Source of the DNA: Larkinella terrae
GTDB lineage: Bacteria; Bacteroidota; Bacteroidia; Cytophagales; Spirosomataceae
Direction: 5' to 3'
DNA: 64,000 nucleotides
Assembly (NCBI RefSeq): GCF_009668025.1
Contig: NZ_WJXZ01000002.1
Location: forward strand, 186,001 to 250,000
Position numbers and translations under genes: made by a program. This document shows, one piece after another, positions 1 through 64,000 of the stretch (position 1 is the stretch's first letter; each line of letters begins with the position of its first letter). The notes beneath the pieces were generated by a model. It was not told where the DNA came from. It saw nothing but the letters and a program-made list of their open reading frames with translations, and did not search any database.

Positions 1-525
1 TGCTTCCTGCTGGTCATCCGCCCACAGGTAGGTCGCTACATTCCAGCCCAGGTCCGTTTTAACCAGGAGCCGCGTTTCAATGATCACTTTGCCGTTCGAC
101 GGATCGCGCTGATTCTTGTCATAGTAGAATGTCTTCACCAGCATCGTTCCGCTCGGAAAAGCCGGAAACCCATCGCCTTGTGCCGCCAACGAGGTCCCGG
201 GAGGAAGCTTAATCAGCCGTTGCTTCCCGGCGTAATCGGTAAAAAGCGTGGAGGCTAGTTCATAGAGGTGGAAGTCGGCAGACGGGTTCAGGTTGGCGGG
301 ATTTCCCTGGAAAATGCCGTACTGCGATAGTTTTGGCAAAAACGAACGGGTATTCCCGATGGCAATCAAACCGTCGTTCTGACAGGCTCCCACCATTTTA
401 ATCAACAAAATACCCACCAGGACACAGCATCCTGCTACCCGCTTCCGGGCGTACGGATTCCTGTTTTCAGGACAAAAAATTCTCCGTATCGGCTGGATCA
501 GCCGGTTGAATTCATGCTTTTTCAT
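1..525 (-). CDS. N-terminal part of TIGR03806/SO2930-type exported lipoprotein (cut by window edge)
   Basis: The reading frame runs open from the ATG at 525 to base 1, giving 175 residues without a stop. A basic N-terminus, a hydrophobic stretch and a lipobox-like VGAC around residues 47-50 suggest an exported lipoprotein. The region that follows (SQYGIFQGNPANLNP, YELASTLFTDYAGKQR, LPPGT, FPSGTMLVKTFYY, ETRLLVKTDLGW) is the pattern I associate with the TIGR03806 / SO2930 diheme-cytochrome-associated family, whose heme-binding part is normally C-terminal and so lies outside the window. The family's biochemical role is not established. The start is supported by the signal sequence. The gene lies 59 bases beyond the LytTR regulator stop and reads in the same direction. 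Confidence 0.7.
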   Translation of the reverse strand, partial: MKKHEFNRLIQPIRRIFCPENRNPYARKRVAGCCVLVGILLIKMVGACQNDGLIAIGNTRSFLPKLSQYGIFQGNPANLNPSADFHLYELASTLFTDYAGKQRLIKLPPGTSLAAQGDGFPAFPSGTMLVKTFYYDKNQRDPSNGKVIIETRLLVKTDLGWNVATYLWADDQQEA

Positions 526-584
526 ACGATTGTATTGGTCAGTTTAGGGCGGGACGGGTCGTCATCCGAAGAAATGCGATTGGG

Positions 585-1343
585 TTACAGTAAGTTGAGT
601 CGCCCCAGAATCTCCCGGCCATTCGTACTCGTTTCCAGGGTTGATCGTTTCGCATCGCCAAGTGTCACCAGGTAGCTGCCATTGAGTCGTTTTCGGAGTT
701 GCCGAATCAGAAACGCATTGACGAGGCAACCGCGGCTGATCCGAACGAATTGATCGGGTAGTAACTCCGTCAACTCGGTCAGGGCATAGTCAACGAGGTG
801 CTGACTGCCCTCAAGTGTATGCAGCAAAACGTATTTACCCGCTGCCTGAAAGTAAGCGATTTCAGCCAGCGCGATCAGTTGCAGCGTATCCCCGTTCTTA
901 ACCATCATGCCCTGAATGGGCTTCGGGGGCTGTACCTGCGCAAACAGGCTTTGCAGTGTTGGCTGGGTAATCGGGGCAGGCGGCTGCGATTGAGTAATTT
1001 TGGCCACGGTTTTGGCCAGGCGGGTGGCATCAATGGGCTTCAGGAGGTAATCCAGTGAATTCTCCTCAAAGGCCCGTAAGGCATACTGGTCGTACGCGGT
1101 CGTGAACACGACGTACGGTTTGTAAGCTAGCTGCGCCAGCATCTCAAAACCCGTTAGTCGGGGCATTTGAATATCCAGAAAAATAACCGCTGGCTGCAGT
1201 GATTTGATTAAGGCCATCCCTTCAAAACCGTTGGTCGCTTCCCCACAAATCGACAACCTGTCCCGGTAGGCCGCCAGGAGGTGCCGGAGCCGCTCGAGCG
1301 CCAGCGGTTCATCGTCGATTAACAGAATGGGTACGGTCGCCAT
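585..1343 (-). CDS. LytTR-family response regulator
   Basis: A 252-residue two-domain regulator. The receiver domain spans about residues 5-120, with acidic residues D10/D11, phospho-acceptor D57 in FLDIQMP, T81/T82 and K102 in YLLKPID. A LytTR DNA-binding domain follows at about 148-248 (NGDTLQLIALAEIAYFQAAG, then VRISRGCLVNAFLI). The ATG at 1343 is preferred over the longer upstream frame because it begins directly with the receiver strand MATVPILLIDD and sits one base after the TAG stop of the kinase gene upstream, so the two are probably translationally coupled. The partner is the LytS-type kinase at 1345-2487. Target genes are unknown. Confidence 0.93.
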   Translation of the reverse strand: MATVPILLIDDEPLALERLRHLLAAYRDRLSICGEATNGFEGMALIKSLQPAVIFLDIQMPRLTGFEMLAQLAYKPYVVFTTAYDQYALRAFEENSLDYLLKPIDATRLAKTVAKITQSQPPAPITQPTLQSLFAQVQPPKPIQGMMVKNGDTLQLIALAEIAYFQAAGKYVLLHTLEGSQHLVDYALTELTELLPDQFVRISRGCLVNAFLIRQLRKRLNGSYLVTLGDAKRSTLETSTNGREILGRLNLL

Positions 1344-1344
1344 G

Positions 1345-2487
1345 CTACACTGGAATCCGGATGAGTACTTGTTTTTCCGGCGCATTTTGCAGCGTCAGGC
1401 TGGCCTGGCCCTCGTACAGCAGGCGCAGGGTTTCGTTGATACTCATGAGCCCATACCCGTTTACTGCCTGAGCCGGAAACGGTTCTCCATTGTCGCGGAC
1501 GGTAATGTGCAGATTCGCCCCCTGCCGACGAATCGATACCAGGATATGGCCCACGCCAAGCTGCCTGCTGATTCCGTGCTTAATCGCATTTTCGACGAGC
1601 GGCTGAAGCAAAAAACGGGGAATCTCGAGCTGACTGACGTCGGGATCGACCTCAATGGCGTACCGGAGTCGATCCCCAAACCGGTAGTGTTCAATCCGCA
1701 GGTATCCCTTGACAAAACGCAGCTCGTCCGCCAGGGGTGCCATCAGCCGGGACGACGCCTGGGTGGTGGCCTGAAATAATTTACTGAGTTCAATGACCAT
1801 CTCGTCGGCTTTGGCGGGGTGTTTATACACCAAACTGCTGATGCTGTTTAAGGTATTGTACAGAAAATGCGGATTGATCCGGGCCTGCAAAGCGGTTAGT
1901 TCGGCCTGCGTTTTGAGTTGCGCTAGCCGGGCGAGTTCGTATTCCTGTCGGCGAATAGTCCGGCTGAACGAATTGGAACGCTGCCAGGAATAAAAGTAGA
2001 GACAGGCAGCGATAGCTGGCGAAAACAGGTACAGCGCATTCTGCTGGAAATGAGCCGGGCTCGGGTGCTGCAACAGATGCTTGAAGGCATACACCCACAT
2101 CAGTTTCTGAACACCCAGCGTGAGCAATGCCGTTATCCCAAAAAGCACCGCATACTTGAGTGCATTGGTAGACAGCCTTTTCTCCGCCCGAACGAATAGG
2201 GCTAAGATTCCCAGGGCTAATACCGCACTCAATAAACTGCTCAGGACCCGAATCAAATCCACGTCGTCGAAGGGCGAAACGGACCGGACCAGCGTCTGGG
2301 TTAGGAACAGAATAGCGCTCATTCCGTACACCGTCAGGAGCAGGAAAACCAGGGAAAAAGCCATTCCCTGAACCGGATCGGAAAACATTTCGAGCAGCCG
2401 ACTTTTTTCCGGCGGGGGCGGAGACGGTGACATGGATGCAAGCGGAGCGTACTTAACCATTGAAAAAGTCGATAAAATCGGTTCCAA
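1345..2487 (-). CDS. LytS/YehU-type sensor histidine kinase
   Basis: A 380-residue membrane kinase. Four hydrophobic segments can be seen at about residues 43-63, 83-99, 113-133 and 151-168. They are followed by a coiled linker and the His_kinase (PF06580) signature ARINPHFLYNTLNS with phospho-acceptor H207. The ATPase part has the N-box LLQPLVENAIKHG (N300) and a glycine-rich VNGYGLMSI. There is no large periplasmic sensor domain, as in other short 5TM/4TM LytS-like kinases. It is 26 bases downstream of the DUF1772 gene and one base from the regulator, so the three are probably an operon. The exact start is uncertain because M10 and M19 are also possible. Confidence 0.92.
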   Translation of the reverse strand: MEPILSTFSMVKYAPLASMSPSPPPPEKSRLLEMFSDPVQGMAFSLVFLLLTVYGMSAILFLTQTLVRSVSPFDDVDLIRVLSSLLSAVLALGILALFVRAEKRLSTNALKYAVLFGITALLTLGVQKLMWVYAFKHLLQHPSPAHFQQNALYLFSPAIAACLYFYSWQRSNSFSRTIRRQEYELARLAQLKTQAELTALQARINPHFLYNTLNSISSLVYKHPAKADEMVIELSKLFQATTQASSRLMAPLADELRFVKGYLRIEHYRFGDRLRYAIEVDPDVSQLEIPRFLLQPLVENAIKHGISRQLGVGHILVSIRRQGANLHITVRDNGEPFPAQAVNGYGLMSINETLRLLYEGQASLTLQNAPEKQVLIRIPV

Positions 2488-2513
2488 TCAAGTGCAAATG
2501 GATGGATTTGTAC

Positions 2514-3017
2514 CTAAGTTAAGGATTTCTGATTGTTAGTCAATTTGTGCTGACTTAGGCTATCGGCCAGAATCAGGCACGCAAAGCCCCCGATGGCACT
2601 TATCGTCCGGTAGGCATGAAAACGATCCCAACGGGCCATGATATCCAGCCAATCCGCCGGTGGAGCGGACAGATTCCAGGTTTTGATAATCAGGTTGATT
2701 GGTACATTCCCCAAACGGGTGATCAGCAGCGTTGCCAGACCCAGACCGACCGCCAGCAGGGCAAATAACCGACTTAGTGGATGATGCCGGACCGTCCAGC
2801 TGAACCAAACGGACATTCCAATAGCGATCGTCATGGCAAGTTGCATGGTGAGCGCATTATGACGCATCAAGGCGGTCCGAAACGCCAGATGAACCGGAAG
2901 GGATACCTCCCAGAAGGTGGGCAACACGTTGACGGTAGCGTAAAAAAAGGTGCCTGCCAATAGGCCCGTGGCTAGCAAGGCGCTGCTTTTCGCAATTTGA
3001 TTCAGCATCATATTCAT
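2514..3017 (-). CDS. DUF1772 (anthrone oxygenase-like) integral membrane protein
   Basis: A 167-residue protein with four hydrophobic helices. The family hallmark is present in the C-terminal half: RLGNVPINLIIKTWN, then PPADWLDIMARWDRFHAYRT. This is the pattern of DUF1772 proteins, some of which are annotated as anthrone oxygenases or noxious-metabolite proteins, but no reaction can be assigned here. It is the first gene of the probable DUF1772-kinase-regulator operon. Whether the membrane protein feeds a signal to the kinase or is a resistance function is unknown. Confidence 0.8.
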   Translation of the reverse strand: MNMMLNQIAKSSALLATGLLAGTFFYATVNVLPTFWEVSLPVHLAFRTALMRHNALTMQLAMTIAIGMSVWFSWTVRHHPLSRLFALLAVGLGLATLLITRLGNVPINLIIKTWNLSAPPADWLDIMARWDRFHAYRTISAIGGFACLILADSLSQHKLTNNQKSLT

Positions 3018-3027
3018 ACACTTGGCG

Positions 3028-3058
3028 CAAGGTTATCGTCTGTGGTTTTGTGTTTCAA
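3028..3058 (-). promoter_or_regulatory. Candidate Bacteroidota-type promoter for the DUF1772-kinase-regulator operon
   Basis: On the minus strand a TTG (3058-3056) is followed after 20 bases by TAACCTTG (3035-3028). This is one mismatch from the TAnnTTTG -7 consensus used by the Bacteroidota housekeeping sigma factor. The start codon at 3017 is about 10 bases beyond, so the leader would be very short. Confidence 0.4.
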
Positions 3059-3355
3059 CAAAAGTAACCTGCCAGTTTACGGAAAGAAAGCAGCTTCCGA
3101 CGAGTGCCCCCTTATCGGGCATGATTGAACCCAAAACGGGATTGAGTTCGGTGGATGCGCCATTATTGATCGTTTACGATCCGTTAGAAAACACCTGAAG
3201 CACGTCTTCATGTAGGGCCGGTTTTTTTTTTGATTTATTCTATCGCTGACGCAGATCTGCCGGGCGGTCCGTAGGTACGTTTCAAAAAAATTACAATTCG
3301 GAGGGGACACTTTCCGGTTTGGAGGCTCTTGGTAAATAAGAATCGCCTGGAGTCT
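3059..3355. other. Intergenic stretch with no recognisable gene
   Basis: Together with 3018-3058 this is a 338-base gap between the divergent DUF1772 and FecR genes. I find no coding region with a sensible start and composition; the long minus-strand frame through here is antisense to fecR. There is a ten-T run near 3225. It must hold the promoter of fecR, but none matches the consensus convincingly. Confidence 0.5.
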
Positions 3356-4498
3356 ATGATGAATTATGCCGCGTATACAACCGAAGAGTTTGCCGAAGAT
3401 GATTTCTTCCGCCGGTGGGTGCAGTCGCCCGATGCTGAAACGGAAGCGTTCTGGCGGGATTTTCTGGTTCAGCATCCGGAGAAACAAACCGTTGTCCGGT
3501 CGGCCCGGGCGTTGTTGAAGGCCATTTCGGACGTTCAGACAACGCCGACTGAAGTCCAGGGAGCGCGCATGTGGGCCGCCATCGAAAAACGGACGACCGG
3601 TTTTGGACAACCCATTCATCAGCCGGACGAAGAAACCGCAAACCGTTGGCGATGGCCAGGACTGGAACGCCCGAACTGGCTTCAACTGGCCGCTGCGGTT
3701 GTGTTGCTGATCGGTATTGGCTGGTGGTATATGCTGCGCTCCCGGCTGGTGGAAAAACCGGAGACCTACGCCGGACTGGTGTCAAATTCGACGATTGACC
3801 TGATTGAAAAAACCAACAACACCGCCCAGCCTTTGACGGTCCGGTTTGAAGACGGCAGCACGGTGGTGCTCCAACCCGACAGCCGGGTGAGCTATCCGGC
3901 GGTTTTTCCGGGCGAAAAACGGGAAGTATACCTGTCGGGGGAAGGGTTTTTTGAGGTGACGAAAAATCCGGAGAAACCGTTTCTGGTGTACGCCAATGGC
4001 CTGGCTACCAAAGTGATCGGGACCAGTTTTATGGTTCGTGCGCTGGAAAAAGCAGACAAGGTAACGGTGGTTGTACATACCGGGAAAGTGGCGGTTTTCC
4101 CGATCAGGGCCCTGAGTCAGCCGCAGCCGGAAACCGGTCAGCCCGCCGGGGCATTGTTGCTGACGCCCAATCAGCAGGCGTTTTTTGAACCCAACAGCGC
4201 CCGTCTGACCCGCCAGCTGGTGGAAGCGCCCGCGCTGATCAAAGCACCCGAACGCAATCAGAACTTCATTTTCGAAGATACGCCAGTAGCCGAGGTGTTC
4301 AAAACGCTGGAAAGTTCGTACGGCGTCTCGATTGTCTACGACGCGAAAACGCTGGAAAGCTGCAACCTGACGGCCCCGCTGGGCGACGAACCGCTGTTCC
4401 GAAAACTCGACATCATCTGCCAGACCATCGGGGCCACCTACGAAGTGCTGGATGCGAAAGTGGTTGTAACCGGCAAAGGCTGCCAGTCAACGGAATGA
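3356..4498 (+). CDS. FecR-family anti-sigma factor (DUF4974 tail)
   Basis: About 380 residues. The cytoplasmic N-terminal part contains the usual FWRDFLVQHP segment. One membrane helix lies near residues 107-126, followed by the FecR domain (FEDGSTVVLQPDSRVSYP, REVYLSGEGFFEV, PFLVYANGLATKVIGTSF) at about 155-260. The C-terminal DUF4974 repeat (FEDTPVAEVFKTLESSYGV) lies at about 305-376. Such proteins relay occupancy of a SusC-like transporter to an ECF sigma factor. The SusC gene follows 380 bases downstream, but no sigma gene is adjacent, so its partner must be encoded elsewhere. The longer frame starts with TTG at 3329; the paired ATGs at 3356/3359 are more likely. Confidence 0.93.
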   Translation: MMNYAAYTTEEFAEDDFFRRWVQSPDAETEAFWRDFLVQHPEKQTVVRSARALLKAISDVQTTPTEVQGARMWAAIEKRTTGFGQPIHQPDEETANRWRWPGLERPNWLQLAAAVVLLIGIGWWYMLRSRLVEKPETYAGLVSNSTIDLIEKTNNTAQPLTVRFEDGSTVVLQPDSRVSYPAVFPGEKREVYLSGEGFFEVTKNPEKPFLVYANGLATKVIGTSFMVRALEKADKVTVVVHTGKVAVFPIRALSQPQPETGQPAGALLLTPNQQAFFEPNSARLTRQLVEAPALIKAPERNQNFIFEDTPVAEVFKTLESSYGVSIVYDAKTLESCNLTAPLGDEPLFRKLDIICQTIGATYEVLDAKVVVTGKGCQSTE

Positions 4499-4540
4499 AT
4501 CCTGAAAAGATGATATGGAGCTACTTGAACTTTAAAATTA

Positions 4541-4645
4541 AACTTTTGCTTTTGCCCCTAAATCCCCTAAAGGGGACTTGGACACTTAAACTCCAGATTC
4601 TAAAAGTCCCCTTTAGGGGATTTAGGGGCAAAAAAGCAAAAGTTT
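4541..4645. repeat. Long inverted repeat between fecR and susC (CCCCTAAAGGGG family)
   Basis: Left arm 4541-4579 and right arm 4604-4645 are complementary over 39 bases with one 2-base insertion. The core is TCCCCTAAAGGGGACTT. It belongs to the same family as the elements at 49587, 52284 and 57545. The rest of the 380-base gap (4499-4878) shows no gene. The hairpin could terminate or attenuate transcription between the regulator and the transporter. Confidence 0.9.
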
Positions 4646-4878
4646 CATAACTCATGACTAACCTCCTAAACCCGGACTGAATGACGAAAAACCAACCTGC
4701 CTGTTAAAAAAATCGCCGAACCGAAAACCGTACTGTTGCGACCAGTAGCGATTTCCTTGATCCGGCGAATCAGTGCCCCCCCTTGCTTGACCGGTATTGC
4801 GACTACCCTGAAAAACGGGGACAGGGATTGTTTTTGCCTCCATTTCTGACTTTGTCGAACAAAAACACAGCTAAAAGT

Positions 4879-7800
4879 ATGAAAAAACTGCGGGATTATT
4901 CCCCAACTTTTTACCAGATCATGAAGATTACCTGCGTACAGTTGATGCTGGCCATCGTCTTTGCGGGCCTGACCCTGGCCCGCAACGGGCTGGCGCAGGA
5001 ATTACTGAACCGGCCCATCTCGGTTCAGCTGGAAAACAAGGACTTACGGACGGTTTTGAACCGGCTGGAAAAAGCCGCCAACGTGAAGTTTACGTACGTT
5101 CCGCAACTGATCGCGGTTGGCAACAAGGTTTCGCTTCGGGCCGAAAACGACCGGCTGGAAACCGTGCTGAATCGCCTGCTGAAACCGCTCAACATTGGCT
5201 ACCAGGTGTCGGGTAGTTACATCGTCCTGAAAAAAGAACCAACCAGCACTATTTTGCCCGATGACCTCACGCTGGAAGCGCCGGTCCTGCTGGCCGAATT
5301 GTCCATTTCGGGAACCGTAACCGACGAAAAAGGCGACGGGTTGCCGGGCGTCAGTGTGTTGCTGAAAGGCACCCAGCGCGGTACCTCCAGCGACGGCAAA
5401 GGACAGTTTCGGCTGGCTGTGCCCGACAATTCGGCGGTTTTGGTGTTCAGTTTTGTGGGGTACCAGAGCCAGGAAATCGCCGTCGGGGCGCAATCGACGC
5501 TCACGGTGCGGTTACAGGCCGACGAAAAATCGCTCAATGAAGTCGTCGTCGTCGGTTACGGAACCGTAAAGCGCTCCGACCTGACGGGTTCGGTAGCAAA
5601 AGTGGGGGAAGAAAACATCAAGGCGACGCCCATTGTGGCGCTGGACCGGGCCATGCAGGGTCGGGCCGCCGGGGTGCTGGTGACGACCAATTCAGCCAAA
5701 CCGGGGGGCGGCACCACGATCCGGATCCGGGGAACGGGCTCGGTCAACGCGGGGAATGATCCGCTGTACGTCATCGACGGTTTTCCAACCGGTAATCTGA
5801 ATTCCATTAATCCGAACGATATCGAATCCATCGAAATCCTGAAAGATGCGTCGGCCACGGCCATTTACGGCTCGCGCGGGTCGAACGGGGTGGTCATGAT
5901 TACGACCAAACGCGGCAAGGAAGGACAGTCGGGCATTGCGTTTGAAAGCTATTACGGCGTTCAGTCGGTTCGGCGGAAAATACCGATGCTCAATGCCCGC
6001 GAATACGCCGAGTTCATCAACGAAGCCCGCGTCAATGGCGGTGGAAAACCGTATTTCGACGGATCAAGCTCCAGTCAGCCGCTGCCGGAAACACTGGGCG
6101 AAGGCACCAACTGGCAGGATGAGGTGTTCCGGTCGGTCCCGATTCAAAGTTACCAACTGAGCTTTACGGGGGGGGAATCCAAAACCCGCTACGCCATTTC
6201 GGGGAGTTATTACGACCAGCAGGGCGTCATTCTGAATTCGTATTTCAAGCGGTTTACGCTGCGCGCCAACCTGGATCGCGACGTGAAAAAGTGGCTGAAA
6301 ATCGGGTTATCCATGCAGGGAGCGCACACCCGTTCGAATAGCTCGCGGACCGAAACCGACGGCGGCACCACCGGGGGCGTGACCAATGCCGCCATCAATT
6401 ACGCACCGGTTTTTCCGATTCTGAACGCCAACGGAACCTATTACCGCGACCAGAGTTCGCTCAACGGCAGTCTCGTCGATAACCCCGTCGGGCTCACCAA
6501 CGAGGTGACCGACCAATACAACACGATCCGGTTATTGAGCAATGTCTTTGCCGACATCCGCCTAATGGAAGGGCTGACGTTCCGCACCAGTTGGGGTGCC
6601 GATCTGTTCAGTTCCAAGTCAAATTACTACGCCACGCGGCTGATTGCGCTGGGGGCCGGGGCCAACGGCAGCGCGTCGATTACGGATGGTCAAAACCTGA
6701 ACTGGCTGAATGAGAATACGTTGACGTACACCCGAACGCTGGCCCAAAAACACACCCTGACGGCTTTGCTAGGTTACACGACGCAGGGCTACCACAACGA
6801 AAGCGTAACGGCCAACGCCATCAATTTTAACGACGATTTTGCGCTGTATAACAACCTGGGTGGGGGCGCTACGCTGCAAACGCCCGCATCGGGGGCAAGC
6901 GACTGGGCGCTGATTTCGTACCTGGCGCGGGTGAATTATGGCTACGACAGCCGGTTTTTGCTGACGCTGACGGCCCGGCGCGACGGCTCGTCGCGGTTTG
7001 GCCCCAACAACAAATACGGTTTTTTTCCGTCGGGGGCGCTGGCCTGGCGGCTGATCAACGAAAAATTCATGCAGACCCAGAAATGGGTATCCGACCTCAA
7101 GTTGCGGGTCAGCTACGGCCTGACCGGGAATCAGGAAATCGGCGATTACCGGTATTTGTCGAACATTGGCGTCAGCACGGCGGCTCTGGGGGGCGCCACC
7201 ACGATTCTGCGAACGGGCGGGGTGCCGGGCAGCATCAGCAACCTTGATTTGCGCTGGGAAAAAAACGCTCAACTGGATGCCGGCATCGACCTGGGGTTGT
7301 TCAGCAATCGCGTGCAACTGACTGCCGATTATTACATCAAAACCACCTCGGATTTGCTGTTTTCGGTCAACGTGCCACAAACGACGGGCTACAGCACCTC
7401 GCTACGGAACATCGGAAAAGTGGAAAACCGGGGGCTGGAACTGGCACTTTCGACGATCAATGTGGATCGGGGCGGTTTTCGCTGGAACACGGAATTCAAC
7501 ATTGCGTTCAACAAAAATAAAATACTCGCGCTCGACGGACGGCCCGAATTTACGTCGGGCGAAGGCAGCGGCCACCTCCAGATTTCGAACACGGTGTTGA
7601 TGAAAGTGGGCGAACCCCTGGGCAATTTTTACGGTCGCGTCGTGGAAGGTATTTTCCAGAACCAGGCCGAAATCGACGGTTCTGCCCAGAAAACCGCCAA
7701 ACCGGGTGATCTGAAATACCGCGACATCAACGGCGATGGCTTGATCAACGACAATGACCGCACCGTGATCGGCAACGGATATCCGACGTTTTTCGGCGGC

Positions 7801-8277
7801 ATCAACAATACCCTGAGTTTTCGCGGGTTCGACCTGAACGTTTTCCTGCAAGGCAGCTCGGGCAACGAAATCCTGAATTACGGGCGGTTTGATCAGTACA
7901 GCCTGAACGGCAACAGCAACCAGGCGAAGGAAGTCCTGAACCGCTGGACGCCCACCCATCCGAGCAACGACATTCCGCGGGCCAACTCGACGGGCGGCCA
8001 GCGAATCCTCTCGACTTTCCACATCGAAGATGGCTCGTACCTGCGCGTCAAAAACCTGTCGCTGGGCTATAATCTACCCGCAGCCCTGCTCAAACGAATG
8101 ACTTTCCAGAGCGCCAAAGTGTACGTTTCGGCCCAGAACCTGATTACGGTCACCAACTACAAAGGCTACGACCCCGAGGTGAGCCGGTTTGGCACCACGT
8201 CCATCAGTCAGGGCATGGATTACGGCGGTTATCCAGCCGCTAAAACCGTATTGGTAGGCTTAAACCTGAAGTTTTGA
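4879..8277 (+). CDS. SusC/RagA-family TonB-linked outer-membrane transporter
   Basis: 1132 residues from the ATG at 4879 (MKKLRDYSPTFYQIMK). A signal sequence ends near GLAQ. An STN signalling domain covers about residues 55-110 (VQLENKDLRTVLNRLEKAA), so this is a transducer-type transporter able to contact a FecR protein. A carboxypeptidase-regulatory-like domain follows (ISGTVTDEKGDGLPGVSVLL), then the hinge SLNEVVVVGYGT, the plug (GRAAGVLVTTNSAKPGG, IRGTGSVNAGNDPLYVIDG, SIEILKDASATAIYGSRG) and the beta-barrel ending ...LVGLNLKF. It takes up an oligomeric substrate with the SusD lipoprotein encoded directly downstream. The substrate is unknown. Confidence 0.96.
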   Translation: MKKLRDYSPTFYQIMKITCVQLMLAIVFAGLTLARNGLAQELLNRPISVQLENKDLRTVLNRLEKAANVKFTYVPQLIAVGNKVSLRAENDRLETVLNRLLKPLNIGYQVSGSYIVLKKEPTSTILPDDLTLEAPVLLAELSISGTVTDEKGDGLPGVSVLLKGTQRGTSSDGKGQFRLAVPDNSAVLVFSFVGYQSQEIAVGAQSTLTVRLQADEKSLNEVVVVGYGTVKRSDLTGSVAKVGEENIKATPIVALDRAMQGRAAGVLVTTNSAKPGGGTTIRIRGTGSVNAGNDPLYVIDGFPTGNLNSINPNDIESIEILKDASATAIYGSRGSNGVVMITTKRGKEGQSGIAFESYYGVQSVRRKIPMLNAREYAEFINEARVNGGGKPYFDGSSSSQPLPETLGEGTNWQDEVFRSVPIQSYQLSFTGGESKTRYAISGSYYDQQGVILNSYFKRFTLRANLDRDVKKWLKIGLSMQGAHTRSNSSRTETDGGTTGGVTNAAINYAPVFPILNANGTYYRDQSSLNGSLVDNPVGLTNEVTDQYNTIRLLSNVFADIRLMEGLTFRTSWGADLFSSKSNYYATRLIALGAGANGSASITDGQNLNWLNENTLTYTRTLAQKHTLTALLGYTTQGYHNESVTANAINFNDDFALYNNLGGGATLQTPASGASDWALISYLARVNYGYDSRFLLTLTARRDGSSRFGPNNKYGFFPSGALAWRLINEKFMQTQKWVSDLKLRVSYGLTGNQEIGDYRYLSNIGVSTAALGGATTILRTGGVPGSISNLDLRWEKNAQLDAGIDLGLFSNRVQLTADYYIKTTSDLLFSVNVPQTTGYSTSLRNIGKVENRGLELALSTINVDRGGFRWNTEFNIAFNKNKILALDGRPEFTSGEGSGHLQISNTVLMKVGEPLGNFYGRVVEGIFQNQAEIDGSAQKTAKPGDLKYRDINGDGLINDNDRTVIGNGYPTFFGGINNTLSFRGFDLNVFLQGSSGNEILNYGRFDQYSLNGNSNQAKEVLNRWTPTHPSNDIPRANSTGGQRILSTFHIEDGSYLRVKNLSLGYNLPAALLKRMTFQSAKVYVSAQNLITVTNYKGYDPEVSRFGTTSISQGMDYGGYPAAKTVLVGLNLKF

Positions 8278-8288
8278 ACCGAAACCCG

Positions 8289-9767
8289 ATGAAATCCGTG
8301 AAAATCAACTCGATCATTCTTGTCATTCTGACGGCCCTTTTCGCGGCCTGTTCGCCCGATCTGGATCTGTCGCCACTGGGCTCCCAATCCGTCAGTACGT
8401 ATTACAAAACCGCAGCCGATGCCGACGCGGCCACGATTGCGATGTATGGCCAGTTGCGGAATATGTACCGCGACGAAATTCTGGTGACACCCAACGTCGT
8501 AGCAACCGATGATGGCATTCCGTTCCTGACCGGGAACGCCGACCGCGTGGCGATGTGGCGCTACGGAACCGTGCCGACCAACACCTTTGTGGGCAACATC
8601 TGGAGCAATGCCTACACGGCCATCCAGCGCTCGAACATCGTGATCGAGCGCGTTCCGGCCATTCCGATGGACGAAACCACGAAGAAAGGCTACGTTGGCG
8701 AAGCCCGGTTTTTGCGCGCTCTCCAGTATTTTACGCTGGCTCAGTTTTTCGGCGGAGTGCCGCTCGTGACGAAGGAAACCACCTCGCTGGAAGGCGTGGA
8801 GGTCGCGCGTTCGTCAGTGGATGAAGTCTATAAACTCATCGAGAGTGACCTGAAAGAAGCCGAGACGGTTTTGCCGAAAAATTACACCGGTTCCAACATT
8901 GGGCGGGCAACGGCGGGCGCGGCCAAAGGCTTGCTCGCGAAAGTGTACCTGACCTGGGCGGGCAAAAACGCCAGTTCGCCGTATTGGTCGCAGGCGGCTG
9001 CCAAAGCCAAAGAGGTGATCGATCTGGGAACCTACGATTTGTGGGCCAATTACGCCGATGTGTTCGAGCTGAAAAACCGGGGCGGCAAAGAATCACTTTT
9101 CGAGGTCATGTACATTACCGATCTGGCGGGCAACAATTTTGCTACCGGCTATGCCCCGCGCGGTGCGCCTATCGTGCCAAACGGCGGCAGCGGTATTTTC
9201 CGGGTCAGCAAGAGCCTTTTCGACAGCTACCCGGCCGCCGACAAGCGAAAACCGGTTACGTTTCTGACGTCATACATTAATCCAACGACCAAAGCGTCCG
9301 TTGCCTTATCGGTCGAGGATACTGATCCTGCCAAAGCCGTATCCTTCTGGAAATTAGCCGATTTGACGTCGACCATTGGCGGCAACGGCGGTAAAAGCTT
9401 TTCACTTCTGCGGTTTTCGGATGTGTTGCTGATCTACGCGGAAGCGCTCAGTGAAGCCAGCAACGGGCCGAACGCGGAGGCTTACACGGCCCTGAACCGG
9501 GTGCGCAACCGGGCGGGGCTCGACCCGCTGAGCGGGTTGACACGGCAACAGTTCAAAGAGGCCGTGCTGCTCGAACGGCGGCTGGAGTTCTGTTTCGAAG
9601 GAAACCGCTGGTTCGATCTGGCACGCACCGGCAGGCTGGTCGATGCCGTCAAAGCCGAAACCTCGTTTGGCCGTGCCCCAACCGTTCAGCCTTTCCACGC
9701 GTTGCTGCCGATTCCGCAGCGGGAAATCGACGCCAATCCGGCCTTGAAACAGAATGAAGGCTATTGA
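8289..9767 (+). CDS. SusD/RagB-family surface substrate-binding lipoprotein
   Basis: 492 residues from ATG 8289. A short TTG-started extension overlapping the susC stop is less likely. The signal peptide ends in the lipobox LFAACSPD. SusD features include the TPR-rich segment (YVGEARFLRALQYFTLAQFFGGVPLV) and the C-terminal pattern RFSDVLLIYAEALSEA, LNRVRNRAGLDPL, LERRLEFCFEGNRWFDLARTG and LLPIPQREIDANP. It caps the SusC barrel at the cell surface and binds the substrate. It follows susC by 11 bases and is surely co-transcribed. Confidence 0.96.
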   Translation: MKSVKINSIILVILTALFAACSPDLDLSPLGSQSVSTYYKTAADADAATIAMYGQLRNMYRDEILVTPNVVATDDGIPFLTGNADRVAMWRYGTVPTNTFVGNIWSNAYTAIQRSNIVIERVPAIPMDETTKKGYVGEARFLRALQYFTLAQFFGGVPLVTKETTSLEGVEVARSSVDEVYKLIESDLKEAETVLPKNYTGSNIGRATAGAAKGLLAKVYLTWAGKNASSPYWSQAAAKAKEVIDLGTYDLWANYADVFELKNRGGKESLFEVMYITDLAGNNFATGYAPRGAPIVPNGGSGIFRVSKSLFDSYPAADKRKPVTFLTSYINPTTKASVALSVEDTDPAKAVSFWKLADLTSTIGGNGGKSFSLLRFSDVLLIYAEALSEASNGPNAEAYTALNRVRNRAGLDPLSGLTRQQFKEAVLLERRLEFCFEGNRWFDLARTGRLVDAVKAETSFGRAPTVQPFHALLPIPQREIDANPALKQNEGY

Positions 9768-9829
9768 ACTTATGGGGTGGGTTTGAATCTGTGATTTTCG
9801 CCTGCGAACCTATTGAGTTTCACAAGTCA

Positions 9830-9899
9830 CCGCTGACAGGGTCTTCGACCGCTGACAGGGTGTGGCTGCCCTGACAGCGGTCGAAGACCCTGTCAGCGG
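9830..9899. repeat. Inverted repeat of the GCTGACAGGG family
   Basis: Arms 9830-9860 and 9869-9899 pair over 31 bases with one mismatch and an 8-base loop. The unit CCGCTGACAGGG occurs twice in each arm. Related elements lie at 46339 and 62837. It sits between susD and the oxidoreductase gene, where it may lower read-through. Confidence 0.9.
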
Positions 9900-9960
9900 C
9901 AATCTTTTTAATTGCTAATGAAAGTACCACCATCCGATGCAAGTCCAACATATGGCATTT

Positions 9961-11589
9961 ATGAAAATATATTCTTTTCTTTTTTTGTTGTTGCCGATTA
10001 GCCTTTTCGCCCAAAAAAACTACGACGTGGTGGTCTACGGTGCCACACCTGCGGGCATCACGGCGGCTATTCAGGTGGCGAAAATGGGCAAAACCGTGGC
10101 TCTGCTCGAACCGTCGAAACACCTGGGGGGCATCATGACGTCCGGACTGGGCGGCACCGATGTCGACAATCACCAGGAGTATCAGAACAGCCCGGGAGTT
10201 GGCGGGCTGGCGCTGGAGTTTTACCGACGGATCGCGGCTGCGTACGGCAACTCGGCCGAATTTGAAGCGATGCTGAAAAACCGTACCAAGAAAACAATGC
10301 TCTGGCGGTTTGAGCCGCATGTGGGCGAAGAGGTTGTGAAAAAGTGGGTTTCCGAACATCCTATTGCGATTTTCTACGGTTCCCGGTTGAGCGAACGGAA
10401 AAATGCCGTGCCGAAAACCGGAGCGCAGATTCAGCAGATTCAACTGGAAAATGGGCAGATTTACCGCGCCAGGGTGTTTATCGACGCAACGCTCGAAGGC
10501 GATTTGCTGCATGCCGCCGGGGTCAAAACCGCCATTGGACGGGAGGCCAATGCGGTCTACAACGAAACGAAAAACGGGATTCGGGCTGTTACGGAACACG
10601 CCCAGTTTCTGGTGAAAGTCGATCCGTACAAAACGCCAGGCGACCCCAAAAGTGGTGTCGTTCCGACTGTTCAGGACGAACCCCTGGGCACACCCGGCGC
10701 GGGCGATAACCGGTTGCAGGCGTATTGCTTTCGGATGTGCCTGACCAAAAATCCCGAAAACCGGATTCCCTTTCGCCAGCCCGCCGGGTACGACCGCAGC
10801 CAGTACGAACTGTATCTGCGGTACGAAAAAGCCGGGGGGAAACTGTATGCGCCGAAAGCGGACATTCCGAATGGGAAAACCGATCTGGGGGCCTGGCACG
10901 ATCTGTCGCACAACCTGTACGGTATGAACGTTGCGTATCCGGGCGGAAATTACCAAACCCGGCAACGTGTTTTCGATCAGCACAAAACCTTTACGCAGGG
11001 CCTGTTTTATTTTCTGGCAAACGATCCTGAGGTGAGCGAAAGAACCCGGATGATCTGGCGTGAATGGGGTTTGTGTAAGGACGAATTTACGGACAACGAT
11101 GGCTGGCCCCGGGAGTTTTACGTCCGCGATGCCCGCCGGATGGTGTCGGATTACGTGATTACGGAACACGACGTGCGCCGGAACAATCCCAGGCCGGTGG
11201 CCGATCCGGTGGCGGTGGCGTTCTGGCCCCCCGATCTCCACAGTATTCGGCGGATCGTGAAAGACGGTTTTGCGTCCAACGAAGGCTCAGTTTTTGGCGA
11301 GATTGACTGGCGGCCTTTCGGGATTTCGTACCGGGCGCTGGTGCCGAAAACCGCCGAATGCACGAATTTGCTGACGGCATCCTGTCCGTCGTCGAGCCAT
11401 CTGGCCTATGGGGCTATCCGGATTGAATTCACCTTTATGGCGATGGGGCAGGCTTGCGGTACGGCGGCTGTGCTGGCGATTGATGCGAAACAAACGGTGC
11501 AGAGCGTGCCGTACAAAGCCTTGCAGGAACGCTTACTGGCTGATCATCAGCTAATCGATGCCGGGAAAACGGAACCAGCGACTAAGTAA
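9961..11589 (+). CDS. Exported FAD-dependent oxidoreductase (PF12831-like)
   Basis: 542 residues from the ATG at 9961; the upstream ATG at 9937 would only add residues before the signal sequence MKIYSFLFLLLPISLFAQ. The Rossmann FAD-binding motif YDVVVYGATPAGITAA with the following acidic strand end LLEPS is clear, then the HLGGIMTSGLGGTD segment typical of PF12831 FAD_oxidored proteins. A C-terminal part (IRIEFTFMAMGQACGTAAVLAI) closes the FAD site. Relatives are common in Bacteroidota sugar-utilisation loci, but the reaction is usually unknown. It is part of the SusC/SusD locus and lies 28 bases before the sialidase-like gene. Confidence 0.85.
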   Translation: MKIYSFLFLLLPISLFAQKNYDVVVYGATPAGITAAIQVAKMGKTVALLEPSKHLGGIMTSGLGGTDVDNHQEYQNSPGVGGLALEFYRRIAAAYGNSAEFEAMLKNRTKKTMLWRFEPHVGEEVVKKWVSEHPIAIFYGSRLSERKNAVPKTGAQIQQIQLENGQIYRARVFIDATLEGDLLHAAGVKTAIGREANAVYNETKNGIRAVTEHAQFLVKVDPYKTPGDPKSGVVPTVQDEPLGTPGAGDNRLQAYCFRMCLTKNPENRIPFRQPAGYDRSQYELYLRYEKAGGKLYAPKADIPNGKTDLGAWHDLSHNLYGMNVAYPGGNYQTRQRVFDQHKTFTQGLFYFLANDPEVSERTRMIWREWGLCKDEFTDNDGWPREFYVRDARRMVSDYVITEHDVRRNNPRPVADPVAVAFWPPDLHSIRRIVKDGFASNEGSVFGEIDWRPFGISYRALVPKTAECTNLLTASCPSSSHLAYGAIRIEFTFMAMGQACGTAAVLAIDAKQTVQSVPYKALQERLLADHQLIDAGKTEPATK

Positions 11590-11617
11590 AAAACCGTGCT
11601 CCCGGTCTTTCTCCGGC

Positions 11618-12826
11618 ATGACCGCGAATCCCATCAAAACCTTCCTCTTTCATAGCATTCTTTTCCTTTCGACGCTTGGGAACGGAGTCGGGCAAACCCC
11701 CGACTTCGCCCGGGTGCCGGGAGCGATTGTGGCCCATAGTCCGGCTTCGTCGGGGTTGTACATCGGTTCGCCGAGCCTGTGCGTGCTGCCCAACGGCGAT
11801 TACCTGGCGTCGCACGACTTATTCGGTCCCCAATCCAATGAGTTTGTCAAACCCAATTCCCGGATTTACCGTTCGACCGACAAGGGTAAAACCTGGACCC
11901 AGATTGCCGAAATCAACGGCCAGTTCTGGTCGAAGCTCTACGTGCATCGCAATGGACTGTATTTCTTCGGGACTGACAAACACCACGGCAACACCATCAT
12001 CCGGCAATCGACCGACAACGGCGTGACCTGGACCAATCCGACCGACGGCGAGAATGGGTTGCTGCTGGCGGGCGAATACCACTGTGCGCCGGTGCCATTT
12101 CTGGAACACAACGGACGACTCTGGCGGGCGATGGAAGACGCCATGGGGCCGATCAAACAATGGGGCAAACGCTACGGCGCGTTTATGCTATCGATGCCGC
12201 TGGACGCCGATCCGATGAAGGCCGCCAGTTGGACGAGCACCAATGTGCTGCGGTACGATTCGACCTACCTGAACAACGGTTTTGGGGGCTGGATCGAGGG
12301 CAACGCGGTTTTAAGCCCCGATGGCGAAGTGCTGGATATTCTGCGCGTGGATCACAAGAAATCGCTGGACGAAAAGGCGGCTTTTGTGCGCATCAGTCCG
12401 GATGGCAAAACCGCCAGCTTCGATGTCAACACCGGTTTTGTGCCGTTTCCGGGCGGTAGTAAGAAATTCACGATTCGCTACGATCCCAAATCCAAACTGT
12501 ACTGGACGCTGACCAACTACATTCCGCAGGAATTCAAGCAGGCCAACGCCGGGAAAAATCCGGCCAGTTTGCGGAATACGCAGGCGCTATGCAGTTCCAG
12601 CGACTTGAAAACCTGGAGTCTGCGTCAGATTGTGCTGCAACACCCCGACGTGGTCAAACACGGTTTTCAGTATGTCTACTGGCTGTTCGACGGCAATGAC
12701 ATTATCCTGCTGTCGCGCACGGCATACGACGACGGTTTGGGCGGGGCGCACAACAACCACGACGCCAACTTCCTGACGTTTCACCGGATCAAGAAATTCC
12801 GGAAAAAACCGGTGAGCGGTTTATAA
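11618..12826 (+). CDS. Exported sialidase-like (BNR/Asp-box) beta-propeller protein
   Basis: 402 residues from ATG 11618, with a signal peptide ending near GVGQ. Two Asp-boxes of the S-x-D-x-G-x-T-W type are visible, RSTDKGKTW and QSTDNGVTW, with further propeller segments (GGWIEGNAVLSPDGEVLDILR, RISPDGKTASF). It resembles exo-alpha-sialidase family proteins, but many such proteins act on other glycans or only bind them. The catalytic Arg triad cannot be assigned by eye. It reads with the FAD oxidoreductase and presumably acts on the substrate of this locus. Its stop codon abuts the stop of the convergent lipoprotein gene. Confidence 0.75.
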   Translation: MTANPIKTFLFHSILFLSTLGNGVGQTPDFARVPGAIVAHSPASSGLYIGSPSLCVLPNGDYLASHDLFGPQSNEFVKPNSRIYRSTDKGKTWTQIAEINGQFWSKLYVHRNGLYFFGTDKHHGNTIIRQSTDNGVTWTNPTDGENGLLLAGEYHCAPVPFLEHNGRLWRAMEDAMGPIKQWGKRYGAFMLSMPLDADPMKAASWTSTNVLRYDSTYLNNGFGGWIEGNAVLSPDGEVLDILRVDHKKSLDEKAAFVRISPDGKTASFDVNTGFVPFPGGSKKFTIRYDPKSKLYWTLTNYIPQEFKQANAGKNPASLRNTQALCSSSDLKTWSLRQIVLQHPDVVKHGFQYVYWLFDGNDIILLSRTAYDDGLGGAHNNHDANFLTFHRIKKFRKKPVSGL

Positions 12827-13279
12827 ACTTGCGAGGTCATTCAGGGCTTTTTTGCGGCTGCTGAAAATCTTGCTGTCGAGCGTTTTGCTGTAAAACGTTT
12901 CGATAACGGTGGTGACCGTCGGATGATTTCCCGCCATGACGTTTTGAGTCGATTGTTGCTCGTAAGTAATCACGTCGCCCACGGTAACAACCTCGTATTC
13001 TGTTTTTCCGTACAGGCGGAAAATCTTCCCTTTTTTGTTGCTGTAACCCCAGATTTCCTTTCGGGGTATGATTTCAAACCGCCCGTCGGGGTAACGAATT
13101 CGAACATTCCGGGCGTTGAGAAAAACCGCTCCGACCGACTTAATGGGCGGGCCGGGTTCGCTGCGGTATAGGTCGCTGCTCTGGCGCAGAAGCTGATTGG
13201 GTTCCATCTGTAAACCTTTGCGCGTACCCGGCGAACAGGCAGCCGTCAGTAGGGCGAGAATAAAAACGATCCGGCGCAT
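12821..13279 (-). CDS. Small lipoprotein of unknown function
   Basis: 152 residues beginning MRRIVFILALLTAACSPG, a lipoprotein signal with lipobox TAAC. The mature part has a region resembling a small beta-sandwich (VFLNARNVRIRYPDGRFEIIPRKEIWGYSNKKGKIFRLYG) and then YEVVTVGDVITYEQQ. I do not recognise a named family. It is convergent with the sialidase-like gene, and the two stop codons share the six-base palindrome TTATAA. It is divergent from the SMP-30 gene. Confidence 0.75.
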   Translation of the reverse strand: MRRIVFILALLTAACSPGTRKGLQMEPNQLLRQSSDLYRSEPGPPIKSVGAVFLNARNVRIRYPDGRFEIIPRKEIWGYSNKKGKIFRLYGKTEYEVVTVGDVITYEQQSTQNVMAGNHPTVTTVIETFYSKTLDSKIFSSRKKALNDLASL

Positions 13280-13349
13280 GGAAAAATGGGTTTAGGAATA
13301 TTATTTATTTATAAAGTTATAAATAATAAATGTAAAATGATAAATATTA

Positions 13350-13386
13350 AATGTAAAAGTACGCTCACTGTCTGCACTTTTACATT
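13350..13386. repeat. AT-rich intergenic hairpin
   Basis: AATGTAAAAGT (13350-13360) and ACTTTTACATT (13376-13386) form an 11-base stem in the AT-rich divergent region 13280-13466, which also holds repeated AAATGTAAAA/ATAAATA words. It may be an operator or a leader structure. No protein-coding content is seen there. Confidence 0.5.
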
Positions 13387-13466
13387 CGAATTTTTTTGCC
13401 TCCGCTTAACCGCACAGGGTCTTTTCTTGTTTAGAACGTACGCCTTTTCATTCATTGGCTCTCAAC

Positions 13467-14273
13467 ATGAAAAACATAGATATTATTGCCGACGGTTTGC
13501 GGTTCCCGGAAGGTCCGGCGTTTACCTCCGACGGCACGCTCTGGTGCGTCGAGCAGGAGGGAGCCAGTTTGTTCTGGCTGAAACCGGACGGAACCAGCGG
13601 TCGCGTCCACGTCGGCATCGGGAGCCGCCCGAATGGACTTTACATCGACGATCGTGACCGGATTTGGTTCTGCGATTCGGGTTTACACGCCATTCGTTGC
13701 ATCAATTATCCCGACCAGGAACCCGAAACTATTGTTGATCAGATCAATGACGAACCGCTCAACTGGCCCAATGACCTCACGTTCGATCCCGAAGGCAATC
13801 TAATTTTCACCTGTCCCGGTTCCCCCGACGAAGATGAGCCCGGTTTTGTCGGCGTTTGTTCGCCCGTCGGTGAAGTCAAAAAAATCTCCGAAAAACTGTT
13901 TTACCCCAATGGCTTAGCGTTTTTGCCGAATGGTCGCACCCTCCTCGTGGCCGAAACCCACCGCAAGCGTATTTGGGCCGGGCGCTGGGATGCCGACGGT
14001 CTGAACTGGATCAACCCGACGGTTTGGGCCGAAACCGGAGCGGGCGGTTTCGGTCCGGATGGGTTGACACTGGGGCCGGATAATCTGTTGTACGCGGCCA
14101 TTTACGGCGGCAGTTGCCTGCAGGTTTACAAACCAACCGGCGTGCTGTCGCATTCCATTCAGCTTCCCGGCAAAAATCCCTCCAATTGCGCCTTCGACCC
14201 TACCGGGAAGCTGGGATTGGTGGTAACGGAAACCGAAAAAGGCCAGCTTCTTTGCGTCAAAGGATACAGTTGA
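13467..14273 (+). CDS. SMP-30/gluconolactonase-family protein (cytoplasmic)
   Basis: 268 residues from ATG 13467; the TTG 12 bases upstream is less likely. No signal peptide. The six-bladed propeller fold of SMP-30 is shown by the metal ligand pattern LRFPEGPAFTSDGTLW (E15), GSRPNGLYIDD, LNWPNDLTFDPEGNL, YPNGLAFLPNGRTL and GFGPDGLTLGPDNLL. Family members hydrolyse sugar lactones with a divalent metal. It is likely to open an aldonolactone made by an upstream oxidation. The second SMP-30 protein of the window (52472) is exported, so the two are not redundant in location. Confidence 0.88.
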   Translation: MKNIDIIADGLRFPEGPAFTSDGTLWCVEQEGASLFWLKPDGTSGRVHVGIGSRPNGLYIDDRDRIWFCDSGLHAIRCINYPDQEPETIVDQINDEPLNWPNDLTFDPEGNLIFTCPGSPDEDEPGFVGVCSPVGEVKKISEKLFYPNGLAFLPNGRTLLVAETHRKRIWAGRWDADGLNWINPTVWAETGAGGFGPDGLTLGPDNLLYAAIYGGSCLQVYKPTGVLSHSIQLPGKNPSNCAFDPTGKLGLVVTETEKGQLLCVKGYS

Positions 14274-14300
14274 AATTCAACATCTTGCCCGAAGAACCGC

Positions 14301-16031
14301 CTATTTTCCTTCTTTTTCGTAAAACCGCCAGGACGTTTTGAAATCCTTGCTGAGTTTCTGGTTAGTCAGGATGGCGCGGATCATCTCGACGGGCATCGCG
14401 TTCAGTTGCAGGATGGCGTCGTGGAACTGCTTGTAAGTCATCTTTTTACTGTCTACAAATTCTTTTTTCAGACCGTAAAACTGAAAACCGCCGGTCATGT
14501 AGGCCAGTTGGTAGAGCGGGGGATACCCGCCCACGAACGACCGCCGAACCTCGCCCTCGGCGTTAGCGCGTTCGTGCCCGACGCGGTCCACCAGAAAATC
14601 AATGCATTGCTGCGGAGACCATTTCCCGAGGTGGTAATTCAGCGAGAAAATGATCCGGGCGCAGCGGTGCATCCGCCAGAACAGCATCCCGATGCGGTCT
14701 TCCGGCGACTGCGGAAAACCGAGATCCCACAGAATCATTTCCCAGTACAGCGCCCAGCCTTCCGTCCAGAACGGCGTGCCGAAATTCCGGTACGTTTTGT
14801 AGCGGTTGTTCATGAAGCCCTGCAAATGGTGCCCGGCGATAAGTTCGTGGTGGACTGTCGAGCGGGAGAAGTGCGGATTGTTGCCCCGCATGCTCATCAG
14901 TTTGTCTTCGTGGCTCATCGTGTTGGTCGGGTAGGAAATCAGGATCGTTTCGCCACCCAGAAAAAACGGACTGACTTTCTGCCGAGCGGGCGACATCATC
15001 TGCATCCGCCAGGTTTCCTCCGCAATCGGCGGAATCGTGATCAGGTCGTACTTTTTCAGAAACGCAATCGACTCATTATAAAGCCGCAGGATCAGTTCGG
15101 GTTGTTTCCCGGCGGGTACGATCGTGTTTTTGACTTTCTCCTGAGCGGCTTTCCAGTCAGTGCCGAAGCCCATCTCTCTCGTTGCTTTCAGCAACTCGCG
15201 ATCGCACCAGGCAAACTCGCGGTTGGCAATATCGACGAGATCTTCCGGCGAATACGGAATCATCTCGTACTGCAACTGCCGAAGCAATTCCTCGCGCCCA
15301 ACTGCAATGCCCGCGATGCCGCTGCCGTCGTCTTTGGTCGGGGCCGCTTCCCGGACTTTTTTGGCCATCAAAGTCGAATAAACCGTCAACAGGCTATCGG
15401 TTTTGCGGTACGGTTCGGGCACCCACCAGCTAAATTGCGGGTCGTAGGCGTTGTAGAACGTAAACACACTTTTCAAGGCTGCCTGCAAGCCTTTGGCTGT
15501 TCCTTCGGCGCGTCGGGCCACGGCGGGCTCGGTTTTTTCCGCTTTCTCGACCACTTTCTGAGCCGTCACGATTTCTTTGCCAATGGCGTTCAATTCCGAC
15601 GCGACCTGCTCGGCCACCAGCGGAATGCCGCGCCGACGCTGTTTTTCAAGGGCGTAAATTTTATCCGCAAACGGAAACCAGTTTTTGGTCAGATTTACTT
15701 CCTTTTCCTCATTCGTCAGATCGAGCAATTCGTTTTTCAGGTTTCGCTGAAACAACAGGTAATCCACCCGGCTGTCGGTGCTCATTTTGTCGAAATCCAG
15801 TTGCTGCAACTGCCGCAGGTAATCGTTGAAAAACGTTCGAAACCGCTCCCGGCGCTCCGGCGAATTCTCGATGGTATAAAACCGGCTCAGGCTGCCCCAA
15901 TCGGCTTCGTAATTCGTCAGGAGATGATGCACGTCGCTCGTTTGCCGGTAGAGTCCGTTGACTGGTTGCGCCAGAACCGATCCGGTGATGATAAGAAGCA
16001 GGAAAAGCAGCGGGGTAAACGGTGATTTCAT
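14301..16031 (-). CDS. Exported DUF885-family metallo-hydrolase
   Basis: 576 residues, signal peptide MKSPFTPLLFLLLIITGSVLAQ. It is mostly alpha-helical, with the metal-binding signature STVHHELIAGHHLQ near residue 391 and the downstream TPFWTEGWALYWEMILWDLGF, which carries a conserved glutamate. This is the DUF885 (PF05960) pattern, related in motif to M3/M32-like carboxypeptidases. The substrate is unknown, probably peptides. It is convergent with the SMP-30 gene and divergent from the M28 peptidase, with a 130-base shared upstream region. Confidence 0.88.
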   Translation of the reverse strand: MKSPFTPLLFLLLIITGSVLAQPVNGLYRQTSDVHHLLTNYEADWGSLSRFYTIENSPERRERFRTFFNDYLRQLQQLDFDKMSTDSRVDYLLFQRNLKNELLDLTNEEKEVNLTKNWFPFADKIYALEKQRRRGIPLVAEQVASELNAIGKEIVTAQKVVEKAEKTEPAVARRAEGTAKGLQAALKSVFTFYNAYDPQFSWWVPEPYRKTDSLLTVYSTLMAKKVREAAPTKDDGSGIAGIAVGREELLRQLQYEMIPYSPEDLVDIANREFAWCDRELLKATREMGFGTDWKAAQEKVKNTIVPAGKQPELILRLYNESIAFLKKYDLITIPPIAEETWRMQMMSPARQKVSPFFLGGETILISYPTNTMSHEDKLMSMRGNNPHFSRSTVHHELIAGHHLQGFMNNRYKTYRNFGTPFWTEGWALYWEMILWDLGFPQSPEDRIGMLFWRMHRCARIIFSLNYHLGKWSPQQCIDFLVDRVGHERANAEGEVRRSFVGGYPPLYQLAYMTGGFQFYGLKKEFVDSKKMTYKQFHDAILQLNAMPVEMIRAILTNQKLSKDFKTSWRFYEKEGK

Positions 16032-16161
16032 GAGAGCGTTGGTTCATTCAATTCACTAAAGTAGTTACAGTATGACAAAATCCGGAAACTATTCGGTCAA
16101 AATCACTTTCTGCCAACTATTCTGTACCTTATCGGACTGTTAACCTGAATATCCTGTTCTC

Positions 16162-18351
16162 ATGAAGAAACTTTTCCGTTACTCGGCGCTCCTGCTGATG
16201 GGAGGCCTAACCACCGGACAAGCCCAGAATTTTACCGGTTTCACACCCGCCCGGCAGGCGACGGAGGAAAAAGCCGAAGCCGAATTCAAGAAACACCAGT
16301 CGTCGGCGGTTTTCAAAAAACACCTCGAAAATCTGAGCAGTGTGCCCCACGTGGCCGGGACGCCCGAAAACGAGCGCGTCCGCGACTACATCGCCGAAAC
16401 CATGCGGAAAGCGGGCTGGCAGGTGGACATTTACCCGCACGATATTTATTTGCCCAAAGGTCCGGGCGACATCGCCGTCGAACTGGTGGAACCGATCCGG
16501 CAACCGCTCAATATCCGCGAGTTTCTGTTTCCGGAAGACAAATACAGCAAAGACCCGCGCATTATGCCGGGTTGGAACGCCTATTCCGGTTCGGGCGATG
16601 TGACGGCGGAAATTGTGTACGCCAATTACGGACGGAAGGAGGATTTCGAGCAACTGAAAGCGCTGGGCATTCCGGTGAAAGGCAAGATTGTCATGGCGCG
16701 CTACGGCGGTAATTTCCGGGGTTACAAGGCGCAGTTTGCCGAAACCGCCGGGGCTGCGGGCCTGATCATTTACACCGATCCGGGCGATAACGGCTACACA
16801 AAAGGACTGACCTTTCCGGAAGGGCCGCAACCCAGCGAAAGTATTATTCAGCGCGGTTCGTTGCTGACCGTGCCGTACACCGGTGATCCGCTGACGCCCG
16901 GCGAACCTGCTCTGCCGCTGGACGGCAAAACCAAAGTCAAACGGCTGGATCCCAAGGATGTGGCCCTGCACAAAATTCCGGTGACGGCGATTCCGTACGG
17001 GTCGGCCATCGACATTCTGAAACGCATGACTGGTGCCAAAGCGGTTCCGGCGGGCTGGCAGGGCGGTTTGCCGTTTACGTACCGGCTGGAAGGTGGTTCG
17101 GCCTTGAAAGTGCGGTTGATGGTGAAGCAGGAAAAAGCCATGACGCGGATTTACGAAGTCGTCGGGACGCTGACGGGTTCCGAATTTCCCGATGAATGGA
17201 TCATTGCCGGATGCCATTACGACGCCTGGTCGTTCGGGGCCACGGACCCCAACAGCGGCACCGCCATGTTGCTGAGCCTGACCGAGTCGCTGGGCAAACT
17301 GGCCAAAACCGGTCAAAAACCGCGTCGGACGATCAAAGTAGCGCACTGGGATGCCGAGGAGTTTGGCGTGATCGGGTCGGCGGAATGGGCCGAACAGTTC
17401 CGCGACGAACTGACACAGAAAGCCGTGGCGTATATGAATTACGATGCCGCCGTGTCGGGCCGGATGTTCGGCGCCAGCGCGTCGCCGTCGATGAAAAAAC
17501 TGCTGATCGAGGCCACGCAGGCCGTCGAGTACCCGGATTCAAACATCACCGTCTACCAGCACTGGCTGAAACAAAGCGGTCGGCGGGGTGGCAGCACCGT
17601 CGGCATTGCGTCGTCGGCACCGGCCACGGTGGCCAACGAACCGGTTATTGGCAACCTGGGCGGTGGGTCGGATCACATTGCGCCCTATATGCACGTCGGC
17701 ATTCCGTCGCTGAACGCCGGAACCGGTGGCCCGACGCTCTACCACTCGGCCAATGACGACCTGTTTTTCTACGATAAATTTGCCGATCCGACCTACAAAA
17801 TGGGGCCAATGGTGGAGCAGGTCGTGGGAACTCTGGCCTTACGACTCGCCAACGCGGATTTGTTACCGTACGACCTGTCGCGCTACGCCAACGACCTGAG
17901 CACGCACCTGAAAGCCGCCGAAAAAGCCATTAAAGCCTATTCGCCCAACTATTCGATCGAGCCGGTTTTAGCCGCCGTGGCCGAGTTGAAAAAGAACGCC
18001 GATGCCGCCGAAACCGCCCGCCAGGACTACCTGAAAGCCGGTCGGACCGACAAACTGGCCGAACTCAACAAAACGATGTTGCAATTGGAAAAGTCGTTCA
18101 TCGATCCCAAAGGCATGGCATTCGGGTCGTGGTATCGTTCGTTGTATGCCTCCTCGGACCCGTACAGCGGCTACGCATCATGGATGTTGCCCGGTTTTCT
18201 GTACGAAGCCTCCCTGAAATCCACCGCCAACCTGCCCGATCTGGAAAACCGCTACAAAAAAGCGATCCAGACGCTGAGCGAACGACTGGCGACCCTCGTG
18301 GAAGGCATTTCGGCCGGAAAACCGGCGAGTTTGGGGGGCGGGAAAAAATAG
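16162..18351 (+). CDS. Exported M28-family carboxypeptidase (glutamate carboxypeptidase II-like)
   Basis: 729 residues with a signal sequence ending near GQAQ. Architecture: protease-associated domain at about 130-290 (KGKIVMARYGGNFRGYKA, GAAGLIIYTDPGDNG), co-catalytic di-zinc M28 domain with GCHYDAW (about H352, D354), DPNSGT, DAEEFG and GGSDHIAPYMHVGIPS, and a C-terminal transferrin-receptor-type dimerisation domain. This is the M28B glutamate carboxypeptidase II layout. It probably removes C-terminal residues from peptides in the periplasm. It reads with the downstream glycosidase-like gene (56-base gap). Confidence 0.92.
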   Translation: MKKLFRYSALLLMGGLTTGQAQNFTGFTPARQATEEKAEAEFKKHQSSAVFKKHLENLSSVPHVAGTPENERVRDYIAETMRKAGWQVDIYPHDIYLPKGPGDIAVELVEPIRQPLNIREFLFPEDKYSKDPRIMPGWNAYSGSGDVTAEIVYANYGRKEDFEQLKALGIPVKGKIVMARYGGNFRGYKAQFAETAGAAGLIIYTDPGDNGYTKGLTFPEGPQPSESIIQRGSLLTVPYTGDPLTPGEPALPLDGKTKVKRLDPKDVALHKIPVTAIPYGSAIDILKRMTGAKAVPAGWQGGLPFTYRLEGGSALKVRLMVKQEKAMTRIYEVVGTLTGSEFPDEWIIAGCHYDAWSFGATDPNSGTAMLLSLTESLGKLAKTGQKPRRTIKVAHWDAEEFGVIGSAEWAEQFRDELTQKAVAYMNYDAAVSGRMFGASASPSMKKLLIEATQAVEYPDSNITVYQHWLKQSGRRGGSTVGIASSAPATVANEPVIGNLGGGSDHIAPYMHVGIPSLNAGTGGPTLYHSANDDLFFYDKFADPTYKMGPMVEQVVGTLALRLANADLLPYDLSRYANDLSTHLKAAEKAIKAYSPNYSIEPVLAAVAELKKNADAAETARQDYLKAGRTDKLAELNKTMLQLEKSFIDPKGMAFGSWYRSLYASSDPYSGYASWMLPGFLYEASLKSTANLPDLENRYKKAIQTLSERLATLVEGISAGKPASLGGGKK

Positions 18352-18407
18352 CGGTTTTTGGTAACTTGGGGCGGTTTTGATTTCCGCCCTTATCCTGACC
18401 CGTTATC

Positions 18408-19892
18408 ATGTCCTTTTTTCGCGTACCCACGCTGGTGCTCGTCGGTTTGATGCTGGCGTATGTTGCCGGGTTTGCCCAGAATTCGCCAATTACGCTCCGA
18501 AACCAGCGCGAGCTTTTTGTCGATGATTACCTGATCGATACGCTGATTAACCTGGATCTGCGGCTGGGAACCCCGGTCTCGGCCGGAAAAGCCCTGCTAT
18601 TCGATGAGCCCTGGGAAGGGCGGTTTTGCACGTACGTCTCCGTGGTGAACGCCGGTGACCGCTTCCAGATGTATTACCGGGGACTGACCGGTCACGAAGA
18701 AAAAGGCGATCAGCAGGTGACGTGTTACGCCGAAAGCAAAGATGGCATTCACTGGACCAAACCGAAACTCCGGCTTTTCAAGGTAAACGGCACGCTCGAC
18801 AACAACGTGGTTCTGAATGACAATGCGCTAAAAAGTACGCATAACCTGGCGGTGATGGTTGACAACCGCCCCGGGGTTCCGGCGGAGGAACGGTACAAAG
18901 CCGTGGGCGGAGAATCGCTCACGAAGGTTACGTCCAGCGGATTGTTCCGGTACGTTTCGCCCGACGGCATTCACTGGAAACGCTACCCGAAGGACACCAC
19001 GGCTTTGTTTCACGATTACGCGCTGGATTCCCAGAATGTGTTGACTTGGGTGCCTGCCGAACAAAACTACGCCATTTACCTCCGGGCCTGGACGGGCGGA
19101 AAACCGGGTGAATTGTATCCGCCCGGTGGCATCCGGACCATCGCCCGTTCGACTTCCCGCGACTTTATTCACTGGTCCAAACCGGAGATGATGACCTTCG
19201 GCGACACCGAACGGGAACATCTGTATACCAACACCACGCATCCGTATTTCCGGGCACCCCAGCTTCTGATTTCGATGCCCTTCCGGTTCTCGCCCCAGCT
19301 GAAAGTACTTTCGGATGCCCAGTTGATCGAAAACGGAACGGACAAAACGCAGTGGAAAGGCGTAGCCGACGGTATTTTTATGACCTCCCGGGGCGGAACG
19401 AAGTACGACCGAAAATTCATGGAATCGTTTGTCCGGCCCGGTTCGGAGCAGAAGAATTGGGGAGCGCGGAGTAACATTCCGGCGATGGGCGTTATCGCAA
19501 CCGGCCCGGCCGAATTATCATTTTTTGTCACCCGGGCCTACGGCACCCCATCGGTTTTTCTGGAACGCATGACCTTGCGGACCGACGGTTTTGCGTCCCT
19601 CCACGGCGGGTATAAAGAAGGAAGTATCGTGACAAAGCCGGTTTTTCTCCAGGGAAATAACCTGAGCGCCAATTATGCAACCTCGTCGGTGGGCTACGTA
19701 AAAGTGGCGATTCTGGACGAAAAGGGACAAATCGTACCTGGTTTTGAGGAGTCAGAACCGCTGGTGGGCGATAAAATCGATGGGCCCATTACCTGGAAAA
19801 GTGGCAAAACCGTTAAGGAACTGGGCAATCGGAAAGTACGGCTGAAGTTCGTCGTGCGGGATGCCGATCTGTATTCGTTTGTGATCCAATAA
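18408..19892 (+). CDS. Exported five-bladed beta-propeller, glycoside-hydrolase-like
   Basis: 494 residues with signal peptide to about AGFAQ. Repeated blade motifs AESKDGIHWTKP, YVSPDGIHWKRY and STSRDFIHWSKPE, plus an early RELFVDDYLID, are typical of GH32/43/130-like propeller proteins often annotated as glycosyl hydrolase family 32 N-terminal-like. A catalytic acid pair cannot be assigned confidently by eye, and the family has many uncharacterised members. The C-terminal 100 residues form a beta-sandwich-like tail. It lies between the M28 peptidase and the GH2 enzyme, all in the same direction. Confidence 0.7.
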   Translation: MSFFRVPTLVLVGLMLAYVAGFAQNSPITLRNQRELFVDDYLIDTLINLDLRLGTPVSAGKALLFDEPWEGRFCTYVSVVNAGDRFQMYYRGLTGHEEKGDQQVTCYAESKDGIHWTKPKLRLFKVNGTLDNNVVLNDNALKSTHNLAVMVDNRPGVPAEERYKAVGGESLTKVTSSGLFRYVSPDGIHWKRYPKDTTALFHDYALDSQNVLTWVPAEQNYAIYLRAWTGGKPGELYPPGGIRTIARSTSRDFIHWSKPEMMTFGDTEREHLYTNTTHPYFRAPQLLISMPFRFSPQLKVLSDAQLIENGTDKTQWKGVADGIFMTSRGGTKYDRKFMESFVRPGSEQKNWGARSNIPAMGVIATGPAELSFFVTRAYGTPSVFLERMTLRTDGFASLHGGYKEGSIVTKPVFLQGNNLSANYATSSVGYVKVAILDEKGQIVPGFEESEPLVGDKIDGPITWKSGKTVKELGNRKVRLKFVVRDADLYSFVIQ

Positions 19893-19927
19893 CCGGCGCT
19901 AAACCGGCTGATCAACGGAAAGAATTT

Positions 19928-19935
19928 TATCTTTG
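19928..19935 (+). promoter_or_regulatory. -7 element TATCTTTG upstream of the GH2 gene
   Basis: A perfect TAnnTTTG match 45 bases before the GH2 start codon. A CTG lies 17 bases upstream rather than the usual TTG at 19, so the -33 box is weak. It suggests the GH2 gene can be transcribed separately from the upstream genes. Confidence 0.45.
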
Positions 19936-19979
19936 CTGGTAAAAATTGCACTATTGCACTGGCTCTATTTCTAAACCGC

Positions 19980-21914
19980 ATGAAATACCTGATTCGACGC
20001 ACCTTCGATCGTGTCTTGTTTAGTTTATCCCTTGGAATCCTTCTTAGTCCGCCCGTTCTGGCGCAAACCACCGCAGCGGGCCCGGCTCCGGCGGCCATTC
20101 TGAGTCGCTGGGAAAAGCAGGTGACCGCCGAAAACGCCTGGCGCGAATACCCGCGACCGCAACTCGTGCGGCCCAACTGGCAGAACCTGAACGGCATGTG
20201 GGAATACGCCATCCGGCCCAAAACCGAAGGACAGCCCACGCAGTTTGACGGGCAAATTCTGGTGCCGTTCGCCGTGGAATCAACGCTCTCGAAAGTCACC
20301 AAAGGACTGAATGCGAATCAACGGTTGTGGTACCGCCGGAACGTCACGATTCCGAGCGACTGGAACGGCCAGCGCGTTCTGCTGCACTTTGGTGCAGTGG
20401 ACTACGAATGTAATTTGTGGGTCAACGGCGGTTTGGTGGGGTCGCACACCGGCGGCTCGGATGCGTTTGATTTTGACATCACGGATTTTCTGAAATCGGG
20501 CCAGAATCAACTGGTTCTGGGCGTTACGGACCCGACAACCGAGGGCGAACAACCGCGCGGCAAGCAGGTGTTCAATCCGAACGGTATCTGGTATACGCCG
20601 GTGTCGGGCATCTGGCAAACCGTCTGGCTCGAACCGGTGCCGAATCCGAATTACATTGAGGAAGTGCGCATTACGCCGGAACTGGATTCGGCTCGAATCC
20701 GGGTGGAAGTACTGCTGAATAAACCCATCACGAACCCAACGAGCGCCATCCGCCTGACGGCGCTGAATGGCACGCAAACCGTGTCGAGCCTGCTGGTTCG
20801 CTCGGGTCGCGTGGCGTATGTTCCGGTCAAAAATGCGAAACTCTGGTCGCCCGACAGCCCGTTTCTGTACAACCTGAAAGCCGAACTGGTCACGGTGACC
20901 GATCCGTTTCCGGGGACTGAAAACCGCAACCGCCCGCGCCACAACGACGCCGAGCGTTCGGCCTACGCCAAAGCGACCGTGACCGGAAATCCGGTGGATG
21001 CCGTTACGAGCTATTTTGCAATGCGGAAAATTTCGATGGGACCGGGCAAAATTGCCGGGCAACCCGTGATGCTGCTCAACAACAAACCGCTTTTCCAGAA
21101 CGGCCCGCTCGATCAGGGCTGGTGGCCGGGGAGTTTGCTGACCCCGCCTTCGGACGACGCGATGGTGTTTGAAATCGATTTCCTGAAAAAATCCGGTTTT
21201 AACATGCTCCGCAAACACATCAAGGTGGAACCGGCCCGGTATTACTACCACTGCGACCGGCTGGGCATTATGGTCTGGCAGGACATGCCGTCCGGTTTTT
21301 TGAGCGGGCAGGACATGGGTCGCAGCGAAGTGGTCGAGCCGCTGCGCCGGTCAAAAGGTAAGGAACAGTTTGAGCTGGAATTGCGCCGGATGATGAACCG
21401 CCTGCACAACCATCCAAGCATCGTCACCTGGGTGGTTCATAACGAAGGCTGGGGGCAATACGACAACGTGCGGCTGGCCGACTGGGTGAAAGCCCTCGAT
21501 CCGAGCCGGTTGACCAATGCCGCCAGCGGCTGGTCGGACCTGGGTGCGGGCGATTTCTACGACATTCATACCTACGAAGAAGTGCCGAACATTCCCGCGC
21601 CGAAAAAGGATCGCGTGATTGTGGTCGGGGAGTTTGGCGGCATCGGCTGGCCGGTGACCGGTCACCTCTGGGACCCGAACAAACGGAACTGGGGCTACCA
21701 GACCTACCAGGACAAGGATGCGGTTTTGAAAGCCTACCGGACCAAGTACGGCAAGATGGTGGAAATGTACCAGAAAAACGGCGTTTCGGCGGCTGTGTAC
21801 ACCCAGACAACCGACGTCGAAGGCGAAGTCAACGGCTTGCTAACCTACGACCGGGAGGTGATCAAGATTCCGGTGGAAACGCTGCGCGAAATCCACGCGC
21901 CTTTGTTCAAATAA
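19980..21914 (+). CDS. Exported glycoside hydrolase family 2 enzyme
   Basis: 644 residues with signal peptide ending LAQ. Sugar-binding domain (LWYRRNVTIPSDWNGQ, LHFGAVDYECNLWVNG, HTGGSDAFDFDIT), immunoglobulin-like domain, then the TIM barrel. The acid/base is E489 in VVHNEGWGQ and the nucleophile is likely E551 in VVGEFGG. It is shorter than LacZ and resembles the beta-galactosidase/beta-glucuronidase-like GH2 proteins of Bacteroidota. Specificity is unknown. It closes the first utilisation region and is followed by an inverted repeat before the convergent PHP/GDPD gene. Confidence 0.92.
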   Translation: MKYLIRRTFDRVLFSLSLGILLSPPVLAQTTAAGPAPAAILSRWEKQVTAENAWREYPRPQLVRPNWQNLNGMWEYAIRPKTEGQPTQFDGQILVPFAVESTLSKVTKGLNANQRLWYRRNVTIPSDWNGQRVLLHFGAVDYECNLWVNGGLVGSHTGGSDAFDFDITDFLKSGQNQLVLGVTDPTTEGEQPRGKQVFNPNGIWYTPVSGIWQTVWLEPVPNPNYIEEVRITPELDSARIRVEVLLNKPITNPTSAIRLTALNGTQTVSSLLVRSGRVAYVPVKNAKLWSPDSPFLYNLKAELVTVTDPFPGTENRNRPRHNDAERSAYAKATVTGNPVDAVTSYFAMRKISMGPGKIAGQPVMLLNNKPLFQNGPLDQGWWPGSLLTPPSDDAMVFEIDFLKKSGFNMLRKHIKVEPARYYYHCDRLGIMVWQDMPSGFLSGQDMGRSEVVEPLRRSKGKEQFELELRRMMNRLHNHPSIVTWVVHNEGWGQYDNVRLADWVKALDPSRLTNAASGWSDLGAGDFYDIHTYEEVPNIPAPKKDRVIVVGEFGGIGWPVTGHLWDPNKRNWGYQTYQDKDAVLKAYRTKYGKMVEMYQKNGVSAAVYTQTTDVEGEVNGLLTYDREVIKIPVETLREIHAPLFK

Positions 21915-22007
21915 CGTACCTACGGATTTTAGTCCGTGAGATTTTCAGAAATACGGGCATCTATCTACTATCCCCAGATTCTCACGGACTAAAGTCCGTG
22001 GGTACGT
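21914..22007. repeat. Inverted repeat with ACGGACTAAAGTCCGT core
   Basis: Arms 21914-21941 and 21980-22007 pair over 28 bases with two mismatches and a 38-base loop. Each arm contains the smaller palindrome CGGACTAAAGTCCG or a variant. It fills almost the whole gap between two convergent stop codons, so a bidirectional termination role is plausible. Confidence 0.9.
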
Positions 22008-22012
22008 AACGT

Positions 22013-23935
22013 CTATTTCAACAAAAACTCCCGCACCAGTTCCAGTTGATCGGTGCTGAGGAAATCGGCACCGGCTTCGCGGAGTTTGACCCAAACCGCC
22101 GGATCTTCGGGGCACGCCCAGAGCCGTAGTTTTTTGCCTTCGGCGTGAACCCGCTGCGTAAGTTGCTTCACCTTCTGAAACTGCTCGTCCGGCATGGGCC
22201 CCTGCCCGCGCCAGCTCAACTGGTTGCTGTACGAATCGCTCACCACCGGCATCAGGTCGCGGCTGAATCCTTTGCCCAGATCGGCGGGCCGTCCGTCGAT
22301 TCCCGCCAGACGCTCCTTTGCTTTTTTCAAGGTTTCAATCGGGCGGTTTCCAGAAATGAAAACCGTTACGGCGCCGGGTTGACAGCGGTTTCCTTTACAG
22401 GACGTCAGGATGTTCCGGTATTTCTGCAACTGTTTTTCCAGCGCTTTATACGTGCTGTCGGCTGCGGTTTTGAAGTCGATCATCAGGTAAACCGGGTCGT
22501 TGTAATTCGCGTACACCTTCCCGCCGTTTTGCCTGATTCGCTCGGCCAGGGGGCGCAGGTACAGGTTTTCGAGCGACTTGTCAGCGTTCCAGAAGGCCGG
22601 ACGATTGTGGGCCACGTAGAGCGTATCTTGGTGGGCATACACATCCGCTTCCACGCTCGTAAAACCATTGTCGAGCGCATCCAGCAGCGGCCGCGATTGC
22701 TCGTAATCGTTGTGTGCGTGGGCGTTTGGCAGCGGTTTGACCGTCGCTAGCGGCTGCGGAACCTGCAAGGGTGCCAGCGGTTGCGTCCAGGCGGTTTCGA
22801 CCTCGCCCGGTTCGTACGGATTGAATTTCGGCTTGCTCGAAATCACTTTCGCCCGCACCAGCAACTCGTCAGTTAACGTATAACTGGCTTCGGTGCCGGT
22901 CAACTCCCGGAGAATTTCCGCCTTTTCCTGCCCTTTCCGAATCCCGATGAACTGAATCCGGTACTTGATGTCCGGTTCGGCTTTGATCCTAAAGGTTACA
23001 CTTCGAGCGGTTTGCGTCAGGTTTTCGAACGTAACACCGGTTGTCGCGTAAAACCGCCCGGCTTCCAGCGCTTCGACAATCGTATTCGGTTTCAGATTCG
23101 GCGCATTGACCATCACCCAGCCGCGCCCCGAATTGCTGTAGGTGGGCCCAAAAAACGTGTAATTGTGGCTGTCGTCGGTGGCTAACCCGAGCATCAGCGG
23201 GCGGCCCTGTTTCAGAAACGTCAGGTTAATTTTATCCCACATCGACTCGGTGCCTTCGCGGGTGCTGTCGCCGTTGTTGTGCACCAGCGGGTGGCCGTTG
23301 AAAACCTCAAAAAACCGCTCGTGACGGAGTTGCATGAGGTCGCTGGCCGTGATGGCGTAATAAAAATTCGGGTGGTTGATGTGCGAAAACATGGGTTGCC
23401 CGGTTTGCCGCCGTTGCGCTACCACCGCGTCGATGTTGTTTTGCATCACCTCCGCCACGCTGTTGCCCGGCAGCGGTTTCAGCAGGTTCTGGAGGTTGGT
23501 CATGTTGATGTGAATCGGTTTACCCTGATAACCGGTCGAAACTTCTTCACTCTTGAAAATCAGGAACTTCTCCGGTTCTTCAAAATGCGTCCGGTATTCG
23601 CTCAGGTTTTTCAGCCGTACTTTCAGCGAGTCGTTGGGGCCGGTTTGGTACCTGACCCAATCCGGGCCGAAGGTGCGCAGATACCGCTCAAACGTCCGGC
23701 GACGCTCGGGGGCGCGGGGCACTTTGATCCATTTTTCGCCTTCCTGAAACGTGTTATGGTCCGACAAACCGACGAAGTTGTAGCCGTTGGCCTTATACCA
23801 GTCCATGATCATTTCGGGATAATCGTCGCCGTCGCTCCAGAGCGAGTGGGTGTGCAGATTGCCCTTGTACCAGTTCTGGGCGTTCGCAATCGGAACGGCA
23901 ATCAGCAGGAAAACGAGAAGTACGATGGATCGCAT
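22013..23935 (-). CDS. Exported fusion of a PHP-type phosphoesterase and a GDPD/PI-PLC-like domain
   Basis: 640 residues from ATG 23935 (signal peptide MRSIVLLVFLLIAVPIANA); an upstream frame extension is rejected. The N-terminal PHP domain shows GNLHTHSLWSDG (H28, H30), LSDHNTF (D59, H60), FKSEEVST, SHINHPNF and LATDDSHN. After a linker near residue 400, a second domain begins with PNAHAHNDYEQSRPLLDA and continues SVEADVYAHQDTLYVAHNRP, the pattern of uncharacterised GDPD/PI-PLC superfamily proteins. It probably cleaves phosphodiesters or phosphomonoesters in the periplasm. The two-domain order is unusual. It is convergent with GH2. Confidence 0.82.
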   Translation of the reverse strand: MRSIVLLVFLLIAVPIANAQNWYKGNLHTHSLWSDGDDYPEMIMDWYKANGYNFVGLSDHNTFQEGEKWIKVPRAPERRRTFERYLRTFGPDWVRYQTGPNDSLKVRLKNLSEYRTHFEEPEKFLIFKSEEVSTGYQGKPIHINMTNLQNLLKPLPGNSVAEVMQNNIDAVVAQRRQTGQPMFSHINHPNFYYAITASDLMQLRHERFFEVFNGHPLVHNNGDSTREGTESMWDKINLTFLKQGRPLMLGLATDDSHNYTFFGPTYSNSGRGWVMVNAPNLKPNTIVEALEAGRFYATTGVTFENLTQTARSVTFRIKAEPDIKYRIQFIGIRKGQEKAEILRELTGTEASYTLTDELLVRAKVISSKPKFNPYEPGEVETAWTQPLAPLQVPQPLATVKPLPNAHAHNDYEQSRPLLDALDNGFTSVEADVYAHQDTLYVAHNRPAFWNADKSLENLYLRPLAERIRQNGGKVYANYNDPVYLMIDFKTAADSTYKALEKQLQKYRNILTSCKGNRCQPGAVTVFISGNRPIETLKKAKERLAGIDGRPADLGKGFSRDLMPVVSDSYSNQLSWRGQGPMPDEQFQKVKQLTQRVHAEGKKLRLWACPEDPAVWVKLREAGADFLSTDQLELVREFLLK

Positions 23936-24060
23936 GATGGCTAAAAAGAGGTCAACCGGAAAAGTGGCAAAGAAACGGTTTCTAATCAGAAAGAAGATGC
24001 GCTTAACAAAAAGTTTACAGCATACCATAGACGGAAAACCGTAAACCGTCCGCCGTAAAC

Positions 24061-24094
24061 AAAAAAAAGAACATGCCCGGAGACATGTTCTTTC
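24061..24094 (-). terminator. Rho-independent terminator of the cold-shock gene
   Basis: Read on the minus strand, AAAGAACATG and CATGTTCTTT form a ten-base stem followed by a run of T, 26 bases after the cold-shock stop codon. Confidence 0.85.
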
Positions 24095-24119
24095 AGCGTT
24101 TCATTATTATATCTTTCGA

Positions 24120-24311
24120 TTAAATAACCTCTACGTTAACGGCGTTCAGACCTTTTTTGCCTTGTTCTACTTCGAATTGAACTTTGTCGTTCTCGCGAAC
24201 TTCGTCGATCAAACCTGATACGTGAACAAAGATGTCTTTGTCTGAATCCGAAGGGGTAATAAACCCAAAACCTTTGAGTTCATTAAAAAATTTAACAGTT
24301 CCTGTTTGCAT
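24120..24311 (-). CDS. csp: Cold-shock protein (CspA family)
   Basis: 63 residues forming a single cold-shock domain: GTVKFFNELKGFGFITP contains RNP1-like KGFGFI, and DIFVHVSGL contains RNP2 FVHV. Binds single-stranded RNA or DNA as an RNA chaperone in the cytoplasm. RNP1 is intact. The gene is flanked by its own terminator and a candidate promoter, so it is a monocistronic unit set between unrelated sugar genes. Confidence 0.95.
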   Translation of the reverse strand: MQTGTVKFFNELKGFGFITPSDSDKDIFVHVSGLIDEVRENDKVQFEVEQGKKGLNAVNVEVI

Positions 24312-24340
24312 TATATTGTATTGTATTTTTAAAATTTCAC

Positions 24341-24348
24341 CAAAGATA
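24341..24348 (-). promoter_or_regulatory. -7 element of the cold-shock gene
   Basis: Minus-strand TATCTTTG is a perfect TAnnTTTG match about 30 bases before the start codon. No good TTG lies 19 bases upstream. The leader would be short and AT-rich, unlike the long thermosensing leaders of enterobacterial cspA. Confidence 0.5.
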
Positions 24349-24452
24349 ACAGGAATAAGTCAGAAACGCATCATGTCCTTTATTTATTTTGAAGCAAGGC
24401 ACGTTGAATAAAACGGCCCTGTCTGGCTTTTATGATTTTGAAAGCTCATTTG

Positions 24453-26315
24453 TTAATTTCTTTTCAAGACTACCGCCTGCCCGCCGGAAGCAATCAAGGA
24501 CGCCGTCAGCCGGTCTTTGGAAGTAACCTTGCGGGTCTGCTTCCGAACTTTTCCCGTGCCATCGTCTTCATATGATTCGAGGGAATAGCTTTTTCCCGGT
24601 TCCAGAAAACTCATCGGTAGATCGACTTTCCGGGCTTCGGTATTGGTGACCGTGCCGATATACCAGTCGGTTCCTTTCCGTCGGGCAATGGAGACAAACT
24701 GACCGGGCGTTCCGGCCAGCACCTTCGTTTCATCCCAAACCGTGGGTAAATCTTTCCAGAATTCAATTTCCTGCCGGTCCGGGAAGTCGGCCGGTTTGCC
24801 ATACCAGTACAAAAACTGCAGCGGACTGAAGTAAATAACCGGCAGCGCCAGCTGGTGCCCTTTGGTGTTGGTCAACCGGGGCTGGTTAAAACAGAAGGTG
24901 TAATCGGCGGCTCCGTTGATATACCGCGTGAAGGGCAAAATCGTGTTGTGGGTCGCGTCGGGCCAATCTTCGTTGCCGCGCACGCCTTCCTGCGTCAACA
25001 GATTGGGGTACGTCCGGTTGAAACCCGTCGGGCTGTATTCGTCGTGAATGTCCACAACCAGGTGGTGTTTGGCGGCTTTGCGAACCGCTTCGTGGAGCCA
25101 GACCGTCCAGTGGTGCGAGCCGGTGTGCACAAAACCGAATTTAATTCCGGAAACGCCCCAGCTTTCGTAAAGCGGTAACAACGTATCCAACTGCCGTTCG
25201 AGCGCCCGGTGGTTGACGTACAAAATAATCTTTTTGCCTTTCGATCGCGCATACCGGATGGCTTCGGGTAAATCCAGATCGCCTTTCGGATTCCGGCGCG
25301 GATCGACGCTGACCTTCGTGGCGTCCGACGCGATTTCGTATTCGTGGCCGTACCAGCCCGCGTCGAAATGCAGGTAATCGATGTTTTGCTCCACCGCAAA
25401 ATCGACCAGATCTTTGGCTCCGGTGGTCGAAAGTGTCAAGTCGCGTATCACTCTTCCCGGTTTGATCCAGCTTACGTCCTTGATTTCATTCGGCGGATTC
25501 AGGCTCTGAATCAGGTAGTTATGTTCGAGTAAGTCGGTGGGCCGGTCGGCCGCCATCACCACCCGCCACGAAGACGCCAAGGGCGAAGCTTCGGTGATTT
25601 CACTATAGAGCTGGCTGACCAGTTGATTGGGACCGACGGTTTTCAGCCTCACCAGCGGGTAACTGGTTTGCTCGGCCTGCGTAATGCAGGCCCAGGTGCC
25701 GTTGTCGAGCCGGAGGGTCAGCGGCATTTGGGCGGCTTTGTCCCAGTTTTCAATGGCGCGTTCTTCGTACCTTCCCTGCGCGTGATGTGTATAGAGGGCT
25801 TTCGTTTTTGGCGGCAGGTTGAAAAACGTGGTTTCCTGCTCCACCTCCAGCACCTGCACGCGCAGATCTTCCGGAAAAAAATAGCGGAACGCCACGCCTT
25901 CGTCGTAAGCCCGGGCAATGAGCTGCATCGTTCCGCCCGCTCCCGGCCCGTTTCGGAAGGTGACAATCAGTTCATTGTAGTGATCGGGAATGTCGGCGCG
26001 TTCGCCCCAGACCGGTTGCCAATTCGACCGCTGCGTCCGTTTCGTCGCCGAAACAATCCGCAGGTTTTTATTCCAGTTGAGCGGGCGTAACCCGGTGCCA
26101 CTGTTGCCCATCCCCAGCCGCGACGGTTGGATGAGCGGTTTGTTCCGGTACGTAATTTCGTAAATCGGGCTCTGGGGCGATTGCGGTTCGTCCTGCAGGC
26201 GGATCGACCAGGTTAGCAGGCCGTTGGGTGAACTGATGCGTAGGGAGTCCGGCGTTTGGGCCAGCGATTTTCCCGCCAAAACAAGACAGAAAATAAGGGA
26301 AAGGAATCGGGTCAT
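24453..26315 (-). CDS. Glycoside hydrolase family 97 enzyme (SusB-like)
   Basis: 620 residues with signal peptide ending SLAQ. GH97 order: N-terminal beta-sandwich (ISSPNGLLTWSIRL, AYDEGVAFRYFF), TIM barrel (NIDYLHFDAGWYG, WGVSGIKFGFVHTG, TYPNLLTQEGVRGNE) and C-terminal sandwich. GH97 contains inverting alpha-glucosidases and retaining alpha-galactosidases, both calcium dependent. Here the retaining nucleophile position has glycine (GIKFGF rather than GIKVDF), and VDIHDEYSPTG carries an Asp where I recall SusB having a catalytic Glu, so an inverting-type or altered mechanism is inferred. It is the last gene of a SusC-SusD-GH97 transcription unit. Confidence 0.9.
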   Translation of the reverse strand: MTRFLSLIFCLVLAGKSLAQTPDSLRISSPNGLLTWSIRLQDEPQSPQSPIYEITYRNKPLIQPSRLGMGNSGTGLRPLNWNKNLRIVSATKRTQRSNWQPVWGERADIPDHYNELIVTFRNGPGAGGTMQLIARAYDEGVAFRYFFPEDLRVQVLEVEQETTFFNLPPKTKALYTHHAQGRYEERAIENWDKAAQMPLTLRLDNGTWACITQAEQTSYPLVRLKTVGPNQLVSQLYSEITEASPLASSWRVVMAADRPTDLLEHNYLIQSLNPPNEIKDVSWIKPGRVIRDLTLSTTGAKDLVDFAVEQNIDYLHFDAGWYGHEYEIASDATKVSVDPRRNPKGDLDLPEAIRYARSKGKKIILYVNHRALERQLDTLLPLYESWGVSGIKFGFVHTGSHHWTVWLHEAVRKAAKHHLVVDIHDEYSPTGFNRTYPNLLTQEGVRGNEDWPDATHNTILPFTRYINGAADYTFCFNQPRLTNTKGHQLALPVIYFSPLQFLYWYGKPADFPDRQEIEFWKDLPTVWDETKVLAGTPGQFVSIARRKGTDWYIGTVTNTEARKVDLPMSFLEPGKSYSLESYEDDGTGKVRKQTRKVTSKDRLTASLIASGGQAVVLKRN

Positions 26316-26349
26316 TCAGGTTGAAAGGTTAAAGAAGATTCGTGTATCA

Positions 26350-26382
26350 TTGCCGGAAAGTAGTAGGAAGACTTTCCGGCAA
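26350..26382. repeat. Hairpin between susD and the GH97 gene
   Basis: TTGCCGGAAAGT (26350-26361) and ACTTTCCGGCAA (26371-26382) make a perfect 12-base stem with a nine-base loop in the 91-base gap. No T-run follows on the minus strand, so it may be an mRNA-stability element rather than a terminator. Confidence 0.65.
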
Positions 26383-26406
26383 CGAATTTACTGCCCGGGT
26401 TTTCGG

Positions 26407-28074
26407 TTAGTAGCCCGGATTTTGTTCAATTTTAGCATCCAGGTTCGCGTCGATGAACTTCTGCGGAATCGGAAATAATTCGTGTTTTTCGGCAATGTTG
26501 CTGCCGGTTTTGGTGTTGAATTTCTTCACGCGATCGACCAGCACGGGCGAATTGGCCAGAAAACCGAAGCGGATCAGCGTCCGACGGCGGGGTTCTTCCA
26601 TGATCAGTTCCCGAACGCGTTCGTCCAGCACGTAGTCGAGCGTGGCCCGGTCGGCGGTGACCGGTTTGGCTTTGGCGCGGTTGCGCAGGACGTTCAGATC
26701 GTCGGCGGCTTTTTGTTTATCCCCTTTGCGGATGTAGGCTTCGGCCCGCAGCAGATACGTTTCGGCCAGCCGGATTTTGTAAAACTCAACGAAGGTCCGT
26801 CCGGTCGTATTTCCGGCCAGCGGGTCGCCCTCCAGTTTGCGGGTGTACGGGTAATACCAGCCCGAGTTAAGCGTATCGATTTTTGCCGCGATGGGATCCA
26901 CTTTTTGTTTGAAAAACCGGGAGGTGTTGTTGTTGTAGTAGAACGTCCGGCGGATGTTGTACGACGAATTCCGCATATCGTTCCAATCCTCTTTCCAGAC
27001 GTCATACGTAGCGTAGGGCGTTCCCATCACCCAACCAACCGGGCGGCCCAGACTATCGCAAACCACCATGCCCGATTTGCCTTCCGGGTCTTTGATGTTG
27101 TGATAACCGGCTCCCCACGCCCGCATGCTGCTGTTTCCGCCAAAAGCCGTGGCGTTGGTCGGGGTTGTGTAGGTGACGCCCCCGGGCGTCTGGTATTCGA
27201 ACTGGAGCGCCCAGATGGTTTCGGTATTGGCGGCCAGGTTCTGGTTTTTGTCGCGAAACAGATCCGAGAAAACGTCGCCAGGCTGATCCAGTTTGCTGCC
27301 AAACCGCTGGGTCATGAGCTTGTAGGAACCGTCGTTGATCACGGCGGAAGCCGCTTCAATGGCCTTGTCGTAACTGCCCAGCGCCAGGTAAACCTCGCTC
27401 AGAAAATGGTCGGCGGCTGCTTTCACGATTCGGCCGGGAACGGACGGTTTTTTGGGGAGCCACTGCGAGGCAAATTCGAGATCCTGCCGGGCAAAATCCA
27501 GCACTTCCTGCCGCGTGGCCCGCGTATAATCGGTTTTCGGCGTGGTTTCGACGTGCGCAACCAGCGGCACCCCGCCGTACAGATTGGCCAGAATCGAGTA
27601 GGTATAACCCCGGAAAAACCGGGCTTCGGCCACAATGGCGTTCTTTTCGGCTTCACTCGCCCATTTAACGGTCGGTTTGTCGGCGTAGTCGAGCACGATG
27701 TTGGAACGCGGCAGCATTTTCAGGTACGCCCATTCCCACCACAGATCGACGGACGCGAGCGTGGGCGTGAGCGAAACGTTGTAGTCGCGCAGCAGCGTCG
27801 AAACCGCCCCCGGCATGTAGGCGTCGGTGCCGATGTTCATGGCGTGCAGGTTCTCGGTATCGGTGCCGAACAGTTCGTCGCGGGCCGCTGCGTGAATGGC
27901 GATGATGGCGGTTTCAAAACCGGTTTTATCCACCAGCACCACGTCGGGGTTCAGAAAAGCTCTGGGGGTTTCGTCGAGAACCGTGTCTTTGCAGGCACTG
28001 CCCCCGAAAACCAGCACCAGCGTGCTGAGGGCGGTCAGATACCGTTTTGAAAGGATCGTAAGAATGTATTTCAT
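26407..28074 (-). CDS. SusD/RagB-family lipoprotein
   Basis: 555 residues from ATG 28074, chosen because it starts the lipoprotein signal that ends in FGGSACKD; an upstream ATG at 28095 would add seven residues. SusD features: AIVAEARFFRGYTYSILANLYGGVPLV, FYKIRLAETYLLRAEAYIRKG, DLNVLRNRAKAKP, LDYVLDERVRELIMEEPRRRTLIRFG and FPIPQKFIDAN. Surface glycan-binding partner of the SusC encoded 34 bases upstream. The paralogue at 8289 is clearly different in sequence, so the two loci take up different substrates. Confidence 0.95.
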   Translation of the reverse strand: MKYILTILSKRYLTALSTLVLVFGGSACKDTVLDETPRAFLNPDVVLVDKTGFETAIIAIHAAARDELFGTDTENLHAMNIGTDAYMPGAVSTLLRDYNVSLTPTLASVDLWWEWAYLKMLPRSNIVLDYADKPTVKWASEAEKNAIVAEARFFRGYTYSILANLYGGVPLVAHVETTPKTDYTRATRQEVLDFARQDLEFASQWLPKKPSVPGRIVKAAADHFLSEVYLALGSYDKAIEAASAVINDGSYKLMTQRFGSKLDQPGDVFSDLFRDKNQNLAANTETIWALQFEYQTPGGVTYTTPTNATAFGGNSSMRAWGAGYHNIKDPEGKSGMVVCDSLGRPVGWVMGTPYATYDVWKEDWNDMRNSSYNIRRTFYYNNNTSRFFKQKVDPIAAKIDTLNSGWYYPYTRKLEGDPLAGNTTGRTFVEFYKIRLAETYLLRAEAYIRKGDKQKAADDLNVLRNRAKAKPVTADRATLDYVLDERVRELIMEEPRRRTLIRFGFLANSPVLVDRVKKFNTKTGSNIAEKHELFPIPQKFIDANLDAKIEQNPGY

Positions 28075-28108
28075 GAGTTGGGATTCGTTCAGCATGACGG
28101 AAAGGGAA

Positions 28109-31100
28109 TTAAAAACTGAGGTTAATGCCGCCCGTCAACGTGCGGGGCATGGGATAACCGTTGGCTTCGGAGCCAATTTCGGGGTCGAAACCGGGGTATT
28201 TCGTGAACGTCAGCAGGTTTTTGCCACTCACATACACCCGAGCGGTGCCGACTTTCCAGCGATTGAGCAGTGTTTTCGGCAACTCATACGCCAGCGAAAC
28301 ATCCTGCACCCGCACGAAATCGCGGGTCACGTAATACCCGTGTCCGTACGGATTGGTGTACACCAGCGACGCCATCGTGTTCGATTTGTTTTCGGGCGTC
28401 CACCAGCCGTTGTCCGGGAAATTCGACGCACTCCCCGGAAAATTATTGCTCGGAATCATCTGGTTGTAACTCCGGATCCAGCCCTGCATGGCGTTTAGAA
28501 AAACCGATAGCGTAAAGTTGCTGTAGCGGAAGGTGTTGGTAAAACCCCAGCGGTATTTGGGTTCCAGCTGGCCCACCACCGTGCGGTCGTCAGTGGTGAT
28601 TTTGCCGTCGCCGTTCAGGTCTTTCAGGCGGTAAAAACCGGGTTTGTAGCCGGTCGGCAGTTGTTCGCCTTCCTGGTAAACCCCATCGATCACGTAATCA
28701 AACGCAACCTGAACGGGCTGGCCAATAAACCATTTGTTCCCCAGATCATTGTCTTCCAGACCGTCTTTGTTCAGGTCGCGGCTGTAAATATGAACGATGC
28801 GGTTCCGGTTGGTCGAAAACACGACATTACTGCTCCACTCAAACGAACCTCGCTGCATATTCAGGGTATTAAGCGTCAATTCGAACCCCCGGTTGTTGGT
28901 GGCCCCCAGGTTGGTAATGACCGACGGAAAACCGGTTGTAGAGGGCAACGAACGGTTCAGAAGCAGATTTTTGGTGTCCATGTTATAGTATTCGAGCGTT
29001 CCGCCAATGCGTCCTTTCAGGATTTCAAAATCAACCGCAACGTTGGCCGAGGTGGTGGTTTCCCACTTCAGGTCGGTATTGGCCATTCTCATTGGGAAAG
29101 TACCGTTATAAGTAGGGCTGCCGTCGCCAAAAACGTACTGCGTTTTATCGGAACGACTCAGGGATTGGTACGGCGAAATAGCCTGGTTGCCGACCGAACC
29201 GTAGGAGACGCGCAGTTTCAGCAGGTCGATGAACGTTAATGACTTCATGAAAGACTCATCGGACGCAATCCAGGCCACTGCAGCCGATGGAAACGTGGCA
29301 TACTTGTTCTGAGCGCCAAACACCGAACTGCCGTCCCGCCGGGCCGTCAGGGTAAACAGGTAGCGGTTTTTGAAATGGTAGTTCAGCCGCAGCATCGACG
29401 AAATACCGTCGACGGTGGAGGCATCCGTTGTCGTTTGCTGGGTTTGGGCAATGCCCAGGTTGTTCCAGCCGTTGGCTCCGTTGAAGAAATTGGAAGCCGT
29501 GGCGGTGGTCGATTCCCACTGGTTGCGGTTCCGTCCGTACAAGAGCGTTACATCAAATGAATGGTCGTGACCCAGCTGACGGCTGTAAGTGGCGATGTTT
29601 TCCAGCACCCAGTCGAACGTTTCCCGGTTGTATTTACTGGCATTGGCCAGGATGTTCTCGCCGAAACGCTGGTAAGCCGGTTCGAACAAGTAGTTGTGTT
29701 CCCAGCGGTAATTGGGCGAATAGTTGATGCGGTAACTGAGCCCTTTCACGAAAGGTACCTCAATTTTTGCGTAGAAATTGGAAAACAGATTGTGGTAGAT
29801 TTCTTCATTCTGACGGCGGATGGAGTTGAAAAGCGGGTTGGGAACGAGCTGCACATCCTGCGGAAAGTGAACCGGATCGGTTTTGGCGTCATCGTAATAC
29901 ATTTTGGCAAAGGGGCTGACCTGAGCGGCCCAGTTGAGGGCCACATCGACACCCGACAAATCGCGCCGGGCGTAGGTGGCATTGACCCCCACCGTCAGCC
30001 AGTCGGCCACCTTCGTCTCCAGATTACTCCGCAGTGTCACGCGTTTCGCCATGTCCTTGTAAATCAGACCCTGTTCGTTCACGAATGCCCCCGATACGAG
30101 GTAATTGGTGCGGCCCGACTGACCGGCAATACTGAGGTCGTAGGACTGCACACCGGCTTTTTGCGACACCTCATCCCAGGGATCCAGGGTGACGCCATTC
30201 CGGTAATTATCGGCTTCGGTGTTCTGGAGGTAACTGGCGATGTTGGCCGGATTGGCTTCCTGCCCGCTTTGCGCCCGGTAGTCCAGCGTTTTTTGCAAAT
30301 AGCGCTCGGGCGACAGCATTTTGATGCGATTGCTCCAGTTGGATACCCCGTAGTAGCTGTTGACCCGAATGGTTGGCTTGTCGCTTTTGCCGCGTTTGGA
30401 CGTAATCAGAATGACGCCGTTGGCCGCTTTGGAACCGTAAATGGCGGCCGCGCTCGCGTCTTTCAGGATTTCCATCGACTCGATGTCGTTCGGATTGATT
30501 TCGGCCAGGCTCCCGTTGAAGAAAATACCGTCCAGAATAATCAGCGGATCGTTGCTGGCGGTGATGGACCGGCGACCCCGGACGAGAATGCTGCCGCTTT
30601 GGCCCGGTCGTCCGTTGTCGATGAACTGCACTCCGGCCACCCGCCCGCGCAACGCCTGGGCGACGTTGGTGTTGGGCAGGTTTTCGGTGACTTTCATATC
30701 TACTTTTGCCACGGAACCGGTTACATTCCGTTTCGACTGCGTGCCGTACCCAACGACTACCACTTCGCTCAACGCCTTGGTGTCGGAGATCAGCTGAATG
30801 GCAAGCACCTGCCGGTTGGTCACCGTAATTTCCTGCGTCAGATAGCCGATGGAACTAACCACCAAAACCGCCTGACCGTCGGTGATCTGGAATTTAAAAT
30901 TGCCGTCTTTATCGGTTGTTGTGCCCCGGCTGGTGCCTTTCTGAATGAGGTTAACGCCTGGCAACCCTTCGCCCTTCTCGTCGGTCACGGTGCCGGAGAT
31001 CGACTGATCGACCCCAACCTGAGTCATCTCATCAGCCGGTAGCGGTTTGAGGGCACCCGAAGGAGCTGCGGTCAGCAAAATCTGTTTGCCTTCTACTTTA

Positions 31101-31423
31101 TAGGTGATTTTCAGGGGCGTTAGCAACTGGTCGAGGATCGTTTCCAACCGCTCATCGACGGCCGTAAACGTTACTTTCCGGTCGGCCTGAATCATCAGCG
31201 AGCTGTACAGAAACCGTACCTGAGCCGCTTTGCTGATGAATTTCAGCGTGGTTTTGATGTCTTTGTCGACTACCTGTACGGTCACTTTCTTGTTCAGCAT
31301 TTCCTGAGCCCGGCTGTCGCGGGCGAAGGAGAGGCTAACCACGCAGGCCGCTAGCAGCACCTGGAGGAGGGAAAGTTTCATAAGCTTGATTAAGGAGGGT
31401 GAAATCCAGTCCGGATTTTTCAT
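28109..31423 (-). CDS. SusC/RagA-family TonB-linked outer-membrane transporter
   Basis: 1104 residues from ATG 31423 (MKNPDWISPSLIKLMKLS). Signal sequence ending near SRAQ, STN domain (VTVQVVDKDIKTTLKFISKA) at about 45-105, regulatory-like domain (ISGTVTDEKGEGLPGVNLI), hinge ALSEVVVVGYGT, plug (RGRRSITASNDPLIILDG, SMEILKDASAAAIYGSKA) and barrel ending GGINLSF. The STN domain means it can signal to the FecR protein encoded just upstream at 31698. It forms a uptake complex with the downstream SusD, while GH97 degrades the imported or captured oligosaccharide. Confidence 0.96.
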   Translation of the reverse strand: MKNPDWISPSLIKLMKLSLLQVLLAACVVSLSFARDSRAQEMLNKKVTVQVVDKDIKTTLKFISKAAQVRFLYSSLMIQADRKVTFTAVDERLETILDQLLTPLKITYKVEGKQILLTAAPSGALKPLPADEMTQVGVDQSISGTVTDEKGEGLPGVNLIQKGTSRGTTTDKDGNFKFQITDGQAVLVVSSIGYLTQEITVTNRQVLAIQLISDTKALSEVVVVGYGTQSKRNVTGSVAKVDMKVTENLPNTNVAQALRGRVAGVQFIDNGRPGQSGSILVRGRRSITASNDPLIILDGIFFNGSLAEINPNDIESMEILKDASAAAIYGSKAANGVILITSKRGKSDKPTIRVNSYYGVSNWSNRIKMLSPERYLQKTLDYRAQSGQEANPANIASYLQNTEADNYRNGVTLDPWDEVSQKAGVQSYDLSIAGQSGRTNYLVSGAFVNEQGLIYKDMAKRVTLRSNLETKVADWLTVGVNATYARRDLSGVDVALNWAAQVSPFAKMYYDDAKTDPVHFPQDVQLVPNPLFNSIRRQNEEIYHNLFSNFYAKIEVPFVKGLSYRINYSPNYRWEHNYLFEPAYQRFGENILANASKYNRETFDWVLENIATYSRQLGHDHSFDVTLLYGRNRNQWESTTATASNFFNGANGWNNLGIAQTQQTTTDASTVDGISSMLRLNYHFKNRYLFTLTARRDGSSVFGAQNKYATFPSAAVAWIASDESFMKSLTFIDLLKLRVSYGSVGNQAISPYQSLSRSDKTQYVFGDGSPTYNGTFPMRMANTDLKWETTTSANVAVDFEILKGRIGGTLEYYNMDTKNLLLNRSLPSTTGFPSVITNLGATNNRGFELTLNTLNMQRGSFEWSSNVVFSTNRNRIVHIYSRDLNKDGLEDNDLGNKWFIGQPVQVAFDYVIDGVYQEGEQLPTGYKPGFYRLKDLNGDGKITTDDRTVVGQLEPKYRWGFTNTFRYSNFTLSVFLNAMQGWIRSYNQMIPSNNFPGSASNFPDNGWWTPENKSNTMASLVYTNPYGHGYYVTRDFVRVQDVSLAYELPKTLLNRWKVGTARVYVSGKNLLTFTKYPGFDPEIGSEANGYPMPRTLTGGINLSF

Positions 31424-31471
31424 ACATTGGGTTGTTTTTTGAGTCGTTTCGGAAGAAATGGACAAAAAATC

Positions 31472-31512
31472 CCTCATCGACGCCCTTTTGGGCGTCTTGC
31501 CAAACGATGAGG
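31472..31512 (-). repeat. Nested hairpin in the susC leader
   Basis: CCTCATCG (31472-31479) pairs with CGATGAGG (31505-31512), and inside it GACGCCC (31479-31485) pairs with GGGCGTC (31490-31496) around a TTTT loop. It lies about 50-90 bases upstream of the susC start in the 274-base gap to fecR. It could be a leader structure or a site controlled by the ECF sigma factor. No gene is seen in this gap. Confidence 0.5.
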
Positions 31513-31697
31513 AAGTTTGCAGGACGGGCTGGGTGGCGCGTCGGGAGCCGGAACGATGCTGTTGGAACCATTACCGCTCAGGCAGTCGGGCACGCCAACC
31601 CAGGACGTTTTTCGCGGAAGCGAAGAGGAGTGTAGCGGTTTTATTCAGGCATAGGCACGCAGATAAGGGGTTAGAAATGACGTAAAATCGGGTCCGT

Positions 31698-32813
31698 TCA
31701 GGGCGTGCAGCCCGGACTTTGAATGAGCACCCGCCCATCCTGAACTTCATAGGTTGCCCCGATGGCCCGGCAGATAAATTCGAGTTTGTTGGCCAGGGTT
31801 TCGTCCGAAAACTGAGCCGTAATCGGGCATTTTTCCAGTCGGGTTTTGTCGTAAACCAGCTCGATTCCGTACGCTTTTTCCAGCTTTTCCAGCACCTGCG
31901 TAACCGGAACATCTTCCACATCCAGTTCCTGAACGTGGGTCGCGATGGGCACCAGCTCCGGTTTTTCGACGCGGCCTTTTTGCAACTGTTCGGTTTTTCG
32001 GTTAAAAACAACTTCCTGATTCGGGATCAGCAACACGCCCGCAGGCTGCGGACCGGTTTCTGAAGCGGTTTTCCGGAAGGCGGTTTTGGGGTACACCGAA
32101 ACTTTCCCGGTTCGAACCGCCACGGCCACTTCCGGGCCCGTATCGAATGCGCGAATCCGGAAGCTCGTTCCCAGCACTTTGGTAACGGTTTCGTTGGCGT
32201 AGACCAGAAACGGCTTGCCGGGATTGTGAGCCACTTCAAAAAAAGCTTCGCCCGACAGATACACCTCGCGAAACGAACCGGTAAACTGCCTGGGGTAACT
32301 GATCCGGCTGTTTTGTTCCAGCGTAATCGCCGATCCGTCGGCCAGCACCAGCGTGAGCGGCTCGCGGCTGGTATTCGTTTTTTCCAGCAATTCCGTGGGG
32401 GCTTCGCTGACAAGCTGGCGGTACACCGTCGGCTCCGGCCGGAAATTCTGCCGCACGAGCAGAAAACCCAGCCCCAGAACAACCAGAATGGAAGCGGCCC
32501 AGCGCAACCAGACCCGCCGGTTCCACCAGACGACGGGTTCCAGCGGTTCCGTTTCCGGGAGCTCCGTTTGTTTGCGCTCCCGGAACTGCGTCACCAAATT
32601 CTGGACTTCCTGCCGCACTTCTTCGTCCGACAAATTGATCGGTTGCCGCCGGACGGTATAGATCAGCGCCTTCGCCTGATCCAAAACCGCCTGGTGTTCG
32701 GGATGCTCCCGGCGCCAGACCGTCCAGAAAGCCATCGCTTCCGGGTCGCCGTCAATCCAAGCCTGGAACGAAGGGTCGTTCAGAAAGTCTTCAACGTGTT
32801 GGTAATGCTCCAT
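31698..32813 (-). CDS. FecR-family anti-sigma factor
   Basis: 371 residues. N-terminal cytoplasmic segment with FWTVWRREHPEHQ, one membrane helix near residues 106-122 (WLRWAASILVVLGLGFLLV), FecR domain (LADGSAITLEQNSRISYP, REVYLSGEAFFEV, PFLVYANETVTKVLGTSF) and DUF4974 tail (LDVEDVPVTQVLEKLEKAYGI). Divergent from the ECF sigma gene at 33062, which is its probable partner, and upstream of susC/susD/GH97, its probable targets. It keeps the sigma factor at the membrane until the transporter's STN domain signals. Confidence 0.94.
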   Translation of the reverse strand: MEHYQHVEDFLNDPSFQAWIDGDPEAMAFWTVWRREHPEHQAVLDQAKALIYTVRRQPINLSDEEVRQEVQNLVTQFRERKQTELPETEPLEPVVWWNRRVWLRWAASILVVLGLGFLLVRQNFRPEPTVYRQLVSEAPTELLEKTNTSREPLTLVLADGSAITLEQNSRISYPRQFTGSFREVYLSGEAFFEVAHNPGKPFLVYANETVTKVLGTSFRIRAFDTGPEVAVAVRTGKVSVYPKTAFRKTASETGPQPAGVLLIPNQEVVFNRKTEQLQKGRVEKPELVPIATHVQELDVEDVPVTQVLEKLEKAYGIELVYDKTRLEKCPITAQFSDETLANKLEFICRAIGATYEVQDGRVLIQSPGCTP

Positions 32814-33061
32814 TCAGGGAAGGGATTTGAAAGGCTATTCAATAAGGGAGAAGCAGGTGCCTGATGGAAATAATCAAAAAAATCATTTTATTTTTTTATA
32901 AATTCCGGGAGCGCCCTGATTTTTGTGATCCATATCTACCTTTCAACAAGGGTAAAAAGGACTAAACCGTCGCTTTTGCGAAGAGAAGATGGCTGGTCTG
33001 CGCTTACCAGAGGCCGTTTACCCGTTGATAATCAGCGCAGCTTTGTTTGACACCGTGTCGT

Positions 33062-33685
33062 ATGTTTCGTTCACCGCCCAATCACCGTCCGCTTGAAGCG
33101 ATTGCTGATGCCGACCTCTGGCGTCACTTTCAGGAAGGTGATGAACTGGCGATGGGCGAACTGGCCGAACGGTATTACAAACGGCTATATAATTACGGGA
33201 GCAAATTCTCCCGGGATCACGAGGTCATCCGGGATTGCATTCAGGATCTGTTTCTGGAAATCTGGGATAAACGCCAGACCCTGAGCCAGCCCGATTCCGT
33301 AAAGCTCTATTTGCTGGTGTCGATTCGCCGACGGATTTACCGACGGAAAACCGAGAATAAGTGGCTGGAAGAAAGCGAAGAACTGGATTTTGACTCGGCA
33401 TTGGTTGGCGATTTGCCCATCGAAACGACCATCATTGAAGACGAAACCAGTCAGTATTACGTCCGGAAACTGCAGCAACTCATTCCGCAACTCTCCCGCC
33501 GTCAGCAGGAAATTATTTACCTGCGGTTTTACGAAAATCTGGATAACGAAGCCATCGCCGAAGTCATGTCGCTGAGCCGCGGGGCGGTTGCCAATCTTCT
33601 ATGGCGGGCGCTCAAGGAGCTGAAAGACTACTGGTATGCGGGCCTGGTTTTCCTCCTGATGGTAGGGTTCGGGCTGTTGAAATAG
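33062..33685 (+). CDS. ECF sigma factor with hydrophobic C-terminal tail
   Basis: 207 residues from ATG 33062. Region 2 (LAERYYKRLYNYGSKFSRD, VIRDCIQDLFLEIWDKRQTL) and region 4 (LPQLSRRQQEIIYLRFYENL, NEAIAEVMSLSRGAVANLLW) are intact. The protein ends with a membrane-like segment YWYAGLVFLLMVGFGLLK, which could tether it to the inner membrane or help FecR binding. The divergent neighbour encodes a FecR protein, so the pair should control the SusC/SusD/GH97 locus. A TTG 15 bases upstream is the alternative start. Confidence 0.93.
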   Translation: MFRSPPNHRPLEAIADADLWRHFQEGDELAMGELAERYYKRLYNYGSKFSRDHEVIRDCIQDLFLEIWDKRQTLSQPDSVKLYLLVSIRRRIYRRKTENKWLEESEELDFDSALVGDLPIETTIIEDETSQYYVRKLQQLIPQLSRRQQEIIYLRFYENLDNEAIAEVMSLSRGAVANLLWRALKELKDYWYAGLVFLLMVGFGLLK

Positions 33686-33907
33686 CCGATCGGCGGCTGC
33701 CAGGTGATTACTAGCAAACTCATTAAATTTTCGAAAAAACCGCACAGTTCTCCCCTGAATTGGGTGAAATTTGGCGTTCGGGACCCAATAATCAGTAAAA
33801 TATACGGTAATTCACCTTCGATTCGTTATACTTAACTGCGACCTGCGCGAACACAGTCTCCGTTTCTGGTGTTAACGGAAATAACTTAACCGATAACTTA
33901 TTTTTTT

Positions 33908-35533
33908 ATGGCGTTCAAAAAGTTTGTATTCCGAATGCTTAGTCTTTATACATTCCTCCTGCTGGGTCTGGCACCTAGTCAGGCTCAATCCAGGCAATGG
34001 TTTCACCTCGACTCGAAAACCGATAGTGTCCTGGGAATCAGCACCGACCGAACCTACCGGGAATTACTCAGCAACCGCAAAGCCACACCCGTTATTGTCG
34101 CCGTGATCGATGGCGGCATCGACTCTACCCACGAAGATTTAAAGCGCGTTCTCTGGACCAATCCGAAGGAAATTCCCGGAAATGGAATCGACGACGATAA
34201 GAACGGTTTTGTCGACGATGTCCACGGCTGGAACTTTATAGGTGGAAAAGACGGTCGCAATGTGCAGTACGAAACCGCCGAAGTAACCCGGCAATACGTC
34301 CGGCTGCGGCCCTTATACGAAGGCAAAAAACGCTCGTCGCTCAAACCGGCGCAGCAGAAAGAATACGACCAGTTTATCAAATACAAAAACGAGGTCGAAA
34401 AGAAACGCGCTGAATACAAGGAGCAGTACGAATCCTATACCACCTTCAGCAACCAGCTGGTGACGATCATCGACGGGTTGAAGAAAGCACTGGGTGTTGA
34501 GAAACTGGACACGGCAACGCTCAGAAAACCGGCCAGTGACGTTGAATTCGTGAAAAAAGCAGCTGCGGCCATGTACGAAATGACCACGGCGCAGGGCTTT
34601 GCGACGGCGGAGGATATTCAGGCGGAACTAAAACGCGGACTGGAAGACCTCAAGGCAAAAGCCGACTACGCCTACAATCCGGAGTATGAAAGCCGCTCGA
34701 TTGTGGGCGACAAACCCGACGACATGAGCGAAACCGGGTACGGCAATGCCGATATTACAGGCCCCGACGCCCTGCACGGCACGCACGTGGCCGGAATCAT
34801 TGGCGCTGACCGCACCAACCAGCTTGGCGTTCTGGGCGTGGCCGATCAGGTGCGGATCATGGCCGTTCGGGCGGTTCCTGATGGCGACGAACGGGACAAG
34901 GATGTAGCCAATGCAATCCGGTACGCGGTCAATAACGGCGCGCAGATCATTAATATGAGCTTCGGAAAAGACGTTTCACCCCAGCGCAAAGCCGTTGACG
35001 ATGCCATGCGGTATGCGCTTTCCAAAGGAGTCTTGCTGATTCACGCGGCCGGAAACGACAATAAATTGCTGGACACGACAGCCAGTTTTCCGTCCGACCG
35101 GTTTATGGACGGAACGGCGATTCCGAACCTGATTACGGTGGGTGCCATTACGGCCAAAAACAACGAAGGAATGGTGGCCTCGTTCTCCAATTATGGTCGG
35201 AAAACCGTCGATGTTTTTGCGCCGGGTGCGGCCATTTATTCCACGACGCCAAGCAATGGCTATGATAACCTGAGCGGTACGAGCATGGCGGCACCGGTGG
35301 TGACCGGTATTGCGGCCGTTCTGAAATCGTATTTCCCGAAACTGACTTACGCCGATCTGAAGCGAATCATTGAAAAATCGGCCGTTGTGCAAAACCGGCA
35401 GGTGCTCCGGCCGGAATCCAACGATCTGGTTGACTTTGCGGAACTGTCGAAAACCGGTGCGATCGTGAACCTCTACGAAGCCGTTAAACTGGCCGAAGCC
35501 GAAGAAGCCGCTGCCGCCGAAAAGAAAGGCTGA
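33908..35533 (+). CDS. Exported subtilisin-like serine peptidase (S8)
   Basis: 541 residues with a signal peptide ending SQAQ. Catalytic triad: D68 in VAVIDGGID, H290 in LHGTHVAGIIG, S459 in GTSMAAPVVTG; the oxyanion Asn lies in IHAAGNDNK. The D-to-H spacing is about 220 residues because of a long charged, helical insert (residues 120-255, e.g. YKNEVEKKRAEYKEQYESY) that ordinary subtilases lack. No type IX secretion domain is seen at the C-terminus, so it is likely periplasmic. It stands alone, with a 222-base upstream gap that holds no gene. Confidence 0.92.
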   Translation: MAFKKFVFRMLSLYTFLLLGLAPSQAQSRQWFHLDSKTDSVLGISTDRTYRELLSNRKATPVIVAVIDGGIDSTHEDLKRVLWTNPKEIPGNGIDDDKNGFVDDVHGWNFIGGKDGRNVQYETAEVTRQYVRLRPLYEGKKRSSLKPAQQKEYDQFIKYKNEVEKKRAEYKEQYESYTTFSNQLVTIIDGLKKALGVEKLDTATLRKPASDVEFVKKAAAAMYEMTTAQGFATAEDIQAELKRGLEDLKAKADYAYNPEYESRSIVGDKPDDMSETGYGNADITGPDALHGTHVAGIIGADRTNQLGVLGVADQVRIMAVRAVPDGDERDKDVANAIRYAVNNGAQIINMSFGKDVSPQRKAVDDAMRYALSKGVLLIHAAGNDNKLLDTTASFPSDRFMDGTAIPNLITVGAITAKNNEGMVASFSNYGRKTVDVFAPGAAIYSTTPSNGYDNLSGTSMAAPVVTGIAAVLKSYFPKLTYADLKRIIEKSAVVQNRQVLRPESNDLVDFAELSKTGAIVNLYEAVKLAEAEEAAAAEKKG

Positions 35534-35556
35534 CGGTTTTTTGAGATACACAACCC

Positions 35557-35598
35557 GCGGGGCGCCCTATCGGATCAGACTGAGGGCGCCCCGTTTTT
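35557..35598 (+). terminator. Intrinsic terminator between convergent genes
   Basis: GGGGCGCCCT and AGGGCGCCCC form a ten-base GC-rich stem followed by GTTTTTG on the plus strand, 26 bases after the subtilase stop. The stem lies partly in the last codons of the convergent T9SS-cargo gene. Confidence 0.8.
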
Positions 35599-37093
35599 GT
35601 TCCGCCAGCACGCCGGTACCCTGATTCAGCTGGTACTGGATCAGCCAGCCGTAGACACCAGCAGGGGCGGTTTTTCCGAGATAGGTTCCGTTCCATTCAA
35701 ACGGCACCACGTCGGTCCGGAAAATCAGTTCGCCCCAGCGATTGAAAACCGACAAGGACTTGATGGTAATATCTCCGCAGCCAAAAGGCTGAAACACATC
35801 GTTTTGTCCGTCGTTATTGGGCGTAAATAGATCCGGCGTATACAGCACGCAACCGCAGTCGCTGTACGAAATGCGGATGGTGTCGCTCACGGTTGCGCAG
35901 TCGTTACTGACCGATGCCCGGAAAAAACCGGATTTGCCGATGGTTCGTACCACCTCCGCGGTTTGGTCCTGCCAGGCAAATTTCCCTTCGGCATAATCGG
36001 GCCGGATCGTGTACACCTGAGCCCCGCACAGGCTTTGATCCAGGCCCAGGTTCAGGCGCGGAGGCCGCACAAACCGAATCTGAATGCTGTCGGTGACAAC
36101 GCAACTGGCCTGCTCGACCCGCAGACTGTACAAACCCGCCTGCTTGACGGGATACGTGGCGGTGGTCGAACCGTCCTGCCAGCGAAACGACGGCGGTACA
36201 TTTGGCGGTGTACGGAGCGTAATTGTCTGGCCCTCACAGAGTGTGGTATCGCGGCCGAGGTCGAAATCCAGGGCGTAATCTACCTTGATCGTGTCGCGCA
36301 GTGTTTTGCAGGGCGTGGTCACCGTCACCGAATAACTGCCGGGTTTGGTAACCAGAAAAGTGGGCGAGGTGCTGCCGTCCTGCCAGCGGTATTCGGTGGC
36401 GCCCGGCGTGGTGGCGTCGAGCAGCAGGGTACTTTTCCGTCCGCAAAGCGTGGTGTCTCTGCCCAGATCCGTTTTAATCGGCAGCAGCGCCACATCGTCG
36501 ATGAAGAGGTAGAAATACCCCAGAAAAACCGGCAGTTTTTTGAAACTTCCGATGGTCAGGTATTGCTCCCCGCCTTTGGCTTTGATGTAGCCCGAAATTT
36601 TCTCCCAGCGCAGGGCCGGAATGTTGGTGGTCAGTACGTTGTCAATCACCTGCGCATCCGCCGTAAACAGTCCCTTTTCCGTCGAATTGAGCGGTTTTTC
36701 GGATACGTACGCGCCGATGGTTCCGTTCAGGTATTTGTTCGGCGTGGGAGTGGCGACGTACATCTCGAAGAAATAGCACTCACCGGCTTCGAGCGGTTTT
36801 TTGAGCGGAGTGGCGAGGTATTCGGCCCAGCTGACATCCAGAAACAGCCGGGCCAGGCCCTGCCCGGAATGGGGCGGCAATTCCATCTGAACCGTCGGGA
36901 AACACTGGTGGTAGAAATCGGGTGTAGCGCCGTTGGGGTTGTACCAGGGCGTCGCTTCGCCCAGCAGATTGTCCTGACGCGGGCAGGAGCGGTAATTCTC
37001 AAAACCGCCATTCTGAATCAGGTTCTGGCCCACAGCAAGGCCGGGCAGGAACAGAACCAGCCAATACACCAACCGAACGGCACGACTTTGCAT
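35567..37093 (-). CDS. Secreted protein with gliding-motility-type C-terminal domain (T9SS cargo)
   Basis: 508 residues, signal peptide ending GLAVG. An N-terminal jelly-roll-like region (NLIQNGGFENYRSCP, typical of CBM-like opening strands) is followed by three similar Ig/PKD-like units, each opening LGRDTTLC or LGLDQSLC and containing YRWQDGST-like strands. The C-terminal 90 residues are the gliding motility-associated domain (LFTPNNDGQNDVFQP, VFNRWGELIF, WNGTYLGKTAPAGVYGW), a type B sorting signal for type IX secretion. It is probably a surface adhesin-like protein. No enzymatic motif was found. It is the only clear T9SS cargo in the window. Confidence 0.88.
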   Translation of the reverse strand: MQSRAVRLVYWLVLFLPGLAVGQNLIQNGGFENYRSCPRQDNLLGEATPWYNPNGATPDFYHQCFPTVQMELPPHSGQGLARLFLDVSWAEYLATPLKKPLEAGECYFFEMYVATPTPNKYLNGTIGAYVSEKPLNSTEKGLFTADAQVIDNVLTTNIPALRWEKISGYIKAKGGEQYLTIGSFKKLPVFLGYFYLFIDDVALLPIKTDLGRDTTLCGRKSTLLLDATTPGATEYRWQDGSTSPTFLVTKPGSYSVTVTTPCKTLRDTIKVDYALDFDLGRDTTLCEGQTITLRTPPNVPPSFRWQDGSTTATYPVKQAGLYSLRVEQASCVVTDSIQIRFVRPPRLNLGLDQSLCGAQVYTIRPDYAEGKFAWQDQTAEVVRTIGKSGFFRASVSNDCATVSDTIRISYSDCGCVLYTPDLFTPNNDGQNDVFQPFGCGDITIKSLSVFNRWGELIFRTDVVPFEWNGTYLGKTAPAGVYGWLIQYQLNQGTGVLAEQKRGALSLIR

Positions 37094-37192
37094 GTTTCAG
37101 TACATCTCTTAGGTGATTGGGGCGATGAAAGATACGGTTTTTTTGAGAATTTATTGGTCGTTCTTTAGAGGGAAAAGTTCATGACCTAATAA

Positions 37193-37499
37193 TTGCCAGC
37201 TTGCCGCGATCCCTACATCAAGCCATATCCCGGGTCCAACGACGAAGTCCAAAGGACTTCACTGTGGATAACCCCGGATGCAATCCGGGGTAGGGAGGCA
37301 GGATGACAAAACGTTGGCCCAACCCCGATAGGGGTTGACTCAGTTCGTAGCTGTTCAACCCCGGCCGGGGTTGGAGTGACCGGGTTTGTGCCCCGGATTG
37401 CATCCGGGGTTATCCAGAGTGAAGCCCTTCGGGCTATGCCTATTTATGGTTTCTGCCGATTTTCAGTTTTGGCAGATTCTACAATTTCAGTTGAACGCC
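37193..37499. repeat. 300-bp palindrome-rich repeat, copy A
   Basis: Opens with TTGCCAGCTTGCCGCG and closes with ATTCTACAATTTCAGT. Inside lie six small palindromes or inverted pairs: GAAGTCCAAAGGACTTC, ACCCCGGATGCAATCCGGGGT, CAACCCCGATAGGGGTTG, CAACCCCGGCCGGGGTTG, CCCCGGATTGCATCCGGGG and GAAGCCCTTCGGGCT. Copy B at 37581 repeats the same order. The surrounding gap (37094-37858) has no gene. Confidence 0.9.
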
Positions 37500-37580
37500 G
37501 TTAGCATTCGCACTTTTATATCATTAGAGCGAGCCTGGCGTTTTTAGAGTTTCGGTCAAAAATAAGGTATGATTTATAAC

Positions 37581-37879
37581 TGCCAGCTTGCCGCGAACCC
37601 TACATCAAGCCATATCCCGATTCCAACGACGAAGTCCGAAGGACTTCACTTTGGATAACCCCGGATGGCATCCGGGGTACGGGTAGGGTGGATGGCAAAA
37701 CGCTATCCCAACCCCGGTAGGGGTTGAATCGCTACAGTCTGAGTCAACCCCTACCGGGGTTGGAGTGACTGGGTTTGCGTTTGTGCCCCGGATTGCATCC
37801 GGGGTTATCCTATAGTGAAGCCCTTCGGGCTATGCGTAGTTTACATTTTCAGTCGATTCTACAATTTCAGTCGGACGCC
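37581..37879. repeat. 300-bp palindrome-rich repeat, copy B
   Basis: A directly repeated second copy of the element at 37193, with small substitutions and length changes. It keeps the order of palindromes and the ends TGCCAGCTTGCCGCG and ATTCTACAATTTCAGT. Its right end runs into the last codons of the DUF5009 gene (stop at 37859), so the element either inserted there or carries that gene end. Confidence 0.9.
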
Positions 37880-39082
37880 CGCTTTGCCGAGCAAACCGGT
37901 GATCCAGACGCACAGCAACGCGAATAGAAACGATTTCAGCAGACCGATGCCGCCGGTCAGCAGAACGTCCGGGAGATGAATTTTCAGCAGAGCCGTGGTG
38001 GCATAGGCAAAATACGGAATCAGGTAACACAGTAGCGTATCGGTTCCGGCGGGTTTGATGAAGCGAAACCAGCGGCCTTTTCCCAGCACATCGACGAGCC
38101 CGTAAATAACCGTAAACGCCAGTATCGTGAAGGCACTGCACAGAAACAGCCAGGCCGGTGTTTCATCCAGTTTCGACAAACCCCAATACGGGCGCGTCAG
38201 CACCGATAACCCAATGAGCAAAACCGAGATGGCCAGAAAAACGACCGTCATCTGCCGGTTGTCGCCTTTTTTTCGGTAATGCTGAAACAGGATCGCGGTC
38301 ACTACCCCGCCCATACTCAGGCCCGCCAGCGTTCCATTGCGGATCGCGCCGGGAATAAAATGGATGGCTTTAGGCAACAGATCCGCGTGGGCAACCAGAC
38401 TTAAAACCGCAAAACCGCACCAGGCCGCGATTAAAACCGCCAGCCGGTTTCGGGCAAATACCGTGACCAGCGCAGCCGCCAGATACGACCAGCCGATGAG
38501 CCCCAGAATGCCCCACCAGTGCGGTTCAAAGCGGGTGAGGTTACCGTCTTCGCCACCGCGATACAGAACCGCCAGCGTTACCAATACCAGCAAACCGGTA
38601 ATTTTCAGACTTGAACTGAGCCATTTCGGCATCGATTTCGGGTACGCGTTCCAGATCAGGATGAAGCAGCTACATGAAATTGTATACCACAGCAGCCGGT
38701 GCATGCCCGTGGCTTCGGCGTTGATCGATTCGCCGTTGACCAGAAAAATGCCCATCGTCAGCAGCGCAACCGACCGCTGCAAAACGTGCCCAATCAGCTG
38801 AAAATCCGTATCGCCTTTTTTCCGCCGGTTGTCGATCGCGAAGGGGAGCGACATGCCCACGATGAACAGAAAAGCCGGGAAAACGACATCGGCCAACCCG
38901 ATGCCGTCGGCCCCCTCCGGCACATGTTCGAGCCAGAGCGGAATGTCCTTCAACGACCAGAGGTCATTGACAAAAATCATCAGCACCATCGTCAGTGCCC
39001 GCAAAATATCGATGGCCCCGACCCGCGCGGGGCTAATCATCAGTTGGGCGGTTTTGGGAAATACAGTTTCTGTTTTATTCAT
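37859..39082 (-). CDS. DUF5009 / heparan-glucosaminide N-acetyltransferase-like membrane protein
   Basis: 407 residues from ATG 39082; the longer frame would start with non-conserved residues. About ten membrane helices. The start RVGAIDILRALTMVLMIFVND and ADVVFPAFLFIVGMSLPFAI are the family signature shared with NagX and mammalian HGSNAT, which acetylate amino sugars across a membrane with acetyl-CoA. The second family landmark, GTLAGLSMGGV, is also seen. A role in amino-sugar acetylation is an inference that would fit the aminosugar-like cluster downstream. It is co-directional with the ThuA gene. Confidence 0.85.
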   Translation of the reverse strand: MNKTETVFPKTAQLMISPARVGAIDILRALTMVLMIFVNDLWSLKDIPLWLEHVPEGADGIGLADVVFPAFLFIVGMSLPFAIDNRRKKGDTDFQLIGHVLQRSVALLTMGIFLVNGESINAEATGMHRLLWYTISCSCFILIWNAYPKSMPKWLSSSLKITGLLVLVTLAVLYRGGEDGNLTRFEPHWWGILGLIGWSYLAAALVTVFARNRLAVLIAAWCGFAVLSLVAHADLLPKAIHFIPGAIRNGTLAGLSMGGVVTAILFQHYRKKGDNRQMTVVFLAISVLLIGLSVLTRPYWGLSKLDETPAWLFLCSAFTILAFTVIYGLVDVLGKGRWFRFIKPAGTDTLLCYLIPYFAYATTALLKIHLPDVLLTGGIGLLKSFLFALLCVWITGLLGKAGVRLKL

Positions 39083-39110
39083 GGAGTAGGTCAGGTTTTG
39101 TAGACAATTG

Positions 39111-39203
39111 GGACCACTGATTGGGCGGCTTTGAGTGATTAGAATTGAGTTTCGCAGATAAAGAATCAGTTTTAATCCCTTAAATCCGCTCAATCAGTGG
39201 TCC
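39111..39203. repeat. Inverted repeat between the ThuA and DUF5009 genes
   Basis: GGACCACTGATTGGGCGG (39111) pairs with CCGCTCAATCAGTGGTCC (39186-39203) with one mismatch, and the complementarity continues inward imperfectly to about 39153/39160. It fills the 125-base gap between two co-directional genes. Confidence 0.85.
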
Positions 39204-39207
39204 TTGA

Positions 39208-39987
39208 TCAATGGTCTGCGGCCCAGAAGATGGAATTTCGGAAGAGGATTTTGAACGCGTCGTTTTTGAATAAATCCGGGTGGTGGCCCATGAAAATGTA
39301 AATATTCCGCGCTTTCATCCGCTCGTTCGACCAGATAACCGGGTGATCACCACCCATTTTGACCTCCGAATCGGGTGAATAAGAGGCTTCATCGACCGTT
39401 GCCAGCACCCTGACGTTCGGGCGCGGGCTCTTGTTGTAGCGATACCATTCTTCCTTTTCGACCTCGAACGTGGGCGGTAGACCCTTCATAGCCGGGTGCG
39501 ATTGGGCTTCCACGTGTACCATCGCTTTGGCGAAATTGGGAATGTAATTGACGTACCGGATGCCGCCCATAAACTCCGAAAACCACGGCCACATCGGATA
39601 ACCGTCGAACTCACCCAGCAGCGTTGCATGGTGAAAACCGATCCAGCCACCGCCTTTTCCGTTCTGAATGTATTTGATAAAAGCTGCTTTAGCCACATCC
39701 GTCCACATGTAGGGCGGGTAATTCAACTGAATGAATAACTGGTACTTAGCCAGAAATTTGTCGTTGATCGGCTCCGTATTTTCGATGTAGTCAATGGTGA
39801 AATTGTTTTCCGTTGCCAGTTGCTGAAGCCACTCTTTCGCGGCCGCCACAAAAGGTGCGTGGACACCTCCGCCTTTCTCGGCCATCGCCACAACCCGGAA
39901 AGCCGGTTTTTTGGTCTGCCCCTGGGCCGGATTGATCAGGATGGGTGCGAAAAGCAGGCCGAAAATCCAAAATAGCGTCTTTTTCAT
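39208..39987 (-). CDS. Exported ThuA-domain protein
   Basis: 259 residues from ATG 39987 with signal peptide ending AQGQ. ThuA (class I glutamine amidotransferase-like) pattern: FRVVAMAEKGGGVHAPFV, FIQLNYPP, WIGFHHATLLGEF, HPVIWSNERMKARNIYIFMGHH. It lacks the usual GATase cysteine nucleophile region that I can recognise. ThuA proteins are linked to sugar catabolism, often as part of quinoprotein/cytochrome fusions, but activity is mostly unknown. Here it is a stand-alone periplasmic protein upstream of DUF5009. Confidence 0.85.
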   Translation of the reverse strand: MKKTLFWIFGLLFAPILINPAQGQTKKPAFRVVAMAEKGGGVHAPFVAAAKEWLQQLATENNFTIDYIENTEPINDKFLAKYQLFIQLNYPPYMWTDVAKAAFIKYIQNGKGGGWIGFHHATLLGEFDGYPMWPWFSEFMGGIRYVNYIPNFAKAMVHVEAQSHPAMKGLPPTFEVEKEEWYRYNKSPRPNVRVLATVDEASYSPDSEVKMGGDHPVIWSNERMKARNIYIFMGHHPDLFKNDAFKILFRNSIFWAADH

Positions 39988-40187
39988 GCGTAATACGTGG
40001 TCAGGTTTAAGGGTCATTTCCGGGTTGAAAACCGTATTTAGAACCAAGTTCCGGCGAAAGGTTTTAAAAATCGGGTAACCAATCGAAACCGGTTACAAAT
40101 CAACTCGAAATATTATTCCGAAAAAAGGAGTATTGGCCGTACACACTTGCATCTTTACCCGTAATCAGCAAAGTATTACTGTTTGGT

Positions 40188-41312
40188 ATGCAAGATTATC
40201 GGAATATTGAGCCGGAGGAATTAGCGATAGACCCGTCTTTTCAACGTTGGAAATTAGTTAACGACCCGATTGAAAGTAAATTCTGGAAAGATTGGCTGGC
40301 TCAGAATCCGGATAAGGAAGAACTGGTCGACAAGGCTTACCATTTGCTGAGTACGCTGAATGAGGTATATGCGCGTTTTCCGAACGACCGGGTCCCGGTT
40401 TCGGATCGGGAAGTAAAACATGAAATTCAACGGCTGAAATTTTCCATTGACCAGGCCGACAGGCCGTCGGTGAAATGGTACCGATTTACACCCTGGCAGT
40501 ACGGAATTGCCGCCGGAATCGTGCTGGTGCTGGGCTTTTTCCTGCGGTATACGCTTCAGCAACCCGCCCCAAAAAAGGGAACTACGTATTCGGAGTTGAT
40601 CACGCAGGTTTCAAAACCGCTCCTGGAAGTGGCCAACGCAAACAACGGGCCGAAAACGATCAATTTACCGGACGGCAGTACCATCGTCTTGAAACCGAAA
40701 GGCCGGGTGAGTTACGCGAAAGATTTTGGGGGTGATATTCGGGAGGTTTATCTGGTGGGCGAAGCGTTTTTTGAAGTCCATAAAGACCCGAGCCGTCCTT
40801 TTTATGTGTACGCCAACGGCCTGGTAACGAAGGTATTGGGAACCAGCTTTACGGTGCAGGCCCCGGAAGATGCGAGCCAGGTGAAGGTATTGGTGAAAAC
40901 CGGCAAGGTGTCGGTTTTTGCGGGTACGCAGGCGACGGTTTCGCAGCAGAAAGAAGATTATAAACTGGGGGGAATCGTGTTGACGCCCAATCAGCAGATC
41001 GTCTTTTCGCCGACCGACACGCGCATCATCAAGAGTGTCGTTCCGAAACCGGCGATGCTGGAAGGGCCCGCTAAGTATCAGCTATTTAGCTTTAAGCGGA
41101 CGCCGATTGCCGAGGTATTTGCCACCCTTGAAAAATCGTACGGAATCAAAATCGTCTACGACGAAGAGGTGATGAAAGACTGCTACCTGACGGCTTCGCT
41201 CGACGACGAACCGCTTTTCGAGAAGCTGGATTTGATCTGTAACACCATCAGTGCGCATTACGAGCAAATGGACGCGCACATCATCATCAACAGCAAAGGC
41301 TGCCAGCTTTAA
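40188..41312 (+). CDS. FecR-family anti-sigma factor without adjacent transporter or sigma gene
   Basis: 374 residues. N-terminal segment with FWKDWLAQNPDKEE, membrane helix near residues 106-122 (YGIAAGIVLVLGFFL), FecR domain (LPDGSTIVLKPKGRVSY, REVYLVGEAFFEV, PFYVYANGLVTKVLGTSF) and DUF4974 tail (FKRTPIAEVFATLEKSYGI). It lies just upstream of the RidA/SelA-like block and reads in the same direction, but there is no ECF sigma or SusC gene beside it. It may have been left behind when a SusC/SusD locus was lost, or regulate from a distance. Confidence 0.93.
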   Translation: MQDYRNIEPEELAIDPSFQRWKLVNDPIESKFWKDWLAQNPDKEELVDKAYHLLSTLNEVYARFPNDRVPVSDREVKHEIQRLKFSIDQADRPSVKWYRFTPWQYGIAAGIVLVLGFFLRYTLQQPAPKKGTTYSELITQVSKPLLEVANANNGPKTINLPDGSTIVLKPKGRVSYAKDFGGDIREVYLVGEAFFEVHKDPSRPFYVYANGLVTKVLGTSFTVQAPEDASQVKVLVKTGKVSVFAGTQATVSQQKEDYKLGGIVLTPNQQIVFSPTDTRIIKSVVPKPAMLEGPAKYQLFSFKRTPIAEVFATLEKSYGIKIVYDEEVMKDCYLTASLDDEPLFEKLDLICNTISAHYEQMDAHIIINSKGCQL

Positions 41313-41414
41313 AAAACCGGTTTCTTTTTTAAGCGAAAATCTGGTAAGAGATGTAAAAAAACGCTTATTTACTTAAAAATTTTACTATTCATTTATCCAT
41401 TCTTCATTTTTCTA

Positions 41415-41879
41415 ATGAAATCACAACGCCGATCCCTCCTCAAACGTCTTTTTGCCTCAGTCGCCGGAATTACTGGTCTGAGCGTCGCAAGTTCGAAAGC
41501 GGAAGCCGCTGCTGCTGCTCCGCAAAAAGAAGTCTTCAATGTGGTTACGGAACAGGATGTACCGCTGTTTTCCGGTTCGACCAAAATGGGAAATCTGGTT
41601 TTCGTGGCCGGAAAGGGCTACCACAAAGAAGGAGACATCAAAGTGCATACGGATGAGGTGTTGAAAGAATTGGAAAAAGAGTTGATTAAAGCTGGTTCGT
41701 CGATGGAAAAAGTGCTGAAAGTGACGGTTTTCCTGCACGACCTGAACGATTACAAAGGCATGAACGAAGTGTACAAAGGCCGGTTTGGCAGCAAGCCGCC
41801 GGTGCGTACGACGGTGGCGGTTTACGGCGGTGTTCCCGGCGATTCGCTGGTTGAAATGGACTGTATCGCTTACATCTAA
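41415..41879 (+). CDS. Tat-exported RidA-family protein
   Basis: 154 residues. The N-terminus SQRRSLLKRLFASVAGITG with AEA cleavage-like end is a twin-arginine signal. The mature part is RidA/YjgF: FVAGKGYHKEGDIKVHTDEVLKEL, AGSSMEKVLKVTVFLHDL, and the active-site-region GSKPPVRTTVAV with the conserved Arg, ending VEMDCIAYI. RidA proteins hydrolyse enamines/imines released by PLP-dependent dehydratases. Cytoplasmic location is usual, so export is notable. The gene precedes a Tat-exported PLP enzyme by 69 bases, a pairing that makes functional sense. An intrinsic terminator follows. Confidence 0.9.
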   Translation: MKSQRRSLLKRLFASVAGITGLSVASSKAEAAAAAPQKEVFNVVTEQDVPLFSGSTKMGNLVFVAGKGYHKEGDIKVHTDEVLKELEKELIKAGSSMEKVLKVTVFLHDLNDYKGMNEVYKGRFGSKPPVRTTVAVYGGVPGDSLVEMDCIAYI

Positions 41880-41890
41880 TTGAGTATCAG

Positions 41891-41922
41891 ACCGCTCTGC
41901 CCGCTTCGGGCGGGCGGTTTTT
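41891..41922 (+). terminator. Intrinsic terminator after the RidA gene
   Basis: ACCGCTCTGCCCG and CGGGCGGGCGGT form a GC-rich stem around CTT followed by TTTTC, 12 bases after the RidA stop. It may be a full stop or an attenuator before the SelA-like gene. Confidence 0.75.
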
Positions 41923-41948
41923 CAATACGTCTTAGTTAACCCATCGAC

Positions 41949-43172
41949 ATGATCAGTAGAAGAACTATCCTTAAACGGTTATCGACCATGCCGCTGCTCG
42001 GCGGTTTAGTGGGCAGTGCAGCCCCGTTGCAGTCAGCCCTGGCGGCTACTACTACGCTGGCACCCCGAAACCTGGTGAAAGAGCTGGGAATCAGAACGTT
42101 CATTAACGCGGCCGGAACCTACACGGCCATGACCGGTTCGCTCATGCAGGACGAGGTGATGGAAACGATTCAGGCGGCTTCCAAAGAATTCATGATGCTC
42201 GACGATGTGCAGACCAAAGTCGGGGAGAAAATTGCCGCGCTGGTTCATGCCGAATCGGCGGTGGTAACAGCCGGTTGTTTCTCGGCCATGACGCTTGGTC
42301 TGGCGGGCGTTCTGACCGGTATGGATCAGAAGAAAGTGGAAGCCCTGCCGCAACTGGAAGGCACCGGCATGAAATCCGAAGTGATTGTTCAGAAAGGCCA
42401 CAACGTCGGCTATTCGCACGCGCTGACCAACACCGGTTGCAAAATGGTGTTTGTCGAAACCGCCGAGGAAGTTGAAAAAGCGATCAACGAAAAAACCGCC
42501 CTGATGTGGTTTCTGCACATTCAGTCGGATCAGGGCAAGATCATGCACCAGGAATGGGTTAATCTGGCCAAAAAACACAACATTCCGACGATGATCGACA
42601 TTGCCGCCGATGTGCCGCCGGTCGAAAACCTCTGGAAATTCCACGAAATGGGTTTTGATCTGGTGTGCGTTTCGGGGGGAAAAGCCATGCGCGGACCGCA
42701 AAGCGCCGGGATTCTGATGGGCAAAAAACACCTGATTGCGGCCGCCCGGCTGAGCATGCCACCCCGTGGTTCAACGATCGGTCGCGGGATGAAAGTGAAC
42801 AAGGAAGAGATTCTGGGCATGTACGTCGCGCTCGAAAAATTCGTGGGTCAGGACCAGCAAAAAGAGTGGAAAATGTGGGAAGACCGCGTGGCGCATATTT
42901 CCGATACTGTCAAAAAAGTCAACGGCGTTTCGGTCGAAACGTTCCGGCCCGAACTGGGTAATCACACCCCGACGCTGCGGATCAAGTGGGAACCTGCCAA
43001 AATCAACCTGACGACGAAAGCCCTGCAGGAAAACCTCCGTAACGGCGATCCGTCGATCGAAGTGGTAGGCGAACAGGGCGGTATCAGCCTGACAACCTGG
43101 ATGTTGAAGCCGGGCCAGGAGAAAATTGTCGCAACCCGTTTGAAAGAAGAACTCACGAAAGCGTCGGTCTGA
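41949..43172 (+). CDS. Tat-exported SelA-like PLP-dependent enzyme, copy A
   Basis: 407 residues. The N-terminus SRRTILKRLSTMPLLGG is a twin-arginine signal. The rest matches the SelA-related (D-glucosaminate-6-phosphate ammonia-lyase/DgaE-type, TIGR01437-like) fold-type I PLP family: GIRTFINAAGTYTAMTG, VHAESAVVTAGCFSAMTLGLAG, D217 in TMIDIAADVPP (pairs with the PLP ring) and the likely Schiff-base lysine K245 in VSGGKAMRGPQSAG. Such enzymes eliminate ammonia from 2-amino-sugar acids or related 2-amino-3-hydroxy acids. Tat export fits a folded, cofactor-loaded enzyme. The next gene encodes the amidohydrolase that usually accompanies this family. A second, similar copy lies at 48364. Confidence 0.88.
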   Translation: MISRRTILKRLSTMPLLGGLVGSAAPLQSALAATTTLAPRNLVKELGIRTFINAAGTYTAMTGSLMQDEVMETIQAASKEFMMLDDVQTKVGEKIAALVHAESAVVTAGCFSAMTLGLAGVLTGMDQKKVEALPQLEGTGMKSEVIVQKGHNVGYSHALTNTGCKMVFVETAEEVEKAINEKTALMWFLHIQSDQGKIMHQEWVNLAKKHNIPTMIDIAADVPPVENLWKFHEMGFDLVCVSGGKAMRGPQSAGILMGKKHLIAAARLSMPPRGSTIGRGMKVNKEEILGMYVALEKFVGQDQQKEWKMWEDRVAHISDTVKKVNGVSVETFRPELGNHTPTLRIKWEPAKINLTTKALQENLRNGDPSIEVVGEQGGISLTTWMLKPGQEKIVATRLKEELTKASV

Positions 43173-43199
43173 TTGTCGTTGTTTATTGCGCCTAAACCC

Positions 43200-44447
43200 A
43201 TGCGAAAACTGTATTTTTTGTTTCTTCTGATCGGTTGTGTCGGAGGTTCGCTGCGTGCCCAAACATATAGCATCGTCATTAAGGGCGGGCAACTGATCGA
43301 CCCGAAAAACAACCTCAATGAGGTGATGGATGTGGCCATTACCGACGGCAAAATCGTTCAGGTTGCCAAAAACATCGACGCCAGTAAGGCCAAGCAGGTG
43401 GTCAATGCCAAAGGTCTGCTGGTAATGCCGGGGCTGATCGACATCCACGGTCACGTTTTTTACGGCACCGAACCGAATCACTACCTGAGCAACGGGCTGA
43501 CGGCGGTTTCGCCCGACGGTTTTACGTTCCGGGTGGGTGTCACGACCATCGTCGATGCGGGCGGAGCAGGCTGGCAGTCGTTCCCGGCGTTCAAGAAAAA
43601 CATCATTTTCTCGTCAAAAACGCGGGTTCTTTCGCTGCTTAACATCGTGGGCGAAGGCATGCGCGGGGGCAACTGGGAGCAGGATACCACCGATATGGAC
43701 CCGAAAATGGCGGCCGCGATGGCACTCGGCAATACGAACGATGTGGTCGGTTTTAAGGTAGCGCACTACATGGGCGGCACCTGGACGCCCGTCGACCGCG
43801 CCGTGGAAGCCGGGAAGCTGGCCAATATGCCGGTCATGGTCGATTTCGGAATGCACAATCCTCCGCTGTCGCTCGAGCAACTGTTCCTGAAACACCTGCG
43901 GCCCGGCGATATTTTTACCCACACCTACACCCTGCTGGATGATAATGTCCGCGAAACCATCGTGGACGAAGCCACCGGGAAAGTCAAACCGTTTGTCTGG
44001 GAAGCCCGCAAAAAAGGCATCGTTTTCGACGTCGGTTACGGTGGCGCCAGCTTCAATTATTCGCAGGCCATTCCGGCCCTCAAAGCCGGTTTTTTCCCGA
44101 CCACGATCAGCACCGATTTGCACACCGGCAGCATGAACGGTTCGATGAAAGACCTCCTGAGCATCATGTCTAAATTCGTTGGCATGGGCGAGTCGGTAGC
44201 GGATGTGATCAAAGCCAGCACCTGGACTCCGGCGCAGGTCATCAAACGCGAAATGCTGGGCCATTTGTCGGTCGGCGCCATCGCCGATGTAGCCATTCTG
44301 AACCTCCGTGAAGGCAATTTTGGGTTCTACGACAAAACCGGGTACCGGGTGGAAGGCAAGAAAAAATTTGAATGCGAAATGACCATCAAAGGCGGTAAAG
44401 TCGTGTACGATCTCAACGGAATCGCCAATCCGTTGGTCGTGCGGTAA
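43200..44447 (+). CDS. Exported amidohydrolase/deacetylase-type metallohydrolase, copy A
   Basis: 415 residues from ATG 43200 with a Sec signal (MRKLYFLFLLIGCVGGSLRA). Amidohydrolase-superfamily metal site: H83 and H85 in LIDIHGHVF, probable carboxylated lysine K186 in VVGFKVAHY, H241 in DIFTHTYT, D306 and H308 in STDLHTGS. The start VIKGGQLIDPKNNLNEVMDVAI and this ligand set match the dihydroorotase/D-aminoacylase-like EF_0837/AHA_3915 family (TIGR03583-like), whose genes recur beside SelA-like enzymes. It may remove an acyl group from an amino-acid or amino-sugar acid. It follows the PLP gene by 27 bases. Confidence 0.86.
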   Translation: MRKLYFLFLLIGCVGGSLRAQTYSIVIKGGQLIDPKNNLNEVMDVAITDGKIVQVAKNIDASKAKQVVNAKGLLVMPGLIDIHGHVFYGTEPNHYLSNGLTAVSPDGFTFRVGVTTIVDAGGAGWQSFPAFKKNIIFSSKTRVLSLLNIVGEGMRGGNWEQDTTDMDPKMAAAMALGNTNDVVGFKVAHYMGGTWTPVDRAVEAGKLANMPVMVDFGMHNPPLSLEQLFLKHLRPGDIFTHTYTLLDDNVRETIVDEATGKVKPFVWEARKKGIVFDVGYGGASFNYSQAIPALKAGFFPTTISTDLHTGSMNGSMKDLLSIMSKFVGMGESVADVIKASTWTPAQVIKREMLGHLSVGAIADVAILNLREGNFGFYDKTGYRVEGKKKFECEMTIKGGKVVYDLNGIANPLVVR

Positions 44448-44460
44448 AGAGTAAAGAATC

Positions 44461-44543
44461 GAGACAAGAGATGTGAGACGGCAGACCGTTGGAACAAAAC
44501 CCAGTGTTATCTCAACGGTCCGCCGTCTCACATCTCTTGTCTC
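44461..44543. repeat. Inverted repeat downstream of amidohydrolase A
   Basis: Arms 44461-44491 and 44513-44543 pair over 31 bases with one mismatch and a 21-base loop. The core is GAGATGTGAGACGG. Sequence family not seen elsewhere in this window. It separates the amidohydrolase from the quinoprotein-cytochrome gene. Confidence 0.9.
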
Positions 44544-44576
44544 ACCTCTCTTATCTATTTATAACCAACGTTTTTA

Positions 44577-46334
44577 ATGTCGAAATTCTACACGAAAAGC
44601 TGTCTGCTCATTCTGCTGGCCGCTGTTGGATTTACGCAACGGGATTCCAAGAACAATCTTCCGGCCCGGACGGCAGAAAATGCCGGTCTTTTTTTGCCCG
44701 AAGGATTTGAAGCTACTGTCGTGGTCGACAGTCTGGCGGGTCGGGCGCGGCACCTGGCCGTGAACGACAACGGCGATATTTACGTCAAGGCCCGGTTTGT
44801 GCGGGACAAAGATGAATCGGTGATTGCCCTGCGCGATACCAACGGCGACGGGCGGGCGGACATCATCAAGCGGTTTGGCGGCCTATCGCGCGAACGAGCC
44901 TACGGAACGGCGATGCGGATTCACAACGGCTACCTGTATTTCAGCTCTGAACTGATCGTGTATCGCTACAAACTGACGCCCGGCCAACTGGTTCCGGAAG
45001 GTCCGGCGGAGGTGATTCTGACCGACGACCACGCCCACGGCATGCACGAACACATCACGAAACCGGTCGCATTCGATAACAAAGGCTACATGTATGTGCC
45101 ATTCGGGGCCGGTTCCAACGCGTGTCAGGAGAAAAACCGCATTCCCAGCTCTCCGGGCCTGAACCCCTGCGGTCTGCTGGCCGACCACGGCGGCATCTGG
45201 CGGTTCGACGCCAACAAACCGGGACAAACCCAGAAAGACGGAAAGCTGTTTGCCACCGGCCTGCGGAGCATCGTCGCGCTGGACTGGAATCCGGTCGATC
45301 AAACGCTGTATACCGTCGGCCACGGTCGGGACGATTTCCTGATGTTATGGTCGCATTTGTATACGCCCTGGCAAAGCGCGGTGTTGCCCGCCGAAGAGTT
45401 TCTGCGGGTGAAAGAAGGAATGGACGCAGGCTGGCCGTATTATTACTACGACCAGATTCAGAAGAAAAAACTCCTGAATCCCGAGTACGGTGGCGACGGC
45501 AAAAAACAGGGTAAAGGCGCTGATTATGAGCAACCCATCATCGGTTTTCCGGCGCACTGGGCACCCAATGATCTCGTGTTTTATCAGGGAACCGGCGCAA
45601 AAAACGGTTTTCCGGCGCATTACAAAAACGGCGCTTTCATTGCCTTTCACGGCTCGACCAACCGCGCACCGTATCCGCAGGCCGGTTATTTCATCGGTTT
45701 TGTTCCCGACAAAAACGGCTCGCCATCGACCGATTGGGAAGTATTTGCCGACGGTTTTGCGGGCGTCGATCCGGTCGTTAACGTAAGCGATGCGGTGTAC
45801 CGGCCGATGGGCATTGCAATGGGCCCCGACGGCTCGCTGTACATTGCCGAAACCGAAAAAGGCAAAATCTGGAAGATTACGTACAAAGGCGATAAATCGA
45901 AATTTGGCCCGGCGCAACTGGCGCAGATGGAAAAACGGAAGACGATGTCGACCATCCGGACGCCGGACCAGATCGCCGACAACCTGGACAAAGACAAACC
46001 GGTGATGGGCAGCAAAGTCTACGCCGTGTATTGTGCGGCCTGCCACCAGCGCAACGGTCGGGGCGACTCGCAGCGGTTTCCGCCCCTGGCCGAATCGGAA
46101 TGGGTGCTGGGCGACAAAAAACGCCTGATCGAAGTGTTGTTAAAAGGAATCGAGGGACCGATTGAGGTGAAAGGACAGTCGTACAACAACGTCATGCCGC
46201 AGCACGATTTTCTGAAGAACGAAGACATCGCGGAAGTGCTGACGTTTGTCCGGCAAAATTTCGGCAATTCGGCGAGCGCCATTACGGCGGATGAGGTGGG
46301 TGACGTTCGGAAGACGATTAAAAAGAAGAAATAA
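44577..46334 (+). CDS. Exported quinoprotein-dehydrogenase-like propeller fused to cytochrome c
   Basis: 585 residues with an N-terminal hydrophobic export segment. About residues 40-455 form a glucose/sorbosone dehydrogenase-like propeller (FLPEGFEATVVVDSLAG, ALRDTNGDGRADIIKRFGG, GMHEHITKPVAFDNKGYMYV, LRSIVALDWNPVDQTLYTV, VYRPMGIAMGPDGSLYIAE). The C-terminal domain (about 470-570) is a monoheme cytochrome c with C486-A-A-C-H490 and a likely axial Met in NNVMPQHDF. Such fusions oxidise sugars or polyols in the periplasm and pass electrons through the cytochrome. The PQQ requirement is an inference. Next genes encode a second cytochrome and a second dehydrogenase. Confidence 0.85.
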   Translation: MSKFYTKSCLLILLAAVGFTQRDSKNNLPARTAENAGLFLPEGFEATVVVDSLAGRARHLAVNDNGDIYVKARFVRDKDESVIALRDTNGDGRADIIKRFGGLSRERAYGTAMRIHNGYLYFSSELIVYRYKLTPGQLVPEGPAEVILTDDHAHGMHEHITKPVAFDNKGYMYVPFGAGSNACQEKNRIPSSPGLNPCGLLADHGGIWRFDANKPGQTQKDGKLFATGLRSIVALDWNPVDQTLYTVGHGRDDFLMLWSHLYTPWQSAVLPAEEFLRVKEGMDAGWPYYYYDQIQKKKLLNPEYGGDGKKQGKGADYEQPIIGFPAHWAPNDLVFYQGTGAKNGFPAHYKNGAFIAFHGSTNRAPYPQAGYFIGFVPDKNGSPSTDWEVFADGFAGVDPVVNVSDAVYRPMGIAMGPDGSLYIAETEKGKIWKITYKGDKSKFGPAQLAQMEKRKTMSTIRTPDQIADNLDKDKPVMGSKVYAVYCAACHQRNGRGDSQRFPPLAESEWVLGDKKRLIEVLLKGIEGPIEVKGQSYNNVMPQHDFLKNEDIAEVLTFVRQNFGNSASAITADEVGDVRKTIKKKK

Positions 46335-46338
46335 CCGG

Positions 46339-46418
46339 TTTTGCCGCTGTCAGGGTTTTCAACCGCTGACAGGGCGACGAAACCCTGTCAGTGGTTGAAA
46401 ACCCTGACAGCGGCAAAA
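46339..46418. repeat. Inverted repeat of the GCTGACAGGG family
   Basis: Arms 46339-46374 and 46383-46418 pair over 36 bases with one mismatch and an eight-base loop. It shares CGCTGACAGGG units with the elements at 9830 and 62837. It ends 29 bases before the next cytochrome start. Confidence 0.9.
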
Positions 46419-46446
46419 GTTGAACCCTCTTACGAGTTTTCAGGAA

Positions 46447-46887
46447 ATGCGATTACTTAAAAAAATAATGGCCGGGGTCCTGCTTCCTGGCGTTTTCGGA
46501 TTTACCACTTTACTGTACAAGCCGAAAACCGACGACCCCAAACAGGACAGATGGAAAGCCCCGGTTTGGGCCGATACCTTGAAAAGCCACTTCCCGACGG
46601 AGCCGTTGACGCTGGCGCAGGGAGAAGAATTATTCATGGAATACTGCTCGTCCTGCCACGGCGAAACCGGGTTTGGCGATGGGGCTGCGGGCCGGTCGTT
46701 GGGCTCAAAACCGGCCAACTTCCATGATCCGGAAGTGGCCAAACAAACCGATGGTGCCCTGTTCTGGAAACTGTCGAACGGCCGGGGCAATATGCCGCCT
46801 TTTAAAGATGTTTTTTCGGACGAACAACGCTGGCAATTAGTCGCTTACCTACGCAAACTAACTGTTCCCAAGACCAACAACAAATGA
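46447..46887 (+). CDS. Exported monoheme c-type cytochrome
   Basis: 146 residues from ATG 46447; a TTG start at 46420 would lie inside the inverted repeat. An N-terminal anchor or signal helix (MAGVLLPGVFGFTTLLY) precedes one cytochrome c domain with heme motif C67-S-S-C-H71 and a probable axial Met in GRGNMPPFKD near 116. It is likely to shuttle electrons from the neighbouring dehydrogenases. Its stop overlaps the start of the next gene as ATGA, so translation is coupled. Confidence 0.9.
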   Translation: MRLLKKIMAGVLLPGVFGFTTLLYKPKTDDPKQDRWKAPVWADTLKSHFPTEPLTLAQGEELFMEYCSSCHGETGFGDGAAGRSLGSKPANFHDPEVAKQTDGALFWKLSNGRGNMPPFKDVFSDEQRWQLVAYLRKLTVPKTNNK

Positions 46888-48350
46888 TAGTGGTAAACCC
46901 TTTCCTGAAAAAAATAAGCGCGCTGGCAATAGCGGTTTGCTGTCCGATCCTGCTTCGGGCGCAAGGCCCCGACGCGAAAACGCTGGTTCCGCCCACGGCG
47001 CTACGACCGGATATTAAGGTAGAGCATTTTCTGGCCGTCGGCCCCGAAGCCGTGCGACTGATTCAGCATCCGGGGACCGGCGATCTGTATTACACGACAT
47101 TTACCGGTGATGTATTCCGGATCAAGATGGTAGCGGGGCAACCGCCGGTGGCCGAGAAGGTTTTATCGGCCGAAGATCACGGGATTACGCGGCTACAGGG
47201 TGCGGCTTTTCTGAAGAACACGCTCTTCCTGGCCGGTAACATCAGCGTTAATAACAACAAGGGTACGAAAGGCCGGATGGTGCGCTACGATCTGGCGTCG
47301 GGCGAAAAGCCGGAAATGACGGTGGTATTCAATACCGTTGAGTACGGAACCAACAAAACGACCTTCGACCACGGCTGGAATGCGCTGGAAATCAGTCCCG
47401 ATGAAAAATACATTTACGTAAATACCGGTGCGCGAACCGACCACGGCGAGGTGCAGGACAACGGCGGAGTGTATCCGAACGCCCGCGACAACGCCCTGAC
47501 CTCGAAAATTTTCCGGTTTCCGGTAAGCGTGAAAAACCTGGAATTGCCCGACGACCTGGCCAAACTGAAAGCCGACGGTTACATCTACGCCGAAGGCATC
47601 CGGAATGCCTACGACATGGCCTTCGACGGCGACGGCCGGTTGTTTGCGGTTTCCAATTCCGGCGATTACGACCACGCCGAAGACATGTTCTGGATCCGGC
47701 AGGGCCATCACTACGGTTTTCCGTGGGTAATGGGGGGCGGTCTCGACAACCCGCAGCAGTACCCCGACTGGCAACCCGATCCCGAGAAAGATCCCTTCAT
47801 CAGCAAGTTTGCCCACGCCTGGCTCATGCGGTATTTCCGCAATGACCCGGAATTTCCGAAAAAACCGGCCGGTGTCAAGTTCACCGGCCCGGTTTTGAAC
47901 ATGGGACCGGATGCTAACGAATACCGCGATCCGAAAACCGGGAAGGTCTTCGACGGCGATTCAACGGGCGTGGGGGTTGGGACGTTCAACGCGCATAGCT
48001 CCCCGCTGGGCCTGTTTTTCGATACCCGAAAAGTGCTGGCCGATGAGTTTAAGGGCGACGGTTTTGTGATCCGGTATTCGGGTCCGCGACGTGGTTCAAC
48101 GATCATTAATCCGCTGAAAAAACAGGGCCGGGACCTGCTGCACCTCGACCTGACGTACGACAAAGCCACCGATAATTTCACGACGAAAACCACCCGGATT
48201 GTCGACGGTTTTACGGAACCGACCGACGCGTTGCTCGTGGATAACACCGTGTATATCATTGAATACGGCGGAAAGGGCGGTAACATCTGGAAGATTACCC
48301 TACCCGCCGATCCGAAAGCCGCCAAGAAAAATCGGAAGAAAAGAACCTAA
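46884..48350 (+). CDS. Exported PQQ-type sugar dehydrogenase-like protein
   Basis: 488 residues with a signal peptide ending ILLRAQ. A glucose/sorbosone dehydrogenase-like propeller: VRLIQHPGTGDLYYTTFTGDVFRI, GITRLQGAAFL, FDHGWNALEISPDEKYIYVNTGAR, GYIYAEGIRNAYDMAFDGDGRLFAVSN, HYGFPWVMGG, TDALLVDNTVYIIEYGG. No heme motif, so it would need the cytochrome encoded just upstream. The residues that coordinate PQQ and calcium cannot be checked by eye. It overlaps the cytochrome gene by four bases and precedes SelA-like copy B by 13 bases, joining oxidation to the deamination genes in one unit. Confidence 0.84.
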   Translation: MIVVNPFLKKISALAIAVCCPILLRAQGPDAKTLVPPTALRPDIKVEHFLAVGPEAVRLIQHPGTGDLYYTTFTGDVFRIKMVAGQPPVAEKVLSAEDHGITRLQGAAFLKNTLFLAGNISVNNNKGTKGRMVRYDLASGEKPEMTVVFNTVEYGTNKTTFDHGWNALEISPDEKYIYVNTGARTDHGEVQDNGGVYPNARDNALTSKIFRFPVSVKNLELPDDLAKLKADGYIYAEGIRNAYDMAFDGDGRLFAVSNSGDYDHAEDMFWIRQGHHYGFPWVMGGGLDNPQQYPDWQPDPEKDPFISKFAHAWLMRYFRNDPEFPKKPAGVKFTGPVLNMGPDANEYRDPKTGKVFDGDSTGVGVGTFNAHSSPLGLFFDTRKVLADEFKGDGFVIRYSGPRRGSTIINPLKKQGRDLLHLDLTYDKATDNFTTKTTRIVDGFTEPTDALLVDNTVYIIEYGGKGGNIWKITLPADPKAAKKNRKKRT

Positions 48351-48363
48351 CGCTAATAAACTC

Positions 48364-49581
48364 ATGCTAAGCAGAAGAAAACTCATCAAACGGCTATCGA
48401 GCGTCCCCCTGCTGGGTGGATTGGTCGGTACGCTGCCCATTACTGCCGAAGCGGCTGTTCTGGCCGCTCCCAAACGCGATCTGTTCAAGGAACTGGGCGT
48501 CCGGACGTTCATCAATGCCGCCGGAACGCTGACTTACATGACCGGTTCGCTGATGCACGACGAAGTGCTCGACGCCATCAATTACGCTTCCAAAGAGTTC
48601 TGTATGCTGGACGAACTGGAGGACAAAGTCGGGGAGAAGATTGCGAAACTGGTGCATTCGGAAGCTGCCGTCGTGACTTCGGGTGCGTTTTCCGGGATGA
48701 CGCTGGGTCTGGCCGGGATTCTGACCGGTATGGACCAGAAGAAGATTGAAGCGCTGCCGCACCTGGAAGGCACCGGCATGAAATCCGAAGTGATTTGCCA
48801 GAAAGGGCACGAAATTGTGTACAACCACGCGCTGGTAAATACCGGTTGTAAAATGGTGTACATCGAAACCGTTGAAGAACTGGAAAAAGCGATCAACGAA
48901 AAAACCGCCCTGATGCACTTTCTGCACATTCAGTCGGACAAGGGCAAAATCATGCACGAGGAGTGGGTGGCGCTGGGCAAAAAACACAACATTCCGACGT
49001 CCATCGACATTGCTGCCGACGTGCCACCGGTCGAAAACCTGTATAAATTCAATGATATGGGCTTCAGTTTTGTGGTCGTTTCGGGGGGAAAAGCGATGCG
49101 CGGACCGCAAAGCGCCGGTTTGCTGATGGGTAAAAAAGACATCATCGCGGCCGCCCGGCAGCACATGCCCCCGCGCGGCTACAACATCGGTCGCGGGATG
49201 AAGGTGAACAAGGAGGAAATTCTGGGTATGTACGTCGCCGTCGAGAAGTTTCTGGCGCAGGACTTTGCCAAAACCTGGAAAGGCTGGGAAGAGGGCGTTG
49301 CGCACGTGGAAAGCACGGTTAAAACCGTTAACGGCGTCAAAACCGAAGTTCGCGTGAATCCATTGGGCAACCATACGCCGTCATTGCGCATTTCCTGGGA
49401 CCCGGCGGTTTTGAAAGTAACCGGCAAACAGGTTCAGGAAGCGTTGCGGGCGGGTGATCCGTCCATCGAAGTCGGTGGCGGTGGTCCCAGCAGCATTGGC
49501 GTGACCGTCTGGATGCTGAAACCGGGTCAGGAAAAAATCGTGGCGAAACGGATCAAAGAAGAACTTTCGAAGGCGGTATAA
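48364..49581 (+). CDS. Tat-exported SelA-like PLP-dependent enzyme, copy B
   Basis: 405 residues from ATG 48364; a longer frame starting at 48199 runs inside the upstream gene and is rejected. The N-terminus SRRKLIKRLSSVPLLGG is a twin-arginine signal. The catalytic core repeats copy A nearly throughout: GVRTFINAAGTLTYMTG, D215 in SIDIAADVPP, K243 in VSGGKAMRGPQSAG, and RGYNIGRGMKVNKEEILGMY. The main differences lie in the signal region, around 145-170 and near the C-terminus, so the copies may differ in substrate. It is followed by amidohydrolase copy B after an inverted repeat. Confidence 0.88.
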   Translation: MLSRRKLIKRLSSVPLLGGLVGTLPITAEAAVLAAPKRDLFKELGVRTFINAAGTLTYMTGSLMHDEVLDAINYASKEFCMLDELEDKVGEKIAKLVHSEAAVVTSGAFSGMTLGLAGILTGMDQKKIEALPHLEGTGMKSEVICQKGHEIVYNHALVNTGCKMVYIETVEELEKAINEKTALMHFLHIQSDKGKIMHEEWVALGKKHNIPTSIDIAADVPPVENLYKFNDMGFSFVVVSGGKAMRGPQSAGLLMGKKDIIAAARQHMPPRGYNIGRGMKVNKEEILGMYVAVEKFLAQDFAKTWKGWEEGVAHVESTVKTVNGVKTEVRVNPLGNHTPSLRISWDPAVLKVTGKQVQEALRAGDPSIEVGGGGPSSIGVTVWMLKPGQEKIVAKRIKEELSKAV

Positions 49582-49586
49582 AAGCT

Positions 49587-49653
49587 GCCCCCAACCCCCT
49601 GAAGAGGGCTTAAAGAATCTATTTTTTTAAGCCCCCTTCAGGGGGTTGGGGGC
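49587..49653. repeat. Inverted repeat of the CCCCCAACCCCCT family
   Basis: Arms 49587-49614 and 49626-49653 pair over 28 bases with one mismatch, loop 11. The arm reads GCCCCCAACCCCCTGAAG. It starts six bases after the SelA-like B stop and resembles the elements at 4541, 52284 and 57545. Confidence 0.9.
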
Positions 49654-49682
49654 CATTAACGTTCACCCATTAACCTACTCCC

Positions 49683-50963
49683 ATGATGAAACGGTTTCTT
49701 TTTGTTCTTGCTTGTGCTTTCGTTGCCGGAAATCTCGCCTTGGCGCAACCGTATCATGTTGTGATCAAGGGCGGTCACGTCATCGATCCCAAAAACAACA
49801 TTGACGCGGTGATGGATGTGGCTATTCTGGACGGGAAAATTGCAAAAGTGGCCAAATCGATCGACGCGACCGGCGCCCGGCAGGTGGTGAAAGCCAAGGG
49901 TTTATACGTCACGCCCGGTTTGATCGACATCCACACGCACGTTTTTTTTGGAACAAACATGGATCAGACGTACAGCAACGGTCCGAATGCGTTGCCGCCC
50001 GACGGTTTTACGTTTCGAAACGGCGTAACGACCATCGTTGATGCGGGTTGCTCCGGCTGGCGTGATTTCGAAACGTTCAAGAAACAGACCATCGATAAGT
50101 CGCAGACGCGGGTGCTGGCGTTGCTCAACATTGTCGGCAGCGGTATGCGGGGCGGTAAATTCGAGCAAAATATTGAGGACATGGACGCCAAAGCAACGGC
50201 GGAGATGGCCCAGAAATACCCCGATCTGGTCGTTGGCGTTAAACTGGCGCACTTCAACGGCCACGACTGGACGCCCACCGACCGGGCCGTGGAAGCCGGA
50301 AAACTGGCGAACAAACCGGTGATGATCGACTTTGGCGGTAGCAAACCGACGCTTTCCATCGAAGAGTTGTTCCTTCAACGCCTGCGGCCGGGCGATATTT
50401 TCACCCACTGTTTCGGGCAACTGGCCACCCGCGAGCCGATTCTGGACGTGACGACGAATAAAATAAAACCGTTCGTTTGGGAAGCGCAGAAGAAGGGAAT
50501 CATCTTCGACGTCGGGTATGGCGGCATTAGTTTTGCGTTTTCACAGGCTATTCCGGCTTTGAAAAGCGGTTTTTACCCAAACACCATCAGTACCGACATT
50601 CACACGGGGAGCATGAACAACGCCATGAAAGACATGCTGAACGTGATGTCGAAATTTCTGGCGATGGGCATGGACTTGAAAAGCGTCATCAAAGCCAGCA
50701 CCTACAGCCCGGCCCTGGCGATCAAGCGGCCCGAACTCGGCAGTCTGAGCGAAGGCTCGGAAGCCGATGTGGCCATTCTGGACCTGCAGGACGGCAAATT
50801 TGCGGTTCGGGACACCGGTTATTTCGGCTTTTTCGATTACACCGGTCACAAAATTGAAGGCAAACAAAAGCTGAGCTGCGAAATGACCATCCGCAAAGGC
50901 CGGATCGTCTACGACCTGAACGGCATCGCGAACCCAGTGATCGTGCAGCAGCGGGCGCAGTAA
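49683..50963 (+). CDS. Exported amidohydrolase/deacetylase-type metallohydrolase, copy B
   Basis: 426 residues with signal peptide ending LALAQ. It keeps all metal-site positions of copy A: H84 and H86 in LIDIHTHVF, K187 in VVGVKLAHF, H in DIFTHCFGQ, D and H in STDIHTGS. Compared with copy A it has a longer segment before the C-terminal strands (FAVRDTGYFGFFDYTGHK). The pairing SelA-like plus amidohydrolase is thus duplicated as a module rather than each gene alone. It may act on a differently acylated substrate. A candidate promoter for the transporter follows. Confidence 0.86.
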   Translation: MMKRFLFVLACAFVAGNLALAQPYHVVIKGGHVIDPKNNIDAVMDVAILDGKIAKVAKSIDATGARQVVKAKGLYVTPGLIDIHTHVFFGTNMDQTYSNGPNALPPDGFTFRNGVTTIVDAGCSGWRDFETFKKQTIDKSQTRVLALLNIVGSGMRGGKFEQNIEDMDAKATAEMAQKYPDLVVGVKLAHFNGHDWTPTDRAVEAGKLANKPVMIDFGGSKPTLSIEELFLQRLRPGDIFTHCFGQLATREPILDVTTNKIKPFVWEAQKKGIIFDVGYGGISFAFSQAIPALKSGFYPNTISTDIHTGSMNNAMKDMLNVMSKFLAMGMDLKSVIKASTYSPALAIKRPELGSLSEGSEADVAILDLQDGKFAVRDTGYFGFFDYTGHKIEGKQKLSCEMTIRKGRIVYDLNGIANPVIVQQRAQ

Positions 50964-50965
50964 AT

Positions 50966-51062
50966 GGCAGAGAGGTTTGGGCGTTGGGCAGAGGGCTGTT
51001 TCGTAGAAATGGAATGCGTCAGCCACTCATTGCCCCAAGCCCAACGCCCAAACCCCTCTGCC
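50966..51062. repeat. Inverted repeat before the transporter gene
   Basis: Arms 50966-50989 (GGCAGAGAGGTTTGGGCG...) and 51039-51062 pair over 24 bases with one mismatch and a 49-base loop. It lies directly after the amidohydrolase stop and partly overlaps the next promoter candidate. Confidence 0.85.
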
Positions 51063-51087
51063 CCAAGCCAAAAAACTGTTATATTTG
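51058..51087 (+). promoter_or_regulatory. Candidate promoter of the BASS transporter gene
   Basis: CTG (51058-51060), 19 bases, then TATATTTG (51080-51087), a perfect TAnnTTTG -7 box. The start codon is 33 bases downstream. Only the -33 triplet differs from the TTG consensus. The -33 half overlaps the inverted repeat arm. Confidence 0.5.
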
Positions 51088-51120
51088 GAGGGATTTCCTA
51101 AACCTCTTGAAAAAATTACC

Positions 51121-52233
51121 ATGCATAAACTGATTTTAGGCCTGGCAGGTATTTGTCTGTTGGTTGCGCTTGGAATGATTGTCACCGGTAATATTCCGAT
51201 GGCAGGACCTTTTCTGATTGCCTTCTTTCTGGCCGTCGCCATCGGGTTTCGGGGTTTCGACAACCTGAAAGGCTTTTCCTACACGGTGATGATTTTTGCG
51301 GCTGTCACCACGGCCTTATTTTATCCGACGTATTTTGTTTCGTATAACGGATTCAAATTCAGTAAGTTAATTACGCCATTGATTCAGCTCATCATGTTTG
51401 GGATGGGCACGTCGATGAGCCTCAACGATTTTGTGGGTGTGGTCAAAATGCCGCGTGGAGTATTGATCGGCGTCGTCAGTCACTTCATCATCATGCCTTC
51501 CATTGGGTTTACGCTGGCGAGCATCAGCGGTTTGCCGCCCGAAATTGCCGCCGGGATTATCCTGATTGGCTGTTCGCCGAACGGTATGGCGTCCAACGTA
51601 ATCTCGTATCTGGCGAAAGCTAACCTGGCCTTATCCATCACGATTACGGCCATTTCCACCATGATGGCGCCCTTCGTTACCCCGGTTTTGATGCGGATGC
51701 TGGCGGGCGCTTTCGTCGAAATCGATACGCTGGCGATGATGTGGGACATTACCAAAATGGTGATTCTGCCAATCGGCGCGGGTTTGTTGTTCAACCGGTT
51801 TTTGAGCGGAAAAGCCAAATGGCTCGACGATGCCATGCCGTATGTGTCGATGTTTGGGATCACCTTTATCATTGTCATTATTACCTCGGCGGGCCGCGAT
51901 AGCCTGCTATCCATTGGGCCTACGTTGCTGGGTCTGGTACTGCTCCACAACCTGTCCGGTTATTTTCTGGGCTACTGGTCGGGTCGTTTGTTCCGGATGA
52001 GCGAACGCGACTGCCGCACCATTGCCATTGAAGTGGGCATGCAAAACGGCGGTCTGGCGTCGGGCATTGCCAACCAGATGGGAAAAATGGCGACGGTGGG
52101 CTTGGCTCCGGCCATTTTCGGGCCGTTGATGAACATTACCGGTTCCATTCTGGCGTCGTGGTGGCACCGCCGGATGCCCAAAGAAGAGCGGGATGCTCCG
52201 CAGGAAGTCGTGCACGGCCACCGGAGTTTATAG
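51121..52233 (+). CDS. BASS-family (bile acid:sodium symporter type) organic-acid transporter
   Basis: 370 residues from ATG 51121 with about nine or ten membrane helices. The SBF/BASS family pattern is visible: LIQLIMFGMGTSMSLNDF, HFIIMPSIGFTLA, LIGCSPNGMASNVISYLAKANLALS (the conserved crossover/substrate region) and EVGMQNGGLASGIANQMG. Members import organic anions such as bile acids, pyruvate or ketopantoate with sodium. In this context it could import the acid product of the periplasmic reactions. Its gene has its own promoter candidate and is followed by two hairpins. Confidence 0.9.
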   Translation: MHKLILGLAGICLLVALGMIVTGNIPMAGPFLIAFFLAVAIGFRGFDNLKGFSYTVMIFAAVTTALFYPTYFVSYNGFKFSKLITPLIQLIMFGMGTSMSLNDFVGVVKMPRGVLIGVVSHFIIMPSIGFTLASISGLPPEIAAGIILIGCSPNGMASNVISYLAKANLALSITITAISTMMAPFVTPVLMRMLAGAFVEIDTLAMMWDITKMVILPIGAGLLFNRFLSGKAKWLDDAMPYVSMFGITFIIVIITSAGRDSLLSIGPTLLGLVLLHNLSGYFLGYWSGRLFRMSERDCRTIAIEVGMQNGGLASGIANQMGKMATVGLAPAIFGPLMNITGSILASWWHRRMPKEERDAPQEVVHGHRSL

Positions 52234-52283
52234 GTTTTATTCTGTTTAAAGATTGTCCAAAAATAGTAAATCATGTTTTCTAT

Positions 52284-52353
52284 GTTGCCCCCAACCCCCT
52301 AAAGGGGGCTTTAGGACACCGATTAAAGTCCCCTTTAGGGGGTTGGGGGCAAC
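52284..52353. repeat. Inverted repeat of the CCCCCAACCCCCT family
   Basis: Arms 52284-52313 and 52324-52353 pair over 30 bases with one mismatch and a ten-base loop. The arm GTTGCCCCCAACCCCCTAAA matches the family at 49587 and 57545. Confidence 0.9.
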
Positions 52354-52393
52354 GCGAAAGAAGGGAAATTATAAAGTTTAGACAGTCACTGAA

Positions 52394-52457
52394 AGTTTAT
52401 GGTTTACTGTTTATAGTTGAGATTAAACGATAGACCTTGAACTATAAACCATGAACT
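52394..52457. repeat. Imperfect AT-rich inverted repeat
   Basis: AGTTTATGGTTTA plus TAGTT in the left arm pairs with AACTATAAACCATGAACT (52440-52457), with a seven-base insertion. It is the second hairpin in the 238-base gap between the transporter and the SMP-30 gene, which has no coding content. Confidence 0.6.
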
Positions 52458-52471
52458 AACCAACCCTATTG

Positions 52472-53380
52472 ATGAAAAAAGTATCGCTTGTTGTTGCCAC
52501 TTCGCTGACGGGACTTGGCCTGTTTCTGGCTTCGGCGAAAACCGCTGAAGACTTGTTCAAATCAGCGGTTTTTACACCGGTGAACGGTTTTACGTCCGGC
52601 GTTGAAGGTCCGGCGGTGGATAAATCGGGGACGGTTTATGCCGTTAATTTTGGGAAACAGGGCACCATCGGCCAGATTACGCCGACAGGAGAAGCCAGCG
52701 TGTTCGTCGAATTGCCCGAAGGCAGCATCGGCAACGGGATTCGGTTCAGTAAAAAAGGCGATATGTTCATCGCCGATTACCCCAGGCATAACATTCTGAA
52801 AGTGGCAGCTGGCACAAAAACCGTCAGTGTTTTTGCCAACGAACCGCGCATGAACCAGCCCAACGACATTGCGATCGACAGCAAGGACCGGCTTTACGCG
52901 AGCGATCCGAGCTGGAAGAACAATACGGGCAACATCTGGCGAATCGACACGGACGGCAAGGTAACTGCGCTGGAGGAAAACATGGGGACCACCAACGGCA
53001 TTGAGGTGAGTCCTGACGATAAAAGGCTGTACGTCAACGAGTCGAACCAGCGGAAAGTCTGGGTATACGATCTGTCGGCGAGTGGTCAGGTCAGCAACAA
53101 ACGGCTGCTGATCGAGTTCCCGGATTTTGGCATGGACGGCATGCGCTGCGACGCCGACGGCAATTTGTACATCGCCCGGTTTGGCAAAGGAACCGTTGCC
53201 AAAGTGTCTCCGGATGGCAAAGTGGTGCAGGAAATCCAACTGATCGGCAAGCGCCCGACGAACATCTGTTTTGGCGGCAAAGACGGTCGCACGGCCTACG
53301 TAACCCTCCAGGATCAGGGCAATCTCGAGAGCTTCCGGGTTGATAAACCGGGCCGGGAGTGGGCGATGCGGAAAAAGTAA
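52472..53380 (+). CDS. Exported SMP-30/gluconolactonase-family protein
   Basis: 302 residues from ATG 52472 with an N-terminal signal (MKKVSLVVATSLTGLGLFLASAK). Propeller metal ligands of SMP-30: GVEGPAVDKSGTVY (Glu), NQPNDIAIDSKDRLYASD (Asn, Asp), TTNGIEVSPDDKRLY (Asn), FGMDGMRCDADGNLY (Asp). It would open sugar lactones in the periplasm, the direct products of the quinoprotein dehydrogenases encoded upstream. It ends the aminosugar-like block. The cytoplasmic relative at 13467 shares the ligands but not the signal. Confidence 0.88.
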   Translation: MKKVSLVVATSLTGLGLFLASAKTAEDLFKSAVFTPVNGFTSGVEGPAVDKSGTVYAVNFGKQGTIGQITPTGEASVFVELPEGSIGNGIRFSKKGDMFIADYPRHNILKVAAGTKTVSVFANEPRMNQPNDIAIDSKDRLYASDPSWKNNTGNIWRIDTDGKVTALEENMGTTNGIEVSPDDKRLYVNESNQRKVWVYDLSASGQVSNKRLLIEFPDFGMDGMRCDADGNLYIARFGKGTVAKVSPDGKVVQEIQLIGKRPTNICFGGKDGRTAYVTLQDQGNLESFRVDKPGREWAMRKK

Positions 53381-53405
53381 AACCGCCAACAAGTTACCCT
53401 GAAAA

Positions 53406-53813
53406 TTAGTTGATCCAGTTTTCCAATTGGATACGATCCAGATTTTCAAAATCGCGGGTATTGCGCGTAACTAACGTATGATTGTGCGTAATGGCAGTTG
53501 ATCCAATTAGCAGGTCAAATTCTGCGACAGGCCTTCCCAATCGCTTCAGGAGAGATTTCTGACGGGCGTATTCATCAAAACTCGGGCCGATCAACAAGAT
53601 CCGGTCTGAAAATGCGCTGCGCAACCAGTTAAGATTTTCCCGGTTTTTGGCACGGCGATCCAGGGCGCTATTTTCGACGCCGTAAACCAACTCGGCAATT
53701 GTAATTTCGGAAAGGAAGCAGGAGACAAGGCCGACCAGGTTAATTTATTGTTCCAGATTATATTGCCCTTTGAATAAATGAATGCAAATATTCGTATCCA
53801 GTAAATAACTCAT
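53406..53813 (-). pseudogene. vapC: VapC-type PIN-domain toxin gene with an in-frame stop
   Basis: Read from ATG 53813 the frame gives MSYLLDTNICIHLFKGQYN..., a PIN-domain start with the catalytic DTN, then hits TAA at codon 23 (53747-53745) where related toxins usually have Lys. After the stop the same frame continues without shift for 112 codons: SEITIAELVYGVENSA, then FDLLIGSTAITHNHTLVTRNTRDF, carrying the remaining PIN acidic residues. The remnant is otherwise full length (136 codons with stop). A single A-to-T change could restore it. A TTG at 53690 could start a truncated product lacking the first acidic residue. It overlaps the antitoxin gene by four bases. Confidence 0.85.
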
Positions 53814-54046
53814 AATTCAACATCTCGCGGCTGATCATTACGCGCACTGTAGATCATGTCTACTAGTTCATCACCGGTTTCTTCACCTTCCCAACTTCCG
53901 AAAAATTTCTTCAAAGCTTCTTGCTGATGAGCTTCTTTGGGATCAGTGTGCTTCTCAGAAAAGGGTACACCAAGTTGCTTTGCAAATTCTTTGACCTGTT
54001 CGAAGACGGTATCATTCTGCGTTTCAATAATGATGGTATGGGTCAT
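53810..54046 (-). CDS. vapB: VapB-like antitoxin
   Basis: 78 residues, MTHTIIIETQNDTVFEQVKEF..., with acidic C-terminus (GDELVDMIYSARNDQPRDVEL), the size and shape of type II antitoxins paired with PIN toxins in Bacteroidota and Cyanobacteria. It has no obvious helix-turn-helix or AbrB pattern that I can name. A strong Shine-Dalgarno sequence precedes it, which is uncommon for this phylum. It overlaps the toxin start as ATGA. With the toxin broken, it may persist as an orphan. Confidence 0.8.
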   Translation of the reverse strand: MTHTIIIETQNDTVFEQVKEFAKQLGVPFSEKHTDPKEAHQQEALKKFFGSWEGEETGDELVDMIYSARNDQPRDVEL

Positions 54047-54051
54047 AGCGG

Positions 54052-54060
54052 CCTCCTTTC
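54052..54060 (-). promoter_or_regulatory. Strong Shine-Dalgarno sequence of the antitoxin gene
   Basis: Minus strand GAAAGGAGG ends five bases before the ATG. Most genes here lack such a site, so it marks the toxin-antitoxin module as foreign or highly translated. Confidence 0.7.
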
Positions 54061-54094
54061 TGTTGAAATGACCAATGCGATCAGAATTCTAATT

Positions 54095-54314
54095 TAACGT
54101 GAACTATGAGATTTGGTGATTGATTATGAGTCGATTAAGTGCCATAGGCACGACATGTTTGTAGAAAAGCCGTTACCAAATGCCTCCCGCGTGCCTTTAG
54201 GTATGCTACAGCCTAAACTGATTGCGTACCTAAAGGCACGCTTAGTAGCTCAAATTGACATTTTTCTACAAACATTCAACCGCTACGCGGTCAAAAATCT
54301 CATAGTTGGCGTTA
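54095..54314. mobile_element. MITE-like 220-bp inverted-repeat element
   Basis: Outer ends TAACGTGAACTATGAGATTT (54095-54114) and its near complement at 54295-54314 pair over 20 bases with two mismatches. Inside, ATGTTTGTAGAAAA and GCGTGCCTTTAGGTA in the left half recur inverted in the right half around a short loop near 54215. No transposase is encoded. It lies between the toxin-antitoxin module and the REC-CRP regulator gene; no target-site duplication could be confirmed. This accounts for the 341-base gap without a gene. Confidence 0.7.
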
Positions 54315-54387
54315 ATTTACTGTAAATACAGGGCTTAAGCAATTTTAGCTATCTAGCAAACCGCTCTCAACGGCCTTTGTCGCTCTT

Positions 54388-55443
54388 TTACCAGCGCGAA
54401 CGCTTCAGTTTTTCGGGCTGGAGCACGCGGATGTTTGTGCCGGCAATGTCGATCAAACCGTCGGATTTAAACTCGCTCAGCGTTCGGATCAGCGACTCCG
54501 TTGCTGTTCCCACCATAGCCGCCAGGTCATCCCGCGAAAATTGAATAACCGGTTGATTATTATCGCTTTGCAGGTTTTCGTGAAGCCGAAGCAGGGTATC
54601 GGCCACCCGTCGACGCAACGAACTGTACGCCATGTTCAGCAGTTGTTGTTCGCGGTCAGATACCCGATTGGCGAGCAGTTGAACAAACCGCTTGGCCACT
54701 TCGCCGTCGCGCGAAAGCAGATCGATAAAGATTTCCTTCGGAATATAAACCAGTTCGGAATCTTCGAGCGTCACGGCCGAATCCGTGTGATCGGATTGCT
54801 CCAGCAGATTGACGTACCCGAAAAAGTCGCCCGGCTGATACAGCCCTGTAATAAATTCCTTCCCGTCGGCATTGGTTTTGAACGTTTTGACCCGACCCGC
54901 CTGCACAAAATAGAGCCGCGTCGGTTCATCGCCTTCCGAGTAAATAAACTGCTTTTTCTTGACGAAATGCCCTTTCCGGTCCTCCGTCAGGGCGTCAATG
55001 CCGGTCAGGGTATGGGCGTCGTCCAAAAATTGTCCCAAACCGTCTTTGGTCGGTTCGTAGGTGGGTCGCATCTGATCGAAACGTTTGAGCCGGCCTTCCA
55101 CCGCGTTCAGCAATTCAATTTCGTCGAACGGTTTGGTCAGGTAATCATCGGCGCCCATTTCCATGCCCCGGCGGAAGTCGGCCCGCTCGGTTTTAGCGGT
55201 CAGAAAAATGAACGGAATGCCCGACAATTCCGGGTTTTTGTTGAAAATATGCAGCACGCCGTAGCCATCCAGCACGGGCATCATGATGTCGCAAATCACG
55301 AGATCGGGCTTCGTTTTCAACGCTTTCTCCACACCAATTTTACCGTTTTCGGCCGTCAGAACCTGGTAACTGGCGAGTTCCAGAATCTCGGCGGTATTTT
55401 CCCGAATGTCGTCGTTATCTTCAATGAGCAGAATCGTCTTCAT
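54388..55443 (-). CDS. Response regulator with receiver plus Crp/Fnr-type DNA-binding module
   Basis: 351 residues. Receiver domain at 1-120 with D52 in LVICDIMMPVLDG and YLTKPFDE (lysine near 104). A cyclic-nucleotide-binding-like barrel follows at about 155-270 (IYSEGDEPTRLYFVQAGRVKTF, GLYQPGDFFGYVNLL), and a C-terminal Crp winged helix (VIQFSRDDLAAMVGTATESLIRTLSEF). This REC-Crp fusion is known in some Cytophagales. It would couple phosphorylation to Crp-like promoter control. Its gene begins inside the last codons of the upstream PAS kinase (23-base overlap), so the two are one system. Confidence 0.92.
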   Translation of the reverse strand: MKTILLIEDNDDIRENTAEILELASYQVLTAENGKIGVEKALKTKPDLVICDIMMPVLDGYGVLHIFNKNPELSGIPFIFLTAKTERADFRRGMEMGADDYLTKPFDEIELLNAVEGRLKRFDQMRPTYEPTKDGLGQFLDDAHTLTGIDALTEDRKGHFVKKKQFIYSEGDEPTRLYFVQAGRVKTFKTNADGKEFITGLYQPGDFFGYVNLLEQSDHTDSAVTLEDSELVYIPKEIFIDLLSRDGEVAKRFVQLLANRVSDREQQLLNMAYSSLRRRVADTLLRLHENLQSDNNQPVIQFSRDDLAAMVGTATESLIRTLSEFKSDGLIDIAGTNIRVLQPEKLKRSRW

Positions 55444-56638
55444 AACTAAATGATAGAATTACGGTGGTTCCGTGGTTGAGCTTACTTTGGAAATCGATGG
55501 TGCCGTTCAGCAGAGCTAAATATTGGGCGACGATGTGGAGACCCAAACCGGTTCCCTGAATCGTGGTGACGTTTTTGGCTCGGTAAAACCGCTCGAACAA
55601 ATGCTTCTGATCTTCCTCCGACATGCCGATGCCTTCATCCTGAATCGAAATCCGAACCTGACCGTCGCGGCACCAGAGGCTGACGCGGATCGGTTTGTGT
55701 TCGCCGGAATATTTAATGGCGTTCGACAGCAGATTCACCAGCATCTTGCGGATCAGCGACGGGTCGAGCCAGACTTTTCCGACGCAGTCCCGTTCGATCT
55801 GAATTGTCTGACCTTGCTTGAGCATGCTCTGGAGGTCGGCCACGACGTTGTTTACCAGTTCGTTAAGGTCAAAGAGCGAATACGATGCTTCGATTTTACC
55901 TTCTTCCAGTTTGCCCACCGACAGAAATTCCTCCAGAATGTCGTTCAGGTGATTGACCGACGCCTTGATGCGCTGGATGTGGCGGGTTCGTTTGTCCTGC
56001 TGCTCGGTGGTCGTGTATTTATTCAGCAAATCGGCGGAGGTGAGAATGGCGCTCAGGGGCGTTCGGAACTCGTGCGACGCCATCGAGACAAAGCGCGATT
56101 TCAGTTCGCCCAGTTCGCGTTCAGTCGCCAGCGCCTTGGAAAGTTCGTCTTTTGACAGTTCCAGCTGGTGCAACGTCACCATGAGCGCATTCGTCCGGTC
56201 GGCCACTTTTTGCTCCAGTTCGGCGTTCAGTTGCTCAATACGGTTTTTCTGTTCGATGAGCGACTGCTCCGCTTCCTTTTTGTAGGTCGTATCGATGATG
56301 TAGGCAACAATATACAGTTGCTCATCCTGGTAAAAATAGCTCAGGCTGATTTCGGCCGGAAACAGCGAACCGTCTTTGCGTTTGACGTACAGATCGCGTC
56401 CGTGGCCCATGGGCCGTACTTCCGGGTGCGCATTGAATGATTTCCGGAGGTTTTTGTGGAGGTGGACCAGCGAATTCGGCACCAGCAGTTCAATGGTTTG
56501 TCCCACCATTTCAGCTTCCGAATACCCAAAGAGTTTCTGGGCAAAGTGGCTCACCGAAATCATCCGCCCGTGGCTGTTGGACAGGATAATACCGATGGTG
56601 GCATTGGCAAAAACGGCAGAAAACAGGTCGGTCATCAT
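55421..56638 (-). CDS. PAS-domain cytoplasmic histidine kinase
   Basis: 405 residues from ATG 56638; a longer frame runs into the divergent promoter region. PAS domain at about 5-120 (IGIILSNSHGRMISVSHFAQKLFGYSEAEMVGQ, LYVKRKDGSLFPAEISLSYF), coiled linker, HisKA with phospho-acceptor H189 in SMASHEFRTPLSA, and ATPase (LLSNAIKYSG, DEGIGMSE, GTGLGLHIV). No membrane helices, so it senses a cytoplasmic cue, possibly redox or oxygen through PAS, which is an inference. It overlaps the REC-Crp gene and is divergent from a thioredoxin-like gene. Confidence 0.93.
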   Translation of the reverse strand: MMTDLFSAVFANATIGIILSNSHGRMISVSHFAQKLFGYSEAEMVGQTIELLVPNSLVHLHKNLRKSFNAHPEVRPMGHGRDLYVKRKDGSLFPAEISLSYFYQDEQLYIVAYIIDTTYKKEAEQSLIEQKNRIEQLNAELEQKVADRTNALMVTLHQLELSKDELSKALATERELGELKSRFVSMASHEFRTPLSAILTSADLLNKYTTTEQQDKRTRHIQRIKASVNHLNDILEEFLSVGKLEEGKIEASYSLFDLNELVNNVVADLQSMLKQGQTIQIERDCVGKVWLDPSLIRKMLVNLLSNAIKYSGEHKPIRVSLWCRDGQVRISIQDEGIGMSEEDQKHLFERFYRAKNVTTIQGTGLGLHIVAQYLALLNGTIDFQSKLNHGTTVILSFSYEDDSAH

Positions 56639-56807
56639 ACGGTTCGATCCGGTAGGCTGCAAAGAAAACCGTATCCCGGAATTTGTCGCAAGGTAAACAG
56701 GAAAAAAGACGTAACGACTGATAACGATCAGGTGGCTAGCCAACCGATCTCATGGTCTGGGAGCCGTAAAGGTGGCAATTTTACCGGAAAACGAATCATC
56801 TTGTTAC

Positions 56808-57128
56808 ATGGAAACGACTCTTTTTCGGCCACTCATTGTTCCGGCCAAAACCGCGGTTCTGCTGGTCTTTGTGCCTGATTCGATCCCGCAGCAGGCAAGG
56901 GTCAATCAGGTTCTGGAGCGGGTCGGAGCAGAGTTAGGGGAAAGCATTCGAATTACGCGCGTCGATGAAGTTGTTCATCCTGAGGTAGTTCTGAGCTTTC
57001 GAATTCAACGACTCCCTTCCTTCGTCTTATTGAAACACGGAATGGAAATCTGGCGGTATAGCGGTTTGCTTGACGCCCAGGAATTAATCGGGCTGTTGAC
57101 TGTTCAATTGCAGGAAGTAAAGGAATGA
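56808..57128 (+). CDS. Thioredoxin-fold protein without any cysteine
   Basis: 106 residues from ATG 56808. The second half reads like a thioredoxin: strand ESIRITRVDE, helix, cis-Pro segment SFRIQRLPSFVLLKHGMEIWRYSG with P70, and final helix ELIGLLTVQL. The position of the CGPC motif is occupied by PDSIPQ (about 24-29), and the protein contains no Cys, so it cannot perform disulfide exchange. It may be a chaperone-like or sensory partner. It is divergent from the PAS kinase gene with a 169-base gap. The family assignment is a pattern judgement. Confidence 0.6.
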   Translation: METTLFRPLIVPAKTAVLLVFVPDSIPQQARVNQVLERVGAELGESIRITRVDEVVHPEVVLSFRIQRLPSFVLLKHGMEIWRYSGLLDAQELIGLLTVQLQEVKE

Positions 57129-57214
57129 AAAGCAGAATGCAAAAGTGTTTTTATAAGTAAAGTAGTAATCCTGACTAGCTGTTTGGAAACGTAAAAGGCG
57201 TGTCGTTAAAACAA

Positions 57215-57249
57215 AACACTGTCGGAGTCTAAACCGCTCCGGCAGTGTT
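57215..57249 (-). terminator. Hairpin resembling a minus-strand terminator
   Basis: AACACTGTCGGAG (57215-57227) and CTCCGGCAGTGTT (57237-57249) pair with one wobble. On the minus strand it is followed by TTGTTTTAA. It is 87 bases past the thioredoxin-like stop on the plus strand, where no T-run follows. See the separate finding on a possible small RNA. Confidence 0.5.
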
Positions 57250-57377
57250 CCCAGCTTACCATCTTACTCAAAACAAATCCAACGCACCAGGTATCATGCT
57301 CCGATAAATACGGTTTTAGCTTCTTTTGGCTATCAAGTGTAGTTTTTACGACTTGGTTGGAAAATTACAATGAGGAA

Positions 57378-57421
57378 CTAAAAATGAGCTTAGGAACACC
57401 TTAGAATTAGCTTAGAAAGGG
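57378..57421. promoter_or_regulatory. Array of 11-bp phased CTTAG direct repeats
   Basis: CTTAGGAACAC, CTTAGAATTAG and CTTAGAAAGGG start at 57389, 57400 and 57411, exactly 11 bases apart; a weaker CTAAA lies at 57378. Direct repeats of a helical turn are typical for OmpR-family regulator binding sites. A matching array is at 61244. The whole stretch 57129-57714 (586 bases) has no gene; besides this it holds the hairpin at 57215 and the inverted repeat at 57545. Confidence 0.6.
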
Positions 57422-57544
57422 CGTTTTTATCGATTTGTTCGCAGGATTGACAGTTTGAATGCAGAAAAACCGGCTGGCAAGATTTTACAATGTGAATAAC
57501 TGCAGATAGAGACTGTTTAAAATTTAAATTTACTCGATTGCATC

Positions 57545-57633
57545 TTACTCCGGCTTGCCCCCAACCCCCTGAAGGGGGCTTTAAAAACTGGATGCTAAAG
57601 CCCCCTTCAGGGGGTTGGGGCAAGCCGGAGTAA
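57545..57633. repeat. Inverted repeat of the CCCCCAACCCCCT family
   Basis: Arms 57545-57583 and 57596-57633 pair over 38 bases with one single-base gap. The arm contains CTCCGGCTTGCCCCCAACCC. It lies between the CTTAG array and the cupin gene. Confidence 0.9.
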
Positions 57634-57714
57634 AATTGAAAGCTCAAAATCACAACGTTAAACAGGTTCATAAAAAAGGGGTAATGCGTTTACACCACCC
57701 CCGAAAATTCAAAC

Positions 57715-58179
57715 TCAGGCGTACTGGATTCCGTAGCGCGCCGAAGTTTCCATGATCACATTCAGAACCTCGGCCGGGGGTGGTCCCTGCGGCAAAACGG
57801 CCTCCGAAACGTCTTCACTTAATTCATAAAAGAATCCCTCAAAATAACCGGGAGTCAGATACAAAAGGACTTTGGCCGTCGGCGTCACCACCTCAAAAGC
57901 GTGCGGAATCATGCGGGGCAGGAAAATCGTATCGCCCGCTTTCGCGTCGATCAGCTGCTCTCCGATGGTAAACCGCATCGTGCCTTCCTGAATGTAAAAA
58001 AGCTCATCCTCGCGCTCGTGGAGGTGTTTGGGCGGTTCAAAACCCCGCCGGATTTCCGCTTCGATCAATGAAAAGGTGCCGTTGGTTTGTTCTGTCGTAA
58101 CGCGAAAAGTCATCAAATGTCCGTGGTGCATCCGAACATCCCCGGCCTGAACACCGGTTTTTGCCTGTGAAGTTGTCAT
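57715..58179 (-). CDS. Cupin-domain protein
   Basis: 154 residues from ATG 58179. One cupin domain: motif 1 GFEPPKHLHEREDELFYIQEG with the HxH/E/D-type metal residues, motif 2 DTIFLPRMIPHAFEVV with the second His. Small single-domain cupins include oxygenases, isomerases and binding proteins; no function can be named. It is divergent from a TetR regulator whose operator lies in the shared 204-base region, so it might be controlled by it. Confidence 0.88.
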   Translation of the reverse strand: MTTSQAKTGVQAGDVRMHHGHLMTFRVTTEQTNGTFSLIEAEIRRGFEPPKHLHEREDELFYIQEGTMRFTIGEQLIDAKAGDTIFLPRMIPHAFEVVTPTAKVLLYLTPGYFEGFFYELSEDVSEAVLPQGPPPAEVLNVIMETSARYGIQYA

Positions 58180-58328
58180 TAAATTAAAAGTAAGTGTGAA
58201 TAACTGCGGCAAAGTTGGTTCACACGCTGGAAGGAGCAGGGGACAACCGGGGCAAAACGGTAGAAAAAGGACGTGAAACCGGTATGCGATTCCCTGAAAC
58301 GGAATTGAAATTTAATTGATGCCGCCCG

Positions 58329-58358
58329 TTGGATGCATTCAATCCCGGCTTATCTTTA
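58329..58358 (+). promoter_or_regulatory. Promoter of the TetR operon
   Basis: TTG (58329-58331), exactly 19 bases, then TATCTTTA (58351-58358), one mismatch from TAnnTTTG. The operator palindrome begins at the next base, so the repressor would cover the transcription start. Confidence 0.65.
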
Positions 58359-58374
58359 TTGACTGATCAGTCAA
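58359..58374. promoter_or_regulatory. TetR operator palindrome
   Basis: TTGACTGATCAGTCAA is a perfect 16-base palindrome located 10 bases before the TetR start codon and directly after the -7 box. The inner TGACTGATCAGTCA resembles many TetR-family operators. Autoregulation is the natural reading. Confidence 0.75.
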
Positions 58375-58383
58375 TCCGAACGA

Positions 58384-58968
58384 ATGAATAAGTTCGACAA
58401 ACCCGAAAAAATTCTGGCAACGGCTCTGAAGCTCTTTGTCGAGTACGGTTTTCACGGAACGCCAACGAGCAAGATCGCGAGCGAAGCCGGGGTCTCCAAC
58501 GGAACGCTTTTTCATTATTTCAAGACCAAAGACGAGCTGGTGGTTGCGCTGTATACGTCTCTCAAAAGCGAACTGAGCCACTTTCTGATTGCGAAAATCA
58601 GCGAAACAGAGGTTATCAAAGAGAAATTCAGGAAGCTGTTCACCTGCTCCGTGGAGTGGGCGGTGGAAAACCGGGATGCGTTTTACTTCCTTCAGCAGTT
58701 TCATTTTTCGCCCCATCGGGGACTCGTTTCCACCGAAGAAATTCAGCAGCACAGCGAAATTCACCTGACTTTGCTGCAGGATGCCCGACGGGCAAAAGTC
58801 CTGAAACCCTTGCCGCCGGAGTTGATTGCCTCGCTTTTCCTGCAGCAAATCAACGGATTGTACCAGTACCTGACTACCCACGCCGAACCCGTCGAGAAGC
58901 AACAAAAATGGATCAACGACGTCTTTGAATTAACCTGGACAATGATCTCAAACCCCGAAGCCCAATGA
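58384..58968 (+). CDS. TetR/AcrR-family transcriptional regulator
   Basis: 194 residues. The N-terminal helix-turn-helix is complete: KILATALKLFVEYGFHGTPTSKIASEAGVSNGTLFHYFKTKDELV. The C-terminal ligand-binding domain is helical and not assignable. A palindromic operator sits in its own promoter. The stop codon overlaps the start of the NAD(P)-binding protein gene as ATGA, so the two are expressed together, and the dehydrogenase-like protein may handle the compound sensed by the repressor. Confidence 0.94.
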   Translation: MNKFDKPEKILATALKLFVEYGFHGTPTSKIASEAGVSNGTLFHYFKTKDELVVALYTSLKSELSHFLIAKISETEVIKEKFRKLFTCSVEWAVENRDAFYFLQQFHFSPHRGLVSTEEIQQHSEIHLTLLQDARRAKVLKPLPPELIASLFLQQINGLYQYLTTHAEPVEKQQKWINDVFELTWTMISNPEAQ

Positions 58969-59636
58969 CATCGAACAAAATCCGAGCGATTATTACCGGT
59001 ACGACCGGCATGGTCGGTGAAGGCGTATTGCACGAGTGCCTGATGCACCCCGATGTGGAAGCCGTCCTGATCATCAACCGAAAACCGTATGGACTGAAAC
59101 ATCCCAAGTTAACGGAAATCATCCACAAGGATTTTTTCAATTTCTCCGCCCTTGAAAGCCAGTTGACGGGCTACAACGCGTGTTATTTCTGCCTGGGAGT
59201 GTCGTCGGTGGGGATGAAGGAACCGGAATATTATAAAATGACCTACACGCTGACCATGCACGTCGCGACGACGCTGAGTAAACTGAATCCCGACATGACC
59301 TTCTGTTATGTTTCGGGGGGCGGCACGGACAGTACGGAAAATGGCCGGACGATGTGGGCCCGGGTGAAGGGTAAAACCGAAAATGACCTGATGAAACTGC
59401 CTTTTAAACAGGTCTTTAACTTTCGGCCGGGCTTTATCAAACCGACCGAAGGACTAAAAAATACGCTCAAGCTGTACCGGTATCTGCTCTGGCTCTTTCC
59501 CATCGGTCGGGCGTTGTACCCCAACGGTTTTTGTACCCTGAAAGAACTGGGTCTGGCCATGATCCATACAGTGACGAAGGGCTATGAAAAGAGTATTCTG
59601 GAGGGAACTGACATTATTGAACTGGCAAAACGATAA
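58965..59636 (+). CDS. NAD(P)-binding Rossmann-fold (atypical SDR) protein
   Basis: 223 residues. The nucleotide-binding motif IITGTTGMVGEGVLHECL (TGxxGxxG) opens the protein; ACYFCLGVSSVGMKEPEYYK and FCYVSGGGTDSTE follow in the positions of the SDR strand 4 and catalytic Ser region. FNFRPGFIKPTEG resembles the C-terminal part of NAD(P)H-binding epimerase-like (HIM1/oxidoreductase-type) proteins. A Tyr-x-x-x-Lys pair is not clear, so catalysis is uncertain. Translationally coupled to the TetR gene. Confidence 0.85.
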   Translation: MTSNKIRAIITGTTGMVGEGVLHECLMHPDVEAVLIINRKPYGLKHPKLTEIIHKDFFNFSALESQLTGYNACYFCLGVSSVGMKEPEYYKMTYTLTMHVATTLSKLNPDMTFCYVSGGGTDSTENGRTMWARVKGKTENDLMKLPFKQVFNFRPGFIKPTEGLKNTLKLYRYLLWLFPIGRALYPNGFCTLKELGLAMIHTVTKGYEKSILEGTDIIELAKR

Positions 59637-59641
59637 GGGTT

Positions 59642-61018
59642 TTAGCCGTTGAATTGCCGGACCAGCTTCAGTTCAAAAACCGTCGGCTGGCCTTTGTTCG
59701 AGGTAACGCTGACGGTTCCCTGGTGAAGCTGGACAATGCGTTTCACCAGCGACAGACCGACGCCATTTCCCCGGACTTCAGCGGTTTGCCGACTCCGGTA
59801 GAAGGGCTCGAAAATGTACGGTAAATCGTCGGCCGGAATCGGGTTCCCGACGTTCTCAACGCTGATCCGGACGGTGGTTTCGTTGAAGCGAACCCGAATA
59901 AGCGCCCGGCCGTCGCTGGAAAATTTGCAGGCATTTTCGGTCAGATTTTTCAGGGCGGTTTTGAGCAGTGCGGTATTCCCCGGCACGGTCAACTGATTGA
60001 AATCGTCCGGTAATTCCTCAAAATTGACAATGACATCGTAGTGAGGATTCGTTTCACTGACTTCCTCCCGAACATCCCACACCACTTCGTCCAGCCGCAC
60101 CGAATCCGTTAACAAACCGACCGCCGATTCCTGATTGACCTGCGAAAGCTGCAGCAAATCCCGCGTAAGGGTCGACAATTCGGCGACGTCGTCGAGCACC
60201 GACCGGATCGTTTCCTCGTAAACCGTGGATTCCCGGCGGTTGAGCAAGGCTACTTCCAGTTGCGAACTAATCTGGGTGAGCGGATTTTTGAGTTCGTGCG
60301 AGACGTTGGCCACAAACATCCGCTGCAGCCGAAACGATTCGTCGATCCGGTCGAGCAGGCGGTTGATCGTGATCGATAAGCGGCTGATTTCATCATTTTC
60401 GGAATGGACCGGCAACCGTTCCGCCAAGGTATTCGGGAAAATACGGTTCAATTGCTGTTCCATCCGCTGCATGGGGCGAAGCGCTTCGCCCGCGTACAGC
60501 CAGCCGGAAAAGGCTACCACGCCCACAATGGCCGCGAACAAGCCGATCAACACGCCCAGCATCCGGCGCAGGAACTGGTCGCCATAGCGATTTTCGGCAC
60601 TGGCGAGCACGACGTATCGCCCGTCGGCCGTGGCATACCGAACGCCCGTAACAAACGCGACGCCCTGCCGGAATTTCTTCGTTTCCTTTTTCCGGATTTC
60701 GTCGAGCACCTTCGTGGAAACGGCCAGCGGAATTCGCTCGTTGGTGATAAAAACCGGGCTGTTATTTCCGTCGTAAACCGCTATTTTCTGGGCCGGAAGC
60801 TGATCTTTGCGCAGGCGGTTAAATTGCCCCAGCAGTTGCGGAGACATGCGTTGATGAATCAGCATTTCGCCAACGGTAGCGGCTTTCCGCTCGAGCCGAC
60901 GGTAAAAATCCGAAGAAATAAAATACGAGCAAAACGCGTAGAGACAGGCAAAAGCGAGCCCCAGAATGGCTGAAACCAAACCCGTGAAGCGGAGAGTCAG
61001 TCGGGTGCGGATGGTCAT
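59642..61018 (-). CDS. Membrane histidine kinase with HAMP domain
   Basis: 458 residues. Two membrane helices at about 11-34 and 153-175 enclose a 118-residue periplasmic sensor. HAMP region (EALRPMQRMEQQLNRI, NDEISRLSITINRLLDRI), HisKA with H241 in FVANVSHELKNPLTQISSQLE, ATPase with LKNLTENACKFS, YIFEPFYRS and GNGVGLSLVKRI. This matches the CusS/ArlS-type family. It is paired with the OmpR-type regulator at 61307. A 55-residue membrane protein gene lies between them, nine bases upstream of this start. Confidence 0.94.
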   Translation of the reverse strand: MTIRTRLTLRFTGLVSAILGLAFACLYAFCSYFISSDFYRRLERKAATVGEMLIHQRMSPQLLGQFNRLRKDQLPAQKIAVYDGNNSPVFITNERIPLAVSTKVLDEIRKKETKKFRQGVAFVTGVRYATADGRYVVLASAENRYGDQFLRRMLGVLIGLFAAIVGVVAFSGWLYAGEALRPMQRMEQQLNRIFPNTLAERLPVHSENDEISRLSITINRLLDRIDESFRLQRMFVANVSHELKNPLTQISSQLEVALLNRRESTVYEETIRSVLDDVAELSTLTRDLLQLSQVNQESAVGLLTDSVRLDEVVWDVREEVSETNPHYDVIVNFEELPDDFNQLTVPGNTALLKTALKNLTENACKFSSDGRALIRVRFNETTVRISVENVGNPIPADDLPYIFEPFYRSRQTAEVRGNGVGLSLVKRIVQLHQGTVSVTSNKGQPTVFELKLVRQFNG

Positions 61019-61027
61019 AAAGCGGAG

Positions 61028-61195
61028 TCAGCGCAGCAGGGCGGGGATGTCGACCAGCCAGGCAATCAGCAACGTCAAAACAAAAAAGCTAACCATTAAA
61101 ATCAGCAGCCAGTCGGGTTGGCGCGGTTCGCGGATATCCGACGGTCGCAAACTACTCTTCGGCCCGGAGTGGCTATATCCCAATTTAGAAGTCAT
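61028..61195 (-). CDS. Small single-helix membrane protein between kinase and regulator genes
   Basis: 55 residues from ATG 61195; an ATG 33 bases upstream is possible. A polar N-terminal half (GYSHSGPKSSLRPSDIREPR) precedes one membrane helix (WLLILMVSFFVLTLLIAWLV). I recognise no family. It starts about 50 bases after the CTTAG array and nine bases before the kinase, so it may be the first gene of the array-controlled unit and a small modulator of the kinase. The coding case is modest because the size is small. Confidence 0.5.
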   Translation of the reverse strand: MTSKLGYSHSGPKSSLRPSDIREPRQPDWLLILMVSFFVLTLLIAWLVDIPALLR

Positions 61196-61243
61196 AAGCT
61201 GTGTGGAAAAAACGCTGCCTGACTGCAAAACTGGGACAAGGTT

Positions 61244-61287
61244 CTTAAGCCGAGGTAAGTAACTGCTTAGAATTTACTTAGAAAACC
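61244..61287. promoter_or_regulatory. 11-bp phased CTTAG repeats upstream of the small protein-kinase unit
   Basis: CTTAAGCCGAG at 61244, a weak GTAAG at 61255, CTTAGAATTTA at 61266 and CTTAGAAAACC at 61277 keep an 11-base period. CTTAGAATT-nn-CTTAGAAA is shared with the array at 57400-57419. It lies between the OmpR-type regulator gene and the small protein gene, as expected for autoregulation. Confidence 0.6.
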
Positions 61288-61306
61288 GCTCCTGCGGAGA
61301 CCGCGC

Positions 61307-61984
61307 TCATTCTTCTTTCAAGACATACCCCATTCCAAACTGCGTGTGAATGAGCTTCTTAGGAAAGTCCTTGTCGATTTTCTTCCGCAAATAATTGATA
61401 TAAACTTCCACCACATTCGTTCCGGCGTCGAAATTCAATCCCCAGACCCGTTCCGCAATATCGGTTTTCGACAGCACCCGCCCCTGATTCCGCAACAGGT
61501 ATTCGAGCAGGGCAAACTCCCGGGCCGTCAAATCGATCGGTTGTCCATCGCGACGGACGGTTTTGGCATCCAGATTCATTTCAATACCGGCAAACCGGAG
61601 CATCTGGGCGGTCATGGCCACCTGTGAACTGCGTTTGGTGAGCGACCGGACCCGCGCCAGCAGTTCAGTAAACTGGAACGGTTTGGTCAGGTACTGGTCC
61701 GTCCCCGCGTCAAATCCCATCACTTTATCGCTGGTTTCGCCCAGGGCCGTCAGCAGCAAAATCGGTGTTGTGACGCCCTGCGCCCGCAGTTGGCGAATCA
61801 GTTCAAAACCGTTCAGGCCCGGAATGATCACGTCCGTAATGATGGCGGCATACGAATTTTTTAGGGCTAATCGTTTGGCAATCAGTCCATCGTACGCAAT
61901 ATCGACTTCATATTGCGTTTCCTCCAGCCCCTGCCGGATGGCGTTCAGGGTTTTGGGTTCATCTTCAACGACTAATATTTTCAT
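61307..61984 (-). CDS. OmpR/PhoB-family response regulator
   Basis: 225 residues from ATG 61984 (MKILVVEDEP); an upstream extension is rejected. Receiver with D51 in AAIITDVIIPGLNGFE and QYLTKPFQFTEL; C-terminal winged helix with LTAREFALLEYLLRNQGRVLSKTDIAERVWG and YINYLRKKID. It is likely phosphorylated by the kinase at 59642 and may bind the CTTAG arrays. It belongs to the CusR/ArlR-like group, often metal or envelope stress sensors. The actual stimulus is unknown. Confidence 0.95.
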   Translation of the reverse strand: MKILVVEDEPKTLNAIRQGLEETQYEVDIAYDGLIAKRLALKNSYAAIITDVIIPGLNGFELIRQLRAQGVTTPILLLTALGETSDKVMGFDAGTDQYLTKPFQFTELLARVRSLTKRSSQVAMTAQMLRFAGIEMNLDAKTVRRDGQPIDLTAREFALLEYLLRNQGRVLSKTDIAERVWGLNFDAGTNVVEVYINYLRKKIDKDFPKKLIHTQFGMGYVLKEE

Positions 61985-62099
61985 ACGCAGCAAAATCGGT
62001 CGGTAACTCAATAACCACCAATAAATCAGATTGTTGGAACCCAACCGTTTTGAGGTAAGCAGGCACCGGGCAGATTCTAATGGTGGTCGTTACCGAATC

Positions 62100-62711
62100 C
62101 TAGTGCAGCAGACAGAGGACAATGAGCCAGTATTTGAAAAAAGACACCTGACTTTTGAGCGCCGATAACGCTTTGTAGAGCAGGTTCGCAACAGACTGGC
62201 GGTTGATGTCCATTAGTTCCGCAATCTGCTCATTTTCAAGCCCTTTGTAGAACTTCAAAAAAACCACTTCCTGTTGCCGTTTGGGGAGCGAATCAATGGC
62301 CTGGCGAACCTTGCGCTGGTTTTCCGACTCGACCTCGTTTTTCTCGATGGTGGTTTCAACCGTTTCCCAATCCGACAACTGATTGATTTCCTGGAAGTAA
62401 GGGACCGAAACCGCGTGTTTGTTCCGGCGAAATTCCTGTAAAAGCTGATTCCGGAGTGACTTGAACAGATAAATGGAGACGTACTGGATTGTAATGGTCT
62501 GCCGTTTTTCCCAGATCGCAATAAAAATTTCCTGAATGGAATCTTTAATGAATTCGCGATCCGGGGTAAAATTGGTCGCGTAACTGAAGAGCGAGCGGTA
62601 TTGCATTTCGGCCAATTGGCAAAAAGCCACCTTGTCTCCGGCCTTTGATTGCTGCCAGAGTTCCAGTAAATAGGCGTTCTCCTCGATTATGCGCTGTCGG
62701 TGGTCCAACAT
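62100..62711 (-). CDS. ECF sigma factor with hydrophobic C-terminal tail
   Basis: 203 residues. Region 2 (LAEMQYRSLFSYATNFTPD, FIKDSIQEIFIAIWEKRQTI) and region 4 (IDSLPKRQQEVVFLKFYKGL, NEQIAELMDINRQSVANLLY) are intact. The C-terminus FFKYWLIVLCLLH is hydrophobic, like that of the sigma factor at 33062. No FecR gene is adjacent in the window. The two FecR genes lacking a sigma gene (3356, 40188) are possible but distant partners. Downstream lies the OmpR-type regulator gene in the same direction after 115 bases. Confidence 0.92.
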   Translation of the reverse strand: MLDHRQRIIEENAYLLELWQQSKAGDKVAFCQLAEMQYRSLFSYATNFTPDREFIKDSIQEIFIAIWEKRQTITIQYVSIYLFKSLRNQLLQEFRRNKHAVSVPYFQEINQLSDWETVETTIEKNEVESENQRKVRQAIDSLPKRQQEVVFLKFYKGLENEQIAELMDINRQSVANLLYKALSALKSQVSFFKYWLIVLCLLH

Positions 62712-62836
62712 ACCCGATTGTTATCGAATGGTAAAATAACAGCAATAATCGTTAATACATAAATAAAAAACGGACGATTTGCGATATATACAAGTAAAAA
62801 CCGTTTAAATGCCAAATAGTCAAAATAAAATTGCGC

Positions 62837-62978
62837 AACCCTGTCAGCGGCCTCAGGCCCTGACAGCGGTTAAATAGCGTTTGACAACAATCTGCCCGAG
62901 TTAGAATGAGCAAACTGCTGACAGGGTCTTTAACCGCTGACAGGGTCTTTGACCGCTGTCAGGGTTTGTGCTGTCAGG
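62837..62978. repeat. Composite GCTGACAGGG-family repeat
   Basis: AACCCTGTCAGCGG...CCCTGACAGCGGTTAAA on the left pairs imperfectly with TTTAACCGCTGACAGGG...CCGCTGTCAGGGTT on the right, with extra direct units CTGACAGGGTCTTT and CTGTCAGGGTTT. It shares units with 9830 and 46339. It ends at the stop of the cytochrome gene and accounts for half of the 269-base gap; the remainder is AT-rich upstream DNA of the sigma gene. Confidence 0.85.
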
Positions 62979-62980
62979 GT

Positions 62981-64000
62981 TTACTCCTGAAACTGGATCG
63001 TGACCAATTTGAGAATGGCGTCGTTGGGTTTGGTACGTTTTATCGCATAAAAGTAAACATCGTGTTTACCGGTTATCGGCCTGGTTACCGAGCCGGTAAC
63101 CTCCTTGTTCGTATTCCAGGCGCCCGTTGGCTGATACGCCGTCGTGCTGATGATCGGCCCGGCCTGGGAGTCGATCCGCACCTGAATTTCGCCGGGCTGG
63201 TCCTGCGACGCGTACTCGTACGTGAACTGTTTGATGTTGGTTAAGTCGATGTTCTTCAGCAGAACGTACGCTTTATGCCCGCCCTGCGACAGATTGACGC
63301 CAAACCGGGGAAAACCGGACTGAACATCCGTATAAACCGCCCGCACTTTGGCGCTCCGGAGCGAAACCGCATCCGTGCCCGTCAGCGGCCCGACTACCTG
63401 ACCACCTTTGTCGGTATACGCAGCCAGCAGCGTATACTGGCCCCGCAATTCATCTTTCTGGTGATCGTTCAGCGTCAGTGAACCTTGCAACGGTACGGTT
63501 TTCTGGGCTCTTGGTTTGTCGGTTAGCGAGAAAATATAACGAACCATTTCCTGCGCATCGGTAACCGAAACCTGCGGGTGGGCGCTCATCACGTGGACCG
63601 TTCCCCAATTGCCACCCCCGCCGTTGATGATTTTCGTTGCCAGTTGATCCAGCGCCCCAGTTTGGGCTTTGTATTTTTGTGCTACCGACAACAGCGACGG
63701 CCCCACCGACACTTTATCGATCGTATGACAAGCCTTGCAATCGCTGGCGTCCATCAGCATTTTGCCCGGCGGATTGCTCACCAGCACGGACGTCGGCGAT
63801 TTGGGCGCGTTCGGATCGGCGGTGCTGGGCTGCGGATTATAGGCATACAGCACTTTAATTCGCTTCGGATCGACTTTCCCATCTTCCTGATCCTGCACCT
63901 TCACCGAATACGTGAACGGTTTTCCTTCCCAGAAAAAAGACTTGTTGTCGGTACTCGCAATGGTTACTGAAGGCTTGTTATTACCAACTTTAACGATAAC
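62981..64000 (-). CDS. C-terminal part of an exported quinoprotein/ThuA-type multidomain cytochrome (cut by window edge)
   Basis: The frame is open to base 64000 (340 codons, including the stop), so the start lies outside. Visible order: a PKD/Ig-like piece (SFFWEGKPFTYSVKVQDQEDG), a cytochrome c domain with heme motif C-K-A-C-H in MLMDASDCKACHTIDKVSVGP, GGGGNWGTVHVMSAHPQV with the axial Met, and a C-terminal carbohydrate-binding-like sandwich (VYLLK-type strands VLLKNIDLTNIKQFTYEYAS). This tail is the one I know from large ThuA plus PQQ-sugar-dehydrogenase plus cytochrome proteins of Bacteroidota. The upstream domains cannot be verified here. Confidence 0.8.
   Translation of the reverse strand, partial: VIVKVGNNKPSVTIASTDNKSFFWEGKPFTYSVKVQDQEDGKVDPKRIKVLYAYNPQPSTADPNAPKSPTSVLVSNPPGKMLMDASDCKACHTIDKVSVGPSLLSVAQKYKAQTGALDQLATKIINGGGGNWGTVHVMSAHPQVSVTDAQEMVRYIFSLTDKPRAQKTVPLQGSLTLNDHQKDELRGQYTLLAAYTDKGGQVVGPLTGTDAVSLRSAKVRAVYTDVQSGFPRFGVNLSQGGHKAYVLLKNIDLTNIKQFTYEYASQDQPGEIQVRIDSQAGPIISTTAYQPTGAWNTNKEVTGSVTRPITGKHDVYFYAIKRTKPNDAILKLVTIQFQE

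Follow-up and report, generated by a model that had tools for sequence, protein, structure and literature searches.

The question raised by this locus of Larkinella terrae is what substrate is served by PLP enzymes, amidohydrolases, a RidA-family protein and quinoprotein-like propellers that are encoded side by side, and on which side of the cytoplasmic membrane they act. The reading that we favour, at about even probability, is that the cluster encodes an extracytoplasmic, non-phosphorylated catabolism of N-acylated 2-amino-2-deoxy sugars (GlcNAc-type sugars and their epimers) or of their acids. The computed basis consists of protein families, signal-like sequences, gene co-occurrence, tree groups, and conserved and missing residues; the amino-sugar substrate itself we infer.

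Within the window (the whole stretch of 64,000 nucleotides that was analysed), ten plus-strand genes occupy positions 41415–53380. The ORF check returned the ORFs, strands and coordinates as first described, and family scans backed each label, which bears out the gene content given in the earlier note. The cluster opens with a RidA-family enamine/imine deaminase (41415–41879; PF01042) and a SelA/DgaE-like PLP enzyme (PLP enzyme 1, module A; 41949–43172), both with Tat-like signals, followed by a PRK09237-type metal amidohydrolase/deacylase with a Sec-like signal (amidohydrolase 1; 43200–44447). The next three genes encode propeller 1, an sGDH/AA12-type quinoprotein propeller fused to a C-terminal cytochrome c (44577–46334; PF07995 and PF00034), a small c-type cytochrome with a CxxCH motif (46447–46887; PF13442/PF00034), and propeller 2, an sGDH-like protein without a heme motif (46884–48350). 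A second SelA/DgaE-like PLP enzyme with a Tat-like signal (PLP enzyme 2, module B; 48364–49581) and a second PRK09237-type metal amidohydrolase/deacylase with a Sec-like signal (amidohydrolase 2; 49683–50963) precede a BASS-family transporter (51121–52233; PF01758, 129 bits) and an SMP-30/gluconolactonase-like protein (52472–53380; PF08450, 163 bits), predicted to be exported from a signal judged by eye. Likely starts are 43200 for amidohydrolase 1, 46447 for the cytochrome, 48364 for PLP enzyme 2, 51121 for BASS and 52472 for SMP-30. Just upstream, also on the plus strand, lies a gene labelled by eye as a FecR-like anti-sigma factor (40188–41312), a probable regulator. No sigma gene is present beside it here, and FecR-like homologues occupy the immediately upstream position in the Larkinella loci L020, L034, L035, L036, L040 and L042.

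The cluster is two paralogous modules joined, of which one contains quinoproteins and the other RraA and BASS. The two PLP enzymes are 72% identical and the two amidohydrolases 63% identical. PLP enzyme 1 groups in the tree with rows adjoining quinoproteins, and the two PLP–amidohydrolase pairs, being paralogues of separate groups, may serve two stereoisomers. In Dyadobacter, the quinoprotein module and the RraA–BASS module are separate loci, so the arrangement does not require a single linear pathway. Of the proposal that the ten genes form one pathway, the conserved neighbourhood stands, and the single linear order need not hold.

Conservation of this neighbourhood, on which the earlier note had staked its reading beforehand, is evident in the order Cytophagales. 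The PLP enzyme is present in 19 of 241 genomes, and an amidohydrolase was found in all 19 of these versus 1 of the 222 genomes without the PLP enzyme (Fisher P about 3e-27, with genomes treated as independent despite kinship), which is more than chance. The expected pairing of DgaE-like with PRK09237/EF_0837-like genes thus holds in 19/19 genomes of the order. RraA-family genes follow the same trend (19/19 versus 28/222), and for 23 of 34 PLP matches, in 18 of the 19 genomes, an amidohydrolase match is no more than 2 kb away. By tblastn in 52 Bacteroidota loci of at least 20 kb, four pairs of which overlap on one contig, an amidohydrolase was detected in 51, RidA in 51, propeller 1 in 38, a lactonase in 32, SusC in 32, SusD in 30, BASS in 17 and RraA in 15; amidohydrolase, RidA and propeller 1 occur together in 38. 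Three observations count against the favoured reading: the PLP enzyme lacks any of these partners in all six long Acidobacteria loci, locus L026 has neither amidohydrolase nor RidA by tblastn, and this genome encodes a third PLP paralogue with no amidohydrolase in its vicinity.

The signals in the window were judged by eye, with Tat-like n-regions reading SQRRSLLK, ISRRTILK and LSRRKLIK, and those of relatives were scored with a simple in-house script. It assigned a Tat-like signal to 90 of 92 homologues of the PLP enzyme (near-full sequences) and to 69 of 71 RidA homologues; among the other ORFs of these loci with 150 aa or more, the background was 42 of 633. The amidohydrolase homologues were Sec-like in 75 of 83 cases, Tat-like in three and neither in five. 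The genome has a TatC gene. The predicted export of these enzymes is therefore upheld at the level of signal-like sequences. PvdN and PtaA are precedents for Tat-exported proteins with bound PLP, according to the available part of PMC6206403.

The best family of both PLP enzymes is TIGR01437/DgaE, with 195 and 179 bits (PLP enzymes 1 and 2, respectively) versus a cut-off of 385, so they are DgaE-like rather than DgaE; a DgaE-type cut-off of 600 was likewise not reached (160.7 and 144.6 bits). Among solved structures, the closest are DgaE, the uncharacterised 8t7j and SelA; among named enzymes, glucosaminate-6-phosphate lyase comes nearest. In a profile alignment of 25 chosen rows, Lys213, which we take to be the PLP lysine, aligns with Lys243 of PLP enzyme 2, a candidate PLP lysine kept in 25/25 rows, as is the aspartate D215. 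The columns of DgaE Arg301, Arg332 and Arg346 are mostly T/S, G/V and W/F, respectively, in the homologues. These phosphate arginines and the DgaE histidines were defined in PMC9529869, where the phosphate was placed by manual docking. The absence of the arginines implies PLP enzymes without a phosphate site, and the suggestion of an unphosphorylated substrate thus gains support from the residue pattern. The DgaE proton donor His163 falls in a gap in the profile alignment and opposite Ile in the pairwise one, a histidine in neither, which counts against the favoured reading: either protonation takes place in another way or RidA has a larger share in the reaction. For DgaE His162, the alignments give different counterparts, Gln by profile and, by pairwise comparison, His188 of PLP enzyme 2. 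Among the 25 rows, 5 carry His at position 188 and 19 carry Asn.

Amidohydrolases 1 and 2 exceed the NF006689/PRK09237 cut-off of 371 (440.5 and 454.8 bits) and fall under that of the EF_0837 equivalog TIGR03583 (198.7 and 228.6 bits versus 432). The candidate metal ligands H84, H86, H190, H242 and D305 occur in 22/22 rows and K187 in 21. The nearest solved chains to amidohydrolase 2 are 2ogj and 2ics. The former we take to be of the Atu3266 type, the nearest characterised amidohydrolases, which presumably act on (R)-alpha-acyl carboxylates and N-acetyl-D-amino acid esters. RidA scores 71.2 bits against PF01042 (cut-off 27.3) and 67 bits against NCBIfam TIGR00004, below the cut-off of 106; its Arg131 and Glu147, presumably the RidA catalytic pair, are kept in 72/72 rows.

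Propeller 1 matches PF07995 (GSDH) with 35.6 bits, over the cut-off of 25, and propeller 2 lies just under it with 24.2 bits. CxxCH heme motifs are located at residue 486 of propeller 1 and residue 67 of the separate cytochrome. The best matches of the AlphaFold model of propeller 1 (pLDDT 78.6) are PQQ-dependent AA12 and aldose dehydrogenases (Foldseek E 2e-20 for AA12). The model of propeller 2 has low confidence (pLDDT 61.6) and best matches sGDH; profile comparison indicates homology of the two propellers with a probability of 94.6%. The catalytic residues of sGDH, as given in the available part of PMC6881810, are His144 and the Arg228–Asn229 pair. Matched to these by eye are H159 and R230–S231 of propeller 1 (invariant in 17/17) and H163 and R240–N241 of propeller 2 (7/7). 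A PqqE profile search of this genome gave nothing over the cut-off (best 66.8 versus 381 bits), which speaks against the favoured reading; should the propellers use PQQ, an external source would probably be needed.

The loci of relatives add SusC/SusD, a PF10282 lactonase, CBM9-like proteins, a GH20 hexosaminidase and a signal-peptide RraA-family enzyme. GH20 lies within the 10-kb flanks of four loci, all from Spirosoma, and between SusD and RidA in L021 and L051. With SusC/SusD, the lactonase and these four loci, the anticipated sugar context is supported. The GH20 linkage is limited to one genus, an observation that counts against the amino-sugar reading. In locus L113, RraA and BASS adjoin a gene of the enolase superfamily that is akin to sugar-acid dehydratases, an arrangement suggesting that a 2-keto-3-deoxy acid is the common intermediate. 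The best NCBIfam match of BASS is PanS (ketopantoate; NF047939, 229 bits, below the cut-off of 400). In this genome, the RraA-family gene, with a Sec-like signal, lies on a separate contig, out of view of the earlier note. What is imported may be pyruvate and not a 2-keto-3-deoxy acid. Of the earlier proposal on import, a keto acid is retained, and its identity may differ.

These elements would fit together as follows. The propellers would pass electrons from the sugar C1 to cytochrome c, yielding a lactone that SMP-30, or the PF10282 lactonase in relatives, would open to an N-acyl-aminoaldonate. The PRK09237 amidohydrolase, assigned by family, would remove the acyl group from this putative substrate. 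The Tat-exported, PLP-loaded SelA/DgaE-like enzyme, as its family and catalytic lysine suggest, would eliminate water from the resulting 2-amino-3-hydroxy acid, and RidA would hydrolyse the enamine/imine to a 2-keto-3-deoxy acid and ammonia. Judging from gene context, the signal-peptide RraA-family enzyme may cleave this acid or dehydrate and decarboxylate it, and BASS may take in the keto acid (pyruvate or the 2-keto-3-deoxy acid).

The closest known system is the ong pathway for oxidised chitin of Pseudoalteromonas prydzensis (OngB deacetylase, OngC PLP deaminase, OngD RidA and KdgK), reported from Gammaproteobacteria and one Betaproteobacterium (PMC9537276). It runs by deacetylation and PLP deamination to 2-keto-3-deoxygluconate; RidA is essential, and strains deleted for the deacetylase, PLP deaminase or RidA gene no longer grew on N-acetylglucosaminic acid (PMC9537276). 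Both systems combine TonB-type uptake at the outer membrane with a deacetylase, a PLP deaminase and RidA that convert an unphosphorylated N-acetyl-amino sugar acid to a 2-keto-3-deoxy acid, as predicted here from sequence. However, OngB and OngC are predicted to be cytoplasmic, whereas the enzymes here carry export signals; OngC is a fold-type III PLP enzyme rather than SelA-like (PMC9537276), OngB is subtype V D-aminoacylase-like rather than PRK09237-type (available part of PMC12017989), and ong continues with the kinase KdgK in place of RraA and BASS. DgaE shares the PLP family, the PLP lysine and neighbouring residues, an expected elimination and a subsequent pyruvate-forming aldolase. Its substrate, in contrast, is phosphorylated and PTS-imported, and the enzymes here lack the phosphate arginines and His163, score under the family cut-offs, carry a Tat-like signal and have an RraA-like partner instead of DgaF. 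As predicted here, PvdN and PtaA are loaded with PLP in the cytoplasm and exported folded by Tat, but in the available part of PMC6206403 they tailor the siderophore pyoverdine, with no role in catabolism and no amidohydrolase or RidA partner. FlDet of Flavobacterium sp. UMI-01 is likewise a Bacteroidota RraA-family enzyme for a 2-keto-3-deoxy sugar acid; it dehydrates and decarboxylates 2-keto-3-deoxyglucarate and rejects KDG, which argues against the favoured reading, and its sequenced N-terminus begins at the start Met, indicating no cleaved signal (PMC8563752), unlike the RraA here. Propeller 1 shares the quinoprotein propeller fold of its best structural matches, AA12 pyranose dehydrogenase and sGDH (available part of PMC6881810), but is fused to cytochrome c and, in the alignment by eye, has Ser at the place of sGDH Asn229.

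An unlikely alternative is that the exported set serves to scavenge D-amino acids, either N-acylated ones or free beta-hydroxy ones of the D-serine or D-threonine type, with cell walls as one possible source: deacylation would fall to the amidohydrolase, the PLP enzyme would be a dehydratase, RidA would clear 2-aminoacrylate-like enamines and sugar oxidation would be separate. The presumed Atu3266-type specificity fits this. So does the activity of OngC, which accepts D-serine and D-threonine besides glucosaminate for deamination (PMC9537276), and that of RidA on serine- or threonine-derived enamines/imines (available parts of PMC4960622 and PMC5636819). The SusC/SusD pairs, lactonases, CBM9-like proteins and GH20 of the loci argue against it, as do the kinship with glucosaminate-6-phosphate lyase and an RraA common to sugar-acid-dehydratase-like genes. 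We find it rather less plausible that two unrelated modules are merely neighbours, with propellers, cytochrome and lactonase oxidising a neutral sugar (AA12-like, e.g. L-fucose) and PLP enzyme, amidohydrolase, RidA and BASS degrading another compound. The separate Dyadobacter loci would agree with this, as would an alpha-L-fucosidase gene in L027 and the preferences of the AA12 enzymes of T. reesei (L-fucose, weakly) and C. cinerea (D-glucosone or L-fucose) given in the available part of PMC6881810; against it, PLP enzyme, amidohydrolase and propeller 1 adjoin within module A, and in the 38 long loci described above the PLP gene is accompanied by amidohydrolase, RidA and propeller 1. Racemisation, transamination or beta-replacement of an exported amino compound by the PLP enzyme is improbable, since the near-constant pairing with RidA (51/52 loci) suits an enamine product and the nearest solved relatives are those named above, although the missing proton-donor histidine, the scores far under the DgaE cut-offs and the quite different chemistry of Tat-exported PvdN and PtaA (available part of PMC6206403) would allow it.

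Under the amino-sugar reading, we tentatively extend the proposal to a complete extracytoplasmic, Entner-Doudoroff-like, non-phosphorylated route, which is possible but less probable: SusC/SusD entry, quinoprotein oxidation, delactonisation, deacylation, deamination by the Tat-exported PLP enzyme and an exported RidA, cleavage of the 2-keto-3-deoxy acid by an exported RraA-type aldolase while still outside the cytoplasm, and BASS importing only pyruvate (and acetate, ammonia). In a parallel branch, a Tat-signalled enolase-superfamily sugar-acid dehydratase would replace the PLP enzyme and feed neutral sugar acids into the same RraA/BASS end. The novelty claimed earlier does not extend to the unphosphorylated route, which the ong pathway already provides (PMC9537276), but the extracytoplasmic form with these families appears to be new: we found no description of it among the top-ranked matches of large result sets in the open-licence literature.

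Central carbon and nitrogen chemistry is normally confined to the cytoplasm. If the reading is true, a PLP ammonia-lyase, RidA and probably an aldolase would work outside it, and some Bacteroidota would dismantle amino sugars before import, saving the cost of transport and phosphorylation, perhaps at the price of ammonia and acetate lost to neighbours. It would also give a testable common function to labels that are vague and widely used, namely SelA-like/DgaE-type protein, PRK09237 deacetylase and exported RraA.

The ten-gene cluster described in the earlier note at 41415-53380 was confirmed, with all ORFs on the plus strand and the labels of all ten genes backed by family scans. In this 7.85-Mb genome the cluster follows directly after a FecR-like gene and comprises, in order, RidA, PLP enzyme 1, amidohydrolase 1, propeller 1 with a C-terminal cytochrome c, cytochrome c, propeller 2, PLP enzyme 2, amidohydrolase 2, a BASS transporter and an SMP-30 protein. 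The two SelA/DgaE-like PLP enzymes are 72% identical to each other and the two PRK09237-type amidohydrolases 63%; the PLP enzymes match those of a Larkinella rosea locus (L020) at 99% and 97% identity. The minus-strand genes upstream (37859-40047) encode, judged by eye, a ThuA-like exported protein and a multi-pass membrane protein that resembles acyltransferases (HGSNAT/DUF5009-like) and was found in six Larkinella loci; an NCBIfam scan of these upstream genes gave no matches at E ≤ 1e-4.

A scan of species genomes with both PLP enzymes, which relied on two peptide patterns and is not a census, returned 76 loci, 67 from Bacteroidota and 9 from Acidobacteriota. Longest-first selection of ORFs in these loci missed three Acidobacteria PLP genes and some RidAs, so the partner counts were redone by tblastn and are given here for loci holding at least 20 kb (52 of 67 in Bacteroidota, 6 of 9 in Acidobacteria). 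Among the 52 long Bacteroidota loci, an amidohydrolase was present in 51 and RidA in 51, followed by propeller 1 (38), a lactonase of the SMP-30 or PF10282 type (32), SusC (32), SusD (30), propeller 2 (29), cytochrome (26), a CBM9-like protein (26), BASS (17), an RraA-family protein (15) and GH20 (4). Because some loci overlap pairwise (L024/L060, L025/L062, L052/L071 and L063/L095, four pairs in all), neither the rows nor the loci count as independent. The sole long Bacteroidota locus without the amidohydrolase, L026 from Chryseolinea sp. H1M3-3, is also without RidA by tblastn; at L026:10001-13116 the gene after that of the PLP enzyme encodes a twin-arginine amidohydrolase of family PF04909, not of the PRK09237 type, which is a possible non-homologous replacement. 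By tblastn the pathway partners were absent from all 6 long Acidobacteria loci, and the PLP homologues of this phylum (L084-L088, L092) occupy a conserved site, with genes for large membrane proteins and MoxR/DUF58-like proteins upstream of it (labels by eye).

Among 241 genomes of the order, for which the best few candidates of each genome were scored and three draws of 241, which agree in their listed members, were taken as one set, the PLP enzyme (E ≤ 1e-60) was found in 19, the amidohydrolase above cut-off in 20 and both in 19. The RraA family (E ≤ 1e-40) was detected in 47 of the 241, including all 19 with the PLP enzyme. Across the phylum at large, 8 of 395 genomes contained the PLP enzyme, which is thus rare and patchy, and in the order it is accompanied by its partners wherever it is present. 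The Fisher values for co-occurrence ignore relatedness. This co-occurrence of PLP enzyme and amidohydrolase rules out the cluster as a curiosity of a single window. The one genome with the amidohydrolase and without the PLP enzyme (G092, locus L112) carries the amidohydrolase near RraA and BASS.

In Dyadobacter the genes occur in two arrangements, which lie side by side in several strains. Module A contains genes for a CBM9-like protein and a PF10282 lactonase, often sigma/FecR/SusC/SusD, and then PLP enzyme, amidohydrolase, propeller 1, cytochrome, propeller 2 and RidA. Module B consists of SusC, SusD, RidA, PLP enzyme, amidohydrolase, RraA and BASS. A tree was built from 87 PLP enzymes, with context labels assigned by a 4.2-kb downstream rule that left 31 of the 87 rows unlabelled; in it, window enzyme 1 lies among rows from module A and window enzyme 2 among those from module B. 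The fork that unites 36 of 38 context-A rows is weak (80/33), a 39-row fork nested within it has support of 100/99, and context-B rows do not form one group. The locus labels SelA1/SelA2 and AH1/AH2 denote best hits only. That the PLP-amidohydrolase pair was recently duplicated in tandem within Larkinella is unsupported, as the two enzymes fall in separate groups, both of which hold Spirosoma and Dyadobacter rows. In the Larkinella cluster modules A and B are joined, and SusC/SusD and RraA are lacking. In L048, L067, L077 and L078 the same clusters include a longer PLP paralogue, of about 530-570 aa and extended at its C-terminus; in L077 it adjoins a twin-arginine protein carrying DUF362, and a similar protein stands at that place in L080.

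Export signals were called heuristically with our own script and counted as ORF rows. A twin-arginine signal was called in 90/92 near-full PLP homologues and 69/71 RidAs, against 42/633 other ORFs of at least 150 aa. A Sec-type appearance was scored for amidohydrolases (75/83), propellers 1 and 2 (38/47 and 31/33) and RraA (14/15), and a TatC gene is present in the genome. The Tat route is chemically sensible for a PLP protein, since PvdN and PtaA are exported folded with PLP bound (PMC6206403).

Residue comparisons were made on chosen rows (25, 22, 17, 7 and 12), with the PLP set leaving out long paralogues and near copies. The 25 chosen PLP rows, aligned with Salmonella DgaE, show no variation at the PLP lysine, at an aspartate or at an Arg/Lys pair. 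The arginines 301/332/346, at which the DgaE phosphate was placed by manual docking (PMC9529869), are not conserved; the proton donor His163 is not kept, and the match to His162 varies with the alignment. These losses support a substrate without phosphate and an altered protonation step, and name no substrate. With scores also below the cut-offs, the enzyme was rejected as a DgaE orthologue. In the amidohydrolases, candidate metal ligands (a role assigned from the family) are kept. Searches of the open-licence literature found no paper naming Atu3266, Oant2987, EF0837 or PRK09237, and nothing related on Tat, PLP, RidA and Bacteroidetes combined. The same genome encodes a third Tat-signalled SelA/DgaE-like enzyme (L103:7817-12411; contig C6, around 882884), without an amidohydrolase and adjoining an AraC-like regulator (by eye), an FMN alpha-hydroxyacid oxidase (PF01070) and an exported PF10282 lactonase.

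The model of propeller 1 (pLDDT 78.6) matched PQQ-dependent AA12 and aldose dehydrogenases first, and the poor model of propeller 2 (pLDDT 61.6) had sGDH as its top match. Profile comparison indicated that the two propellers are homologous; among solved chains, phmmer found no meaningful match to propeller 2. Because hhalign of the propellers against one GSDH-family protein returned probabilities of only 3.8% and 1.2%, residue equivalence with sGDH was left as a by-eye alignment. No PqqE above cut-off was found in the genome.

The RraA that is missing from the cluster is encoded on another contig (L101:8146-9078) and shares 72% identity with the L073 protein from Cerina litoralis. In a survey of 30 RraA loci with 1.5-kb flanks, RraA occurred with amidohydrolase and BASS in L110, L111, L112 and L114, adjoined BASS in L106, L107, L108 and L128, and adjoined the amidohydrolase in L124. 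In L113 the order is enolase-superfamily gene, RraA paralogue, RraA and BASS; the closest families to the enolase-superfamily protein are galactonate/gluconate dehydratases, with scores below their cut-offs. Of the 40 genomes with this enolase-superfamily family, by a search that likewise scored the best few candidates of each genome, 39 also have RraA, and the two enolase-superfamily copies of the Larkinella terrae genome carry a twin-arginine motif close to the N-terminus (by eye). RraA would be fed 2-keto-3-deoxy acids by two kinds of dehydrating enzyme. It may be an aldolase or a dehydratase/decarboxylase like FlDet, which rejects KDG (PMC8563752). At L101:8146-11840 and L102:7270-9619, both in the Larkinella terrae genome, signal-peptide RraA-family genes adjoin those for twin-arginine enolase-superfamily proteins, again nearest to galactonate/gluconate dehydratases, which may be a nitrogen-free sugar-acid route outside the cytoplasm. 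A further set in this genome, without visible signals, lies at L100:5162-11364 (contig C6): a threonine-synthase-like PLP gene (by eye), an MFS transporter, RraA, RidA, MlrC-like and SMP-30 (by eye) genes, a set that looks parallel.

The earlier note proposed that an N-acylated amino sugar is oxidized, delactonized, deacylated and deaminated outside the cytoplasm and the product imported. This pathway is still the best single explanation, with the corrections that the unphosphorylated chemistry has a cytoplasmic precedent that uses other enzymes, that two paralogous modules are joined, and that exported RraA probably ends the route. That precedent, the ong pathway, requires its deacetylase, its PLP deaminase and its RidA alike for N-acetylglucosaminic acid (PMC9537276). 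An amino-sugar acid is favored by the PLP family, which is nearest to glucosaminate-6-phosphate lyase, and by the SusC/SusD and lactonases around it. Four Spirosoma loci (L021, L022, L023 and L051) have a GH20 hexosaminidase gene in their 10-kb flanks, in two of them between SusD and RidA; it is Pfam-confirmed in L021 and L023 and split in L051. As GH20 genes were among the matches listed in 23/23 genomes searched, a set of 24 less that of L027, chance proximity is possible, at roughly 2% per locus. A few kilobases further along in Terrimonas (L027) there is a RidA together with the beginning of an alanine-racemase-N-type PLP gene, and these two may be an ong-like pair. Against an amino-sugar acid, the PLP deaminase OngC also accepts D-serine and D-threonine (PMC9537276), so the same gene logic could serve D-amino acids. 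Aminoaldonates as the substrates of the Larkinella enzymes are an evenly balanced proposal, and the exported deacylase-PLP-RidA unit is much firmer.
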